This document shows positions 1 to 64,000 of a stretch of 64,000 nucleotides of DNA, in pieces (positions within the stretch are counted from its first letter, which is position 1; each line of letters begins with the position of its first letter). A program made the position numbers and the translations under genes. The notes beneath the pieces are model-generated. The model saw nothing but the letters and a program-made list of their open reading frames with translations. It did no database searches and had not been told where the DNA came from. The DNA is from Dacryopinax spathularia (Eukaryota; Basidiomycota; Dacrymycetes; Dacrymycetales; Dacrymycetaceae): the NCBI GenBank assembly GCA_037974965.1, contig JBBPFI010000005.1, positions 1,364,001 to 1,428,000 on the forward strand. The letters are read 5' to 3'.

Positions 1-324
1 GGTGCTACTTGGCTCACGGCCGACACCATTCCCGAGCAGCACAGCGGTGAGCAGATCCCGGAGTATCGCAAGCTGGCAGATGAAGTCCGCAGGTGTCTCA
101 ACTGGTATCATGAGGCGGCGGAGTCTACCCCGCATTTGGTACGCATGAAGCTGGAAAGTAGTGGGAGGATACTGGAATTTTGGCTTCCGCTTTGTACTTC
201 GGGTGAGCTCTTTCTTGCGATGTTTTCCTCCCTCGACAACTCAGCTCATCCCAGAAAGCCAAACTGTGGCGCAGTCGGCGTGCGTAAAACCCACACTCAT
301 CTTCCTCCCAAAGCTATTCAATGA
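1..324 (+). CDS. 3' end of an unidentified protein gene (partial)
   Basis: Frame 1 is open from the first base of the window to a TGA at 322-324, about 107 codons, so this is probably the last exon of a gene that starts to the left. The peptide has a charged, helix-like stretch (PEYRKLADEVRRCLNWYHEA) and then a less convincing basic tail. No domain is recognised. A splice donor inside (gtacgc near 139) is possible, in which case the coding part would end earlier. The call rests only on an uninterrupted frame at the window edge. Confidence 0.3.
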   Translation, partial: GATWLTADTIPEQHSGEQIPEYRKLADEVRRCLNWYHEAAESTPHLVRMKLESSGRILEFWLPLCTSGELFLAMFSSLDNSAHPRKPNCGAVGVRKTHTHLPPKAIQ

Positions 325-2635
325 GAAGGCGTGACGCAGCCTCGCCGTTATTCGGCGCAGCCCGCAAACTCAGGAAAAGGCCGGCTTCAACAAAGGAGCA
401 GACCGGACGAGTGCTCACTGCTGGCCAAGCCGGCCGCTATGGGATAGAGGGACATGAACGCGCGCCGGCCGAGCGAAGCAACCAAAGAAGCGCCCTGGGT
501 GAGCCAATAGCGCATTATAAGATGGTCACCCGCCGCGCTCCTCCCGCCCCGCTCGGGGCGCTCAGCTGCCGGAAGTCGGTGAATACCGGGCGAAGCGCTC
601 TGTTCTTCTGTCTGTTTGTAGCCGGAAAGGATGGACGATCAGCGGAATGAGAGGTGGGAGGTGGGAGGGGGAGATATTCAGCTGATGCGGGGTGGAACGT
701 GCAAGTGTGCGGAGCGGGCTGTGGAAAGAAGGATAAGGAGGGAGGGAGGCTGAGGTGTTTGAGGGGCGGGTCGCTAGTGTGTTTCGCGAGAAATAGCTGG
801 AAAGGATATGAAGGGGAGACAAGGAAATGCACGTCTCGTTTGATCTACCCTGCTGCGGAGCGTCGGATGTCGACGTCTAAGCCCGCTTACGTCAACCTCC
901 CAACCACCCGCTCAACGCGAGCGCTCTACTGGCTCCCCCAACCGCCCGGTTCCTCCCTCCAAACCCGTGAAAACACCCGATAAGATCCACATCCGCCCTC
1001 CTTCATCTTCCGCTTAGCGCAGGAAGAAGAATGCACAGCGCTCACCTGACATGCCGAGCCTAATTACCGCGTCCCCTTCTCAGTTCTTAGTACTCGCTTC
1101 CTTCTCCGAAGCATGGCGGGAGCGAATAGAGAGTGGGGCTTTATACTCAGTTGCTCCCTACCGAGGCAACAAATGGGTTCTACTCGGTCCGCAGTGCAGT
1201 AGAGTGAGGAGATGGCGAGTTCGCCAAGATCTGTTCTGCTAAGGAGCGAGATAGAGGTAAGGCGACCGGTGCACTGGGTCGTCCTCTCCTCTACGTGAGT
1301 GACAGACGAGCTCGTCTGAGCAAGGCGAAAGATCTGCGACCTAGCAACGCTCTCCAGCCAATGAGGAACCAGAAACCAGCTCTCGGGAACTGCCGCCCTC
1401 TAAGTCCTCCCTCGCTCCTAGCCGGCCTTCGCCCACTCGCCCACGCACCCCGGAACCTCAGAAGCTCAGAATGCGGGTAGATAAACGACAACCTTCGGCC
1501 GTTATCTCTTCTCGCCTCGTTGTCGGCGATATGATAATATCGGGCAATCGCTCTTGTCCGCGATAGGAAGGAAGGGGGCATAGCCACCGGCCCGTTTTGC
1601 CGGAGGTAATTTTAGTGTGTGAGGGCGTTGATGCTGGAATGCGTGGATGCCTCCGGGTGCGGGGTGACGCGGCGCCCTGGCTCTGCTCTGAAATTGCTGC
1701 GCTCTGGTTGGTTGGCTGTGCTTTGCCTCTCCTCCTCTCTCTGAGGTGTTTGAAGAGGTTAAGATGCCTAGAAATTAGTCGGTTCGTGGGTGCAGTGGTT
1801 GGGAGTGAAGGTTTGAGGCTCTTGATAACACAATATTATCAGATCTTTTGCTGGCGGGCTCAGTTTCCGGAAGAGGAGGAAAATGAGGCATTCCAGTCGT
1901 AAAACGCGTCTCGCGATTGGTCGAGACGCGCATTCACGCGCACTATAGTAGGGGCTTGGATCTTCTCACATCGTGTCGTTCGTCAAGCTTCGACTCCTTC
2001 GGTCGTCAGAGAGTGTACAGCGCGCAGTGCCTGACCTGATCTGTGCGTTGCATGGAACGGAGGGTTACGGCGGGGCTCGGCAGCCGTATGTATGCGCAAC
2101 GCAACACGACCACTTTCCAAACAAGCACGACCGTACACACACCGCGCTTTCCCCTCTTCCCTTCCCTACCGCCGCCCATCATCTTCTCCCCTTTGCCAGA
2201 CCTCATTCGCCCCTCTTCTCATCTCTCTCACTCTGACTACCATCCCGCCTTCACACAGTCATATAACCCTTCCATATACTCAGTCCCCGTGAATTCAGGC
2301 TACAAATACCCCCCCGCTTGAACCTCTCCCTCCCTTCCTCCCTTCCACCGGGCATTTTCACCCCCATCAGCAGCAGCAGCACCCCAACAATTCACGCGCT
2401 GTCATACCGCTCATACCACACTACCGCACACACATACCACCCGGTCCTCTCGCATCCACTCCCTCGGCTCTGGCTCAGGGTGTAGATGACCCCGCTCGCG
2501 CTGTCGCTGTCAATGTCGATGTCTACTACCTGCTTGCACTCGACGTCGACTTCGGCATACCTCCTTGGGCTGTTCACCTATCTCGTCGCGCCTACTGAAC
2601 CGCCGCTCAAGACACTCACATTGTCACCATCGAAG
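325..2635. other. Intergenic stretch, no gene recognised
   Basis: Only short overlapping open frames on both strands, none with a recognisable domain. The last 600 bases before the F-box-like gene are strongly pyrimidine-rich (many ccctcc/ttccc runs and a CAG run near 2373), typical of a fungal promoter and 5' leader. Confidence 0.5.
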
Positions 2636-3796
2636 ATGTCGACTACCTCAACGACAGTCGCGGTCAGGACGCCGCCGACGACCCGAACGAGGACAACAGC
2701 CTACCCAACCCAGCGCTGCCTCCCGCTCGAGCTCGTCCTCGAGATCGTCGACTCCCTCGCCCTCCCCTCCTCGCCCTCATCCTACACCCACCCACCCGAC
2801 GTCCTCGCCACCCTCCTCTCCCTCTGCCTCGTCTCCCGCGCCGTTTCCCGCGTCGCAATACGTCACCTATACTCGCGCATCTACCTCCGTACCCCCTCTC
2901 AACTCCGAGCATTTTTCGACCACCCCTCCCGTCCTTCCCGTGCACACCTCACCCACGCTCTGGGGTTCGCCCCTGGCATACCCTTGTCGTCAATCGACGT
3001 CCACCATATTTCCTTCCTCTACGGCCCCCACCTCCAGCGGCTCGATCTAGAAGGCCAAATTCACTGGTTCACCCCTTCCCCCAAACATGGCGCGCCCCCC
3101 ACATCTCACCTGGACGAGCTCGCCCTGATCCCAGGCGGGCAACGATACCCACTCGAAATGTTCGCTAATTGGACCCCCTTCCCCAAGCTAAAGAGGCTCG
3201 CATTCATGCATGCGGTGCTGCATGATCACTCGGATAACCCGGGGTACTATGCCCGGCTTGAGGGCATGTTTCCGCAGCTGGAGGTGCTGGTTCTCACGTT
3301 GCCGGCAAGGTCGAGAAGACAGCTGGCGAGCTTTGCGCATCTGCTTAGCTGCTTGCCGAGGTTACGGAAAGCGATCCTGATCGAGCCTTGTCCTCCAAGC
3401 GCATCACGCAGGCTCTCATCCCCCTCTCCGCCAAGCTCGCCCCTCCTCTCTCCCTCCGCACTCCCTTCCCCCACAAACTCTCCAACCGCCTCCCCCACCC
3501 AGACTCAGGCGCAGCTGTCAATAGAAGAGCTAGAAGAAAGTATTGGCAAATCCCTCCTCTCCCGCCGACCGAGTCCGTGCGAGATCCATGAGGTGCTTGC
3601 GACGGCTCATGGCTGCCCAGAGGGCGTGGAGGGGAAGAGGGCGTTTAAGCCTTGGTTTGCGGGGGTCGTGAGGGAGGGGAGGGTGTGGGGGTTGGAGGGG
3701 AGGGTTTGGGGGAGGCGGGAGGTGGTTGAGGAGGGGGAGGGAGAGGACGGGGAGGGGGAGGTGTCGCCCGTGGAGATGGTGACACTCGAGTGCTGA
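2636..3796 (+). CDS. F-box-like protein
   Basis: Single-exon frame of 386 codons from the ATG at 2636 to the TGA at 3794. Near the N-terminus (about residues 25-75) is a segment of the form QRCLPLELVLEIVDSL followed by LLSLCLVSRAVSRVAIRHLY, the usual F-box-like pattern of a leucine/proline start, two helices and a C-L-V-S-R motif. The rest has leucine-spaced segments of the leucine-rich-repeat type seen in fungal F-box proteins, then a serine/proline-rich spacer and an acidic Glu/Gly tail. F-box proteins recruit substrates to SCF ubiquitin ligases through Skp1; the substrate cannot be told. An in-frame ATG at 2486 exists, but the extra 50 residues are low complexity and I prefer 2636. C-ending codons dominate, unlike the antisense frames. 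Confidence 0.65.
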   Translation: MSTTSTTVAVRTPPTTRTRTTAYPTQRCLPLELVLEIVDSLALPSSPSSYTHPPDVLATLLSLCLVSRAVSRVAIRHLYSRIYLRTPSQLRAFFDHPSRPSRAHLTHALGFAPGIPLSSIDVHHISFLYGPHLQRLDLEGQIHWFTPSPKHGAPPTSHLDELALIPGGQRYPLEMFANWTPFPKLKRLAFMHAVLHDHSDNPGYYARLEGMFPQLEVLVLTLPARSRRQLASFAHLLSCLPRLRKAILIEPCPPSASRRLSSPSPPSSPLLSPSALPSPTNSPTASPTQTQAQLSIEELEESIGKSLLSRRPSPCEIHEVLATAHGCPEGVEGKRAFKPWFAGVVREGRVWGLEGRVWGRREVVEEGEGEDGEGEVSPVEMVTLEC

Positions 3797-5428
3797 AGGG
3801 GCAGTGAGGTTCACTAAGAGGGACCATGCATCGACAGACGGGCCGCATATATCGGCTGCGAAAGCGCATATATCGACTAGCAACCTGCATACATCGACCT
3901 CGCCGTCTCGCACACATCGATCTCGCCGAAGCGGACCTGTCGACAGCGTCTCGGACCCCTTCCTTAGTGGGCCTCGCACTGTACGTCGGTCGAGTGATGC
4001 TAACCCACCGCGTCATGGATGAACCCTCATCCACCCTTGTCGGCACACAACCCAAATGGTCCCCGTTCGCCAGCTCACCGAGACTTGCCGTCTACTCTCC
4101 ACGTCATCTATCGATGTGTCGACCGCGGCAAACAGGGCCAACCAATAACCCCTACGATCTGGCCCTTTCCCCTTCCAACCCGTCGTCTGAAAATTGCTTG
4201 GCATGCGCCTCGCTGTCGGGCCCGCACACAACACGTTCCACATATCTTTCTCCCTGAATCTGTTTTGGCTCTCCTGGACGTCGCAAGCACGTCCTTATCT
4301 CATATTCCCTCACAAATGGATTCCCTCCCTCAGTTTCTCCCCATGTACGTCACTTGCTAGCCATTGTCTGCTGATTTACCTCTAACCCCCGGCGGTGCCT
4401 CCTGGTCTGAAGACTTGGAGGTCGGGGTTGTGTACTGTACTGTAATGTACTGTATTTGGTGTATAACATATACATAGTAGGACGCATTTATTGTTTTTTG
4501 GATATTGGTCGTTTGTAGGAAATGTGATCGTGATTGTGATTGGCTTTCATATCCTCGAGTGATGTCCATGCGCGAGTGTAGTCTGTCGCAATCAACGACC
4601 ATATCCGGCGCCGTACGAGCTGAGCTGGCAAGCACATCCGTATTGCAACTCTTCTTGGAAGGAAGATGTCTGCAAGATGTTTTCAGTAGGCCTCATGATA
4701 ACTACTTCTCACGATCTCATCGCTCTAGTACTGTACATCCATCGCCCTCGAACGGCAAACAGCCAACAACGGAGGACAAAAACCGGCTTTAAGCTGTTTC
4801 TCTCTAAACCCGACACCCCTACAGCCGATTTCCCTTTTTATCCCCGATTGTGATTACTATCACCGACAGATCTTATGGCCGATCGCACGTCACGTCACAC
4901 TTGCCAAGCCCACCCTGCATTCCTCCGCGAACACGGCCTCATCCTCAGCAGCTGAAAGTCACTGAATAGGGGTCAGTACGCTGATTAGAGAGAAGCAGCT
5001 TGCCTTCGGTAAGTAAAGTGCGTTACGTGTTGCTGTACGCTGTGCTGCTTTGAGCGGTGAAGGGGCGCGTGAGGGCTCTTTATTTGGCTGCGAAGAACGA
5101 CGGAAGACGGAGGGTGTGGAGCCATCCACCGAGCCTCACCGGGCTTTGGCTTCTCAGTCTTCGGTTGAGCGTTCGGTTGCTGAGTGAGAGGTGGGGGCGG
5201 TCGGACGAGCTGCTTTGACTGTGACGGTCGACTGTTCTACACTGTCTACTGTCTGTAATCTCGATACCGACACTTCGAGTGCTGAAGGTGTTGTCTTACT
5301 GTGCGACATACCGACCACCCCCTCTCTTACGCCGCTCAACACGCGATCCACGGCGCATACACCCACCTCCCACCACCAAACCACACCGCACCACACCACA
5401 CCCCTTTTCCCAAACCGCAGGGCGCACG
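3797..5428. other. Intergenic stretch, no gene recognised
   Basis: Short unsupported frames only (for example 4505-4792, plus strand). Around 3840-3930 there are several short repeated cgcatatatcg-like words. The last 130 bases before 5429 are CA/CC-rich and probably the leader of the next gene. Confidence 0.5.
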
Positions 5429-6624
5429 ATGTCCCTCTCCCGCCCCCCACCCTCCCCAAGCACGCCAACAATCGAATATCACCCCCATCCACCCCGGCTC
5501 CTCAGCTCGCTCATCCCATCCCTGCCCAACCCTGCAAACCTGCTCGCTGCTGTGCCTGGGGCGGCGCACCAAACGGTGTTCTCGCCTCCTTTGACTGATG
5601 AGGGGCCTGCTTCGCCGGGTTTGTGGGTAGGCACGCGGAATGGGAACGGGATTGGGGGTGGGAGTGGACGGATGGGAAGCAGGAGGGGCTCGAGGGATCA
5701 GGGGCTGAGGGAGAGCTTGAGCGGGAGAGGAAGAGGGAGCCTTAGGCGGAGAGGGACGAGCAGTCGGAGCATCGCCCAGCTCGCTGCGAGCCTCTCCGAC
5801 TCCCCAGAAATGGTAGACGAGTCTCTCCTCCCGGACGAGCGTAAGCGGGTGCTTCACGACATACGCGAGGTGCGTACCCTCCCTACCCTCCCGACTTCTT
5901 CTCTTCTCTTTTCGGTGAGGAGGAGACAGGCTGATGAGGGGTTGTGCGGTAGTTGTTTGCTGGACGACCGAGTGTCGAGATATGGGAGAGAAGCTTTAGG
6001 AGCGATTGTACGTATGAGGATCCGTTGGTGAGGGCTGTGGGGGTGAGGCAAGTCGCTGCTCAGGTGCGTCCTTCTTCCCACTACCACATCTCTTCCCCTC
6101 CATCCCACTCATTCCTCCGTTCCCTTCCTGCCGCCGTAAGCTCCACCACCCCTTCACGACCTCCCCTCTGCCTGGGGCGTTCCCAGAGACTACTGTAAGA
6201 TGTAAGCTAACCCCCCACCCGAGCAGTTCCACCTCCTCCCCCTCCTCCTCCCTCCCCAAACCCTCGCCTCCCTCCTCCTAGCCTCCACACCCACCCAACT
6301 CGTCCTCTCCCAGCATCAGCTCTACACACTCCGCGCAATCCCTTCGCTCCGGAAAACAGTCAGGAGCGTTCTGGTCGTTGAGCTCGATCCGGGGGATAGG
6401 GTGCGGGCGATGTGGGATTTATGGGGCGGGGAGGGGGTGCCTGTGAGGTGGGGGGCTGCGGTGAGTTCGGTTGATCGCTCGTGACTGATGGGTGGGGATG
6501 CTGATTCGGTTTTTCTTTTTTTTTTTTTTTGGGTTGGGCGTAGACGTTGAGAAGGCTCAATGGGGTCGTGACACCTTGGGTCGTCAGAGTACCAAAGGAG
6601 ATCGGAGTGACAACGGAGGACTGA
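5429..6624 (+). CDS. NTF2/SnoaL-like fold protein
   Basis: Four exons fit one frame: 5429-5869, 5953-6063, 6227-6460 and 6544-6624, each phase 0, giving 288 residues. The first exon is Ser/Gly/Arg-rich and poorly conserved, ending in a helix. Exon 2 carries the best signal, WERSFRSDCTYEDPLVRAVG then VRQVAAQ, which matches the F-x-x-D-x-x-x-x-D-P pattern of fungal SnoaL/NTF2-like proteins. The last exon has RRLNGVVTPWVVRVPK, typical of a family C-terminus. The family is a small alpha+beta barrel of mostly unknown function in fungi. The intron before the last exon contains a long T run near 6516. The gene converges on the aldo-keto reductase gene at 7007. Confidence 0.7.
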
Positions 6625-7006
6625 GGCTCACCTCAGGAGGCCTTGAACAGGAGCAGGATTTTCGGGAAGATAAACAGGTATATGCGCTGGATCATGATGA
6701 AGGGTGCGCATATTTGCCGCATCGGCATGGACGGGCCAAAGAGAGACCAGGCCGTTTGTAATCTTAATGCGGAGCGATGGGGAAGGATACGATTTTGTGT
6801 CGACTAATTGTATAACCACAGCTCAATGACAATCAACGAATCAATGACCCACGAACAGACCCCTCTACAAGCGACATTGATACATTCCTTCATTTTTACA
6901 ACAAAAGCACTGTGCATACATCACCTCCACGCTCCTCCACGCTGCCCGTCCGACACTCCCCTCCCTGCCCCTCTCCCGCCCGCGATCATTATCTGTCGTC
7001 TAGTAC

Positions 7007-7943
7007 TCAGAACCCATCCATATGTTTCTGGAACCACCTAAAATGCGTTCCCTCACCCGCCCCGTCAATCTCCCCCACCTCAGCCTCCGTCAGTCCCTTC
7101 CCATCATACGCAGTCAGATACTCCTTAAGCCTCTCCTCCTTGCCAGTTGTCGTGACGGATACCGCTCCTTTAGCTTTAAGCCAGAGAAGGAGGATCTGGC
7201 CGGGCGTCTTTGCGTACTTCTTGCTCAGGCGGTCAAGGATGGGTGTAACTGGTCCATTGGGGTTACGGGTGAGGGGTACAAGTCCGCCAAAGGATTCGAC
7301 GAGGATGTTGTTGGCTTTCATAAGCTCCAGCAGGGGGGAGAGCTGCTTCAGCACATAAGGATGAAACCTACCCCCTCGTCAGCCTCAGCCTACCCTACAC
7401 AAGCAGCGAAGAAGCGCAGGCGTGCAAGAGAGAGAAGAAAGGCACGCACTCAATCTGGTTCACCACCGGCTTTTCCCCTCCCAAACCCAGCACCCTCTCC
7501 AGATCCTTAGGGCGGAAATTGGAGACCCCTATGCTCCTCGCCAAGCCAAGCCGCTTACACTCCTCCATCCCTCTCCACACTTCTTCCAATTTCCCCTCTG
7601 CCTCAAACGGGATGGGCGAGTGAACGAGCCATAAGTCCACGTATTCCAGCTGCAACTTCTTCAGGCTTCCGCGTAGGCTGTCGACTAGGCTCTCGCCAGG
7701 GGAGAGCGTGTCCAGCTTGGTCGTTACGTATAGCTCGTCCCGGGGGATCTGAGAGGCAGAGAGAGCAGACCCGACAGAGGATTCGTTAGCGTACATCTGG
7801 GCAGTGTCGATATGCCTAAACCCTGCTCCCAAAGCGAGCCGGACGGGCTGGGAGGCGTCCGAGCCGTAGTGCGCTGTGCCGGTGCCGAAGCCGAGTTGGG
7901 GGATGGGGTGTTGGTCGGGGAGGAGGAGGGTTGGGGGGGACAT
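7007..7943 (-). CDS. Aldo-keto reductase
   Basis: Two exons, 7450-7943 and 7007-7367, splice to 284 residues; the joint reads NQIE-FHPYV, a classical aldo-keto reductase segment. The NAD(P)H-dependent family reduces carbonyls to alcohols in the cytosol. The catalytic tetrad is present: Asp46 and Tyr51 in the HIDTAQMY motif, Lys76 in VTTKLDTL and His108 in LVHSP. IGVSNF and the C-terminal S-V-T-T-T-G-K-E-E-R cofactor region are also seen. The length is a little under the usual 300-320. The ATG at 7943 was chosen because the start of the domain follows at once. A broken copy of exon 1 and its upstream region lies at 12529-13190. The 82-base intron contains one imperfect copy of the aagaagcg word that is expanded in the broken copy. 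Confidence 0.9.
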
Positions 7944-8329
7944 GATGGGCTCTGGGTGGGGTTGCGAGGTGGTGGTAGGAGGGAGGGAGGGAGGGGGGGA
8001 GGAGGGGAGATGTGTGGTGTGAGCTGGACGCGACTCATGATGATACACCTTCGGCGATAGCGGTACCACCAGTGACCGCTATCCCCGAGATGTGGACAAT
8101 CGTTCTTCAGATAGGAAGGGAACGTAAGTCGCTTCTCCCTATATTTATAGTCATGGTACAGCGTTCTGGACGACTCTGGGTAAATGCTATCCAGCAGCCA
8201 CTGGCAATGACGAGGAGAAGGAGATCGCATGCTATCCGCCGTCATGAGGGCAATACTGCGGACTTGTCTTGCTGGGTCCTGCACAGACCTGTCCCAGGGG
8301 CCAGGGATCTTTCACCTTGAACAGTGTCT

Positions 8330-8880
8330 CGCAAGACAGCAAGCGGATTAGACTGCAGAAAGGCAGACACCCAAGTAAGCTGCTACTACTCAGAGTCGGT
8401 CAAACTCCAATCACTCTCCTCATCTTCGGGTGATGCACGTTGGCTCCGATGTCGCATTCGTGCAGGGCTCGTGAGATCCCACTTCTCCTGTATGCCGTGC
8501 CAGCACACGCTAGGATGGCCCTCACAGAATCAGAAACCTGCCATAATCGGAAACCCAACATATCGCATGAAGAGGAAGAGTGCTTTGCCGTAAGACCATC
8601 TTCCACGCCATAAGAATTCACGCCGCCCTTGTGGAAACATCAGAATGCAGAGCTGGACTAGGTCAGCTGTGTTAGGAAGCTAGACGAGCATAGGAGCCCA
8701 CGAAGAGAGTGGCTCCAATGCCTCGCTACCGCATCAGTGGTCGTTGTTAGGAGGTTCATCTGGTAACGCACAGTGCCCATACTGTGAAACATTAGCTCGA
8801 AGGCCCAACGCTAAGGTAGCGCGCGTGCTTACATTTGTCGCAAGTTCAACCTCTCCGAGCTGGTCTTCAAGCGAGGTCAT
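8330..8880 (-). pseudogene. Decayed DUF6533 gene, 5' part only
   Basis: On the minus strand an ATG at 8880 opens with MTSLEDQLGEVELA, like the starts of the other DUF6533 copies here (SLKQLGQEEV, SLPNQLGQVEV), followed by a gtaagc donor. About 250 bases further on, near 8640-8545, is RWSYGKALFLFMRYVGFPIM, the hallmark of the family. After that a stop follows and no later membrane helices are found. It is a truncated copy. Confidence 0.6.
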
Positions 8881-9734
8881 TGTCACAGCACGCAAGAACC
8901 TGAAGTGCATTGCCGAGCTATGGCAATATCCAGGAGTCAGGGCCTCTTGGTACCAACAGCTAGATATACTGTGAAAGACGCATGGGGGAATCGCGTAGAA
9001 GTCCGACCGCCAGGAGGGCGCGCACAAAAGACTAAGCGGTGCTGCCGAGGCAGGCACAGCCCAGTATGCATTCTCCGCTTCACCCCGCTTTTCCGTCCGT
9101 GTAGGAACAGGTGATCAGCAGTATCAAAGGAGTCATCAACCTCCGATAGACGCTCAGTGCTTGCTGGCAGTTGAACTTCCCGTCCAGGGATGTTACACAG
9201 AGCGACGTGAAGCTTCAGACCCCCAGTGCTGACAGCACAACACAGGAAGTTCACAGTAGGCGCTCCAGATAGGTATAAGCATTATCTCTTGGGCAGACAC
9301 CAAACTAGTCTTGCGAACGAACCACTGCCAGTCGGCCATGAGGTCGGCCAAGAGCAGCAATGTCCAAGAATGATATTTGATTGAGATGGAGACCATGCGG
9401 ATCTCCTCTGTGAGACAGCGCAATCTTTGTGAGAATGAAGACAACATGCAACAAGATGTCCAAATGCAAGTCTTAGCAGGATCATTGACGCTGATAGTCG
9501 CGGATGCGATGATTGCCCTGGCTCTCCCTCGAGAATAAAGCCGATCACATCAGCCGAGATGCCGTCGGGAGCTATTTTCCAGGGGCTGATGAAGCAGTTA
9601 CCGCTCCCGCCGAGTGTTTTCACTGCCCTTTGTCAAGGAGCGGTTCTCATGGAGAGCCGACTATGTGTCTTACATGCATGTGGCATCATGGCCAGATCTG
9701 ATGGTGAAACAACTGGCTGGCACTCCTATCTTGC
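8881..9734. other. Intergenic, no gene recognised
   Basis: Short frames on both strands with no recognisable motif. It may contain further worn DUF6533 sequence that I cannot read with confidence. Confidence 0.4.
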
Positions 9735-9960
9735 TGGAAAGAACGATTCAAGACCCTGGAGAAGAGCCGCTTCTTCCTGCTGCAAGACGTTGAACAGCCA
9801 GTAACAGCCAGCTCGATCTTGTCCGGCAAAGAGCTGATGAACCACCGTCATTCTTGGTGCAGATTTTGTGGGAGCAGATGGTGTGCTGTTCTGATGGCTA
9901 AGAGTCGATTCGCAATCGTCAAAACCTCGGGTCCGGAATGTCAGCGGAAAGGAACCAGTT
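9735..9960 (-). pseudogene. Broken duplicate of the Rco1-like gene's last exon
   Basis: The minus-strand translation contains STLSHQNSTPSAPTKSAPR and further on LQQEEAALLQGLES. These match the end of the intact Rco1-like gene at 27394-27702, which has RTLSHQNSTLSPPTKSAPK and LLQKKGEAALLKFLES. The nucleotide match is also plain around gtgctgttctgatggctaag. Between the two matching blocks the frame is disturbed, and no other exon of the gene is seen nearby. It is a fragment left by duplication. Confidence 0.75.
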
Positions 9961-10826
9961 GAAGCCGGCTCGCTGTGGAAATAATGTAAGTCCTGTTTGG
10001 AGGCGAGATACAAGCCCATTCCTGACGAAAAGTAGGGATGTAATTCTAGAGCTAAGTTTTGAATCCGAGCAGATTGGAAGCGGGTCGAGAGGAAGGCATG
10101 TCTTGCACCATCTACATGGGTCTGCGGTTTGCCAGCGCAACGCTCTCCTTCCGTCACTGGTGTGGACCATCGATTGTTCGGGGATATGATTGGAAGAAGC
10201 GTTTGTGTGACTCGCGCTGGCTATTGGTATCGGTGGAAGACCTGGCTATCGTACGAGAAAGGCACTACTTCGTTGGTGTGGAAACGAGCGGCACATCGCA
10301 CCACCATGTAAGCACTGTATTCTGTTGCTCTATCTCTATGTCATTTCCAATCAGACAGGATGGAGTTCGAAAGCTGGTAGAAGTGATAATGGTAAATCTC
10401 CTTATCATAGTTTCGGCAGGAGAGCTGACTTCGTCAGAAGTGGAAGGGGCTCAGCTGGCAACTTGTACTTCGACTCCGCCGAACCTCCTGTAAACTAGCG
10501 CGACATGGAAGGTTCCCAATGATGATTGGACCTTTGCAGCCCCACAACCCCTCGGACAACTCTTCTCGGACTAGACAGCACCGCTTGGCACTTCCTCAGG
10601 AAGCGATCCGCTGCAACCGCCATCGACATGTCAAGTGCGTACACAGTTCAGGTCTCCTGTCTATGCAGTGCTATGTCCATTTATCGTATTGGACTCATAA
10701 TCTGGAACACTGCAAGGACCATCGACTCTTCACATGGCTGGACCGCATAACGGCCTCATATATCCTGCGCGAGTCTTGATGTGTGGGCCACGCAAATCAT
10801 CACTTTCTACCCTTTCTCTGGTGACA
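9961..10826. other. Intergenic stretch, no gene recognised
   Basis: Several short plus-strand frames (for example 10059-10493 and 10519-10779) but no motif I recognise. It serves at least as upstream region of the DUF6533 gene at 10827. Confidence 0.4.
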
Positions 10827-12185
10827 TGTCTTCTCTCGTAATAGGACTCGGCCAGTCCGACGTTGACGAAGCTGTGAGTGTCGCTCTTCTGGTCCATCAC
10901 GATGGGGTATAAGCTGTCGGAAAGTGTCGCTGACTGAGGAGGACATAGTATGGAATATGTCAGTCATTCCTTCCATTCGTTTACGTCTAACTAATGCCAT
11001 GTCAGGCGTCGGCGCAACGCTGGTTGTTGGTGCTTTTTGCCGTGATACCAGCATGCACACATTAACGACCATTGCAGTTATACGATTATCTCCTGACCTT
11101 CCCACTGGAGAAGCAGCTTGTGTGGGGATCGAAGTGGACCTTCGGAAAGGCACTCTTCATCTTCATTCGGTATACGGCCTTCTTTTTCGTTTCTGCATTC
11201 CTCTTCGGTAGGTTCTTTCAACCCAAACTCACACAGTACATCTGAAATCTAGCCGAGTTTCATATGGGAATCCGGTCTCCAGCATGTCCTGTAAAGGTGT
11301 TTTGTATTCGGCAATGAGTATGCCTTCCCTGCGCACTTCACCCGACGAATGTCTGACACGGGAGACAGCTCTTACTCCCGTCATTTTGCTTCTCGCTGGG
11401 CTCGTCCTGGCTTTGCGAACATGGGCTCTGTGGGATCGAAACCCGATTGTTGGCACTCTTGTAGGCCTTGCTTGGGCAGCAAACACAGTAGTCGTTCTGG
11501 TATCCACCGGCTACGCAATCGAAGGGGTAACCCTATATGATAACACCATTCCGGGACTGACTGGATGCGGTCCAACCTACAACGACTCGGCCGCAGCCGC
11601 CACCCTCAGGATATACTCCTCTGTAAGCGCCTACGAAGCTTGCAAGTTAATCTTTTCTTCCTTACCTCCGCAATCATTGACGTACACTCAGTGATATTCT
11701 TTCTAACCGTCTTGCGCGGTCTTCGTTACCGTACGTTGACCCATGGTATCCATCATTAGATGTGAATTGAACTTCCTACAGTGTATCGCCCGACCCAGCT
11801 CATGTTTACGCTGTATCGAGATGGTTTGTCTGCGTCGTTGTCTGTACGTCCTTTTGTCACTGTAACTGACTGCTTCTTCCAACAGCATTCCTTGCCTCTA
11901 TATGTCTGCTCGGTAGGTTGCAGTCATCAATAAGTCGACCAGTGAAGCAGCTCACGATACCTTGCAGCATTCAACATCGTCAATGCTTACTTGTGCAAGA
12001 CTAACAACCCGTACTTCTGCCTGCCATACATGATTAGCATCGCCTTTGATTTCATCTGCCCTTGTCGCATCATCTTGAACCTCCGAGCAGCATGTATGGG
12101 AGGCGATGAGGGGTGGGACCTGGCGACTACAGTTCCGGAAAGCACGGCGAATGGCAACAACTCGTACGGGGCAGGAACTATGTAA
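10827..12185 (+). CDS. DUF6533 multi-pass membrane protein
   Basis: Multi-exon gene of a family common in Agaricomycetes. It opens MSSLVIGLGQSDVDEA at 10827. An exon near 11080 gives LYDYLLTFPLEKQLVW and KALFIFIRYTAFFF, the DUF6533 signature. Further exons hold hydrophobic helices, among them LLLAGLVLALRTWALWDRN (after an intron ending gacag at about 11369), a loop GCGPTYNDSAA, and FLTVLRGLRYR. The last exon reads FICPCRIILNLRAA and ends at the TGA at 12183-12185. The layout suggests about seven membrane helices. The function of the family is unknown. The acceptor near 11256 is not standard, so exact exon ends are uncertain, but most of the gene reads open. It is one of at least six copies between 8.3 and 27 kb; the closest relative here is at 25677. 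Confidence 0.65.
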
Positions 12186-12354
12186 TGGTTGTGCAACTGA
12201 GTTGGAGAACGAATGGCGTTGAACGCTTAGCACTTGTACATTTTAGTCGCCTCTATAGCCTCGGCGGCTCAACGTCTTGACCTAGACCCGAGTGAAAGGA
12301 GCTCTTATTACTGTAGCGGCCCAATGGCACGGCGGGACGCAACTGAACTACAGA

Positions 12355-12455
12355 GGGCAAATTCCGGATGCGGTCCTTCGGGCATCGAGATGATCGGAAT
12401 GTGCAGTGCGAGAAGCGTCGTCGTACCTCTAGACCTTGTCAGAGGAGTTCGACCA
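12355..12455. repeat. Diverged duplicate block, partner at 17515-17615
   Basis: Both blocks begin with gaggg-caa-attccggatgc and later carry ctctaga-cttgtcag in the same order and at similar spacing. The match is imperfect, pointing to an old duplication. Confidence 0.45.
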
Positions 12456-12470
12456 TTTGCATGATCCTCG

Positions 12471-12524
12471 AAGAAGCGAAGAAGCGAAGAAGCGAAGAAG
12501 CGAAGAAGCGAAGAAGCGAAGAAG
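12471..12524. repeat. 8-base tandem repeat (aagaagcg)n
   Basis: Six exact head-to-tail copies of aagaagcg and a seventh changed one. It lies exactly where the broken aldo-keto reductase copy ends, in what was the intron. Confidence 0.9.
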
Positions 12525-12528
12525 TGCG

Positions 12529-13190
12529 AGAGAGAAGAAAGGCACGCACTCAATCTGGTTCAGCCCAGGCTTTTCCCCTCCCAGCCCCAGCACCCGCTCC
12601 AGATCCTTAGGGCGGAACTTGGACACCCCTATGCTCCTCGCCAATCCAAGCCGCTTACACTCCTGCATCCCTCTCCACACTTCTTCCAACCTTCCTGGGG
12701 CTTCGAGCGGGACCGGGGAATGGACGAGCCATAAGTCCACGTAATCCAGCTTGTGTTTCTTCAGGCTTCCGCGTAAACTATCGATCACGCTCTCCCCCGG
12801 GGAGAGCGTGTCCAGCTTAGTGGTTACGTATAGCTCGCTCCTAGGCATGTTGGACCCAGAAAGAGCGGACCCGACAGAGGATTCGTTAGAATACATCTGG
12901 GCAGTGTCGATATGCCTAAACCCTCCCAAAGCGAGCCGAACGGGCTGGGAGGCGTCCGAGCCGTAGTGGGCGGTGCCGGTGCCGAAGCCGAGTTGGAGGC
13001 TAGGGTATGTTGGTCGGGGAGGAGGAGGGAGTTGGGGGGGACATGTTGAGGTTTGGCTGGGATTGGGCGGTGGTGGGAGGAAGGAGGGAGGGGGAGTGCG
13101 TTGGGATGTAACTGTGGGGAGGAGAGATGTGCGGTGTGAGCTCGAGCCGGAAAGAGACGCGATGATATGCTCGGCGATAGCGCGATCACC
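12529..13190 (-). pseudogene. Broken aldo-keto reductase copy (exon 1 and promoter)
   Basis: Strong match on both DNA and protein level to exon 1 of the gene at 7450-7943, including HIDTAQMYSNESSVGSAL, LVHSPVPL and ERVLGLGGEKP, and also to its upstream region (ggagatgtg-ggtgtgagct and cggcgatagcg). Exon 2 is absent: the copy stops inside the intron at the 8-base tandem repeat. Compared with the intact gene, small indels near the start put the first 40 codons out of frame, and three bases are missing where the intact gene has LALGAGF. VSNF has become VSKF. It cannot make a full enzyme. Confidence 0.85.
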
Positions 13191-13546
13191 AAAGAGAGCT
13201 ACCTCCGATATTTGCGGGCAATCGTTGAAGTGGGGAGAGCTTTGCCGCTTCTCGCTTCAAAAATTGGAAAGCATGTCAAAGAGCGCTGCACCATCTGAAC
13301 TACACTGCGGGCTCATGTTGTACACTGCCTTGCAATGTCTCTCGAGTTGACAAGCTTCCTAATCACATTCATCGAACAGTCCCTACACCAAGAACATACA
13401 TATTATCGAGACTGCTCACGGCAAATACCAAGAGAGCCCCTCAGACGTTGATCGTTTGGATGGAGAACTTTGGACATCTACCCCGGCGCATCAGAATTTT
13501 GGCGTTCCATGGTGCACGTCACTCCAGCTACTGTCTACAAGAGGTC

Positions 13547-14956
13547 TCAGACCTCGCCGTACATAGGGCCATTGTAGAGCAACTCACTGTTGTGCTCGAG
13601 ATCTTCGTTCCCCCGAATAGTATGTTGATCATCGCTTAGCGGCCAGTTGCTCGTCAAGTCGAATTCATCGCTAAAACGTGTTGCCGCCCGCAGGTTGAGT
13701 ATGATCCGACAGGGTGCGACGATGTAGAAGGAAACACAGAGCATCCATGGGATGTAGAAATCTGTACTGCCCTGCCTGGACAGTACTCCGTCGGCGATCG
13801 TAACACCTTTTCATGAGGTCATCAGTTCCTGCGTCTCTCCGAGAACGAAGAGCTGACCCAACAAGGAGGTAGACGCAACGAAGGCTGCAGGTTGCATTTA
13901 TCGTTTTAATCCAGACCTTTCGAATATTTCACTCACCATCCCGGTATAGTGTCGACAAAAGAACTCCAGGTTTGTATACTGTGGTTTCAAAGAAACTGCC
14001 GTATAAGCGCCATGTGAAGGAGCAGGCCGCGGGAAAGTACGTACAAGCTCTCAGACCGTGAACGAGTGTCATCAGGACGACCACTGTGCACAGGTCAGCC
14101 CACACAAGTAAAAAATACGAGACATATAGAGCGACGAACCGCCTTCATAGACTGCCAAACAGACAAACATATTGAGAACCGGAGCAGCACTTGCTGGCGT
14201 GTTCAAGGTCCCGCATCCGCGCAGGCCGGCGTTGTCAGGGAACTCTTCATTTCCGTCTGGTTCCAGACCGAGAATTGCGACCTTGAGAAAGACGATGGCG
14301 GGAACCATTGCTGCGACGTATGCCACTCCAAGGAGAATAGCGCAGACTAGGCTGCGTTCCCATATTGCCCAGGTGCGGAATGCCATGATCAGCCCAGCGC
14401 ACAGTGTGATGACCAGCGCGGCCCCTTGAAGAATAGGTCAGCAAGAGTCTTGCCAGAAGGAGTGCACGTACAGAAGACCACATACACCAACACCTTGCAG
14501 GACAGCGGTGACACCCTGGATCCAAATACGACTGCCGGTCAAGGTCAGCATGAAGCGCCGACTCACGATTTCACGCCACCCTTACTATATAACAAGCCAA
14601 GCAGGATAAGAAAGCCACTGTATCGAATGAAGAGGAACAGGGCTTTGCCGAACGACCATTGCGCGCGCCAAATCAGGTTCTGTTCATCTTGAAGGGTGAG
14701 CAGATAGTCATAGATCTGGTTACGTTAGTTAAGATTGTCTGGAGGATGGGATGATGAAGGATGGTGTCGTACAAAGAGGGTAACTCCTGCGCCTGAGCGG
14801 GGTGAGTCAAATACAGCGCGCGTCACCGTTCTCAGGACCTACATAGTGCACACTGTTTGACAAGTCAGAGAAGGTGAGCTTCGATCATGGTGACATACGT
14901 ACTGGGGCGGCCAGAACTTCCTCTTGGCCAAGCTGCTTGAGAGAGGCGGATGACAT
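13547..14956 (-). CDS. DUF6533 multi-pass membrane protein
   Basis: Starts at the ATG at 14956 (MSSASLKQLGQEEVLAAP) and ends near 13547. Exons read in order: IYDYLLTLQDEQNLIWRAQW with FGKALFLFIRYSGFL (about 14590-14690), then AALVITLCAGLIMAFRTWA, ILLGVAYVAAMVPAIVFLK, a lumenal-type loop with GCGTLNTPASA, and VVLMTLVHGLRA. Near the end is MLCVSFYIVAPCRIILNLRA, followed by a charged tail. The pattern is the same as in the 10827 copy. I did not fix every exon edge, so a hidden break is possible. Its function is unknown. Confidence 0.55.
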
Positions 14957-16007
14957 GGTCTTGCAGACTCATGAAGTGTAGGCGCCGACGCAGATAGGTC
15001 GCCTTTTATAAGGACTGGCGTGTTAGGGATGCGTACGTCGCTCTTCACATGCATTGTTTGATGGCGGTAGACAGACAGTGCAGAGAAGGGAGGGAGGCGT
15101 TCTGATCGCTGCCCCTCGTTGCGTTGAGCGTAGTTAGCATCTGCTCGAAGGGAGTTCAGCGTCTATCATGCCATAATCAAAACACATACCACGGCTATAG
15201 GCGGTGCTTTCCTACCAAGGTAGTACAGCTACCGCAATCCTGCGTCCTACCAGACACTGTGCCCTATGAGAAAATCTAAAGGATCCTTCGGTCCAGCACT
15301 CTTCCCCTTTCGAGGGATTTCTATCAAATGGAAACCTGGATCTCCTGAATAACTCGCGAGTCGCACAGTTCTTCGGTGAACTTGGGAAGCCAGAACGTCG
15401 GATCTGGGCATCAGATCAAATCGATGGCATGCCAGCAGTGCTGTAATAGACAGATTGGGAGCACAGTGCAGACCAACGCATTAGTGCAGCGAGGCAAAGA
15501 ATACCGGGCAGAATAGACAAAGACAGCACTGTTAAGCGCCGTGATTATAAAAGGCTGCGCAAGACCCTGGATTGGGCTGAGGGTGAGTCTTATTTTGGGC
15601 GAGCAGTGAGCCCTGACCGGATGTACCATCATCGCAGCTAGATAGAATAGCAAGGCGCTGGTCATTGTTATCTTGACGGAAACAGACACCCTAAGGGCTT
15701 GAATCCATATGGTAGTGTTTCTGTTGCCCAAGGGAGGTTTGTCGGTAGGAAGATGCCAAGGCAGCGGAAGCCTAGTAGGTTGAATGTTGCAGCTAGTGCA
15801 CCTAGGCCTGCAGTAGCATGATCACCTCGCTTCTTCTTTATCTGCCCTTGCTGAATCATCCTGAAGCTCAGGACCTCTGTTCAAGCAAATCATGGCTAGC
15901 GTCTAGTCACCTCTTGTGCAGCCATATCTTTGGATGGCTGATGGAATTCACACTCTTTCACCCTCTTGCCCTGGCACGGACTTGGACTACACTAGGAACC
16001 CTGGTGT
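14957..16007. other. Intergenic, possible worn gene remnant
   Basis: A minus-strand frame at 15411-15731 is hydrophobic but shows no clear DUF6533 signature. Nothing else recognisable. Confidence 0.35.
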
Positions 16008-16661
16008 CACTGATAGTCAGCGAGTTTTGCGCTGACTGTCAGTGTTTCCATGCACAACGCACTGACTGCTGATGCCAAGGGATCTACGTGGCTCAGTTCC
16101 CAGAAGGGGCTTACAACTAAGTCCAACCCGAAGGGTCCTACCGCGCGCTGTGCTTCATTCGTCAACCACCACCTACAAAGCCCAAAGGTATGTATATGCG
16201 CCCATAACTGCATTTTGTGGCTCATTACTGCGATAGGGTTGGAGCTTTGGCTTTGGATCAATGTGGTGCGCCCATTTTCCGTCTGCTATTTGGTATTCAA
16301 TGCTGACATATGCATCAGGATTACCAACTTCACCCCCGATGATAAGCTCCCGGAAGGACATCAGCATGGCCTCGCTAACATACTTATCGATGTTGCTCCT
16401 TAAGTTCCTTGCTATCTTCCATTACTTCTTGAGTATGCGGATAAATGGACTTTTGGGCATATATCAGTACAATGTGTGCGGAGTAAATGAGTGCAAGACG
16501 CAATGATACTCAGCGTGTAACCTCCTGAAGGTCAGTGAAATCGTACACTGAAAACGGACATTTTGCACTGGTTTTCAGTGCTTACCGACACTGAGAATGC
16601 AGTGTCTTACACACTGAGAATCAGCAGCTTGCTCACTTATCGAGCGCACTGACAATCAGTG
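16008..16661. mobile_element. Short non-autonomous CACTA-like DNA element
   Basis: The two ends are inverted repeats of the form CACTGATWGTCAG: 16008-16020 on the plus strand and 16649-16661 in reverse complement. The bases flanking both ends are tgt, which fits a 3-base target duplication. Inside both ends the same CACTGA/TCAGTG words recur several times in both orientations (for example 16030-16042, 16545-16635), one pair forming a hairpin at 16008-16043. CACTA (EnSpm) elements are known for CACT- ends, 3-base duplications and subterminal repeats. No transposase frame is present in the 654 bases, so it would depend on an element elsewhere. Confidence 0.55.
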
Positions 16662-17859
16662 TGTATTAGGACGCTAGTGCTAAGGGCGGAAGCTTGTCCG
16701 CTTGCGGCACCCACACCAAAAGGATAATGGTCCGTAGGTTGTCCTCTGACTTTCTCGAAGTGGAGGAAGTGGAGGTCTGCCAATATGGTCGAAAGACACG
16801 TTATTCGCCTTTCTATAGATGTGCAGAACAGCCAGCGTCTTATAGAAGTCTGGAAGAATCGAACAGGGTGTCAACGCATCATCCTCGCTGATCTCTACGG
16901 TACTCCCAATACCCCTTTTGCTTTTGTAACCTAGTGTGCCCTGTCAGGCATCAGATCATCAACCGGGTTAGTGGAGTTCTGAGATGACGCTGGCATCGCC
17001 GGTCTGGTCTACTGAGGAGTGATCTACTTCCTGGGTGCTTTGAGGAGGAAAGTTGAGTATTGTAAACAAGGCCTGGGGCTCAATACCCCAGCCGCTTAAT
17101 GTGTTCAGCGTCTCGTTTGATAGCGAGCAGGTTATCCTTTATCGGGATGTTCTGATGAAGTCCTCTTGTTGTGGAATCGCGGCCTCATGTCCAACGTGTT
17201 GACGTAGCGGGTCTGGGCTCCACTTCAGTCTTTCTTCTTGGTCGATCTGATTGAACTTACTATGTATGTAACTCTGAGTAGACGCCGAAAGCGATAACAC
17301 CCATAGAACAGGCAACGACATCCCAGCATTGTGCGCTGCATGAATGATCGTCTTCGCATTTTTCTGCCTTAGCAAACACATAGGCAGTGACAATCATGGA
17401 GCAGAACCGGTCTTGCGGCAGCAGCCAAGCTCGATGTAAGCAGATACGAATGCATAGGAAATATGGAGAGCTGTAGCACTCGGATTTGCACGGAGAGTAG
17501 CATGCGGATATCGGAGGGCAATTCCGGATGCTGCTCGTACGTGTGCGAAGCTGCTAAGGTGATCGAACTTTGCAGGTCGATATGTCTCTAGAACTTGTCA
17601 GGGATGTTTGCCCACTGGGCGTTAGTCATTAAGTGTCTCGAACTGGAACTCAGCAGATGAGGTACGATTGAGACAACAACGACATTCCACATGGAGGAGA
17701 CCAACATTGCGATGTATGGAAGTCTGAACATCCCATCGCAGACTACACATTACCGGTACAGTGTAGGCATATCCAGTCCGTGAGCCGTACATATGCACTT
17801 ATATGGCTGTGCATGCCATAACTCGGTAGTTGGATGTTCAGATTGACTGCCTAAGCTGC
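16662..17859. other. Intergenic, no gene recognised
   Basis: Short unsupported frames. The stretch 17515-17615 resembles 12355-12455. Confidence 0.4.
17515..17615. repeat. Diverged duplicate block, partner at 12355-12455
   Basis: Shares the start attccggatgc and a downstream ctctaga-cttgtcag in the same order. Here there is no tandem repeat and no aldo-keto reductase fragment next to it. Confidence 0.4.
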
Positions 17860-20036
17860 TTAGGCGCGCGCTGCCTCACCTACTGAAGGGTTCAGTAAGC
17901 GTTCAATCAAGCAGCTGGGAATGAGCTTGCACGGACTGCCTACCGGTTCCACTCTCTCCTCGCTCCAGTGGCTATCATCGCCTCCGGTTGACCTCGTTTC
18001 CAAGGTGCTGGTCAAGTGAGTCAGGTCTAATCTCTCAGACTCAACACATGTTACCACTCGGATGTTGAGCATGACGCGACAAGGCACGATGAGGTAGAAA
18101 GAAACACAGAGCATCCAGGAGACTCCATAGAGTTGAGCGCTGTCTTGCCCAGATAGGACGCCATCTGCGATAGTCAAGCCTTGTGCACACCAATTGTAAG
18201 CCGAAGAGGAAGGTATCAGAACCGAAACACACCAAGCAAGCCGGCGGATGCCAAGAAGGCTGCCAAGCACATTACTCCGTGATCTCCAACTCCCTCTGCA
18301 AAGGAAGCACTGACCATCTCGATAAAGAGTTGAGACGAGCACACCAGGATTATGCACTGGCTCCATCACATGAGCTTAGCCTGCCCAGCCGGCTTTCAGA
18401 GGACGTACGACTTCCCAACCCTCGAATCACCGTCAGGAGGAAGATCACTGCGATCATTTTCAGCTCATCGACCGAATCGAATGAAGTGTCATAGTACCAA
18501 CCCCCCTCATACGTGACCAAGCAGATAAAAATCCTGGTTCCATCAGCGGAACCTGAAGCAGTATTGACTGCTCCGCATTCAGCAACACTGGCAAGACTTA
18601 GGGAGGCTGCTGTGCGATAGGTCGAAACCCCATTGTCGACTGTAGACCGGATGAGAAAAGCGATCGACAGCACTGCGTTCGCGCAATATGCAAGCCCGAG
18701 CAGAATACCGCAAGCTGGGCTGCGACCCCAAATCGCCCAGGTACGCAAAGCCATGACCAACCCAGCACAGATCTGGATGATGACCAATACCGACCCTGTT
18801 CTCATATAAGCCAACTTGTCAGGGGACGTACCTTTTTCGACCCTAAAGCCTGGACTCCCGATCATGACCGCATGCCCATGGCCACCCAGCAAGAGCTTCT
18901 ATCACCTATCTCCACCGATCACCGGGGATAGGACTAATGCCGGTGCCGCCCAGAAGCCTAGTCAATGGCCAGACGTGCCACCAGTCAGGGACGTGCCGCT
19001 CATGCCCTTATTGCCGCCATCGGCGGATTGCCACCTTAACTCCACCACCTTCCAAGGGCTTCCTATCGATTCTAAGCGCCCAGGGACCAGCTACAGGACC
19101 CACAGCCATGGGCCCGGGCATACGCACAGGTTTGAGTATGCACTGCCATGACACCACACACTGCCATGCACTGCCATGGAGTCATCCTGACACGCGATGA
19201 CTGTACTGCTGTGCTATACTCATCCCTTACTCATTCCCTAGTCATTCTGACGTCTTCTGACACATTCTGACGTGTTCTGACGCTTTCTGAGGTCTTCCAG
19301 AACCTCCCGTAGCAAGGGATAGCCTTTAGGGCTCCCGGGTATAAATATAGAGCCTTTAGGGCCTCTATCCCCTTAGATCCGGTCTCTGGGGAAATTCCAC
19401 CATTGTAACTACCTAGGCACTCGATCCAATACACTCTCTGTCATCCCTAAGCGACCCCTCTCACCCTCTCTGGACGCTACCCCGTCTCTCGGTCCACCCG
19501 CAGTAGCCTTGTTATTGTGGTGTGCCCTCACACCACTTTCACTAACGTTGAGGCAGTTACGCGTACAAGATAGCATGTACATGACCACCCTGCATGATAT
19601 TTCGGACACGGCGTGACCGAACTCGACTCCCAGAAAAAGTAAGTATCAGACATCGTCTGTTCATGAGGACTCACTATACAGCAAGCCAGTCATGATAGGA
19701 AAGCCCGCGTATCGGATAAGCAGAAATAGCAGTTTCCCGTAAGACCATCTTGCATGCCAAATCAAGGTCCGTTCTTGACAAACTGTGAGAATATAGTCGT
19801 AGATCTATGCCATCTCAGCGCCAATCCTTCGTAGGTCGTATGGATCAATCGCACAAAGAGACTGACTCCAGCACCTGTTGCGCTGTTAGGAGATACCAAC
19901 GCACTCGTGCAGCACGTACAAATCCCATACTAAATTGCAGAAGACAGTCAGAAAATTGAAGTTGCAGCTGCAATGAACTGCTTACCCGAGCTGAAACTTC
20001 AACCTGGCCCAGCTGATTCGGGAGAGATGATGACAT
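17860..20036 (-). pseudogene. DUF6533 gene split by an insertion
   Basis: The 5' part reads MSSSLPNQLGQVEVSA (ATG at 20036), then IYDYILTVCQERTLIWHARW and YGKLLFLLIRYAGFPIM at about 19690-19800. The 3' part continues at 18800 with ICAGLVMALRTWAIWGRSP, ILLGLAYCANAVLSIAFL, FLLTVIRGLGSR and MLCVSFYLIVPCRVMLNIR, ending near 17860. Between them, about 18895-19625, lies foreign sequence that interrupts the gene after the second predicted helix. The two halves are otherwise well kept, so the interruption looks fairly recent. Confidence 0.6.
18895..19625. mobile_element. Inserted fragment, possibly LTR-retroelement-derived
   Basis: Foreign sequence inside the DUF6533 gene above. It contains a TATA-like tataaatata at about 19340 and a run of short ttctgac repeats near 19250-19290, an arrangement that recalls a long terminal repeat. 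No coding part is recognised. It is a fragment at best, and both its family and its edges are uncertain. Confidence 0.25.
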
Positions 20037-20298
20037 CGTTCTGGTGAATTATGGAGATGGGATCAAGAGGAGGGAGGGTAAGCTCATTGTTGGAGCTGCT
20101 AGGCGACGCATTACAGGGCTCCGATATAAGATCCGTGACCGCCATCCCAAATGCTAGACTTTGAGAGGTAGGCGCTCGCAGATGAAGATCGACAGCGACT
20201 TCGTGCACAATCATTGAACCGGCGCCCAACGCTACCCGGGCAGGCGCATCACTTGCTATGCAAATCAGAGGGCAAGGCAGTGCATCGATACCCGAATA

Positions 20299-20322
20299 CA
20301 GTGCGACCCGCGATTAAGCATG
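20299..20322. repeat. Left terminal inverted repeat of the pogo element
   Basis: Begins CAGTGCGACCCGCG and is preceded by TA. Confidence 0.9.
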
Positions 20323-20420
20323 GGCTCGGTGGAAGGGGTCAGTTATGCTTATTCTCGGGCAATGCTTATTCAGGAGGGTGGAGGGACAGGTGATCATTTG
20401 TCAAGATACCGATGTTCTAC

Positions 20421-22141
20421 CTAGCGAAAGTACTTATCTAACGTGATTTGCGACTTTTTTTGTGCCTGATCATATTTGAGAGCTCGAGAGAGGCGAGGGA
20501 ACAGCCCTAGTGCTGCCTCATACTCCTTACCCACCCGTCCTTTAAACATGTGCGCAAGCTCAGTGATTGCTTCTAGCGCTTCCTGCTCGGTCCAGCGAGA
20601 CCCAGTCTCTGCAACCACATCATCTTCTGTGAAGCCCTCATTATGACCAGCGCTGATCCGGATATCAGATAATGTCTGCTCAAGGATATCGAGGTCATCC
20701 CATTCTTTCTCGGTTTCTTCCTCTTCCTCTGGGTTCAGGAGCTCTTCGATGGCCATGACACGGTTTCGGGCAATGATCCCTGTCTCAACCATGTTGTGAA
20801 GCAGCTCGCCAAGGCAGGATGTTGCAGCCTCGAGATCTTCGTCTTGAACAGAATCTTCAGGTGCAGGAAAGCGCTCGAAGGGAGTGTTTAGCGGCTTGCC
20901 ATCTGGGCCTCGAGGTGTGATGATTTGGACATGACGCCAGCAGTTGGCAATCGTCTTGCTGGTGACGCATTCCCAGGCTTGTAGGCAGAGCCGCATTGCT
21001 TCCAAAAGATTGACAGAGTAAATATCGGTCTCACCAAGCTCTTCCAGATCAACAGCCCGTTCACAGAAAAGGCGTTTATAGTGTGCCTTGAATGCTCGAA
21101 TGATTCCAGCATCGAGTGGCTGGATTCGGGATGTCATCTTGGGCGGAAAGAACTCAACTCGGATGTTGTGGATTGTTGATGCATCGTAAATATGGCTGGG
21201 GGCATTGTCAAGAAGGAGAAGGATCTTCCGCCCAGCTCGCCGCATTTGGAGATCAAGTGCTTCAAGATATCTGAAAGGCACTTAGCAAGCGGCCATGATG
21301 AAGAAAGCAAGCGGTACTTCTGAAAAATTGTGCTGGTCATCCATGCCTTCTTGTTGGCATGATAATTAAACCCCAACTGCGGTCCAGTCTTCTTCAGAAA
21401 GCATCGCGGCTTCCAGGCATGGCCGATGAACAGAGGAGGGAGCTGCTCTGTGCCTGTGCTGTTCACGGTGAATGCTAAGGTGATCCGATGCTTGTCGGTA
21501 GTCACACCAGCGCGGTTTTCAGAGGCAAGACCACGGTCTGGTGGCATGCGGTCATTGAGACCTGTCTCATCCATGTTGAAGATATCGTCAGGTGCAAATT
21601 CGTCTGTGATTGCAAGCAGCCTCTTCTGTGCTGCTTCGAGCTGGTCGGTATCGACGGATCCGGCCTCGCCATGAAACCTCCACTCCTTCAAGCTGTATCG
21701 CAGCTTAAACCTTTCCAGCCAGCCGTTGGAGAGTGAAAGGAACTCTTCTGAGTCAACGCCATGAAGCTGGGCATATCGACGCGCCTTGGTCCGCAGAACA
21801 TCACCAGAGATCTTCACTCCTTTCGCCTGCGCCTGGACCAGCCATGTCACAAGGCTCTGCTCCACATCCGGATACTCGGTTTTCCTGGGGCGTTTGAATG
21901 ATAGGTTGCCTTTCTGAGCTGCTTGGGTGCGGAGCTGCTGCTCGCTGGCAAGGAAGCGGGAGACCGACGACTGGGTTAGAGCTGGAAAGCCATTCTTCCG
22001 GAAGTGAGAAGCGATATCGGTTTGAGACTCTGTTGGATGATCTTTGGCATAGTCAAGGATAACGATTTTATCATGCAAAGTCAAGTTATGGCGCTTAATC
22101 TCCTCTTGCTCGGGCACCACTGCAGAAAGGGTGCGCTTCAT
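20421..22141 (-). CDS. Pogo/Fot1-like DDE transposase
   Basis: Two exons, 21318-22141 and 20421-21270, with a 47-base intron, give 557 residues. The ATG at 22141 (MKRTLSAVV) is preferred over an upstream in-frame ATG at 22288 because the DNA-binding domain begins soon after. Residues about 20-65 form a helix-turn-helix of the psq/CENP-B N type; about 85-160 is the CENP-B/Tc5 second helix-turn-helix (WLVQAQAKG, RYAQLHG, NGWLERFKLRY). The DDE core has Asp191 in FNMDETGL, Asp296 in LLLLDNAPSH and Asp328 in IQPLDAGIIRAFK. An acidic segment and a SQITLDKYF end follow. All three catalytic acids are present and no break was seen, so it may be active. Confidence 0.92.
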
Positions 22142-22391
22142 GGTTTCAACAGGGGATTCCCTAGAATTCCTAGCGGCATTATAGAGCGAGCCAATGTTTA
22201 CCTTGCCAAGCTTTTCTCCGGACCGTTCCGGACCGCACACCCTTAATAAGCATAAACATATCAAAGTGACATCAAATTTGCTATGCAATATGCTAATGCA
22301 GAGGTATGCTTATCGCCCTCCCAATTTTCTAACTACCGATCTGGGAGTCGGCTGGGCCCATGCATAATCTGGGTGTATGCTTAACCATGGT

Positions 22392-22415
22392 CATGCTTAA
22401 TCGCGGGTCGCACTG
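22392..22415. repeat. Right terminal inverted repeat of the pogo element
   Basis: Reverse complement of the left end, followed by TA. Confidence 0.9.
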
Positions 22416-23109
22416 TAGACTGATACCATCGACCGAGTCATATTGATGGCAGGATATAGCTCACGCTGACTCCAGTTGCTCGAGCTGCGCAAGGACAAAA
22501 GGGGCTTGTCCGCAACACGTTGACAGCATAGCAACATGACAGTCCGGCGTGCACAGCTTTTGTCAGGCCCATACTCGTCTTCCTCGCCATAAAGACATTG
22601 ACTATGGTCGTGGATGGAGTGGGGGGGTTGAAACAAGCGGAAACTGTCTCATGATAGCAGGCAAGCATGCCCAAGATAGTCGTCCTTTGAAAGCGATCAG
22701 CCAGGAAATCGGACTGAGAGTGATCACGGAGGGGCGCACAGGTATCCTATCAATCTCCTCCCTTCTCGCTTCGTACGATATTCATCCCCTCTGGTTCTTG
22801 GCTTTCACACCTTTCCTCACTCTGTGCTTGAAAGTCGGTTGCTGAGCTCGAGTCTCCAAGAAGTGCTTGTAGCCCGGGAAGAGATGTACTGTAGAGGGAC
22901 TCGAGCAGCACACGTTACGTGGCACTAGCGACCAAGGTTTGCAGCCGATGTCGTGGCAGAGTGCTTGGAAGGGCACCTTTACAGGACGGCAATGAACGTG
23001 AATGATGACGGCTGGAAGTGCAAAAGATGGCAGAAGTCATTTGGATGAGGAGGCAGCTCTGCACATTAGTCATGGAACTGATTGATGATGTGCATTATGA
23101 GCGGTCAGG
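22416..23109. other. Intergenic, no gene recognised
   Basis: Short frames only. It lies between the pogo element and the fold-back element. Confidence 0.4.
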
Positions 23110-23688
23110 CTGGACAAAATGCAGCCGAACCTTTTTGAAGTGCAAATCTCCCACTTGCTCCTAAGTTATCCCGATTAATAGAGGAATTCTCCTGTCTCCT
23201 CCTGCAAAATTCGGGTCTCTCCCAAAGCATCACAGCTTTTTGATTATATCCTAATCTCTCCCAGATCATCCTAACCTCTCCCAGTGCCTTTCCGTGACTT
23301 CTCCGACACCCTCCCATGTTATCCTGTTCTATCCCAATTTATCCTGCATTATCGCTTATTCTCCCATATCGAAATGCCTGATCTCCCATTTTCTCCCATT
23401 TTCTCCTTGTTCCTCCAAGGCTGCCACATGGAAGATAAACACAAACGTCCAGGGGATAAATCAGGATCACTTGGGATGATCTCAGAGCGAGGCAAAAAGA
23501 GGATTTTGGTCCCAGGGAGGGATCCGGAGGTCATAGGATGGAACGGGATGAATTAGGTATAGTAGGAGATGCCAGGAGAGAATCGGAGTCAGTGGGATGG
23601 GGCACTAGAATCTGGGAGAAAATTGGATCAGCTAGGAGAGCAAGGGTTCCGCACTTTTTTTGTGCGATTTACACTGCATTTTGTCCAG
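23110..23688. mobile_element. Fold-back / MITE-like element with motif-array arms
   Basis: The ends are exact 15-base inverted repeats, CTGGACAAAATGCAG at 23110-23124 and its reverse complement at 23674-23688. The left arm (about 23145-23410) is built of irregularly spaced tctccca and tatcc words. The right arm (about 23460-23640) is built of the complementary tgggaga and ggat words, so the single strand could fold back on itself. There is no coding frame. I cannot assign a family; the target duplication is not clear. Confidence 0.6.
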
Positions 23689-23858
23689 GGTGTCATGTCA
23701 TATGTGCATGGCATCGGCCAACTCGAGTCGGATGATAGGGTTCTCGTCACCAGCACTAACTTTTAACCATCTTTGCATGCACAAGTTGAACCCACAAGCT
23801 GCAGACTGTCTAGTCTGTAATTAATTACGACCCCATCCTTTCCACCTTTGACGTTGCC

Positions 23859-24723
23859 ATGAGCCAGAACACGCACAAGGTTGGCACCTATCTACGTAGA
23901 GGCAGCAGGGCTGAGTGTAGCGGTGCACAGCAAGCGTCATTGAACTGGCCGGCAGCGCACGGCATTCGACAACTGGCTCTCTGCACGAACTGAGTATGCC
24001 AACATGCGGCGGTGTAGGTCTATGATTATACTCTGACCTTCCAGTTGCAGAGAAGGTTCATATGGCGGGTGAAATGATACTATTGCAAGGCAAATTTCTC
24101 TTCATTCGTCACGAATCCGCGATGCGTTCTTCTTGATGGCCGCGTCGTTGTTCAGTAAGCCTTCCGTCTCCACACGTCTCCACACGTTGAGCTGAAGGGA
24201 TCTAACCCAGATCTTAGTTTCCTTTGGAATGCCCAAGTCTCACATATCCTGCATGGGGGTCATGTACTCTGTTATTGCTTCGAAACAGCGTCGCAATCGC
24301 TTACGAGATCGCACCTGGCCAGATTCTCAGGCGTCCTCTTCGTCGGTTCACGGTCCGCGGGACTTGTGCTTGCCTTCCGTACCTGGGCGATATGGGAACG
24401 CACTTCAGTTATTGGCCGGATGGACGTTGCGGTCCGTACGCGGCTGCGGACAAACCCACGAGGGCCCCGCAGCTGCTTCTACCCCGAGGACGTTCATGTC
24501 CTTGGCCGTTTACGAGTCTAGCGGGTGCGTGTTCCATCACGCTATTTTTGCTCCAGCTGGTTGTGACATTTATAGTCCTCTTGGTCATCCTGCGTGGGCT
24601 TTGTTATCGTGCGTTTTGCGCCTTGTTTACCTCTATGAATGGCTGCCGCTGACAGGTGTGACAGTCAGCCTTTGCCGAGCCGCCGTTACTATTGGGACCC
24701 TATGGAGACGATACGTGTCATGA
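23859..24723 (+). pseudogene. Degenerate DUF6533 copy
   Basis: Family traces in the right order: a start at the ATG at about 23859 (MSQNTHKVG), LTFQLQRRFIWRVK near 24045 with a garbled second helix, then SHISCMGVMYSVI (compare the CRGAMYSVM segment of the 25677 copy) and scattered pieces of the LAFRTWAIWER helix in changing frames. Several frame changes and stops; clearly non-functional. Confidence 0.6.
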
Positions 24724-25676
24724 CTCTTATTAGGTGCCAAAGCCGTCTGAGGGTTCAGCCTGAGGACCGAGTACATCTCCTTAAGGTATACCGAACGTTA
24801 TCATTGCTCATCTGAAACGGGGACGTGTTCCGTGGCGCCCGTCATCGCATCGCCGCACTCGAAGATGACCATCATCAAGTCAGGACCATGGTTCATGCGA
24901 CGTTGTAATAAGCGCTGGCGATAAGCTGTCTGAGGCTTCTTGACAGTTGTAGTGCGTTGCGGAGCGCTGGCAATGTCTCACAAACACTCTACAGCCGTTG
25001 CGGGCTACCGGATATTATTCCAGTGTAACACGCTCTTTCTGCGTTTCTGCACCTTCCTTTCTGATAGAATTCACAGTATAAACATCTTTCGATTCTATCT
25101 CCTGAGTCTCGGGACGTTGTGCTGAGAATACCCTGCTGGGATGAGGTGGCAGCAGTCCTTCTGAGGTGGCAGCGCTGCTTTAACTCAGTCCAAGCCAGCG
25201 AAGCTGAGGGCAGTAAATAGGCGACCGCGACCGGTATCCTCGTTGGCTGGGTAAGCAAGTTCCCTAGGACGAAAGGCTGTTCCCCAGCATCGTATCGATC
25301 CGATACAGCCTATGCATGCTGGAAGATTAGCATCGCCCTATCAAGTTTCAGTTGGACTGTGCCCGTTTGCGGTCAGAATCCAATGCAACACTAGACGAAC
25401 GCTGGCAATGCCCGGCAGAAACTCTCGTATGCCGCGAGAAGGACCGTAGGCGCCGTACATGAATTCAACATATCTGCACCTTTGGCACTCGCAGCACCAC
25501 GAACAGCGCTGGGACATGAAGATCTTCTCCTCGGCGCCGCCCTTCTGTCAGGATGTTCGAGCGGACTGCAGAAGTAGCGGAAGTGTGCCTCTCTTCAGCG
25601 CTGCACCGTATAGACTCGCTCCTATATCTATCCCGCAGTAAACCGCCCAGAGTACAGACGTTCAAGATTCTCAAAC
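24724..25676. other. Intergenic, no gene recognised
   Basis: Short frames without motifs. The last 150 bases are the probable promoter of the next gene. Confidence 0.4.
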
Positions 25677-27046
25677 ATGTCTTCAAGCATAGACGGACTG
25701 GGCCAGTATGACGTGGACGAAGCCGTGAGTCACTCGCCAAGCAGGTGGGCGTTGTCCGCGTTAACTTTGTTTACTGACGGCTTGCAAACCATAGTTCGGA
25801 ATCTGTGCGTCCCGAAGACCGCTCCTTAGACCCAGTGGCTGATACGTTGTCAGGCGTTGCCGCAGCATTGTTGGTCTGTCTAATGCGTGGCTGCCTTAGC
25901 GATGGTAGTCCTGATCCAGTTTACAGCTGTACGATTACCTCTTAACTTTTCCGCTGGAGAAGGAGTTTGTGTGGAACGCCAAATGGACCTGTGGAAAAGC
26001 GCTTTTCATCTTCATCCGATATACGGCGTTTTTCTTCGTTCCAGCTTTTCTTTTCGGTACGTCCTCTCTAGGAAGTCAACGGCAAAGTGGACTGACGGCT
26101 ATCCTACCAGTCGCATATGGGAATCCTGTCTCAAACACAACGTGCAGAGGCGCCATGTATTCCGTAATGGGTATGTCTCTAGTGTCCTCTCGAGCGGACG
26201 TCCAAGTTTGACAGAGTTGGAAGCTGTGACCTTCGTCATTTCTCTCTGCGCTGGGCTCGTTCTGGCTTTGCGCACCTGGGCCATTTGGGAGCGCAACCCT
26301 ACCATCGGCGTGATCGTCGGCGTCGCGTGGGTTGCCAATTCAGTGATTGTCCTGGTCAACACTGGTTACGCCATCGAAGGTGTTATTCCCTATGCCAACG
26401 CTGTTATTCCGGGTGTGGCTGGGTGTGGCCCTACCTACAATGACTCGGCGGCCTCTGCTGCTCTCAAAATATTTTACTCCTTGGCGGCCTACGAAGGACG
26501 TAAGTGGGTGTATCCTCCTGATATAAGATATTGACAGGTATTGCGCCAGTGGTTTTCTGCCTGACCGTTCTACGCGGGCTGCGTTACCGTAAGACTCTAT
26601 CTGCTGCGGTGAAGCCCAACTAGCCGTATTTACCCCCTGACAGTGTATCGCCCCACGCCGCTCACCTTCACTTTGTATCGGGATGGTCAGTCACCAGACC
26701 ACATACCTTGCATGTATCCACTAATGCTGTGTTCTGGGGGCAGCGTTTCTCGCCTCTATCTGCCTCCTGAGTATAAGCCCTGGCCCCTTTGTTCGTGTAC
26801 AGAATGGACGCTGACATCCTGTAAGCGCTCACCATCGTCGATGCTCGAATTTCCAGCACCGACAGTCCTCAGTTCTGCCTACCATATTTGATCAGCCTTG
26901 CGTTCTATTTTGTTTGCCCTTGTCGTATCGTTCTGAACCTCCGACAATCTGTCGGACAAGTTGATGGGTGGGACCTGGCCACTACAGTAATTGGAAGTAA
27001 TGATAGCAGTGCTGATGTATCCATCACATCAACCGTGGAGGTGTGA
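25677..27046 (+). CDS. DUF6533 multi-pass membrane protein
   Basis: The best preserved copy. ATG at 25677 (MSSSIDGLGQYDVDEA), then an exon with LYDYLLTFPLEKEFVW and CGKALFIFIRYTAFFF near 25930. After a 58-base intron ending taccag it reads VAYGNPVSNTTCRGAMYSVM. A further exon carries FVISLCAGLVLALRTWAIWE, IGVIVGVAWVANSVIVLVNT, a GCGPTYNDSAASAA loop and SLAAYEG. Later exons give VVFCLTVLRGLRY, VYRPTPLTFTLYRDG and VCPCRIVLNLRQS, ending at the TGA at 27044-27046. About seven helices are predicted. The last introns were not fixed exactly. Closest to the copy at 10827, same strand and same exon plan. Confidence 0.72.
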
Positions 27047-27393
27047 GGGAGTCAGGGAGAGGCCGATAGGAGCGATTTGTGCCAGCTACGTTCTCTAGAT
27101 ACCATGTTAACTATGAACCTATGCATCATACCATCCATTCTATCAAGAGTCTCGGACGCTCGATCAAAGCGTAGAGGAACTCCGAAGCGTGCAGAGGTTA
27201 CGCGAGCTGACGGATGAGTTACCCCCTTAGGCTATTGCACCGCTAATCATCCGGGAGTGGGGGGAGTGGGAGCATTTTCTACGCAATGAAGGATCAACAA
27301 CATGATCTTAGGCGTGGTCATATATCGAGCAGCAACGATCGCACAGTCATGAAATATTGCAGCTGCTGTGTATACGATATGATGATACAGAGA

Positions 27394-30300
27394 TTATGAT
27401 TCGAGAAACTTGAGCAGAGCGGCTTCACCCTTCTTCTGCAAGAGGCGTTGAACAGCAAGCAGCCGCTCGATCTCGTCTGGCGAAAGAGGAAAGGAGCCAT
27501 CTTCGTTCTTCGGCGCGGATTTCGTAGGGGGAGATAACGTGCTGTTCTGATGGCTAAGAGTCCGCTTGAGCGATGGCAGCTTCAGGGTGAACGAGCCGTC
27601 TTCCTTCTGCTTGACTGTGATGCTCGGTTTTGGCTGTGGAGAGGATGGAGCGGAAGCGACTATCCTTGGTGATGAGGGGTGTGAGCTCTTGGGGAACGTC
27701 AGCTGGGTTCTAGGGCGGGAAAGATGGGACACATACGGAAGACATCGCCATCTGCACATCCTTCCTCAGCTGCTCCCGTGCGGCGGACAAGACATCCGAC
27801 TTCTCGCCAGGCGTGTCGCTGCATCCTCCAAACCGGGTAGGAAGAGCAGGACTGCCGTTGACCCGCATTACCGCATGCGTTTTTTGAGAATTTGGAGTGG
27901 AAGGATAGCCCGGAGGAGTGTCGTTCGTCTTGTCCCTCAGAGGTTTTGGCTGGGAGATACCGAGCCCAGTCGGTCGTCCGGCCGAAGAAGACTGCTCCGT
28001 GTGTGCAATCGACATCAACACCTGATCAGCGTTAGACCTCGTCCCGAATCGTACGCCAAGAACGCACTTCAGCCGCATCCTCCTCTTTCATGTGCAAATC
28101 TTCCACATCCGGCGAAGGAGAAAGCGCCTTGATCAGCGGTGACGCTTCCACGACGGGTGGAGGCAGCTGGAGATCATCTTCCATCGGCTCGCTGACCGGG
28201 TCGCTGGAGATCTCTTCTTCGGGGATGGAGCTGAGGGAGGATAATGAGGATAGCGGGGAGGAGAACGCGCTGTCCAACCCAGCAGTTCTCGTTAATGGCG
28301 GATCGGGGAGAGGAGTGAGCATGTCGGTCGGCGCTTCGGATGTCCGTACAGACCTATCCCACAGCGTCAATCTCTCGAGATGGCGGAAATGAGGGAAAGG
28401 ACGTACTCGGTAACAGCAGGATCCGGCTGCCTGCCATGCAACGCATCCCAGAAATCGAGTATGATCGTCTTCTCCGGTATCCGATATCGTTTCCCATTGA
28501 TGATCACATTCTCCACCTTCATAGACGATAGGTCCTCATCAGGGAAGACGACGTCGATTATGCCATTATTCGGTCTGTTTCGCTCCTTTACATCGATCGT
28601 CTTGACGCCCTTAGCTGGTATGCGCTTCATTGGCTGTTGGAGAAGGTCATCAGTTGATCGAAGGAGGTGTGAGAGAAGGAAGGGAAGAGACACACGAAGA
28701 CCTGCTCCACATGAAGCGGACACTGCCATTTCTTCCAGTTCGCGGGCGGATGCACAAGCGGCGGATCAAGACAATCATAATGCCAATGCTGGGTACAAAA
28801 GTCGCACGAGATGATCGGCCTTGGGATACTCCGAGTCGCGCCTGCACGAGTCTTGCGCTGCGCGTCGGGGAGGGCGATGGGGATTGCGGGGCCTTTGCAT
28901 TTGTAGCAGAGGATCGGCTTGCCGTTCTTGTCTTTTAGTCGGTAGGGGTCGCGTTCTTCTACGGCGCCGTATTTGCTAGGCAAAGCGTCAGATAACCAGC
29001 AATGGAAGAAAGACAAAGAGCAGAAGCGCACTTTAGTCGGCCGCCCCGAGCCTGGCCCTGTTGCACGTACTCCCCGCTCGGCCCTGTCGTCACTGCCGAC
29101 CCTCTCAGCTGCACGTCAAGGAAAAGCCAAAGCAGGAAACACACCATTCTTGAAATACTCTCGGATCGGATCCGGCAATTTATATATCTTCGGCGACTCG
29201 CTCTCCACTTTCTGTGCAAGCGCGCCAAAGAACCGGTTGGTCGGCTTCGGATGTGGTTGCTACAGTCACCGCAATAATCAGCCACTGCAGGCCAACGCGC
29301 AAAAGAGAACGAAGCACGAAAGAAAGAACGAAAGGAAGGAAGGAAGGAAGGAAGGAAGGAAGAAAGGAGGGATGGAGGGATGGAGAGAGAGACGCACCCG
29401 GTTGTATAAGCACACACCGCAGTACCATTTATCCTCCGGAATATCGTCTACCTCGACAGGCGGGTTGAGGCAGAGGAAATGATAGCTCCTCGGACAGCCG
29501 TCGCAGCATATAAACTCGCCTATCCCTCCGCACGTCTCGCAGTACTCTCTGTTCGTCTGCATCTGCCCACCAAATCAAAAATCGCTCAATCAGCGCGGTC
29601 CAGTGGTACGTTGGGTGGAAGGGCGACGCACCGGCTGTTCATCCTTAACGCCGCCGCCCATTTCCTTCTCCTTCCCCTTCCCCTTGACATCCACCTTCTG
29701 CCGCTTGGACGGTCGCTCGTTCCCGTCCTCTGTGCCGTTGGAGGCCCCGTTGGGTTGTAAGGACGAGGAGGTGGATGGACCCGCCGTGGAGGAGGGTGGC
29801 GTTGATTGGCCTGCTGGCGCGGGCGAGTCGGACGACGGCCGGCTGGAGCGGAGTGTCCGCTGGACACGGTTCACAGCTGTTGATTTCGCATTCGGGCTGT
29901 CGATATTGTTCACCAGTTGCATGTAGAGTAGAGCAAGAGTCATGTGTTGACGGTGGGAAAGTAGTAGTAACGCGATGTGGCGACACGAGGCGTAATAACG
30001 AGCAGACAAAAAATTGGCAGGACGCGGGTCAGCCAATCATCTAAATCGCGTCAAGCAGCAAAACGACACGCACCCAAGCGCCGCCCCCCTCGTACTCCTC
30101 TTCGGCTTCCCCACCCCCTCCTCCTCCCCACCCACCAAAACAACAGGCGGAGCCTCCAGACTCCCCGCACCCGGTGGCAAAGCTCCATGCCCCGTGTAGG
30201 TCGTCCCTAGGTCCACAGCGGGCAAGTACCGATTTGCGCCTGTTCGGGTAAGCATGGGCAGTTTCTGACCGTGGTGCGAGGAGGTGTTTGTGATGTACGA

Positions 30301-30408
30301 GAGCGGGGGAGGAGCGGGCATAAGTTCTGTGGCGAGGGATGGGTCGGACGTGGGAAGGTCGGACGGTTGGCGGGGCGGCGGCGGCGGGTTGAGCGCAGGG
30401 AGGGACAT
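27394..30408 (-). CDS. RCO1: Rco1-like double-PHD chromatin protein
   Basis: Nine exons fit: 30074-30408, 29632-29896, 29398-29562, 29141-29259, 28702-28975, 28407-28633, 28068-28371, 27737-28021 and 27394-27702, giving 760 residues. The first PHD finger (YCETCGGIGEFICCDGCPRS, then HFLCLNPPV and WYCGVC) is in exon 3. A second zinc-finger region (LCYKCKGP, CDFCTQHWHYDCLDPP, WQCPLH) is in exon 5. Exon 6 carries KVENVIINGKRYRIPEK, typical of the family. This order is that of Rco1, a subunit of the Rpd3S histone deacetylase complex, which keeps transcribed genes deacetylated. The introns before exons 7 and 9 are only 35 and 34 bases. Intron 3 holds an AAGG microsatellite. A broken copy of the last exon lies at 9735-9960. 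Confidence 0.85.
29331..29363. repeat. (AAGG)n microsatellite in an intron of the Rco1-like gene
   Basis: About eight copies of aagg in a row, inside the intron 29260-29397. Confidence 0.9.
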
Positions 30409-31265
30409 CGTCGTTTCGTGTGGTATGACTCAAATGGAGGATATATGCCTGATTTATAGGAGTGGTTAGTAGACATATAGGATGGAAGGGTGTACGTACT
30501 ACTTTGATGGGGGAGAGTGAGGTGCGTGGTTTGCCCCCCACGCGCGGTAAGCTCCGGACTTGGGTCAGGCGGGCCTCAGAGCCTCAAGGCCTTCCGTACT
30601 AGTGCTCTAGCCGCCAGTCAATTTTCGCCTTCTTCCACAGACAGCAGCTGTCGCCAGGTAGAACCAGGAGAAAAGCAGATCAGGTATCGGATATGCACAG
30701 AGTAGACAGCGGGCGGAGAAAGGGGCGCGCAGAGAGGCAAAAAGAGTGAGCGGCGCTTGAGGTGTGAGGCCAGAGATGGAGGGAGGGAGCTGGTCAGTGG
30801 GTGACGAGACGCGCGGGCGAAAGACGAGCGGCTCCGCGCCGAGTCTCTTTCCTCCTCCTCTTGCGCCCGGGTTGCATCCCATTGGCCTGGTACCCCATTG
30901 TCACCTTGATTAGGGTGTATAGAGGGAATAGTAGGTATACTACACGCTGTAAAGGTATTGTAACAAGACTAGAGGGTTGGTGATATATGTATTTGTCGCT
31001 CCCTCCTGCGCTCGTCGAGCAGTGCTCTCCTCCACCTTCCATACCAGTCCAACCTGAAGCAGTATCGTGCTGCCCTACAAGATGAGAACGATCAATAGTC
31101 GTACCGGTCCTCGTCCGTCTCCTTGTTATACATCCGTCCATATTCCACGAGCGTCCTACATAAGAAGCAGTCAGCATGGGTCCAAAGCTCGAACCAGCAA
31201 CAAAGGGCAACGAGGAACAAAAGGGTATCCAAAGCTCTGCGCTTGGTGATGGTATCACCTCTCAG
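30409..31265. other. Intergenic, no gene recognised
   Basis: Upstream region of the Rco1-like gene and 3' flank of the GT90 gene. Only short frames without motifs. Confidence 0.5.
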
Positions 31266-33715
31266 TCAGGACGGTCCGTTTGCCAACGATGCCCTCCTGC
31301 TGCGCGCAGCGTACCACCGCAAGAAGAAGAAAGAACGAAAGCGACCGGACGAGCCGGCAGATGCGGCGATGAAGCAACGCAAGAAACGAACGCACGTAAA
31401 CCACGCCCCCTCAACATCTTCCTGCCTCTGCCTATCCTCCGCCCACCTCCTCCCAGCCTCGGCGATCTTCCTCGCTTCCTTATCGTTCGCTTCGAAGTAT
31501 AGGAGCAGGGCAGGCAGGTCGGACAGGTCGGGCTGCGTACGAGTGTCAGATGCTCATCCTCGTTAAGGGGGATAGACGAAAGCAAAACGTGAGTAGGCTA
31601 AGCAGATGACGTCGAGGCCTCCGACGCCCTCAAAGTACAGGCGACGGGGAGCAACAAGCTGAACCGGAGGAGGAGGCCAATTGTCCAATGGCAAGGAAGG
31701 GGGTAGGAAGAGTGAGAAGAACCTGATGAGTGCATGGACGCACCATAACAGGCACCCAATGCACCCAAGCCCTACTCCTCTCACTCGCCCAACTCCGAAA
31801 CACGCCCGCCCGGAAGACCAACCCCCCGCTCAAAAGCATCTCCGGAAACCTGTGTTCCTCACCCTCGAGCGCTAAATCGAGCAAGAACTTGTGTTTCTTC
31901 TCTGAAGAGCGGATGAGGGCTCGCTGTTGGGGGGTGAGGGTGTCCCAGTTTGGGGTTGGTGGAAGTGAGGAGGCGGAGGAGGAGGGAGGGGAAGAGGGGA
32001 AGAAGGAGATGTCGAGTAGGGTGTCGAGTTGCGGTGTTGGCGCTAGGACGAACCCCCTGCCCCGGGGGAGAAGGGTTTGGGGAGCGCGTTTCGAGGGGTA
32101 GAGGATGTTGTGTAGTGGGTGAGGGGTGCCGTCCGGCGGGGCGGGGCCGCGCTGCGCACATAATGTCAAGTTTAGCCAAATGTGTAGAATGAGTATAAGA
32201 GGATAGGGAGTGTGAGCTTACCCAGAATAAGCTGATTTTTCGGGTTTCCCAACCTACGTCGCCCTCCCTCCACTCGCCTCTCTCCCTATCCCGCCTCACT
32301 TCCCCTCTGGGCCACCCCACAGGCATGACCACATCCGTACTCCCACCCCCACCCACGAAACCCAGCACGGGCGTAGCCCACCCGAGCAACTTCTCCTCCT
32401 CCCACTTCGCATGCAAGCTACGCAGATACGGGTGCCGGCATGGGTCGAGTCCCTCTCTGGGCCAGTATAAGAAGGTCAACCCGGGCTCAGGGGCGGGAGA
32501 GAGCGTGAGTGGGGACGGGGGTGGGCAGGTCTGGGAGGGCGAGGAGAGCGAGGGGAGGAGGAGCGAGGTGTAGGTTGTTGGTGAGAGCGGGGAGCTGCTG
32601 GAGTGGGCGGAGGAGAGTATGTCGGTTGTCGTTACTGGGAGGGCGTGTCTCGGCCTGGGCTGTGTGCATACATTCCATGCATGAGTACTCCACATCTAGA
32701 GGGAGAACGGAGCGCTTACCGCTGTTGATATCGCTACGCGCAGGTCGGGCAAATCCCTCGCAAAACCCCCAACGACGCCCTCCACCCCTCTAGCCCACTC
32801 CAACTCCCTCTCACTCGCTCCTTCCTGCATTTCGATCGCCACCCGTCCCCGCCGGACGGAAAGGGTGAACGTGTTGGGTTGTTTTGCTAGTTCTTGTTGG
32901 AACCGGCTGAGGGCGCTGGGGGGGAGGGGGGAGAAGATTTGGAGGAGGGGGGGAGGGAGGGGTGGGGGATGGGAGTGAGTGAGTGGATAAATGCGGTATG
33001 CTGTTTGAGGGGGTTAGTACATCTCTCCGGTTGGAGCAGGAGGAGCAGAATTATGGTAGGGAAGCGAAAAAGCGGCATGTATGCGTGATGTAGCGCAGCC
33101 GGAGAACATAAGGAGGTGATGGTGAGGAAGAAGAGCAGTAAGGAAGCGCTCACCATCCGGCGGCCCCCTCCCCCCCTCCATCTCCGCATACTCCTCCTCC
33201 CACTCCGCCATGCTCCTCACCTCCCTCGCCCTCTCCTGGTCAAACGCCGCCGCCGCCCTCTCCAGTATCTCCGTCACAGGATGCTCGAACGCCTCTTTCC
33301 CCACTCGGACCAGTCCGTCCGAGCCGAACGTGTGCTGCATGCTGCTTGGTACGCTTGGGGCTTGCTGGACGTGCTGCTGAGAGGGGTGGGACGGGTCGTT
33401 CGAGACGGCGTCGTAGTGCTCATCGAGCCATTTCAACCTCGGATCTTGTTCTCTCGCTCGTCCATGCAGTCCCAGCCCTCCGTTCCTCAGCTGTCTCCCC
33501 GCGCCTGCTCCTCCGCCAGCCCGGCCGAGGACAACCCAGCCAGCCAATCCAAGTAGGAGCAAGAGCCAGAGTCGGGGTGGCACGGCTGCTATTGCGCGTC
33601 GCACCGGTAAGGGAAGGGGAAGTGAGAGAAGAAATCGCTGAAGACGGCGGGAGAGGGAGCCTCGCGATTGGAGGGCGCTGATTGGGCCTCCTACGGGGGG
33701 GAGGAGGGAGGGCAT
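31266..33715 (-). CDS. CAP10-type glycosyltransferase (GT90-like), type II membrane protein
   Basis: Exons 33154-33715, 32720-33000, 32222-32659, 31744-32151, 31396-31532 and 31266-31299 give about 619 residues. Near the N-terminus a basic stretch is followed by one membrane helix (LWLLLLLGLAGWVVLG), as in Golgi type II transferases. The family match comes from FTLSVRRGRVAIE, STDVVMPVGWPRG, ISLFW-RG at an exon joint, and above all HKFLLDLALEGEEHRFPEML with GGLVFRAGVF and WVHWVPV, which correspond to the CAP10 sugar-nucleotide-binding end; then DLSDLPALLLYFEAND. CAP10 proteins of basidiomycetes add xylose or related sugars to glycans. The frame is open upstream to about 33890 without an ATG, so a small first exon may be missing. 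The last exon is short and its acceptor uncertain. Confidence 0.75.
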
Positions 33716-34231
33716 CGCGTCGTCGTCGTCTTCTTCTACTTCTCCTGCTACCGACGACCACCACGAATCACCAACAGGCAGAGAAGACGACGAACCAGAG
33801 AGCGTGATCGTCGTGCGCGATGGCAAGGGTGATGAGCAGAGAGAGACCCGATCGGAATTTTCACCCTCCTCAGGACGCGTCCGAACCCATTCCGGCCACG
33901 AGACGCCTTACACCTCCGAACCTTAATCAACGCCACGATCCCACCGATAGGGTTGCGGGGACGTGTCTTTGCTGATTGGATGGGTCCCGTTGGGTGAAGA
34001 GCGAGTCAGGGACTACTGTACTGAGCGACGGGCGCCGGGATGCCGGGGTGAAGATCATTGTTGAACTTCTTGGGAATTCTCGTTCATCTGCAGCTTGCAT
34101 AGTTCTACCTCTGTCCATCTACAGACAAGCACATGTCGTATATGCGCTAATATACAACGCCTCGAGCTCGCACAGCGGGAGTAGCATAACCACTGTGGCC
34201 CTCAGGCTCGCCGTTCACCTTCAACTACTTA
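33716..34231. other. Promoter of the GT90 gene and 3' flank of the ALKBH1-like gene
   Basis: The frame of the GT90 gene stays open to about 33890, so a first exon may lie here. Otherwise no gene is seen. Confidence 0.4.
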
Positions 34232-35941
34232 CTACGGGGCAACCGGACAGTGCACGGGCAGCTCCATCCCAGGCGGGAAGACCTGTCTAACATTAACGTT
34301 CACCCTCTTATCCGCCAAATACTCCGCAAAAGGCCTCCATTCCTCCCACCGCTCTCTCTCCCGCTCCCTCCTTTCTTTCCTCTGCTCTTCCTCTTCCTCT
34401 CCTTCCGCTGCATCCTCATCCCCTGCGATAAGGTCGACGCCGTCCTCGTCATCCTCGAGCTCGTCCCAGAGATAACCAGGCAACGTCCCCTCCAAAACCC
34501 GCGGAACGCCATGCACCCCTCTCCTCCCCTCCCTTCCAACCATAACGAGCCCATCCCCGCTCCTCAGCAGCACCTTCCTCGGCTCCTCATCCCTACTCCG
34601 CCCCACAAGGAACACGCACGCATGTCCCAGGCTCAGGCTCACTAGTGGCCTGGTCGAGTCGAGCTCGGAGTGATCTATATGGCCCATGAGGGTGGAGGAG
34701 AGTTGGTAGAAGTTGATTATCCCTCCGTCTGGGGTATAATCTTCTTTCCAACCTGGCCAGCCGGGTGCTCGGCCTTCGGGCTCCGCGTCCTCAGCCGAGT
34801 AGACCTCAGACCAAGGGATCGAGCGGACGACGCGCTTGCAGATGTCGGCGATGGGTGGAGGGATAGGAGGAGAGGGCCGAGAGAGGTCGTACGACTTTGA
34901 GGACCAGTGATAGGTGTGCCCGATGTTGGCCCACCTCAGCTTGGGGAGGAGCTGGAGGGGTGGGGCGGGGCGGAGGTTGGTGGAGGGTGCGGCGGGGGGT
35001 TTTGGAGCGAGGAGAGAGGGGAGGGAGGAGGGGGATGCGGGGGGGTTGGTGATGAGTTGGCGACGGCGAGGTGGTTCTGAGGCTGAGGCTGGGTCGTTTG
35101 CTGGGGAAGGCTGCCTCTTATCCTCTGCTCCGCCCATAACTCGCTCGCCCGACTCCCCCTTCCCCTTCCCCTCCCTGGGCGCGCGGGGTTGAATCAGCTC
35201 CCCCGGCCTCCTCTGCGTCGCAGCCCACAGCCCCTCCTCAGGAACCAGATAATGCGTATCCAAATTCGTCTCATTCGGCGACTTAGCCGCCTCAGCCAGA
35301 CAGAGTCTCACGAGATCGCGCTGCTCTGGGGGAGTGAGGAAGGAGGGGAGGATTATCAGACCTTTTGAGTTCCGTATCAGCGTTTTTGTAGACAGGGCGG
35401 GGAAGGAGAGGAGGGGAGGGGGCGTACCGGGCATATCATCCACCACATACGCCTTCCTCTTCTTCCCCTTCTTTCGTCTGGAGGTGCTCGTCCCCGAGTC
35501 CGACTCAGACTGGGACGGCAGGTCGAGGTCGAGGTCGACGTCCAGCAGCTCAAGCTCCCGAATATGCCCCTCCCTGACAGAACCTCTCCAGACACCCCTC
35601 TTCACCTCCTCCTCCCTGCTCTCATCCAGCAGCGCAAGATCGAGCGCTTCCCGCACAGCATCGAAGGGAGGAGGGAAGTTCTGCTTGTATCGCTTTTCAG
35701 CAAGGCGGAACGGCGTATGACTACCCACGCTTGTGCTGCTTGTGCTGCTGGAGCCGGCATCAGACCGAGATGAGGGGCCCGCTTCGTTCGTGTGCGCGAG
35801 CGACGATGAGGACGTTGGAGAGCGGGTGGAGGGGGGAGGCCGGGTGGTAGCGAGGTGATGTTTGAGCCTTTTTCGGTATGCTGAGGAGGTGGTGTCGGGT
35901 GGCGTGGAGGGGTGGATTGGGGTGGGGTGAGGTTCGGGCAT
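34232..35941 (-). CDS. ALKBH1-like Fe(II)/2-oxoglutarate dioxygenase
   Basis: From the ATG at 35941 (MPEPHPTPI) the frame runs to 34232. A 66-base in-frame intron is likely at 35362-35427 (gtacgcc to caaaag). Removing it joins DDMPG to LIILPSFL, the PGL-x-x-x-P-x-F-L start of the AlkB domain; the spliced protein is 547 residues. Iron ligands: the HID motif in GHIDHSELD and the later His in VHGVPRVLEGT. The 2-oxoglutarate-binding Arg is in NVNVRQVFP. DGGIINFYQ and PLVSLSLGHACVFLVG are also ALKBH1-like. ALKBH1 enzymes demethylate tRNA and DNA bases. The N-terminal 150 residues and two inserts are Ser/Pro/Arg-rich, and an acidic Glu run interrupts the end of the domain. Same strand as the GT90 gene, 500 bases upstream of it. 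Confidence 0.88.
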   Translation of the reverse strand: MPEPHPTPIHPSTPPDTTSSAYRKRLKHHLATTRPPPSTRSPTSSSSLAHTNEAGPSSRSDAGSSSTSSTSVGSHTPFRLAEKRYKQNFPPPFDAVREALDLALLDESREEEVKRGVWRGSVREGHIRELELLDVDLDLDLPSQSESDSGTSTSRRKKGKKRKAYVVDDMPGTPPPLLSFPALSTKTLIRNSKGLIILPSFLTPPEQRDLVRLCLAEAAKSPNETNLDTHYLVPEEGLWAATQRRPGELIQPRAPREGKGKGESGERVMGGAEDKRQPSPANDPASASEPPRRRQLITNPPASPSSLPSLLAPKPPAAPSTNLRPAPPLQLLPKLRWANIGHTYHWSSKSYDLSRPSPPIPPPIADICKRVVRSIPWSEVYSAEDAEPEGRAPGWPGWKEDYTPDGGIINFYQLSSTLMGHIDHSELDSTRPLVSLSLGHACVFLVGRSRDEEPRKVLLRSGDGLVMVGREGRRGVHGVPRVLEGTLPGYLWDELEDDEDGVDLIAGDEDAAEGEEEEEQRKERRERERERWEEWRPFAEYLADKRVNVNVRQVFPPGMELPVHCPVAP

Positions 35942-38900
35942 TGTTGCCGATTTGATTTGATGGTCGCGCAATACAGCTTTGCGCGATTGGACCTGTCCGT
36001 GTTCCTAGTAACGGTGGAGGTCGAATTAGTTCTGTAAGAAATAACGTCGTCCGAGGAGCAGAACAACCCCTCCTTTCCCAATTCGCGACAGACCACCCAG
36101 TTGACAACAACCAGCAATTAGCGGCCGGCCGCAAGTCGTCTCGCCCTCGAAAATAGCCCAGTTAGCCGGAAAAGGCAATCGCTCGTCCTAATTCGGCCAG
36201 AAGAGGTGGATCGTGTTCCCTCGTTGCCGAGTGAGCCGGAGAGGGTTTTGCCAGCGACCACACGTACGTTCGACTGGGAAGCCGGGTGAGGTTTAGGCGG
36301 CCGTTGAGTGGGTGATGGAGCGGATCTTGCCGATCTACTCAGATCACCAGTAACGGATGTACGTCTGGGATGATCGAGCAGGGTTGTTCATACAACACGG
36401 TCTCAGTCAGTCCGTCGACGAGCAGCTCGATCATTCGAGCTCGGTCGAGTCAAAGGAGAGAGAAGCGCCCGAGCGCGTGAAACTGAAAACGGGTGCAATA
36501 GCATTTTGGGCGCTTCTTGGATCCTCACCGTGCCAAGAGCTTGTGGCTCGCCCATCTCCAGGGTTTGTATGGTATTGGCGGGTGTTCCGGAACGGCCCGC
36601 CCTGACGGGTCGTTTGGGGATTGTTTGGGGGCATTGTATTGTTTGATTGTATTGTTTGATTGTATGGTCTGACAATGAGGAGCGCTTACCCGGACAAGCT
36701 TCAGGTGGATGAACGTTCTCCCGCTCGCAGATACCTGCGTTCAACGCCATTCCTGCAGTCTGGCAAGTCTCTGGGCAAGATCCGACGATCGCCGTTTGTC
36801 TCGACGAACATTCCTTGTTCGAGACATGCATGCCCTGGCCTGGCAGGAGATCGCGATCGCCCCAAGCAGATTCTTGTAAACTCCGAAGATGTCGATCTTC
36901 TTATGCTGCACAGTCACCCACCACCTCTTACCCTCCATCAAACAGCACCACCATCCGTCCTCCTCTTCTCTCATATTCTAACAAGACCCATCCCGCAACC
37001 TAGTGGATCCATCGCCTCGTTACCCCAGAACGACTCAAAGCTCACGGCGATATCCCAAGTTCTGCCGCCCTCCTAGAGATTTACGTAACCCGTGCCCCAA
37101 TCCCCTTGCCCCGATTACCCGCCCATCCTGGATAGAGCAGGTCCTCAGGGCACTCGTCTTGACCTCGATCAGCTTTACGGGTCAGCTGGGTAGCCGGAAG
37201 TACGTAGGGCCGGGGGCGTATCAGATTTCCTTGATGTTGTCAGAAGTACAGCGTAGGAGGGAAGAGGTTGGTAGGGAGCTGTGCCAAGCGGGAGCGCGGA
37301 TGTTGGTTGGATTGGATTGGATTTTCGTTTGCCTTCTTTTGGGGGAAGGGAGTGTTGGATCGTACGATTACCCTCAGGAATGTCTTGCTCTCGTTCCCCT
37401 TCTTCTTCGCTATCTTATAAGATCAATAGTTGGTTATATGACGAACGAAGCGTCCACCTTCCGCGGACTACGCTGTGGACGATGATGAATAGATCCCCGC
37501 GCGCGCTGCTTGGCACCCTAAACTCCGACAAGCGAGTTTATTTCTGTCATTCCACATCTCATCTCCGCGCTCCGCGCTCTCTGGGGCGAGTCAGCTGTCA
37601 GGATGACGCTCAGGTGTCTCATGCGGCAGCAGATGGACAAAGCCAAGTCACACGTAGCTTGACTTGAAGTGAAGGAATGAGTTGCATGAATGCCCAGACC
37701 AGGCAAGTAAGCCAGGCACTAGTGCATTCATTCGCGAGGTACGAGGCACGGTGTTATACAGAAGCAAGCGCCGATGTGTGCAGGGTCAAAGTGAGAAAAA
37801 CGCGAGTCAGGGGTCACGCGGGGAACGGCCCGCCCCCGCCGAACCTTCCTTCGCGCGAGGCGCTTCCTATGCTTCGCCCTTCCCTGTCCCGCATGCGCGA
37901 GAGGGTGCGCCCCTCAGGAAGGAGCGGTCAGCCGACCCAGACGCCCCCGACCGGGTTGGGCCATCCGTCCCTCCCGCTCACACACACACACACGCAACAC
38001 CGGAGGGGGAAGGGAAGCTGAGATGAGATGGGATGGGATGGGGTGTGAAATCGCCCATGGGCTTTGAAAGAGCCCTGCCCTTTATTGCCCCGCACTCCCC
38101 TCTCGCCCCCTCCCCTCGCTCTTTCGCACAAAAGGAGTTACTGCCCCCCCTGCGCCCCTCTTCGCCCCCTGCCCCGCCTCTCCCCTCCCTCGGCTTGTGA
38201 ACATCTCGTGTCGTGTCTGTTTGCCGGAGCTTGTGACTCTGCCTGCCGATACACCCAGGCCCCCTCTTCCCCGCTGCAGAGCCGAGCCCCGCGACTCACC
38301 TGACGGCTTACCTCATCAGCCCCCTTTCCCCAGTTTTCGCCAGCCCCTTACGCCCGAAAAACGAAGCGAAGCGAACCCCCGACGCCGTCACCCCACCCTC
38401 TGGGCATACGTACAGCCCAAGAGCCCCGTCCCGCCCAAAGTTACGCACGGCCGGAGCAGCCTACCCACTTCGTCCTCTCCTCCGAGCGCCCACCACCCCT
38501 CCCTTCCAGCCAGCCCCAGCCAACGGCCAGCATTCTCGCCGTTCCTCGCGTCCGCCCCTGCTTCTCACGCTGCTCTTACGAACACCAAAAAACGAAAACC
38601 CTGAAAGGACAGGATCGGCCGTGGGCTATCGAGATCCAGATCCAGATCCGCATTTCACGTACATACAGGACGACCCTCACGCATCGCCGTATTAGGAAAC
38701 GTTCTTGCCCCGCTTGCACTCAACTGCGTTCTGTTTGATCGTCGTTGCTCTGACGACCTGATTCCCCACTATCGGTGTCAGTAGCTGGATTTGGTAACGA
38801 GTGCCGACGACTCCTTCGCTCGGCTCTCCGACCTCCATCCCCCGTTCACGACAAGGTTACTGAATACGTACGGCCGGCTCGGCGCTGGACTCTATCGAGG

Positions 38901-39025
38901 CTCAGCTCCGTTTGTCGGCACAATACGTCAGTCAGGACCTCCAACTTCCCCGACCGACCGACAGAAGGACGACAGAGAGTGGACTGGATTGGAAGATTTG
39001 AATTGATTGAGCTGAGCGGGAGGGA
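35942..39025. other. Long intergenic stretch before the Zn2Cys6 gene
   Basis: No coding region recognised in 3 kb. The part 37800-38600 is C-rich and has a (ca)n run at 37980-37990. It probably holds the promoter and a long leader of the regulator at 39026; long leaders are common for fungal regulators. Confidence 0.45.
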
Positions 39026-42000
39026 ATGATGAGCGGCACGTTTAGGTTCGTTATGGAGGAGCCGAGTGAGGCCGGGAAGGGACAGCAGAAGAAGAGGGCC
39101 AGGCTGGTGCGTCCTTTGTTCTCGTGCTTCCTTTCTGCTTCTCCCCTACTTTCAACTACCACCATCTATGCATATATGCACTTTCGTTCTCCTGAAAGAC
39201 AACGTGGACGGCAATGTGCTGACGCCTGGAATAGGTAACGGCATGCGACAACTGCCGGAACAAGAAGATCAAGTGTCTCCGCACGCCCACCTCCATCGCT
39301 TGCGAGAGCTGTAAACAGTCCTCGCTCGAATGCACCTTTGCCGACAGGGACAAATACCAAGCCGAGAAGCTCGGTGTCCCCTACGGTCCCGGCTCAGGCG
39401 CACAGCCATATCCAACACCATGGAGGGAAGGAAGTGTCCTGAGCGGGCAGGAAGAGGGCGGGGTGGGTCCACATCGGAGACGGAGCGGGAGTCTTGCACG
39501 TGCTGGGGACGGACAGGGAGGAGGAGGAACGAATGGGAATGGACCGCCGAGGATCAATGTTGATGTCCCTGGTGCTGCTTCCCGGCCATCACCGAGCGGT
39601 GCGCTGCCCTCACCACTGTCAGCATTTGACAGTACATTCCCACACGGCGCATCGTCGCTCCGCACATCCGCCGCCACACCCTCCGGCTCAGCAACAGGAA
39701 CCGGCTCGACGCCATCCACCACCGGCGGAGGCGGGACCGGCTCAGCAGTCAATGGCCCCTCGCCCGACTCGCCCTCAGGCCAAACTGCACTAGCGACTCC
39801 CATCGCCGGCCCAAACTCCGCAACCTCCACCTCATCTACATCGTTCAATGGTCTGCTTCATGCTAACCGGATGTTTGCGCCGCATCAGCATACGCATCAT
39901 CATTCGAGCCAGTTGGGGCTGCATCAGAACTTGTCGAATATGCCCGGGATCGCACAGCAGATGGATCGCCTGCAGCAGGCGAGACAAGGGAGGCAGGGGG
40001 TGAAGCTTGAGCCTGGGCTTGGGTTGGGTCAATCTTTCTTAGGAAGAGGGAGTACTACTACCACCGCGAGCGGGAACGGAAACTCTAATGCCGGTGCCAG
40101 TGGAAGTGGGAGTGGGAGTGCAGGAAGGGAAGAAAAGGGAGCGGAACATAGGACCGAAGAGCGAAAAGGCGAGCTGAAACGGATCAGCGTCCCCTTCTTC
40201 AGGTGCGTCATATCCCCCACCGCACACTTGGTAAGGGAGACTGACGCATGCCTGTCAGGTACTTCGGCGCAACTGCCAACACACCAGGGTATAGGCGGAT
40301 AAACGTCCATACCCATACATACGAGAAGCCTGCGCCTTCTTCTGGTCGGAGGACGGGCTCGAGAGACCCGTCGCCGGACGTACCGCGTATCAGCTCTGGC
40401 GCTGGTGAAGGGGGGTCGAGCAGCTCTGGTGCTGGACCTAGCGGGTCAACTGCGAACAGTGCGAACGGGGCCGGCGCTAATGGGGCAGCGCATAACGGGA
40501 GCGGCAACGGGAATGGAGCAGAAGGCTTTTCTCACGCAGTGCGACATCCGTTCCACCGTCCTCCGCTCACAAACCCTCTTTCCTCGTTCGGCGGCTCGGC
40601 GCCTTCCGTCCCCGGCTCATCTGCCAATCGACCTCCATCGCCCTCCCTCCCTGAAGATAACAGGCCACTGTTCGACCCCGCCGATGACGTACCCACTATG
40701 CCCCACCCGGACCATCTCCCCCACCTCGCCGAGCTCTTCTTCGACTACCTTGGGTGTCATTTCCCTTTCCTCGACAGGGAAGAAGTGATGCGCGATATCA
40801 GAGAGCGCAAGATCACCGCCACTTTAGCAAATTGCATCGCCGCACTTGGGATAAGGTTTACGGACCGGGAGGTGTTGTTGTTCCAGACGGATGTGGAGGG
40901 CTTGCCGACGAGACGGGCGAGGGCAGCGGAGAAGTACTGTATGCGGGCTAAGGTATGTTCCCGGTTTTTGGGAAATTGACGGAGTGGTGGGGTCGGTGCT
41001 GATGAGTGGTGGGCAGGAAATTATCACGCCGTATCTGTCGCTGCCGAGTGTGGAGATCGTTCAGGCGCTTGTGCTTATTGCTTGGGCCGAGTTTGGGTGT
41101 GGAAGAGATAGCGGTGCGTACTTGGATCGATACGAGAAGAAGGCCGAGCTGATCGGGTTGTGCAGGCCTGTGGATGTACTCCCGCATGGCGGTAGGAATG
41201 GCGATGGACCTCGGCCTCGGGTTCGAGGAGACAATCCAGCTCGTCACCGACCACCCCGAGCGAATCCGCGCGACCTGGTGGGCCGTCATCCTCGTCGACC
41301 GTATAAACTGCTGGGGCACCGGACGGCCCATCGCCATCCCTGACGACGCATTCGATACGGAGCCGCCGTTCGTCGCACCGCTGCAGCATGGATATAACCA
41401 GACTACGCCGCCGCCGCCGGGGTACGTGTTTGGTCATCTGTGTAGGCTTGTGCAGCTCCGCGGGAGGATGGGAGACTTGATCAATAATACCGTCAAGAGG
41501 AAGCTGAATACTAGTCCGGTTGATCTGGAGCTTACGTGCGTACCCTGATCCCGATTTCTGACTTCGTTCGTGCTCAAGAGTATATCCACAGATCTCTGCA
41601 ATATGAGATGATGGCGTTCTATGCATCTTTGCCGAACGACCTCCAGTTCAACCTCGCCAACTTCAAGCTCTACTTCCAGGCTAACCAGGGCGCCCTCTTC
41701 TTGCTGCTTCACGTCATGTTCCATTCTGTCCTTATTGTGCTGCATCGGCCGCAGCTACTGGAGGACTTCACCCCGGATGTTCCGCGTGCATCGATGCCGA
41801 GCGTAGAGCTATCCCGATCCGTAAGTCCGCTCTTGTTCCCTGATGGGACCTCAGTGCTGATGGGCTTCATTCACCAGTCTGCACGCACTATCGTCGACAT
41901 GGTACTTCTCACAGACGAGCAAGGTCCGCTCGCCCTGATGGGCAACCCCTTCGTCGACCTACCCATCCTCACCGCCGCTCGATCCTTCCTCGAGGACAGG

Positions 42001-42901
42001 AAAGAGTTCCCCAACGTCCAAATGCCCATGAACCTCATCATGAACAAGAAATGGCCCGACTCAAGCATCGCCAAGTGCAAGCAGTTCCTGGCTAAGATCT
42101 CCAAGTACTGGGGAGGCGTCATGGCTGTGAGGAGGATATTGGAGGAACAGGATATGTCGCCTGATGGCAACTTTGACCTGGGACGAGGAGAGAGTGGTGA
42201 CAGTCAAGTTGCTCGTACGTCTGCCGTCGGGACCCTTTCCTTCTGGTCGCTGATACATGTTTCCTATAGCGCCTCGTCCAGACAGCGAGCTCATCAAGCA
42301 GTGGGCGACCAAGTCATGGCGCATGCACGTTACGGAAAACCGGAAGACACACCGCGAGTCCACAGAAGACGGGTCCAATGGGCCGGTCTCGCCCTCCGAT
42401 AGCCAGAAGGCCGATATGCTGCGCTTTGGCGACAGTCCGGAAGGTGCGAGCATCGGAATCACCGGAACGCTCGATACGCTGCTCGGCATGTCCGATGCGA
42501 CCGGGATGGATGCCTTGCTCTCAAACGACCAGGCGAACCTCCTACGGGTGTCATTCAATCCTGCGGAGGCCGATTTCCAGTTCTCGAACTTGCCAACGCA
42601 GTATTACAGCATCGCTGATCCCGTCGACAGCTTCTTGCAGACCCTGCAAGGTGGCGGCGGCCTGCAACTTCCACACGGTCTCGATCCGTCACAGCAACAG
42701 CAGCAACAGCAACAAGTGAATACTCAGCAGCAGCAACATCCCATCATGGATGTCACTATGAGCGATGGCACGGTCAGCGGGACTTTCGACGGCGACGCCA
42801 TGCTGCTATTCCAGAACGAAATCGGCCGATTCTTCTCCATTCCGGAACATCTCAGCCGAGCACCCAGTCCCACACTACGCTCGGATCAACCGGGAAATTA
42901 G
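39026..42901 (+). CDS. Zn2Cys6 transcription factor with fungal-specific middle domain
   Basis: Eight exons close in frame: 39026-39106, 39235-40202, 40259-40952, 41017-41113, 41166-41535, 41592-41820, 41878-42214 and 42270-42901, 1,135 residues. The Zn2Cys6 cluster is at residues 31-60: Cys31, 34, 41, 50, 53 and 60 in ACDNCRNKKIKC and ACESCKQSSLEC, cut from the start by the first intron. A Ser/Gly/Ala-rich linker follows, then VPFFRYFGATANTPGYRRI, reminiscent of Ctf1/FarA-like regulators. The fungal_trans domain follows (HLAELFFDYLGCHFPFLDRE, SRMAVGMAMDLGLGFE, WWAVILVDR). Near the C-terminus is a glutamine run. It is a nuclear DNA-binding regulator; the target pathway (fatty acid or cutin use by analogy) is only a guess. 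ATG at 39029 is an equal start choice. Converges with the GMC gene. Confidence 0.9.
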
Positions 42902-43312
42902 CGGCCAATAACATAACGATTACAGACGCAAAAGCAGCATCCCCACTCTAGTTGGGACTCTCACGAAATCTCCTTGAAGTATCTTCGGCTTACTCGACTG
43001 CATGGTTCCCCTGCTTCCAGGCTTCTGACTCCTACATAGGTTCCAAAGTACCACTTCGTGTATCTCGCGATTGATTGATCGACATGTTCTGTACAATTAA
43101 TTCGATGGAATCAATGATCCCGACGTCGTGCCGTTACAGTATTTCTTATCGTCGGCGATCCAGGGGGATTGAGCTGAAGCCCATAGGAACAGAAAACGCC
43201 TATCCTGACTGAACCATTTATTACGCATTCATATTGTGCAAGGACGCGATACAGACGGCGGCTGAGCCGCTGAGAAATCATGTAGTGCGGAGTCCTTGCG
43301 TTGTGCATTTGC
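42902..43312. other. Convergent intergenic spacer
   Basis: Lies between the ends of the transcription factor and GMC genes. AT-richer than its neighbours; presumably holds both polyadenylation regions. No frame of interest. Confidence 0.5.
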
Positions 43313-46258
43313 CTAAATCTTGCCCTTGATGATGTCGGCAGCTGAGACGAGTCAGATATAGACCTCTGTAAAGGTGGTGAACTCTCATACCTCGTTCGGC
43401 TATGCCGTAGACGGAGGCTGGAAGTACGTTGGCACCATGAAATAATAGTTCTGTAACGGTGCTTACCTTGAGTGTGGGCTGCCATATGCAAGGGGACAAC
43501 AGACAAATCTACGACTCGGACGTTACTCGTCCCATATACCTGAGAAGTTCATTAGGTACGATACTCTTGAACAGCGGAAACCCCATCACCTTCAAAGTAG
43601 GATCCACCACTCCTCCCTTCTCACGGGGCAACATGGAGCATGAGCTCGCTGTGTCTGGCGTTACTATGTGAGGGCGCGCAAAATGAGCGGTTGATGTGGC
43701 TTACGATACGTCGTGGTAAGGCAATCGATGATATACGCTTGCATTTCGGTTAAGCAGAAGTAAGTCGGTGAGTACGGTGACGCACCTCTTATTGCCTCAT
43801 CCGTTTGGACGGACGGGCCGGGGCTTGTCTCCTTCACTGCAGGTCGCCGGATGAATGGAATATTTCTGCATTGCTTCTGACCACACCTACCGATGATGGA
43901 CTTGAAGGGTTCGACGTTCTCCAGCCTTCGTACGAACTTGAATCCCTCAACAAGAAGCTGAAGATCTGCGAGTTACGAAGTTAGGGAAATGAAAGATCGT
44001 GCATTTTTTTGGGTGGCCTACCGAAATCCTCCTCAAAATAGTGAGGATCACATAGCGGCTGTTGCTGAGGATCTTTCGAGGCAATATGCTACGTGCAATC
44101 GGATATTATCTTCGTGGGTTGTGTTGCGGGAGCGGGGCAAGCTTACGATTGACCCTCGTGAGAATGGATGGTTCAGGGCAACCAATATGCTCATGTAAGC
44201 CTTCCCATCTTCGACGGGCTGTGTTCTCACCATGCACTACAGAACAATCAGCCTCAGCGACAGCATCCGTAGCGAGCTAGGAAATACCAGAGGCATGGCA
44301 ATGATCTCGACATCCACGGATTTCCTGCTTTGTAGGTGGCGAAGCTGTATTTCATACTGCTCCCAAAGAGAATCGCTAATGCGGCCCGCTTCCCGAGCTT
44401 GTTTGAGCTTGTCGGCCAGACCGGAGACGAGTTGGTCTGCAGAGGGTGATATGTCTTGAAGAGGCACGAAGCTGAAGCCAGATATGCCGAGCGTGTGTAG
44501 CCCTTGTTGATTGGCGCTATTCAGAGGAGAAGAGTCAACATAAACGCCGTAATACTGTGAGACGAATGAACAGACAAGAGCTTCATCTCCGCTTCGGCCA
44601 GTTCAGGATGCCTCAGAACGTCCAGCGTGTGCCAACCGCCTTCTCTGGTAGAGTCCAGCTCTGGCAGACCCTTCAGGTTCCAGAGTCATTTTTTTCCAGC
44701 GACTCTGCACTGACCGAAAGCAATTGCATAGAACATATGTTCCTGGACGTTGTTCCCGACACCCGGCAAGGGAACGATGCATGGGATATCAAAGGCGCGT
44801 AAGACGTCGGGGACTCCTACTCCCGAAAGCTCCAGAATTTGAGGAGACTTGATCGCCCTACCTGGTATGTCAGTCTCTGGACCCGTGCAAATGTGGGGAT
44901 AGTACCCACCCGGAGCACAAGATAACTTCTCGGCGCGCTTTCACTTCATAGGTACGGTCGCCGTGACTGAATTGTACTCCTTCGGCTCTGTGTAAACCCC
45001 CATCGAGCTCAGAGGAAAAGATAATTTTGTTGACGTGCGCTTCCATCAGGACTTGGTAGTTTGACCTGTCCTTGAAGGGGGCGAAAAAAGCCTGCTCGTC
45101 TTCAGACAAGCCTCCATAAACAACTGTGCCAATCCACATACAGTAGCAGCGTAGGATCTCGTCTTTGTCACGGGATCTGTTGTGTTGCCATGAGAACGCA
45201 GCTTCGCGGTGAGAGTGCACATACTCACCTATGGTTGCCGCTCCCATCCACGTTCCGCGGACCTTCAATGTGTCAGTTTCGTGGGGGACTCAAGGCGGGT
45301 CGAGCAAACCGACATCTCCACCCAACTGTACGTGTATTAGAGCGGCCCAAAGTCCAGGGAAAGGACTGCTTACCGATTCCTTATTGGTCTGTATGCCCAC
45401 ATTGTTCATGGTCTAAGAATGTTTATGAAAATCGTCCCAGCATATGACTTGTCCTTGATGTACCTCTTGAACCGGCAGGTCCGCGTCCATGATCATAGAG
45501 GGGAAGCCGACCTGCAGCGTGCCGTCCATGCCGTGACATGCTGGGTCATATGTCTGATGGAAAACCGCTGTTTGGTGCTCCGTCGGCGGAGTCAGTCTGA
45601 CGCGAAGGTGAGGCACTGGGTGTGGATCTAGATGATTGGAGACCCACTTTTCGCCGCGCTTCATGTACTTCAGGAGGCTGTCCCAATTCCAGCCCGGATT
45701 TCCGAGCTTCTCCCAAGCTGGCAATACCGTTAGCAGACCTCTTCATCGGACAATTGATTCGTACCATCGATATCTTCGACTGGAGGGCGACTGTAGACAA
45801 GGAAGTTGGCAGCCGATGAGCCACCCAAACTCTTTCCGCTGACCAGGGTTGAGCCGAAGTTGTACTCCTCCCGAAATAACAGCAGACCTACCGCGACCAG
45901 AGATACTTTTGATTGTTTGCGTATTTCTGTGGCGTCGTCCAGAACATCCAGTCGTAGCGCTCGTCACCAAGCTGCCGCCCATACTGGGCAGGGACGAGGA
46001 TAGCCGGATCGTCTAGGTTGGGACGTCCCGCATCCAACACAAGCACCGAGACCGCAGGATCTTCGGTCAGCCTGGCGGCGAGTGTCAAACCCGCAGTCTG
46101 ATAACGATCAACAACACGAAAGATCCGGCAGGCAACGGTCTCACACCGCCACCTATTCCAGCTTTAGCATATACTTCACGACTTCATCAATGCTGTTACG
46201 CACCGCAGATGACATAATCGAATGTCTTTCCAGTAACTTGCTCGAGAGAGACGAACAT
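43313..46258 (-). CDS. GMC oxidoreductase (FAD-dependent), 22 exons
   Basis: All 22 exons close in one frame, giving 624 residues. First exons: 46204-46258, 46145-46152 (8 bases), 45892-46097, 45765-45838, 45464-45717; last: 43467-43539, 43391-43417, 43313-43341. Introns are 41-59 bases. The FAD-binding start is FDYVICGGGTAGLTLAARL with VLVLDAG. Further family blocks: KSLGGSSAANF, NPGWNWDSL, AHVNKIIF, EVILCSGAIKSPQILELSGV, LPGVGNNVQEH, ALNHPFSRGSI and SCSMLPREKGGVVDP, then VVDLSVVPLHMAAHTQASVY. No signal peptide, so probably intracellular, unlike secreted aryl-alcohol oxidases. The position that normally carries the first catalytic His (W-H-T-x-G) reads P-D-T-A-S here; the second His (AAHTQ) is present. 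The substrate is unknown. The donor after LGGD (gtcggt) is weak. Confidence 0.85.
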
Positions 46259-48187
46259 TTTAGAGGCAGTCCAAGCCCGTCGCCAGTCAATGCCTGCGTC
46301 CAGCGACCCTTATATAAGAGTGCTGTCAGCTCATAATACACGCTGTAAGTGGATTATAATGGAATGCGGAACCCTTCAGACATGAGGCAAGCCAGCCGAG
46401 CGCAATGCTCGCTCCATCTCGTACGAAATGCGACACATCGGAATTCGTGTCAGACTGAGACACGCGCTGACACAGCACAGTTGAAGCGGTGCTTCCAGTC
46501 CGGAGCGGCATTGTAAATCCATATGTTGAGTTGATGCCAAGTCAGAATTCGCTTCAGCAGCTGCCTGCTCCTGAGTAAAGATGCCCGTGGAAGCAGACTC
46601 AATGGCTTCGCGCGCCTAACTTCAGCTGAATACGGCCGATAGTTCTATACAGCCAGACCGCGAGTGGAGATCGTAGAACACACTGCATTCTTCTTGTCGC
46701 GGTCCATGATTGAGCGCTGTAGTTGCTGACATGGCGTATTCCCTGTTTGGGAAGGAAAAAGCCCTGAAGTAGTACGGGTTGGCCAATCACATTTGAAAAA
46801 GGCGACAAGCACTTCGGAGCGGGATTGCTTCTCCGATTCCTCAGCCAGACTAGCAGTCATCTTCAAGCCGAGCGCCCTCTGACTTGTGAGCTGCTGGTTC
46901 AACTGAGCATACCCCGCTCGGGATGGGTAATTGTGATCGACAGCAATAACACAATGCCGTTTACGGGAAAAGCCCTCCAGTGAGTCGGGATTGAAGAGCC
47001 GGGCAAGTACAAGGAGACAGTCGACGGTAGACTTGGTAAGATCCTCCAGCCGACTGAGCGGGGCTTCGACCTAGTCATGAGAAGCACCGAATGAGATGGA
47101 ATAATGAACGTCGGAGGTGCTACGAGATGAACAAGCGTTGTTGGTCCGCCTCGATCGGGATCGCCAAGGACACGCGTTGTTCAGGGCAGCCTCGTCATCT
47201 GATCCCGGTGTTTGCTGATATAATCGAGCTTGATACAGCGCCGTGACCTGCGCGACTGGTTCCGTACATACAACGCAAATCCCTGGCCAACGAAGTTGTG
47301 CCAGGTCTAACGGGTCGAAATGGGGACATCGGTCAGGGTCCAGATGCCCGACTCGCTTTCCAGAACCTTCCACAACCGGTCACGTGCACTCCTCACTCTG
47401 TATTGTGGAGGTTTCTCAAGCCCGAAGACGGGAAGGACGGAAGTAAAGCTGTGCGCTTGGGGTGACGATGATGGATAGGTGGGGTTTGGGTTTCTCTGTA
47501 TCTGTATCTTTGCTGGAGGCTCACTCGTCTGCTTTGATGCGTCCTGACTTAATAGAAGAGGAGGTAGATGTGGACGTGAATATGTTTGCGTTGCAGGAGT
47601 CGGGAGGTTTTTTTATGGAATGCATGATAGGGGAGGATAGTGCACGAGGACATGCAGCTCGGGAAGAGGTTGCTGCGCGTCAAGGATGGACTAGGGAAGA
47701 GCGGGAAGAAGTTGCGCGTTGCATCCAAGCCGGGAGGCCGTGTGAGGACGTTGAGGGGGTGGTGAACAATGTGGAGAGGCGCGCTATGGAAAGATTGCGG
47801 TCAGTGTATGCTTTGAATGGGTGGGTGGAGGTGTGTTTACAAGAATTAGGACTGTGCGGTCGCTGGGCTCGTCTGTGGGGTCCGTGCGTGGGGGTGGGTC
47901 CTCGGCGGGTGCGGCGGGCAATGGTGATGGGGTAGATCATGGTGGGTGGATCGTTCTCACGGGTTTATAGACATCGCTGACGGTCACGTCGCTGTTTGCA
48001 TATTTTCCATTTTTGTTGGCGGGGAACTTGGTCGCGCATGTCGGCTGGGCCTCTTGTGCTCGTTGGCGGTGTTGGGGTCGATGTCGTCGTTGACTTGATG
48101 TGACGTGATGATCTGGTGTTGCCATGTGCACGCGATGTTGACGGTGATGGTGTTGTGTGGTGATGCGTGTGTGTTGTGGATCGAATC
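46259..48187. other. Intergenic stretch, border between two composition zones
   Basis: Up to about 47400 only short frames; one on the minus strand (47071-47373) has cysteine pairs but no match. From 47460 the DNA changes to the GT-rich codon style of the Helitron region. The 157-codon frame at 47468 is listed separately. Confidence 0.4.
47468..47935 (+). CDS. Hypothetical protein upstream of the Helitron gene
   Basis: Open frame of about 155 codons from the ATG at 47468. It contains a charged helical middle (REEVAARQGWTREEREEVAR) and an Arg-rich end. No domain recognised. Same strand and similar codon style as the Helitron gene that begins 250 bases later; it could be an element-borne gene or chance. 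Confidence 0.3.
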   Translation: MMDRWGLGFSVSVSLLEAHSSALMRPDLIEEEVDVDVNMFALQESGGFFMECMIGEDSARGHAAREEVAARQGWTREEREEVARCIQAGRPCEDVEGVVNNVERRAMERLRSVYALNGWVEVCLQELGLCGRWARLWGPCVGVGPRRVRRAMVMG

Positions 48188-51100
48188 ATGGTGTGGTTCT
48201 TTTGGGGGAGTGCAGACGAGTCTAGGAGCATACGGATAGTGCGGTTGAGGGAGGAAGATGCGTGCATATATGATGGGGAAAGATTTGAGGATGTGATGTC
48301 TGTGTCTGATCTGGTTAATCTTTATCGTTTTGAGGGAGTGTGCGGGTCTGAGGACGATGCGATTCGGCGCGGTTGGTATCGAAGGGATGGTTATGTTTTA
48401 GTGCGATTGGGGGTTATATCAACACTCGTGAGCGGGTTCTCGTATCTGACAAGGCATGATCTTAGTGTCTTGTGCGCTTTACATGGCGTAAGGTGCCGCC
48501 ATCGGGGTTTGCGGAAGGAGGATGTCCGTAAGTTGTTGTGTGAGCACGTTTGTACCCCTCGGTGTACGCCGGGTGTTCTGTATGCGTTCCACGCCGTTCG
48601 GGTGCAGCGGATGGCGATCTTTCCCGCAGGTTCGCCATTTACGTCTGGAGTGAAGCGTGTGCTTGGTAATTCCAATGAGGAAGAAAGAGGTGGCAGGCGA
48701 AAGAAGCGGCCTAGGGAGGAAGGGTTAGGTGCACAGTGAGAAGTGGGTGGCTTTCCGTCCATACCAGGGAGTACGTTGGTTCGGGACATCATTAGGGAGT
48801 ACCAGAGTAAGACACGGCCAAGTTTCCTGGGGGAGGTGCCATGCGGTTGTTGTGGGGAGAAGGTCCGTAGAGGGGAAGTGTGCGTTGTGTCTGTCGGCGA
48901 CGTTCCCTTTGAATTACTTCGACCTGACGAGGACTTTCCTTTGCATCTTCGTCCCAACACGTACGCGGTGGAGGCTTATGATGGGGCAATTTTACATGCG
49001 AAGGCTCTCTCGTCTCCGTGGAAGAAGGAGGGGGTAGTGAACTTCTGTGGGGGTTGTAGGAGGGAACTTCTGTTGCGCAGGCGAATGCCCCGGTTGGCGT
49101 TGTGCAACAGATTCTATTATGCTTATGAGCATGTACCGTCAGACGTTTCCGATGCCTTTCGGAAGTCGACGTTTGTGGACTTGCGATTGGTGGCGAGGTA
49201 CAGTGCTAGCAACATTTGTTTTGCATACAAGGACGATCCTACCAAAGAAGGTCTTTTCGGTAGGGCGCTGTCGGGTGCGCAGAGGTTTTGTCGGGGAAAT
49301 ACGGTGATTTTACCTCGAGACCATTCGCGGATGGAGGAAGTGCTGCCTCCTAGTGTACAAACAATGAAAACAGCGTTTACCACTGTATTCGCAGGCGCAG
49401 AGGGATTGGATGATGCGAGCTTGCGGAAGCTGGCTCCCTTGAAGGCATCTGCGGCACGAGTCAGGTTGTTGATCTCCTTTTTGATTCGGGAAAATGACGC
49501 GTATGCGGTGGGTGTGGATGGGGATGGACCAGTCGGGTTTAGTGAAGCGAATATGCGCGAGCTCTTTGGGTCGACTGATGGAACGGATGAGGCTGGAGGT
49601 ACAGACGCACTTCCCGGTTGCATCGAGATTGGGAGGTTGTCTGGCTCAGAGTTGAACAGAGATCCGGATATTACTGGTCGGAATGAGCTTGGTGGTGTTG
49701 CGACGGGTGAGGAAGAGTTTTACATGGAGGCTTGCGGCTTTGTTAAGGGGGAGGTGTCGGGTCAGAAGTACCAGGCCATGAAGGCGGAGTGTCTCCAGCA
49801 CTGTTTAGCGGGTCGACCTTTCCTTTTGAGTAGGAGTGGCGGACGTCCGGTGTGTGATCGAATGAATCATCTCCTTCTGGGAGGCTTGTTTCCGCATTTA
49901 GATCCTTTCAATTTAGGGGGGTTTGAACACCCGGCAAGAAGGCGGTTTGTGGACATGGCAACACAATTGGGCCACTTGTTGAACATGTATGATAGTCCGT
50001 TTGAGAAGGATGCTCAATTTGTTTTTGTGTATCATAACATTTTGCAGAAGAGGAAAACCACTCGTGATGCGTTTTTCCGGGTTCGCCAAGTAGAGTGTGA
50101 TCGGTTGATTCGCGATATCATGAGTGTTCCATCTGGCGTTTTTGGTGACTTGGCTGGAAAGATAGGTAAGGACGGTAGCTACCGGGGAACGACGGATGAG
50201 GAGCGGAGCGCCTTGAGGGTCTTGCAGCGGCTGAATGTCGTACAGCGTGAAGTGCCAGGCTCGAACGGGTATAAGCAAGCTCGACGGAATGAGATTCGGG
50301 CGCTCATCCAAAAATTGGGCACGCCGGCATTGTTTTTGACATTGACACCAACAGACATTGACAGTCCATTGGTGCGCTTGTTGGCCGGGGAGGATGGGGA
50401 TGGGGCGGATTGGTGGTTTGTCGGTGAAACGTATGGTTCTAAGATGCATAGAGCTGCTCGCGTGGCTCGCAACCCCGCTGCGGCAGCTAGGTCTTTTCAC
50501 GGTACCATGGAAAGGTTCAGGGACATTGTTTTGCGTTGTGGGCGTGGGGAAGGGTTGTTTGGCGAATGCAGCGGAATGTATGGAATGGTGGAGGCACAGG
50601 GTCGTGGTACGCTCCATTGCCATATGCTCATTTGGTTGAAGGGTCATTCGAACCCGAAGGAGTTTAGAGAGCGGGTGCTGCGGGACGACCAGTGGAAAAC
50701 GCGTATGCTTGCCTGGTTAGAGTGGCATATCCGCTGCGAGCTGCCGGAGAATGTGGACGTTGTCCGTGAGCACGGTGCCCCTCTGCCGAAGCCAAAACAC
50801 AGTGCGGTCGAGATCAATCCGTGTACTTTACCTGGACCGGACATCGAGAGCATGGCTGAGGACGAGTTCTCCGTTGCATTTAGGGATCATGTCTCAGCGC
50901 TTGTGCAAGAAGTGAATTGGCACGAGCATAGGCCAACTTGCTTTTCTAGAGTGAAGGCGGGAGAAGTGCAGGGCGATTCAAATTGCCGTATGGGAATAGA
51001 TGGTGTGACACGAGCCGTTTCTGAGGTGGATCCCTGTACTGGGTCTATTGCTTTGAGAAGGCTGCATCCTCGCATCAATAAGTACAATGATGTCATCATG

Positions 51101-54100
51101 TTTCTGCTGAAGTGCAATATGGATATTCAGTTTTTGGGCTCAGGGGAGGAAGCGAAGGCTGCGGTGTATTATATTACGGATTACATAACAAAGCCTAGTT
51201 TGCCCACTCACGTGGGCCTATCGGTCTTGAGTCTTGCGCTTCAGAAACAAGATTTGGCTGCGAACGACTTGTCAGGCAAAGAGAGTCGGTTGTTTTTGAA
51301 TCGACTGGTGAATAGGATGATGGGTTCGCAAGAGATGTCGCATCAGCAAGTGATGAGTTATTATGTTGGCGGTGGTGACGTATATACAACGCACAGGTTT
51401 AGGACGTTGCATTGGGGTTCGGTCGAGAGGTGTGTGCGTGCAAGCGAGAAGGAGAGGGTTAGGAACGATGATTCGGCTTTCTTGGTCGGGTCCGGCGTGA
51501 ATACCAAAGATGCACGTGTAAACAGTGATGCGGACGAAGCGGTGGAAAGGATTGGGGCGCAAAGGCGGTTATCGATGATAGGAGAGCGAATCGAGTCAGG
51601 CGAACAGGTTGGCGATTTGAGTGATCCACATGCGGTTTTATCATTTGGAAACCATGGCATCACTGCTGTGCGGCAAGATGTGGATTACGTGTATAGGCCA
51701 AGGGAAGACGAGTTCGATAAGCTCTGCTTATATGATTTTGTGGCTTGCACGTACAAAGAGCTGATATCTGGTGGGGTGGGCGCAGACGATCCTTCGAGAG
51801 GAGGGGCGGAGGAAGAGGAACGCGGTGTGGAATCGGTGGGTGTCGTGAGGAGGGGTAGGCCAAGATTGCAGAGAGGAGCGTTTGGAGTGGAACATCCGCA
51901 GAGAAGTACTCACCGACTCCGATTAAGTAACAGTCACCTGGTGCCCGTCATACTTGGACCATCGCTGCCGCGAGAAGGAGGTGGAGAGCCGCAGCAGGAG
52001 GAGTGGTGTCGGGTGATGATGATCTTGTTCAAACCTTGGAGGCGTTTGGGGGATTTGTTGAACGAAGGAGAGGCGTGGAGTGCTGCTTTTGAGCGAGCTG
52101 TGTTCAGCGAGGAGCACTTGAGGGTCATGCGGAACATTGCGACGCTTAATGAATGTAAGGATGCCAGGGAGCGCCACGCGCGTTACCGGAAGGCGATGGA
52201 CGCTGAGGATGATTTTGAGGGTGTGGTAGAGGAAGATTCGGAAGATTCGGGCTCCGAGCAGATGGAGGATGGGGAAGTTACTGAGGGACGGGACCGGCGT
52301 GTGTTGGCGGTGGGTAACTTAGCTTCTTCGTATGGTCGAATCTTGGAGGATGGGCTTGGGGGCCGAGCGGTGACGGGACCACAGGACTCTTTGGAGTTTA
52401 AGGAGATGGATGGAAGCGAGCGTCGTTTGGTGCGCGAGTTTGGAAGCGTCATGGTGGAATTGCGGCGACAGCGAAGGCCGGCCGCGCCAGGAGGTGGCGT
52501 GATATACGTGCCTGTGCGTTCTGGTAACACGGATGTCAGAGGGCCAGAGATTACGGTCGCAAGTGCTCGCCCAGTGTCATCCGTGGGGGAGGGTGGTAGT
52601 ATATCGGCTGCCGTGGGTGAGGTAGATGGATGTGATCCTGTGGGGAGGGCGATCCAGTTGTTTTCAATGCAGGAGAATCCCGAGCAGTGCGCCGTGGTCA
52701 GGATTGTCGGTGACCATATGTTGAAGCGGAAGTCAACGCAGCTATTGATGTATGTGTCTGGCGTGGGCGGCACTGGGAAGAGTCATGTTATTCGTTGTTT
52801 GGTTGCGCTGTTTGACATGGTGGGAAGGGCTCGGTGTTTAATGTTGAGTGCGCCAACCGGGGCTGCGGCGATATTGATTAAAGGGTATACGATTCATGCG
52901 TTGACTTTGCTACCCAAGGGGGGAGGACGCGTCAACCTGGAGACTTTGGAGCCCATATGGCGTGAAGTGGAGTATTTGGTCATTGATGAGGTTTCCATGG
53001 TCTCGGCGTTGCTTCTGAGTCAGATCTCGGAGCGGCTGTGCTTAGCCAAAGGGGTCCCGGATGTGCCATTTGGGGGACTACACGTGCTATTCTTTGGAGA
53101 TTTGGGTCAGCTGAATCCGGTTCGTCAGCCTTGTCTGTATTCTCAGAAGTTAACGGGGAAGGTTTCTTTCAGTATGGGGCAATCGCTCGGGGGACAGGGT
53201 GCCTTGAGCGGTGCGGTGTTATGGAGACAGTTGAACGCGGTTGTCGAATTGCAGAAGAGTATGCGTCACAATGGTGACTTGCGGTGGGCCAATCTGTTAA
53301 GAAGGATTCGGCTGGGGCAAGCATGGGCGGGGTTGAAACCTCATTCCAGTGTACAGAGGGGGACTGGGGAGAATTATGTTTTGGGTGACTTCGAAGTGTT
53401 GCGGACACGATTGTTGGGACGTTTGGTAATCGATGACCCTTCTGTTATAGCAAGTTTTGAGGACGCGCCCGTTATTACTTGCACGAAGGACCTTTGCGAT
53501 GAACTGAATCAAGTTCTATCTCTTAGGCACTGCGAAAGGTTGGGGCAAGAATATATATGCTACTATTCCAACGATCGGCAAGCGAGGGGACAGCCGTTGC
53601 CACCAAAGGTTGCTCGTAGCGTGTGGAAGGCTTCATCGTCTTTAACTAAGGATGCTTTGGGTAGATTACCGCTTTTCTTGGGAATGCGAGTGATGGTGAC
53701 TGAGAACATCGCGATTTCGATGAACGTAGTGAATGGCGCGGAGGGTGAGGTGGTGGGCTTGAGATATTCGCAGCTTGGAAGTGGGGAGCGTTTTGCTGAG
53801 GTCGCGTTCGTCCGTGTTAGCGGTTGTGGTTTAGTGCACCCCGCACTTCCTGCGGATGTTGTACCGGTCATGCCTGTACGTTCGGCCTTTAGATGGAGGT
53901 CGCAGGATGGACGGGAGTACAGTGTGACCAGGCGACAATTGCCCCTCCTCCCTGCATATTCATATACGGATTACAAAAGTCAGGGGCGGTCGCTGGGTAA
54001 AGCAGTGCTAGATGTGGCCAGTTGCCGCTCGTTGGCGAGTGTGTATGTGATGTTGTCCCGGGTACCGACACTGAGCGGGGTGGCTATCCTACGAGAGTTT

Positions 54101-54199
54101 ACTACTCGGTATGTGCATGCGCAACTTGATCCTGCATTGAGGGTTGAGCTAGAAAGGTTGGCAAGCATAAGTCGTAAACCAGTTGTTGGATTAGAATGA
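48188..54199 (+). CDS. Helitron Rep-helicase (RepHel)
   Basis: Two exons, 48188-48728 and 48768-54199, split by a 39-base intron that joins REEGL to GSTLVRD; about 1,990 residues without a break. The first exon holds a SAP-like segment with a cysteine motif (ALHGVRCRHRGLRKEDV, LLCEHVCTPRC). Near residue 800 is the HUH motif in GTLHCHMLIWLKG, and near 980 the catalytic tyrosine motif AVYYITDYITKP. Together they form the rolling-circle Rep nuclease. From about 1,510 is a Pif1-family helicase: Walker A GVGGTGKS, Walker B VIDEVSMVS, then FFGDLGQLNPV and DYKSQGRSL near the end. Helitrons move by rolling-circle replication and often carry host gene pieces. All catalytic motifs are seen, so it may be autonomous. 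Confidence 0.93.
48188..54199 (+). mobile_element. Helitron, coding core (ends not located)
   Basis: Only the coding core is marked. Helitron ends (5' TC, 3' CTRR after a hairpin, between A and T) are too short to be found without another copy. The element could reach further on either side and might include the frame at 47468 or genes after 54.5 kb. Confidence 0.7.
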
Positions 54200-54560
54200 G
54201 TGATATTGAGACAGACTTGTGGGGTAGGTAAGAAAACAGTGGGACTAGAAGTTGTATGCGGGAAACTTTACTGATCGATTGTTGTAGTACAGTTAGGGGA
54301 TGATAAGGTCCTTTCATCGATGTAATGCGTTCAGCAGAGGTGCATACAGAGTGGGGAAGCGATCTTGATGACTGTACTAGTCCCCAGTGATTCGTACTGG
54401 CGGGTGTTGGTCAGCAGGAACCATGCTTATAGGATTGGGGTGATTGCCGAAAATGAATTGGTGTTCTTGCTAGGGTGCGGTTCCCTGTGATGTCAGCCAT
54501 GGACAAGGGTGTGGTAGTCTATGCGTGCACTAGGATTGCAGACTCGGAGAAGCTTGTGGT

Positions 54561-55987
54561 TCATATGTCGAGACTTTTATCGTCTTCATCCGCGTCTAGA
54601 ATGGCCTCATAGACGATGGGTGTGAATGACGGTGAGTTGGTAGCAGCCATGTTTGCGGTAGGTTGACGATTTCCGTTGTCGGAAGAATGGGAGGCCGCGG
54701 GCAGAGGGTCGGAAGTATGGTGGGCAGGCGTGTTGTGCCCCCAGTCTTCGATCGGATCGGTCATACCGACATCGGCTGCAGGAACGGGGTCGTCTGCTGG
54801 GCGACAAGGGGGTGGGGGAGAGATTGGTTCGCTGGTCGCTAGTATCCCGGTGAAATTCCAAGGGTGGGGAAGCGGTCTGTCGTTTGCGATGTGCGATGGC
54901 GTTATGGTGAGCCACAGGTTGTTAAAGGGGCCGTAGAAGCGCAGCGTAATATGCTGCTGGAGCGCCGACGCGCAGCGGATGGTAGCCTAGAAGATGCATT
55001 GGCCAGATGTTGTCACTTTGGATGTGATTTAACGTACGGCGAATTCTTGGACATGGAATGAGATGGATGTTTCGGGATAGTCAGTGTTGTAGGACAGCAG
55101 ATCGTCCGATTCGATGTTGAGAACCGTTGAAATGTCGCCGCCTGGAAATGGGAGGTGAATATTGGAGGTGTCGACGGAGTGAGTATAACGTACTTGAGAA
55201 CGCGTGGAGGATGAGCTCCGTATCGTATGCCCAAAGCTCGACCTGCCCGTCGGCCTTTGTCATAATGTGTTGAAGACGGGCAGCCATGGAGTTGATTTGC
55301 GGGCTGTCGAGGGTCATAATCTGTGCTGGAATGGTCGGGTCTGGGTCGATCACCGAGCGCTGACGTTCCGGTTCGTGTATGCAGATGGACCAGACCTTGC
55401 GGACGTCTGTGTGGGGCGATGGGCGTTGCATGAGCGTATGTTTGGAGCGCATATAAGTAGATAAGTTACCATATTTGCAATGCAACACGACTTCGAATCG
55501 GTACTCGATACTTGGCTCATCCTCGTCATGCACGACGAGAGGATGATTAGCTTTTAGTGCGATGGAGGCTGGGAACTGAAGAGATAAGTGAACCTCCAAT
55601 GTGTCCGATTGTCCGTTGGCGGCGATCTTCAGCGGGCGAAGGAGTACTCCGATTGGGATGGCTCCAAAGCACTCGTCTTCCCCGTCGACGTGGACATGGT
55701 CGTAACTTTCGAAGAATGAACGATGAAGTGTCAGAGTCCCCAATGTGGATTCGCTCATATTCATGGCAGACAGTATGACCTGGACGCGTGGTTTCACATG
55801 TGCGTGTCCCGTGTGTAGTGGTGGTAGGCGTACCTCATCTGGTCGCGTAATGAGATTGACCTCGTTACCATACTTTGCCAAGGCTCTCAAGCCGACAACC
55901 AGCACTAAGTGTCGGGCTGAGAAGAGAGGCTTTAGTGGAATATATGCGCGTACCTTTCGCATTTTCGATGCTCAGAGTGGCTTCCAT
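54561..55987 (-). CDS. Rad9-like checkpoint clamp protein
   Basis: Six exons (55954-55987, 55834-55904, 55470-55779, 55194-55406, 55038-55141, 54561-54986) give 385 residues. The fold pattern follows Rad9/PCNA: VLVVGLRALAKYGNEV, then VILSAMNMSESTLGTLTLH with FFESY, EVVLHCKY in the first half, ELWAYDTELILHAFS, and TSISFHVQEFAATIRCASAL with ITLRFYGPFNNLWLTI in the second. Rad9 is one subunit of the ring-shaped 9-1-1 clamp that is loaded at damaged DNA and activates the checkpoint kinase. The C-terminal tail is Ser/Thr/Pro-rich and ends in an acidic segment, as in known Rad9 proteins. Assigned from pattern only; it could be the cell's own Rad9 or a diverged paralogue. It lies tail to tail with the Helitron gene, 360 bases away. 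Confidence 0.72.
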
Positions 55988-56903
55988 GATCAGGTAGATG
56001 ACAGACAGTTATTGTGAGAAGTATGTGGATGTTGTCAGGTTGTTTGGGAGTGTTATGTGCGCGATGTGTGTGTGTTCGGTATGGTTTGGGAGGTCTGATG
56101 TGGAAGATGATGGTCTGGAAGAGGGATGGAAAGGGGGCGGGGGAGGAGACGCGAGCGCGGTAATAAAAGGGGTCGCGACGTGTTCCAGATCCGTGGTCTG
56201 CGCGGCAGATCGAAGGCGAGCATCATCGTATTTCGGGGTGGGGGGTCGGGAAAAGAGGGTCGGCGGGCGTAAGTGCGGGGACCGGAATAGCGAGGCTGGG
56301 TAGGTAGGTGATCAAGCCGCGGCGGAGTTCCGGAGTTGTCCCGAGGGTGCCGGTGCCTTTGGAGTACGTGCGCGTCTGTGAGAAACTGCATTAGATGTAA
56401 CCATGCGTATTTGTTGACTGGCCTCGCTATTGCCCCTATGGTCGAGAGGAGATGGAGATGTAGTAGGAGAGTTGTTGGGGATGTCTAGGTTTGGATCCAG
56501 GAAGGGACCGGTCGTTGTGGGTGTTTGTCTTTGTCAGGGTCTGATTGATGCCGTTTCCATTCGAGGAAGCGTTGTCGGGGCTACAAGAGGAAATGCAGTG
56601 TTGCCGGTCGTGCGCTACTTGGAGTTGTGAGGTGTCCGCTCGTTGTGCCTGCATATAAGCTGCGGGTGAGAGAGGAGGTACGCGGTGTTCATCTTCTCTA
56701 CAGTTGGTTTAGGGCGCAAATCTGCTATGTATGTCATCCTTGTTACGAAGGAGGGAGATCGTCGCGAGGTACCATGCCTGTGGTTGCGTAACATGGGGAT
56801 TCTCCAAAGTTGTGCTGAAAGTGGGTTTCCACTTGCCACGTGTGCGTGAATGTAGGCTGAATGAGCTGACGATGTGCTAGGTGCCGCGGGAGGTTTGCCT
56901 GTC
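55988..56903. other. Intergenic, upstream of the Rad9-like gene
   Basis: Purine-rich plus strand, short frames, no motif. Probable promoter region of the minus-strand Rad9-like gene and the plus-strand small gene. Confidence 0.4.
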
Positions 56904-57501
56904 ATGCCTATTCCGCACGTGTCGGCGTCGGTTTTGTCGAAGGTTTGCCTACTCTGCCATTCGGGTGTTGTTCAAGTTAACAGGTGCATTTTCCAGTTGC
57001 TTACCTGGTGCGAACATCACCAAGACGAGGAAGTAGATGGAGATTTGAAGGATGGTATGGTCTTTAGCGATTGGGATATGGCTTGGATTGGGGTGAACGT
57101 AGATGTGATGTGGGTGTTTGTGCATCTCGGGAGGACGTTCGGTGTATGCTGATGCTGGAGACAGATTTGAGATTTTGAAGGTGCTCTTTGGGTGCACGCT
57201 ACCCGTTTCGTTTCTAATAATGTGTTCAGGCCGCTGACTATTTGGATGCTCGTGGCATTGTGTACGTCGCGTGGATGTTGAGGTGTGGATGTGGTTGTCG
57301 GGATTTTGACGTGGATTGTAGCTTGTTGGCTCTGAAAGGGTTGGCAGATGCGTTGGATGGGCGGCGGCCAGACGAACTCCGGGCAGCATTGCATCTTCCG
57401 GCTGATTGGACAGAGGACGATGTGAGTGTGATGTTGTTGGCCCCTGATAACAGGTTCGGCACGCTGATGTCGAGCAACGTAGGCGCGTCGTGTCAATGTG
57501 A
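56904..57501 (+). CDS. Small hypothetical helical protein
   Basis: The 3' exons are clear: 57230-57282, 57322-57421 and 57454-57501, joined by introns of 39 and 32 bases. They read AADYLDARGIVYVAWML, then LLALKGLADALDG with LRAALHLPADWTEDD, and a basic end. The preceding exon ends EILK at about 57180. Further upstream, from the ATG at 56904, a frame with cysteine pairs (VCLLCHSG) is open, but I could not join it in frame. No known family. The short helical pattern and the W-T-E-D-D end are distinctive. Confidence 0.45.
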
Positions 57502-57611
57502 ATGTGAGGGAAAATCATCATCTATCATTCTGTCTATTTAAGCATGTTTAGCACTGGGCTGAGTTTGGCACGGGATGGTAACAGGAGAATGGAAATGCGG
57601 GGGGAGGTAGA

Positions 57612-58713
57612 TTAAATGTCCATGCAATCGTTCTCGTCGAGGAATTGCACGGTGGTCACGTCGTCGTTATCTGGGTTGAGTGAATCTGTTGTCGCTCTGA
57701 GTTTTGCGATTGACTGGAGAGGGTTGTCAGCGTTCCCCCCGCGGATGTTGGCCAATTTCACTGACCGGTGCTTGCAGATTGTCGTATGAGGCGAGTTGTA
57801 TGACATGCTCCAGTCTGAGGTAGAGGTTGAAGGTTTTGTCGTGCCGGTCTACCGGGTCGAAAGATATCGCGACATCTACGAAATCCCCTGCCTGAAAGCT
57901 CGCCGCATGGGCAGTTGTGACTCTCCCATCGTGTCGACGAGTTTCTAACCTGACGGGAGTGTCCAATGTCCAGCGGCGCTGGATTCGTGAAGCCGCTACG
58001 TCAAGGTGGTGCGTAACATGTTGGTTGGAGTGGTCGGCCACCGTCCCGTCCCTGATCGACCTGCTCTGTATCTGGTAAGGACGTGGGTGTGCGTTGCAAG
58101 AGGGAAGGCATCTTACTTTCGCGAAGGTGCGGCGAGTACATCGGATAGCATCCAGGTCATCGAAGATTTGATTATCGGCGCACACCGTGTTAGTAGTGGA
58201 CGCGTACCAACGCCGGATATGCTGGATCGTGGCCCACATGTCCGCCCATAAAGCCATATGCGAAGACGATGCAGGTTCAATGAAAACGCTGTTCATCGCA
58301 GTCATGCAATGATCCGGATGTCTGAGACTTGATTAGCTGGGCTGTCTTGAGATTCGAACTGCCGGAAGTGCTTTACCCGTCCCAGTTGCCATATTTTCCC
58401 AGCTGAGGATCCTTGAGGAAGCCTTGCAGGCGAAGCACCGCGATTCTCGGATGATTTGCGTTACCAGAATGAATCACAATGTCCTTGGTATGTCGGGTAT
58501 CGATCACTTTTGTTTTCGTCCTCAGGCAGAGCACGTTGCACACACCCTCGTAGTTGGACGGGATGGGCAGCATATTGTCAGGTGTGTCGACCGCTAGGAA
58601 GGCTTCCGGATAGGTCCATTTGTCTCGGATGAAGCAGTTTTGGTCGTCTGCTCGTAGTCAGAGTGGACGAGGCACGTTAGAGTGAGTAGCGCACCTTGGA
58701 TGAAGAGGGTCAT
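57612..58713 (-). CDS. Protein of unknown function, 300 residues (GDFVDV family)
   Basis: Five exons close exactly: 58695-58713, 58377-58647, 58117-58321, 57766-58071 and 57612-57713. The protein starts MTLFIQDDQNCFIRDKW. Recognisable points are LLPIPSNYEGVCNVLCLR-type text, DIVIHSG, HPDHCMTAMNSVFIEP, then near the C-terminus FQAGDFVDVAISFDP and YLRLEHVIQLA, and an acidic end (DENDCMDI). The last part resembles the LSRGDLVVLE region of the protein at 61394-62235 and may be a small beta barrel, but that is inference. The 45-base intron 58072-58116 is a multiple of three and leaves the frame open if retained. No known domain. Confidence 0.7.
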
Positions 58714-59318
58714 TGCTCTAGGAGTGTGCGATGTCCATCCAGCAAGCGAGTTAGTGCCTTTTATGTGTCATGTGGTGGTGTGGCTGTTGTGGGTTGCTTT
58801 CCACGCGAAGTGGAGGGGCTACGATGTGGCGGATAGCCGGCGGGAAACGGCATGCGGTGGTTGCTAATGGGAGTGGTGAGGAGTGATGTCGAATAGTTAG
58901 TACCTTAAGGAGGGTAAGAGTTAGCGCTGTGGTGCGGCAACGAGTAGCGGAGGAGCTTGATGGCTTGAGGGGCTTGCCCGGCAAGCGCTGAGCGGGAACG
59001 AGACCCAAGGCTGTTCCGGGGACCCTTATTAGTGGTCCGGGAGCTGAGTAGCGCAGCCTAAGTTTGCCCGTGTGAGAGTTTCTGAAATAACGTCATGATT
59101 TCTTTTGGTATAATTGTGTGATGTACAGCTTGAACACGTAAGGCTATGCATTGCGTCCATGCATGGAAACAGGAGACGGATAAAGGCGTAATGGGGGAAA
59201 AGGTGCGGGATGGATGTGGGTTTGGAAAGTCAAAAGCGGGAATAACTTGTCTGTTTGTAGCCGGATGAAGTAGCAAACTTGGTGGGATGGATGCAGAGGC
59301 GTGGCTTGGGATACACGT
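58714..59318. other. Intergenic, no gene recognised
   Basis: Lies between two minus-strand genes: promoter of one and 3' flank of the other. Only short frames. Confidence 0.5.
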
Positions 59319-60499
59319 CTAGTCGATGGAAAATATCCCCTTGATGAAGGCTTTCGTCTCTTGGTCCACGAGCGCGGCCAATTCGCGAACACGTTGTAGT
59401 GTGGTGGCGGCCTCGTTGGACGCTTCGGCAAGTTCGAGTATAGAGGAGATTAAGCGGTGGTGCTGTGCAGGAAATAGGTTGTTGTCCGACAGAAGTGCGA
59501 CCGAGAGCCGACGAGCGAAGTTGGGGTGCCGCCGGAGCGTCTCCATCCAAGCCGTTAGGTTCTGCGGCACCCTCTCGGTACGATTCTCTACATGGACTGT
59601 GGGCGTGGTTCCTTGATGCTCGATATCGGAAGTGGTCATGGAGGATATCTGACAAGACCGGTGACCGTTGAATAACGGGAGGTGTTCAGTATTGTTCGGA
59701 AGTATGCTTACCATTGACTCAGCTGAGTTATTGAGAACATTGCCGGTTTTGTGGTCTGTAGCGTTAGTACTTGTGGAGGGCAGGTCGGTATTCGCATATA
59801 GGGTTGGAGAGTGCGAAGTCGAGCAGTCGGGCGTCGAGAGGCGGGTATCGGTGGTGTCACTGTCGGAAAGCGAGGCTGCATCATTAGATGACTCCTGTAT
59901 GCAGGTGTGAGAGGCGAGAGAGTGGATGTGCGAAACGCACTGCATACATCCTCGCAGTCCCTTTCGTTCGCGCTTTGGTGCGCAGTTCCACTTGCCTTGC
60001 TGCCTCCCGGGGCTATCTGTTCTTTCTCTTCAAGTGGACGAGCACGTTTATGGCCGTGCGGAGAACGTTGTCTTGCCTTGGACGATTCACACGGTGTGGA
60101 AGAGTGTGGCGTGTTGGTAGCCTTTGAGCGGAGCATGTATGGCTCACGGGCGAAAGTGACGCGTTGACGACGGCCTGATGATGAGGACGCAATCTCGTTG
60201 TGAGCGGCTTGCTTGGTCTCCCGCGCTTTCACTTGACGAAGTTTATATACAGCAGGAAAATGAATCGCGTTTGGCTTTCTCTTTTGCTGAAGATAACCCG
60301 ACCAATCCTCTTCAGAAGTTAGTTCGTAACGAGCGTCAGTTAAGTCGTGAATGGTTCGCTTCCGCGCCTTCCTGTCCTTGTGTCGTTTGCGGTGTAAGTC
60401 GTCGAGGAAGTCGTTTTGGGTTCCTTCTTTAACAGCGGCTTGATACGCGGCTTCGAGTGCCTCCCACTCCTCGTCGGTTTGCTGGGTGCTTGCAGTCAT
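59319..60499 (-). CDS. Ser/Thr-rich protein of unknown function, about 354 residues
   Basis: Exons 59948-60499, 59712-59894 and 59319-59648. The ATG at 60499 gives MTASTQQTDEEWEALEAAY, an acidic helix, then a basic stretch (HRKRHKDRKARKR) that could be a nuclear localisation signal. The middle is Ser/Thr/Asp-rich and disordered. The end is folded-looking: LTAWMETLRRHPNFARRLS, HRLISSILELAEASNEAA and VDQETKAFIKGIF. The second intron (63 bases, strong gtaagc donor) is a multiple of three. No known family. It stands head to head with the small gene at 60875. Confidence 0.6.
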
Positions 60500-60874
60500 G
60501 GTGAATGAGGTTGGTGGTAAGTTGCCGGTCCGGATGTGTGACTTGGTCGGCGCCTATAAAGGGCGCCTGTCGGAGTTTATAGCGGAAGCAATGAGCGAGG
60601 CCCTGTGGGTCTGTGGTTGGGTCTCGCGGAGAGGCCTTGTCGTGGTGGATGCCATGAACCTGGGGTTCTCCAAGCGACGAGTGGTCGCCGATGGTGTCTA
60701 TGGAAAGCATTTGCTTTACTTTGTTATCTTCTGTGTACCCTCGTGATGAGGTAACGGGAAAGGAGTCGTGTTGGTTGGTATGTCTGTTCCAAGTCTCGTG
60801 GTTTACTATATAATTTTAGCGTGTGCAAGGAGACGAATGGACCGTATTGACCCGTCGCAGTCTCCTGAGTCGCT

Positions 60875-61149
60875 ATGGTCGGGGGAAAACGCAAAGCAGG
60901 GGAACAGGCAGAGAAAGGGGCTAGTAAGCTCAGGTGCGCCGTGAGCAGCGGATGATTTTCAGGCGGTGTACTAATGCACCATGCAGACGCGCAAACGCAG
61001 TTGTGCAGGAAAGCTCTGTACTGGAAGATATGGAAGGTGAACGGCCCCCTCGGATAGAGACGGGCAGCCAGAGGGAGGAGCAGTCTACCAGGCGAGCAGT
61101 TCCCTTTCGTATGATGCTAAAGCTCACGCCTTGTCAGGGCTTCGGTTGA
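60875..61149 (+). CDS. Small basic hypothetical protein
   Basis: ATG at 60875 gives MVGGKRKAGEQAEKGASKL. Removing a 29-base gtgcgc-to-ttttcag segment (60934-60962) opens the frame to 61149 with a cysteine pair and a Glu/Arg-rich stretch. A second 29-base gtatga-to-tgtcag segment at about 61110-61138 offers a different end near 61177. Such short introns are doubtful, so the model is weak. Confidence 0.25.
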
Positions 61150-61393
61150 TCCGTTTGTCCAAGAGGGTGTATCAATGATTGGGGAAGGTGTCGGGAGTGA
61201 GCAACCATTGAGCTCGTGGGTTTGCAAGCCTGGCTCGAGTTTTGCACTGATGCAGTTGTGTAGGTCGGGAGAGTGGCGGCCGAATAAATGCGCTCCAAGC
61301 ACGCTGTCTCCTTCGCGAGCGGGGTCGGAAGGATGTGAGCTGTCGCGTGGTTGCTCGCCGTGAGTAAATTGTTATGTTCATTGTCATTTGTGC

Positions 61394-62235
61394 ATGACGA
61401 TGCTGCCCAGGTTTGCCCTCTCACCTTCGGACGTGGAGGAGCCGCCCGAGATGGAAGACCTTCCAGTGCATGTACAAAAGTGAGTTGTTGGGATCCGGGC
61501 ATTACCACAGCTGCTCATTATTAAGGCGGTTGATCCATATGCGCAAGGAAGCGGATGCCTCCAGAGGTACCTACTACATCACGAAAGTGCCTCTGGATCT
61601 TCGATTGGGACGCGCGGATGGTTATCTGGATATGCGGAATTTCTTGGTCGGGTCGCAAAATAACGCTGTTCGGGTGTACGTCGCCGGAATCACGACCGCG
61701 GCGGATTTCAAGAATGGGCAGGGTACGCCGCAGCGACGTGTATCGATGACTATCAAGCCGTTGAGTGTCCGCGATTCTGAATGGGCGTCCCGTCTTTATA
61801 ATGAGTACTCATCGCCGCAAGAACGTGAGGGGATTGATATTAGGTTGGTTGTGTATTCATTGTTTCAACAGAAACTACAAAGGACAGCTTCTTACAGATC
61901 CAAGCAACACGTTGGCAGACGTCGTTTGGTGCCCCGCGAGAGTCCCCTGTATGTCGCTGTCTCCGTTGTAGAGATCTTGCTTACGGAAAGGGTAGGGCAA
62001 TGCGTTCACGCAAGTGTTTTTGGCAGAGCGGAGTATGCGGGAACGCAAGGCTTGGTCGGTCAATGACCTATCCCGAGGGGATTTGGTCGTTCTTGAAACG
62101 CGTCTTCGATTACGACGGAACGAGGTAGGGGCACGCACGATGGAATTCCAGCTTCAGGCCGTGAATGTTGTCGTTCCCTGTGCCAGAGATTTGGGTAGTT
62201 CACAAAGCGACGTGGTTGATGAGGTGGATTGGTAG
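61394..62235 (+). CDS. Protein of unknown function, 233 residues (GDLVVL family)
   Basis: Exons 61394-61479, 61526-61843, 61872-61948 and 62015-62235 close in frame, ending at the TAG at 62233. The second intron would be only 28 bases (gttggt to caacag), yet the frame before and after it is convincing on both sides (REGIDIR, then NYKGQLLTDPSNTLADVVW). Other features: DGYLDMRNFLVGSQNNAVRV and RRVSMTIKPL, then WSVNDLSRGDLVVLETRL and FQLQAVNVVV, and an acidic end. The C-terminal part resembles that of the 300-residue protein at 57612-58713. The beta-rich pattern could be an OB-type fold, but I cannot show it. Confidence 0.6.
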
Positions 62236-62722
62236 TTGGGATGAATAGATGGGAGCCTTGCAAAGCAAATCAAGAGCGCAAATGATTCGGTTTCCTGAAT
62301 TGTCTGGTACGGTTGTCGCGTGTTTGGGTACAGTCAGCATGAGAGCAATAATATGTGTCCACGATGATGCCTGTCGCTCGTGCGGGCCGCGGAGGCCAAG
62401 GACTACGCGTCGAATGCCAGTTAGTCCAATTCTGTCCCATGGCGCGCTGTATGACGCGTCCCGCTAGGGTAAGAATCCTCTCGAAGGCGGACTTCGGCAT
62501 TACCGTGTTTCCTTTTAAAGTCGCGTTTACGTTAGTACCCGAATTGGGGTGTCGGTATCGCTATGTATCGTTCAGAGGAAAGGATTGGTTGCTTTCTGTG
62601 TTGCACTGAGCCGAAGCCGGGTGACGAGTACTGCCATAGCGCGTGGGCCACTATCAAGACGTGGATCTTTGTGTATTTAAAGGCGGTTGTCAATTCATTC
62701 ACTTATTGTACCCAACTCCAAT

Positions 62723-63710
62723 ATGGCTCAGGTTGGCATTCCTGAAGAGCTTCAGGGTGTCATTTTCGCAGCCGGCGATGCGGCAGTGTTCGTGCGGTCA
62801 CTCGGCTGTACAGTTTCGGCGCGTTCACTGGCTAGGATTGGTCGACCTGTCCTTGCACTTTGTTCCATTCGAGCGCTGTGCTCAGTGGACGCAGGAGGAG
62901 AACTTGACAAGATCATAGTGCGTATTCACTCTGTTCTGGAAAGAGCTGCGTGACTCCAAGTTCGAGTAGGAAATCGAGGCTCGCTTCCTCGGTAATGGAA
63001 CCTATCAGCGCTGGGCCGCTCTTCTACCTATGCCTTCGGGCCTGGCCGATCCTCAGAGTGTGAGAGGTGGAGAGGTGTCATCGTTGTTTGCGTATTTCGG
63101 GGCTCTGGCGTTGTCGAACGAGCTGTCCAGGGCGAATCACATGGTGGAGTCCTGGATCGGTATCACGCTGAGGGATCAGCAAAGGGCGTGGTTGGGATCT
63201 AGCGATGATATGCTCGCTGATGATCACATGGCAAGAGAGGATGTCCCACCCGCCTTCCCCATGGTGGAGTGTGACTGGATGTACCGGTCGGCGGAATCTC
63301 CACAACTCCCGGCGACGGAAGAAGTCTTAGCGTCTCCCATGTTGTTCTTCAAGCAATTCGCTCTCCAACGCGGCCTGTCTGTGGGAGAGTCTGCCATCTC
63401 GAGTGGACCGGATCATTTGCCAACTTGGCTCTGCAAGTTATACTGTAGGATGGTCGTGGTTCCTCCGTGGTTGTGGTTTGCTGATGAATTTTCCCAGTGA
63501 ATGGCAGCGATGTGCCATGTGGGGAAGGAGTTGGGCGGAGCAAGAAGGAGGGCTACCGCAATGCGGCGCTTATGGCTTTGGAGCGGTTAGACTGGGTGTG
63601 CATGCTCTTCGGAAGCTGCTATTTGATATTGATTGTTTGGATGTCGGTAGGTGCCAGGCGAGAAGGACAGCTTGGGGGGGGAGGGCGACATGCCAGCCGA
63701 CGATGATTAA
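62723..63710 (+). CDS. RNase III-like (inactive) plus dsRNA-binding domain protein
   Basis: Four exons (62723-62917, 62970-63444, 63498-63595, 63651-63710) close exactly to 275 residues. Residues 187-254 form a full dsRNA-binding domain: MLFFKQFALQRGL, SSGPDHLPTWLCKLYLNG across an exon joint, then CGEGVGRSKKEGYRNAAL and MALERL. The part before it resembles an RNase III domain in outline: ARSLARIGRPVLALC stands where active enzymes have ERLEFLGDAVL, and SSLFAYFGALAL where they have DVFEAYIGALYL. The metal-binding Glu/Asp residues are missing at both places, so no cleavage is expected. This is the plan of non-catalytic relatives such as mitochondrial ribosomal protein mL44, or of RNA-binding partners of Dicer. 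An acidic tail (PADDD) ends it. Confidence 0.72.
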
Positions 63711-64000
63711 CAATGGATTCAACGACATGTGTTTCTTATTGCGACCGAATAAAACTCGATGTAATGATTGCGGTCCTTTCCAGCAGCTCATTCTCTCATT
63801 CTCTAATGAAGATGTGTTACATGTACGTTGCGCATCAGGGTGTTCTCAGTTCAATGTAGAATGGAGTCTTTTGCGCTCGAACGTCGAGACCGTTGCTTCT
63901 TTGCCTTACCTTTGCGGAATTTTTCCGTGGAAGGGTCAGGGGGTATGCCAGCTTTACGATCGCGATTGTTCTTAGCTCGTCTTGCGCTATCTCTTTCGCC

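Follow-up and report, generated by a model that had tools for sequence, protein, structure and literature searches.

A gene cluster with a Rad9-type clamp gene in Dacryopinax spathularia as a probable part of a giant rolling-circle Helitron

Genes of the cluster and the adjoining Rep-helicase

The window is the whole 64,000-nucleotide stretch of the D. spathularia genome that was analyzed. Gene models, which came from a home-made finder and are crude, were found across positions 54561-63710, where an earlier note on this DNA had placed a group of multi-exon genes downstream of a Helitron. The features are collected in Table 1.

Table 1. Features of the putative giant Helitron within the window
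Feature	Positions	Strand	Basis or remark
Putative giant Helitron, left 16.7 kb	47278..64000	+	continues past right edge of window
Left terminal block	47278..47351	+	hairpin 47282-47305, GAA loop
g1, predicted Helitron Rep + PIF1-type helicase	48216..54199	+	Pfam matches
g2, predicted Rad9-type sliding-clamp protein	54561..55987	-	Pfam Rad9, RAD9A profile
g3, Skp1-like protein	56727..57683	+	C14 member against SKP1 structures
g4, conserved Helitron companion	57612..58713	-	18 loci
g5, serine-rich protein	59319..60499	-	gene model
g6, conserved Helitron companion	60875..62235	+	25 loci
g7, dsRBD protein	62723..63710	+	dsrm match
g8, 3' part of large protein	63851..64000	-	model on C6 copy; rest beyond window

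The g1 frame matched the Pfam families Helitron_like_N (4e-31), PIF1 (6.8e-17), and DUF6570 (7.9e-17). It contains HCHM, YYITDYITKP, and GVGGTGKS at 625, 809, and 1340 of the window Rep frame, motifs which we take to serve the Rep (HUH, two-tyrosine) and the PIF1-type helicase. By its domains g1 is thus predicted to be an HUH two-tyrosine Rep domain fused to a PIF1-type helicase, the mark of the Helitron superfamily. The AP-type endonuclease domain that marks Helentrons was absent from the Pfam matches of the 1818-aa Rep frame. The earlier note had judged the Rep-helicase to look intact; in fact a stop codon at 48737-48739 interrupts the frame of the window copy, upstream of all three motifs, whereas the corresponding C6 frame is open over 2011 aa. 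A Rep tree was built from sequences of this genome together with 15 proteins out of 120 listed, and possible long-branch effects call for caution in reading it. Four of its 13 genomic sources have no tblastn row, and these (C1:2180, C15:90, C2:1468, and C8:684 kb) all fall in the most distant Rep group.

The g2 product matched Pfam Rad9 (6.9e-7), as did two relatives (2.8e-17 and 1.6e-15), all above the curated cut-off. Members of the clamp family are 34-40% identical to one another. A profile of three of them matched human RAD9A (3.3e-5) with both halves colinear; a PDB search with a single clamp sequence gave no match, and no clamp homologue was found in the protein collection by a search requiring shared 5-residue words. 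The tails of the clamp proteins have the short motifs DPIED and F-x-P in common. These matches indicate that g2 is a two-domain RAD9 homologue, Rad9-like rather than PCNA-like, in agreement with the earlier note. As in RAD9 of the 9-1-1 clamp, the sequence points to a clamp fold of two domains and then a tail; the protein differs in being strongly diverged and, it appears, transposon-encoded. Another gene of the Rad9 type, at C3:1068 kb and distant from Reps and from g8, may be the host's own.

The g3 model of the window copy probably still contains introns. Its C14 counterpart matched SKP1 structures over residues 51-138 (2e-10), which points to a Skp1 fold with the C-terminal dimerisation region of SKP1; Pfam matches were below the cut-off, and alignments of the N-terminal part were confined to SKP1-like chains from plants. 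For g7, a dsrm match above the cut-off (4.1e-6) bears out the double-stranded RNA-binding protein of the earlier note. A C18 relative matched dsrm (2.2e-6) and, below the curated cut-off, Ribonucleas_3_3 (2.4e-6), so that g7 has a probable degenerate RNase III-like half. The best PDB match of g8 had an E value of 0.52. The right-end gene of the element was considered as a nucleotidyltransferase, an assignment without Pfam support.

The two proteins noted earlier as sharing a C-terminal GDF/L-V motif, g4 and g6, do carry it. They have no detectable kinship beyond the motif, and common ancestry was rejected on a profile comparison probability of 0.1%. The g6 protein has KRK at its N terminus and an acidic C terminus with W as the last residue. 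An OB fold for g6 was an idea only, as PDB profile searches returned nothing or one match at E 2.1. Seven g6 homologues were found, all in Calocera, and three of them lie on contigs equal in size to those with the three best Rep matches; viral contigs contained no g6 match.

Extent and termini of the element

The 16,723 bp from position 47278 to the right edge of the window match C6:1168172-1184894 with 99.67% identity, and the identity has a sharp left edge. Two near-identical copies thus lie at unrelated sites. The C6 copy is ~42.3 kb from start to end. A diverged relative on C14 is 35.1 kb long and its ends match those of the C6 copy; similarity between the two diverged giant members is colinear over the whole length. 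The left terminus is common to six loci, the first 63-74 bp of the left block being repeated with 86-91% identity at C14, C5:1821230, C17, and C4. In four copies the left end is AATCCC, with different flanks before it. The left hairpin has a folding energy of -8.6 kcal/mol (z -4.8).

The right end was defined from the C6 and C14 copies, as the window copy covers the left part, and their comparison placed it within ~15 bp in both. Both copies finish in the same short block, which holds the inverse of the left end. In the two copies that were read to the end, asymmetric terminal inverted repeats are present, CCTGGCCAAC near the left end and GTTGGCCAGG at the right end, each occurring once, on the plus strand. 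No stable hairpin was found at the right end, where folding was no better than that of shuffles in both copies. Canonical Helitron1 elements have 5'-TC, 3'-CTRR, and a hairpin that precedes the 3' end by 10-12 nt, and Helitrons insert at a fixed dinucleotide without target-site duplication. At the left end AA is followed here by TC; on the right side no CTRR border could be fixed in the two copies compared.

The asymmetric terminal inverted repeats suggest assignment to Helitron2. The Helitron2-type FoHeli elements of Fusarium oxysporum (FoHeli1 and FoHeli2, ~5-6 kb) likewise have a Rep-helicase, asymmetric terminal inverted repeats, and a 5' hairpin with a GAA loop (PMC5148889). No clamp, Skp1-like protein, or second helicase is mentioned for them in the part of that report available to us. 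In the giant no stable 3' hairpin was found; a 3' hairpin is missing in some Helitron2 members (PMC5148889).

Taken as a whole, the observations are best explained by a giant rolling-circle Helitron whose left ~40% includes the cluster, a reading to which we give a probability of about 0.78. Aligning the copies, a check proposed in the earlier note, yielded both ends, and the sharp left end, the second copy elsewhere, the six loci, and the right end favor that note's suggestion of a giant Helitron carrying the genes. Its alternative, a host gene group of similar composition, fared poorly: only 1 of 25 g6 loci and 2 of 18 g4 loci are away from a Rep.

Association with Helitron Reps, selection, and strand composition

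Same-strand matches less than 3 kb apart on one contig were merged into loci, and all counts are lower bounds. At 24 of its 25 loci g6 is found downstream of a Helitron Rep in the same orientation, and at 16 of 18 loci g4 is downstream in the opposite orientation. The Rep-less loci of g4 (two) and of g6 (one) each include the Rep-less member of the giant family. At 15 of 45 Reps neither gene was detected. Both also occur near Helitrons without a clamp, and at one of these a dsRBD-protein relative is present as well; for some of the genes "cargo" is therefore probably a misnomer. The order of the genes for the clamp, the Skp1-like protein, g4, g6, g7, g8, g9, and PIF1 is kept between copies with saturated or nearly saturated synonymous sites. 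Nonsynonymous sites have changed far less than synonymous ones in the clamp, g4, g6, g7, g8, and g9, with pN of 0.26-0.42 against pS of 0.72-0.81 in nine of nine comparisons. Given this constraint and the fixed place and strand of g4 and g6 near Reps, these genes are probably not random captures.

A clamp gene accompanies only 5 of 45 Reps, together with one Rep-less derivative, so Helitrons as a rule can do without the clamp; the partnership with a Helitron that the earlier note envisaged is real but restricted to one family. Thirteen of the 19 listed clamp loci (17 rows, several of them weak with E up to 0.165, plus the C5 and C6 copies) lie elsewhere, not near a Rep. The Rep-less derivative keeps the left end, the clamp, the Skp1-like gene, g4, g6, and g8, together with a leftover of the Rep C terminus.

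Relatives of the clamp, the PIF1 helicase, and g8 were also found together away from Reps, in a comparison that used 20 clamp loci (the weak C5:990 kb match being added) and 31 PIF1 loci. One such Rep-less cluster is at C5:147501-157500, and a near copy of it lies at about C5:196-206 kb. The PIF1 list takes one match per locus from 109 rows, omits matches inside Helitron Rep frames, and is incomplete, the C6 and C14 PIF1 genes being missing from it. The g8 matches were clustered by hand to one per locus out of 64 rows, and 29 of the 35 loci are not near a Rep. Because the three genes occur together without a Rep, the giant appears to be a fusion of a Helitron and a second module. KDZ was rejected as the mobiliser of the Rep-less clusters: all 52 KDZ matches lie more than 30 kb away from the 19 clamp loci, the nearest being ~34 kb from a weak clamp match on C13.

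The earlier note had also described the codon use of the cluster as Helitron-like and unlike that of the genes to the left. This holds for the plus-strand cluster genes (r 0.67 with Rep and 0.29 with the left genes, a set of eight gene models only) and fails for the minus-strand genes (r 0.67 with the same left genes and -0.38 with Rep). Codon use was accordingly discarded as a sign of common origin. The plus strand is G- and T-rich, intergenic DNA included, and a GC-skew gradient runs along the 35-42 kb of the giant. Common codon use is largely a matter of DNA-strand asymmetry.

Possible roles of the genes and alternative explanations

Helitrons are usually seen as a Rep-helicase with passively captured scraps. 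If host genes or a duplicated segment simply lay beside an ordinary small Helitron, with duplication and not transposition making the second site, a recent event would also be expected to give 99.67% identity over at least 16.7 kb. Nevertheless, we consider this account very improbable, since the identity begins exactly at a hairpin terminus repeated at four more loci with other flanks, the C6 and C14 copies finish in one block with the inverted left end, and g4 and g6 hold their place and strand beside Reps genome-wide. Passive capture of adjacent genes without a role in the life cycle has a counterpart in the HELPO Helitrons of Pleurotus ostreatus, elements of 1.5 to 13.7 kb with one to four "captured genes" downstream of Rep that are patchy and whose origin is not known (PMC4289320). 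It would suit g5, for which blastp found no relative in the C14 or C5:1821230 copies, and the C6 F-box-like gene and neighboring 966-aa model, neither of which has a C14 match. HELPO and the present element are both basidiomycete Helitrons with additional genes downstream of Rep; as far as the available part of that report goes, the giant differs in its 35-42 kb and in genes fixed in place and strand over many copies. Gene order kept across near-saturated synonymous divergence, and pN well below pS where measured, make passive capture quite unlikely.

On the preferred reading, that of a giant Helitron whose genes serve it, Rep would start at the left hairpin end and peel off one strand. The companions of most Helitrons in the lineage, g4 and g6, could assist at the element's termini or with the strand that is displaced, and g7, probably a dead RNase III-like half with a dsRBD, may bind double-stranded RNA from convergent transcription and so blunt silencing. 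The giant family would then have gained a module of Rad9-type clamp, PIF1 helicase, and g8, plus the Skp1-like adaptor, the added module being related to the clusters that exist without Rep. The most likely role of the clamp would be to allow the copying, or the tolerance, of a single strand of 35-42 kb. Loading at primer-template junctions of the element itself has, in our estimate, somewhat less than an even chance; pairing with host Rad1-Hus1, which would dull the checkpoint set off by long single-stranded DNA, has a slightly lower one, and some other use of the clamp is doubtful. A more specific version, which we regard as tentative and rather unlikely, is that the giants stem from fusion of a Helitron and its helpers (Rep, g4, g6, g7, and the right-end gene) with the replication module (Rad9-type clamp, PIF1, and g8) of a second and so far undescribed multicopy element class; the product would be a self-equipped replicon whose own clamp and helicase serve copying that starts at one end, and the GC-skew gradient would be the mutational trace of such copying.

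Rather than serve copying directly, the clamp might act as a decoy, joining host Rad1 and Hus1 in a mixed 9-1-1 ring and dulling the DNA-damage checkpoint while the Skp1-like protein steers a host ubiquitin ligase. This is possible, though we would not bet on it. The Rad9-like rather than PCNA-like character of the clamp, with both halves kept and tails bearing DPIED and F-x-P, agrees with such a role. Helentrons have VTD or OTU deubiquitinase domains within the Rep protein, evidence that Helitron-type elements engage the ubiquitin system (PMC9741609). As far as the available part of that source goes, a ubiquitin-pathway function is thus found in both, in the giant as a separate Skp1-like gene beside a Rep with no endonuclease domain. 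The PIF1 helicase, however, present in the giant and beside the clamp at a Rep-less locus, fits replication at least equally well.

The gene content suggests that this transposon supplies some of its own tools for replication or the checkpoint. One Helitron lineage holds helper genes at a fixed place and strand, and in its giant branch a clamp of the checkpoint type, a further helicase, and a Skp1-like protein are kept by selection. Should the genes serve transposition, Helitron factors beyond Rep become testable by gene removal, and the strand-skew gradient offers a second handle on the nuclear copying of rolling-circle elements. A search of literature mostly outside subscription journals and preprints, judged largely by titles and abstracts among the matches listed, found no giant Helitron and none with Rad9, a sliding clamp, or Skp1. 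Starships are giant, gene-rich fungal transposons whose mobility gene, for a tyrosine recombinase, sits at one end. The element described here resembles them in size, gene number, and terminal mobility gene, which in this case is a Helitron Rep accompanied by Helitron2-like ends.

Copies and ends of the element

The Helitron Rep domain was matched at 45 loci, a lower bound, in the 29.2-Mb genome (24 contigs; C5 carries the window, and positions without a contig label are window coordinates). Positions 47278-64000 recur on C6 with 99.67% identity across 16,723 bp (55 substitutions), and left of 47278 the C5 and C6 sequences are unrelated. The first 63-74 bp of the element also occur on C14, at C5:1821230, on C17 and on C4, making six loci in total. 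The C6 and C14 copies are colinear along their length by tblastx, except for ~9 kb found only in C6, and both are closed by the same 31-bp block (87% identical). This block opens with GTTGGCCAGG, the inverse of CCTGGCCAAC close to the left end; the 10-mer GTTGGCCAGG has a single plus-strand occurrence in each sequence. Up to the block, the element measures 42.3 kb in C6 and 35.1 kb in C14. The left terminus has a strong predicted hairpin with a GAA loop, as is reported for Fusarium Helitron2-like ends (PMC5148889). Folding of the C6 and C14 right ends gave no stable hairpin.

The gene cluster proposed in the earlier note exists, the gene models running from the clamp gene end to the dsRBD gene end with the same limits (Table). 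One option raised there, that a giant Helitron carries the cluster, is supported by the shared left end, the aligned C6 and C14 ends and the 99.67% identical second copy; aligning copies, the suggested route to the ends, yielded the common left end and the common right block. The Rep-helicase is indeed a Helitron Rep, but it is not intact in the window copy, which has an in-frame stop where the C6 Rep has a 2011-aa open frame. Six other gene models compared in both copies contained no internal stops. Because the window copy has A or T at 37 of the 45 transitions that separate C5 from C6, it seems to be the more decayed of the pair; the bias looks as if produced by C-to-T decay.

Genes of the giant family and their linkage to Rep

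The giants form a family of Helitrons with a conserved set of genes of their own. As far as the literature was searched, their size and clamp are new; the kind of element is known. The Rad9-type clamp (g2) matches Pfam Rad9 in three members (E = 6.9e-7, 2.8e-17 and 1.6e-15), its profile matches human RAD9A (3.3e-5) with two halves colinear, and the tails of all three members share DPIED and F-x-P motifs. The Skp1-like g3 matches SKP1 structures (2e-10), with Pfam matches under cut-off. In g7 a dsRBD scored above the Pfam cut-off in all three members scanned; an RNase III-like match, under the curated cut-off, was found in the C18 relative only. The acidic signature of RNase III is not visible in the RNase III-like half of g7, which has therefore probably lost its activity. 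Close to the right end of C14 there is a second PIF1 helicase (1.4e-34), with a corresponding stretch in C6. Pfam gave no known domain for g4, g6, g8, g9 or the right-end gene.

In all nine gene comparisons pN (0.26-0.42) was far under pS (0.72-0.81), which was saturated in five. The closest four Reps in the protein collection come from Calocera viscosa and C. cornea (64-67% identity), and the seven g6 homologues found there are all from Calocera, which makes a Dacrymycetes host probable. Three of the seven lie on contigs equal in size to those with the three best Rep matches, an agreement of size only. In a quick-search Rep tree (SH-aLRT support) the giants of C5, C6 and C14 group together (96%) as sister to the four Calocera Reps (97%), and C18, C8:1251 kb and C5:1069 kb fall outside.

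Locus counts linking genes to Reps are lower bounds. At 24 of 25 loci g6 lies 4.3-11.4 kb downstream of Rep on its strand, versus ~0.2 expected from random placement (25 x 45 x 12 kb / (2 x 29.2 Mb)); g4 is downstream on the opposite strand at 16 of 18. The clamp adjoins Rep at 5 of 19 loci (5.2-5.4 kb downstream, opposite strand), with one further locus in the Rep-less element at C5:1821230 and 13 elsewhere. By companions detected, again as lower bounds, the 45 Reps comprise g6 alone (14), g4 alone (6), g4 and g6 (5), both plus clamp (5) and none (15). The C18 element, of the g4 and g6 class, has a g7-like gene that points the other way, and the right-end gene has two partial relatives there. 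From these counts and the C18 gene content, the Helitron core of this lineage looks like Rep, g4 and g6, perhaps with g7 and the right-end gene. In the giants the clamp and Skp1-like genes sit between Rep and g4, while g7 and the right-end gene flank g8, g9 and PIF1. The genes that accompany Rep are not random cargo.

A markedly different Rep group was seen at C5:590, C1:2180, C2:2053, C15:90, C2:1468 and C8:684 kb (~22% identity where aligned, 2 of the 6); g4 and g6 were not detected there in the lower-bound search.

Clamp, PIF1 and g8 away from Reps

Relatives of g8 occupy 35 loci. At 23 of these a PIF1 gene that is not part of a Rep lies no more than 10 kb away (0.74 expected by chance), on opposite strands in 20 of the 23 pairs. 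Fourteen of the 20 clamp loci in this tally have g8 within 15 kb. In the giants, by contrast, PIF1 and g8 share a strand, ~14 kb apart in C6 and ~5 kb in C14. Since g8, PIF1 and clamp cluster away from Reps, the giants look like the union of a Helitron with a clamp/PIF1/g8 module.

The multicopy Rep-less set, a PIF1 helicase with a g8 relative, mostly divergent and sometimes with a Rad9-type gene, is possibly an undescribed mobile-element class. KDZ was considered as mobiliser and rejected, no KDZ transposases lying near these clusters.

Proposed mechanism and strand asymmetry

The analysis shows which parts the element has, that they are linked and that they are conserved. Rep would start at the left hairpin end, g4 and g6 would assist it and g7 would counter silencing. 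The clamp would serve copying of the element (probability about 0.4); a somewhat less favoured, tentative alternative is that it would damp a checkpoint. Any role for the clamp in the Helitron has to contend with 40 of the 45 Reps lacking an adjoining clamp and with most clamp loci lying outside Helitrons.

In the first sixth of C6, fourfold sites in plus-strand genes had a plus-strand GC skew of +0.43; the corresponding values from minus-strand genes were +0.17 in the second sixth and +0.24 in the third. Gene models are uncertain in the right third. By sixths from left to right, intergenic skew was +0.35, +0.37, +0.15, +0.03, 0.00 and -0.13 in C6 and +0.20, +0.13, +0.27, +0.06, -0.06 and -0.22 in C14. 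Gene orientation does not account for the skew of the left half. The skew is consistent with repeated copying from one end or with one strand being exposed, among other possible causes.

Table. Positions of features in the window and elsewhere in the genome
Feature	Position	Remark
Gene cluster	54561-63710	
In-frame stop in Rep	48737-48739	
Rep-less giant member	C5:1821230 onwards	left end, Rep C-terminus remnant, clamp, Skp1-like, g4, g6, g8
Tandem arrays	C6:1193373-1194985	inside C6 copy; 209-bp unit x 2.9, 63-64-bp unit x 15
Rad9-type gene (4.4e-18), PIF1 gene (1.2e-34), g8 relative	C5:147501-157500	10 kb; none of the listed Helitron Rep matches falls here
Rad9-type gene (7.1e-16)	C3:1068 kb	neither Rep nor g8 nearby; possibly the host's Rad9
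Inverted pairs of Rad9-type matches	C10:1139283-1153658; C2:1810613-1824988	14.4 kb apart, same layout
Rad9-type, PIF1 and g8 matches	C1:2465-2529 kb; C8:320-378 kb	same order, ~60 kb, mirrored
Presumed pogo/Tigger-type transposase model	~19600-21400 (-)	
Two models, presumably with a near-identical aldo/keto-reductase-like stretch	~7400-8100 and 13250-14900 (-)	apparently a duplicate
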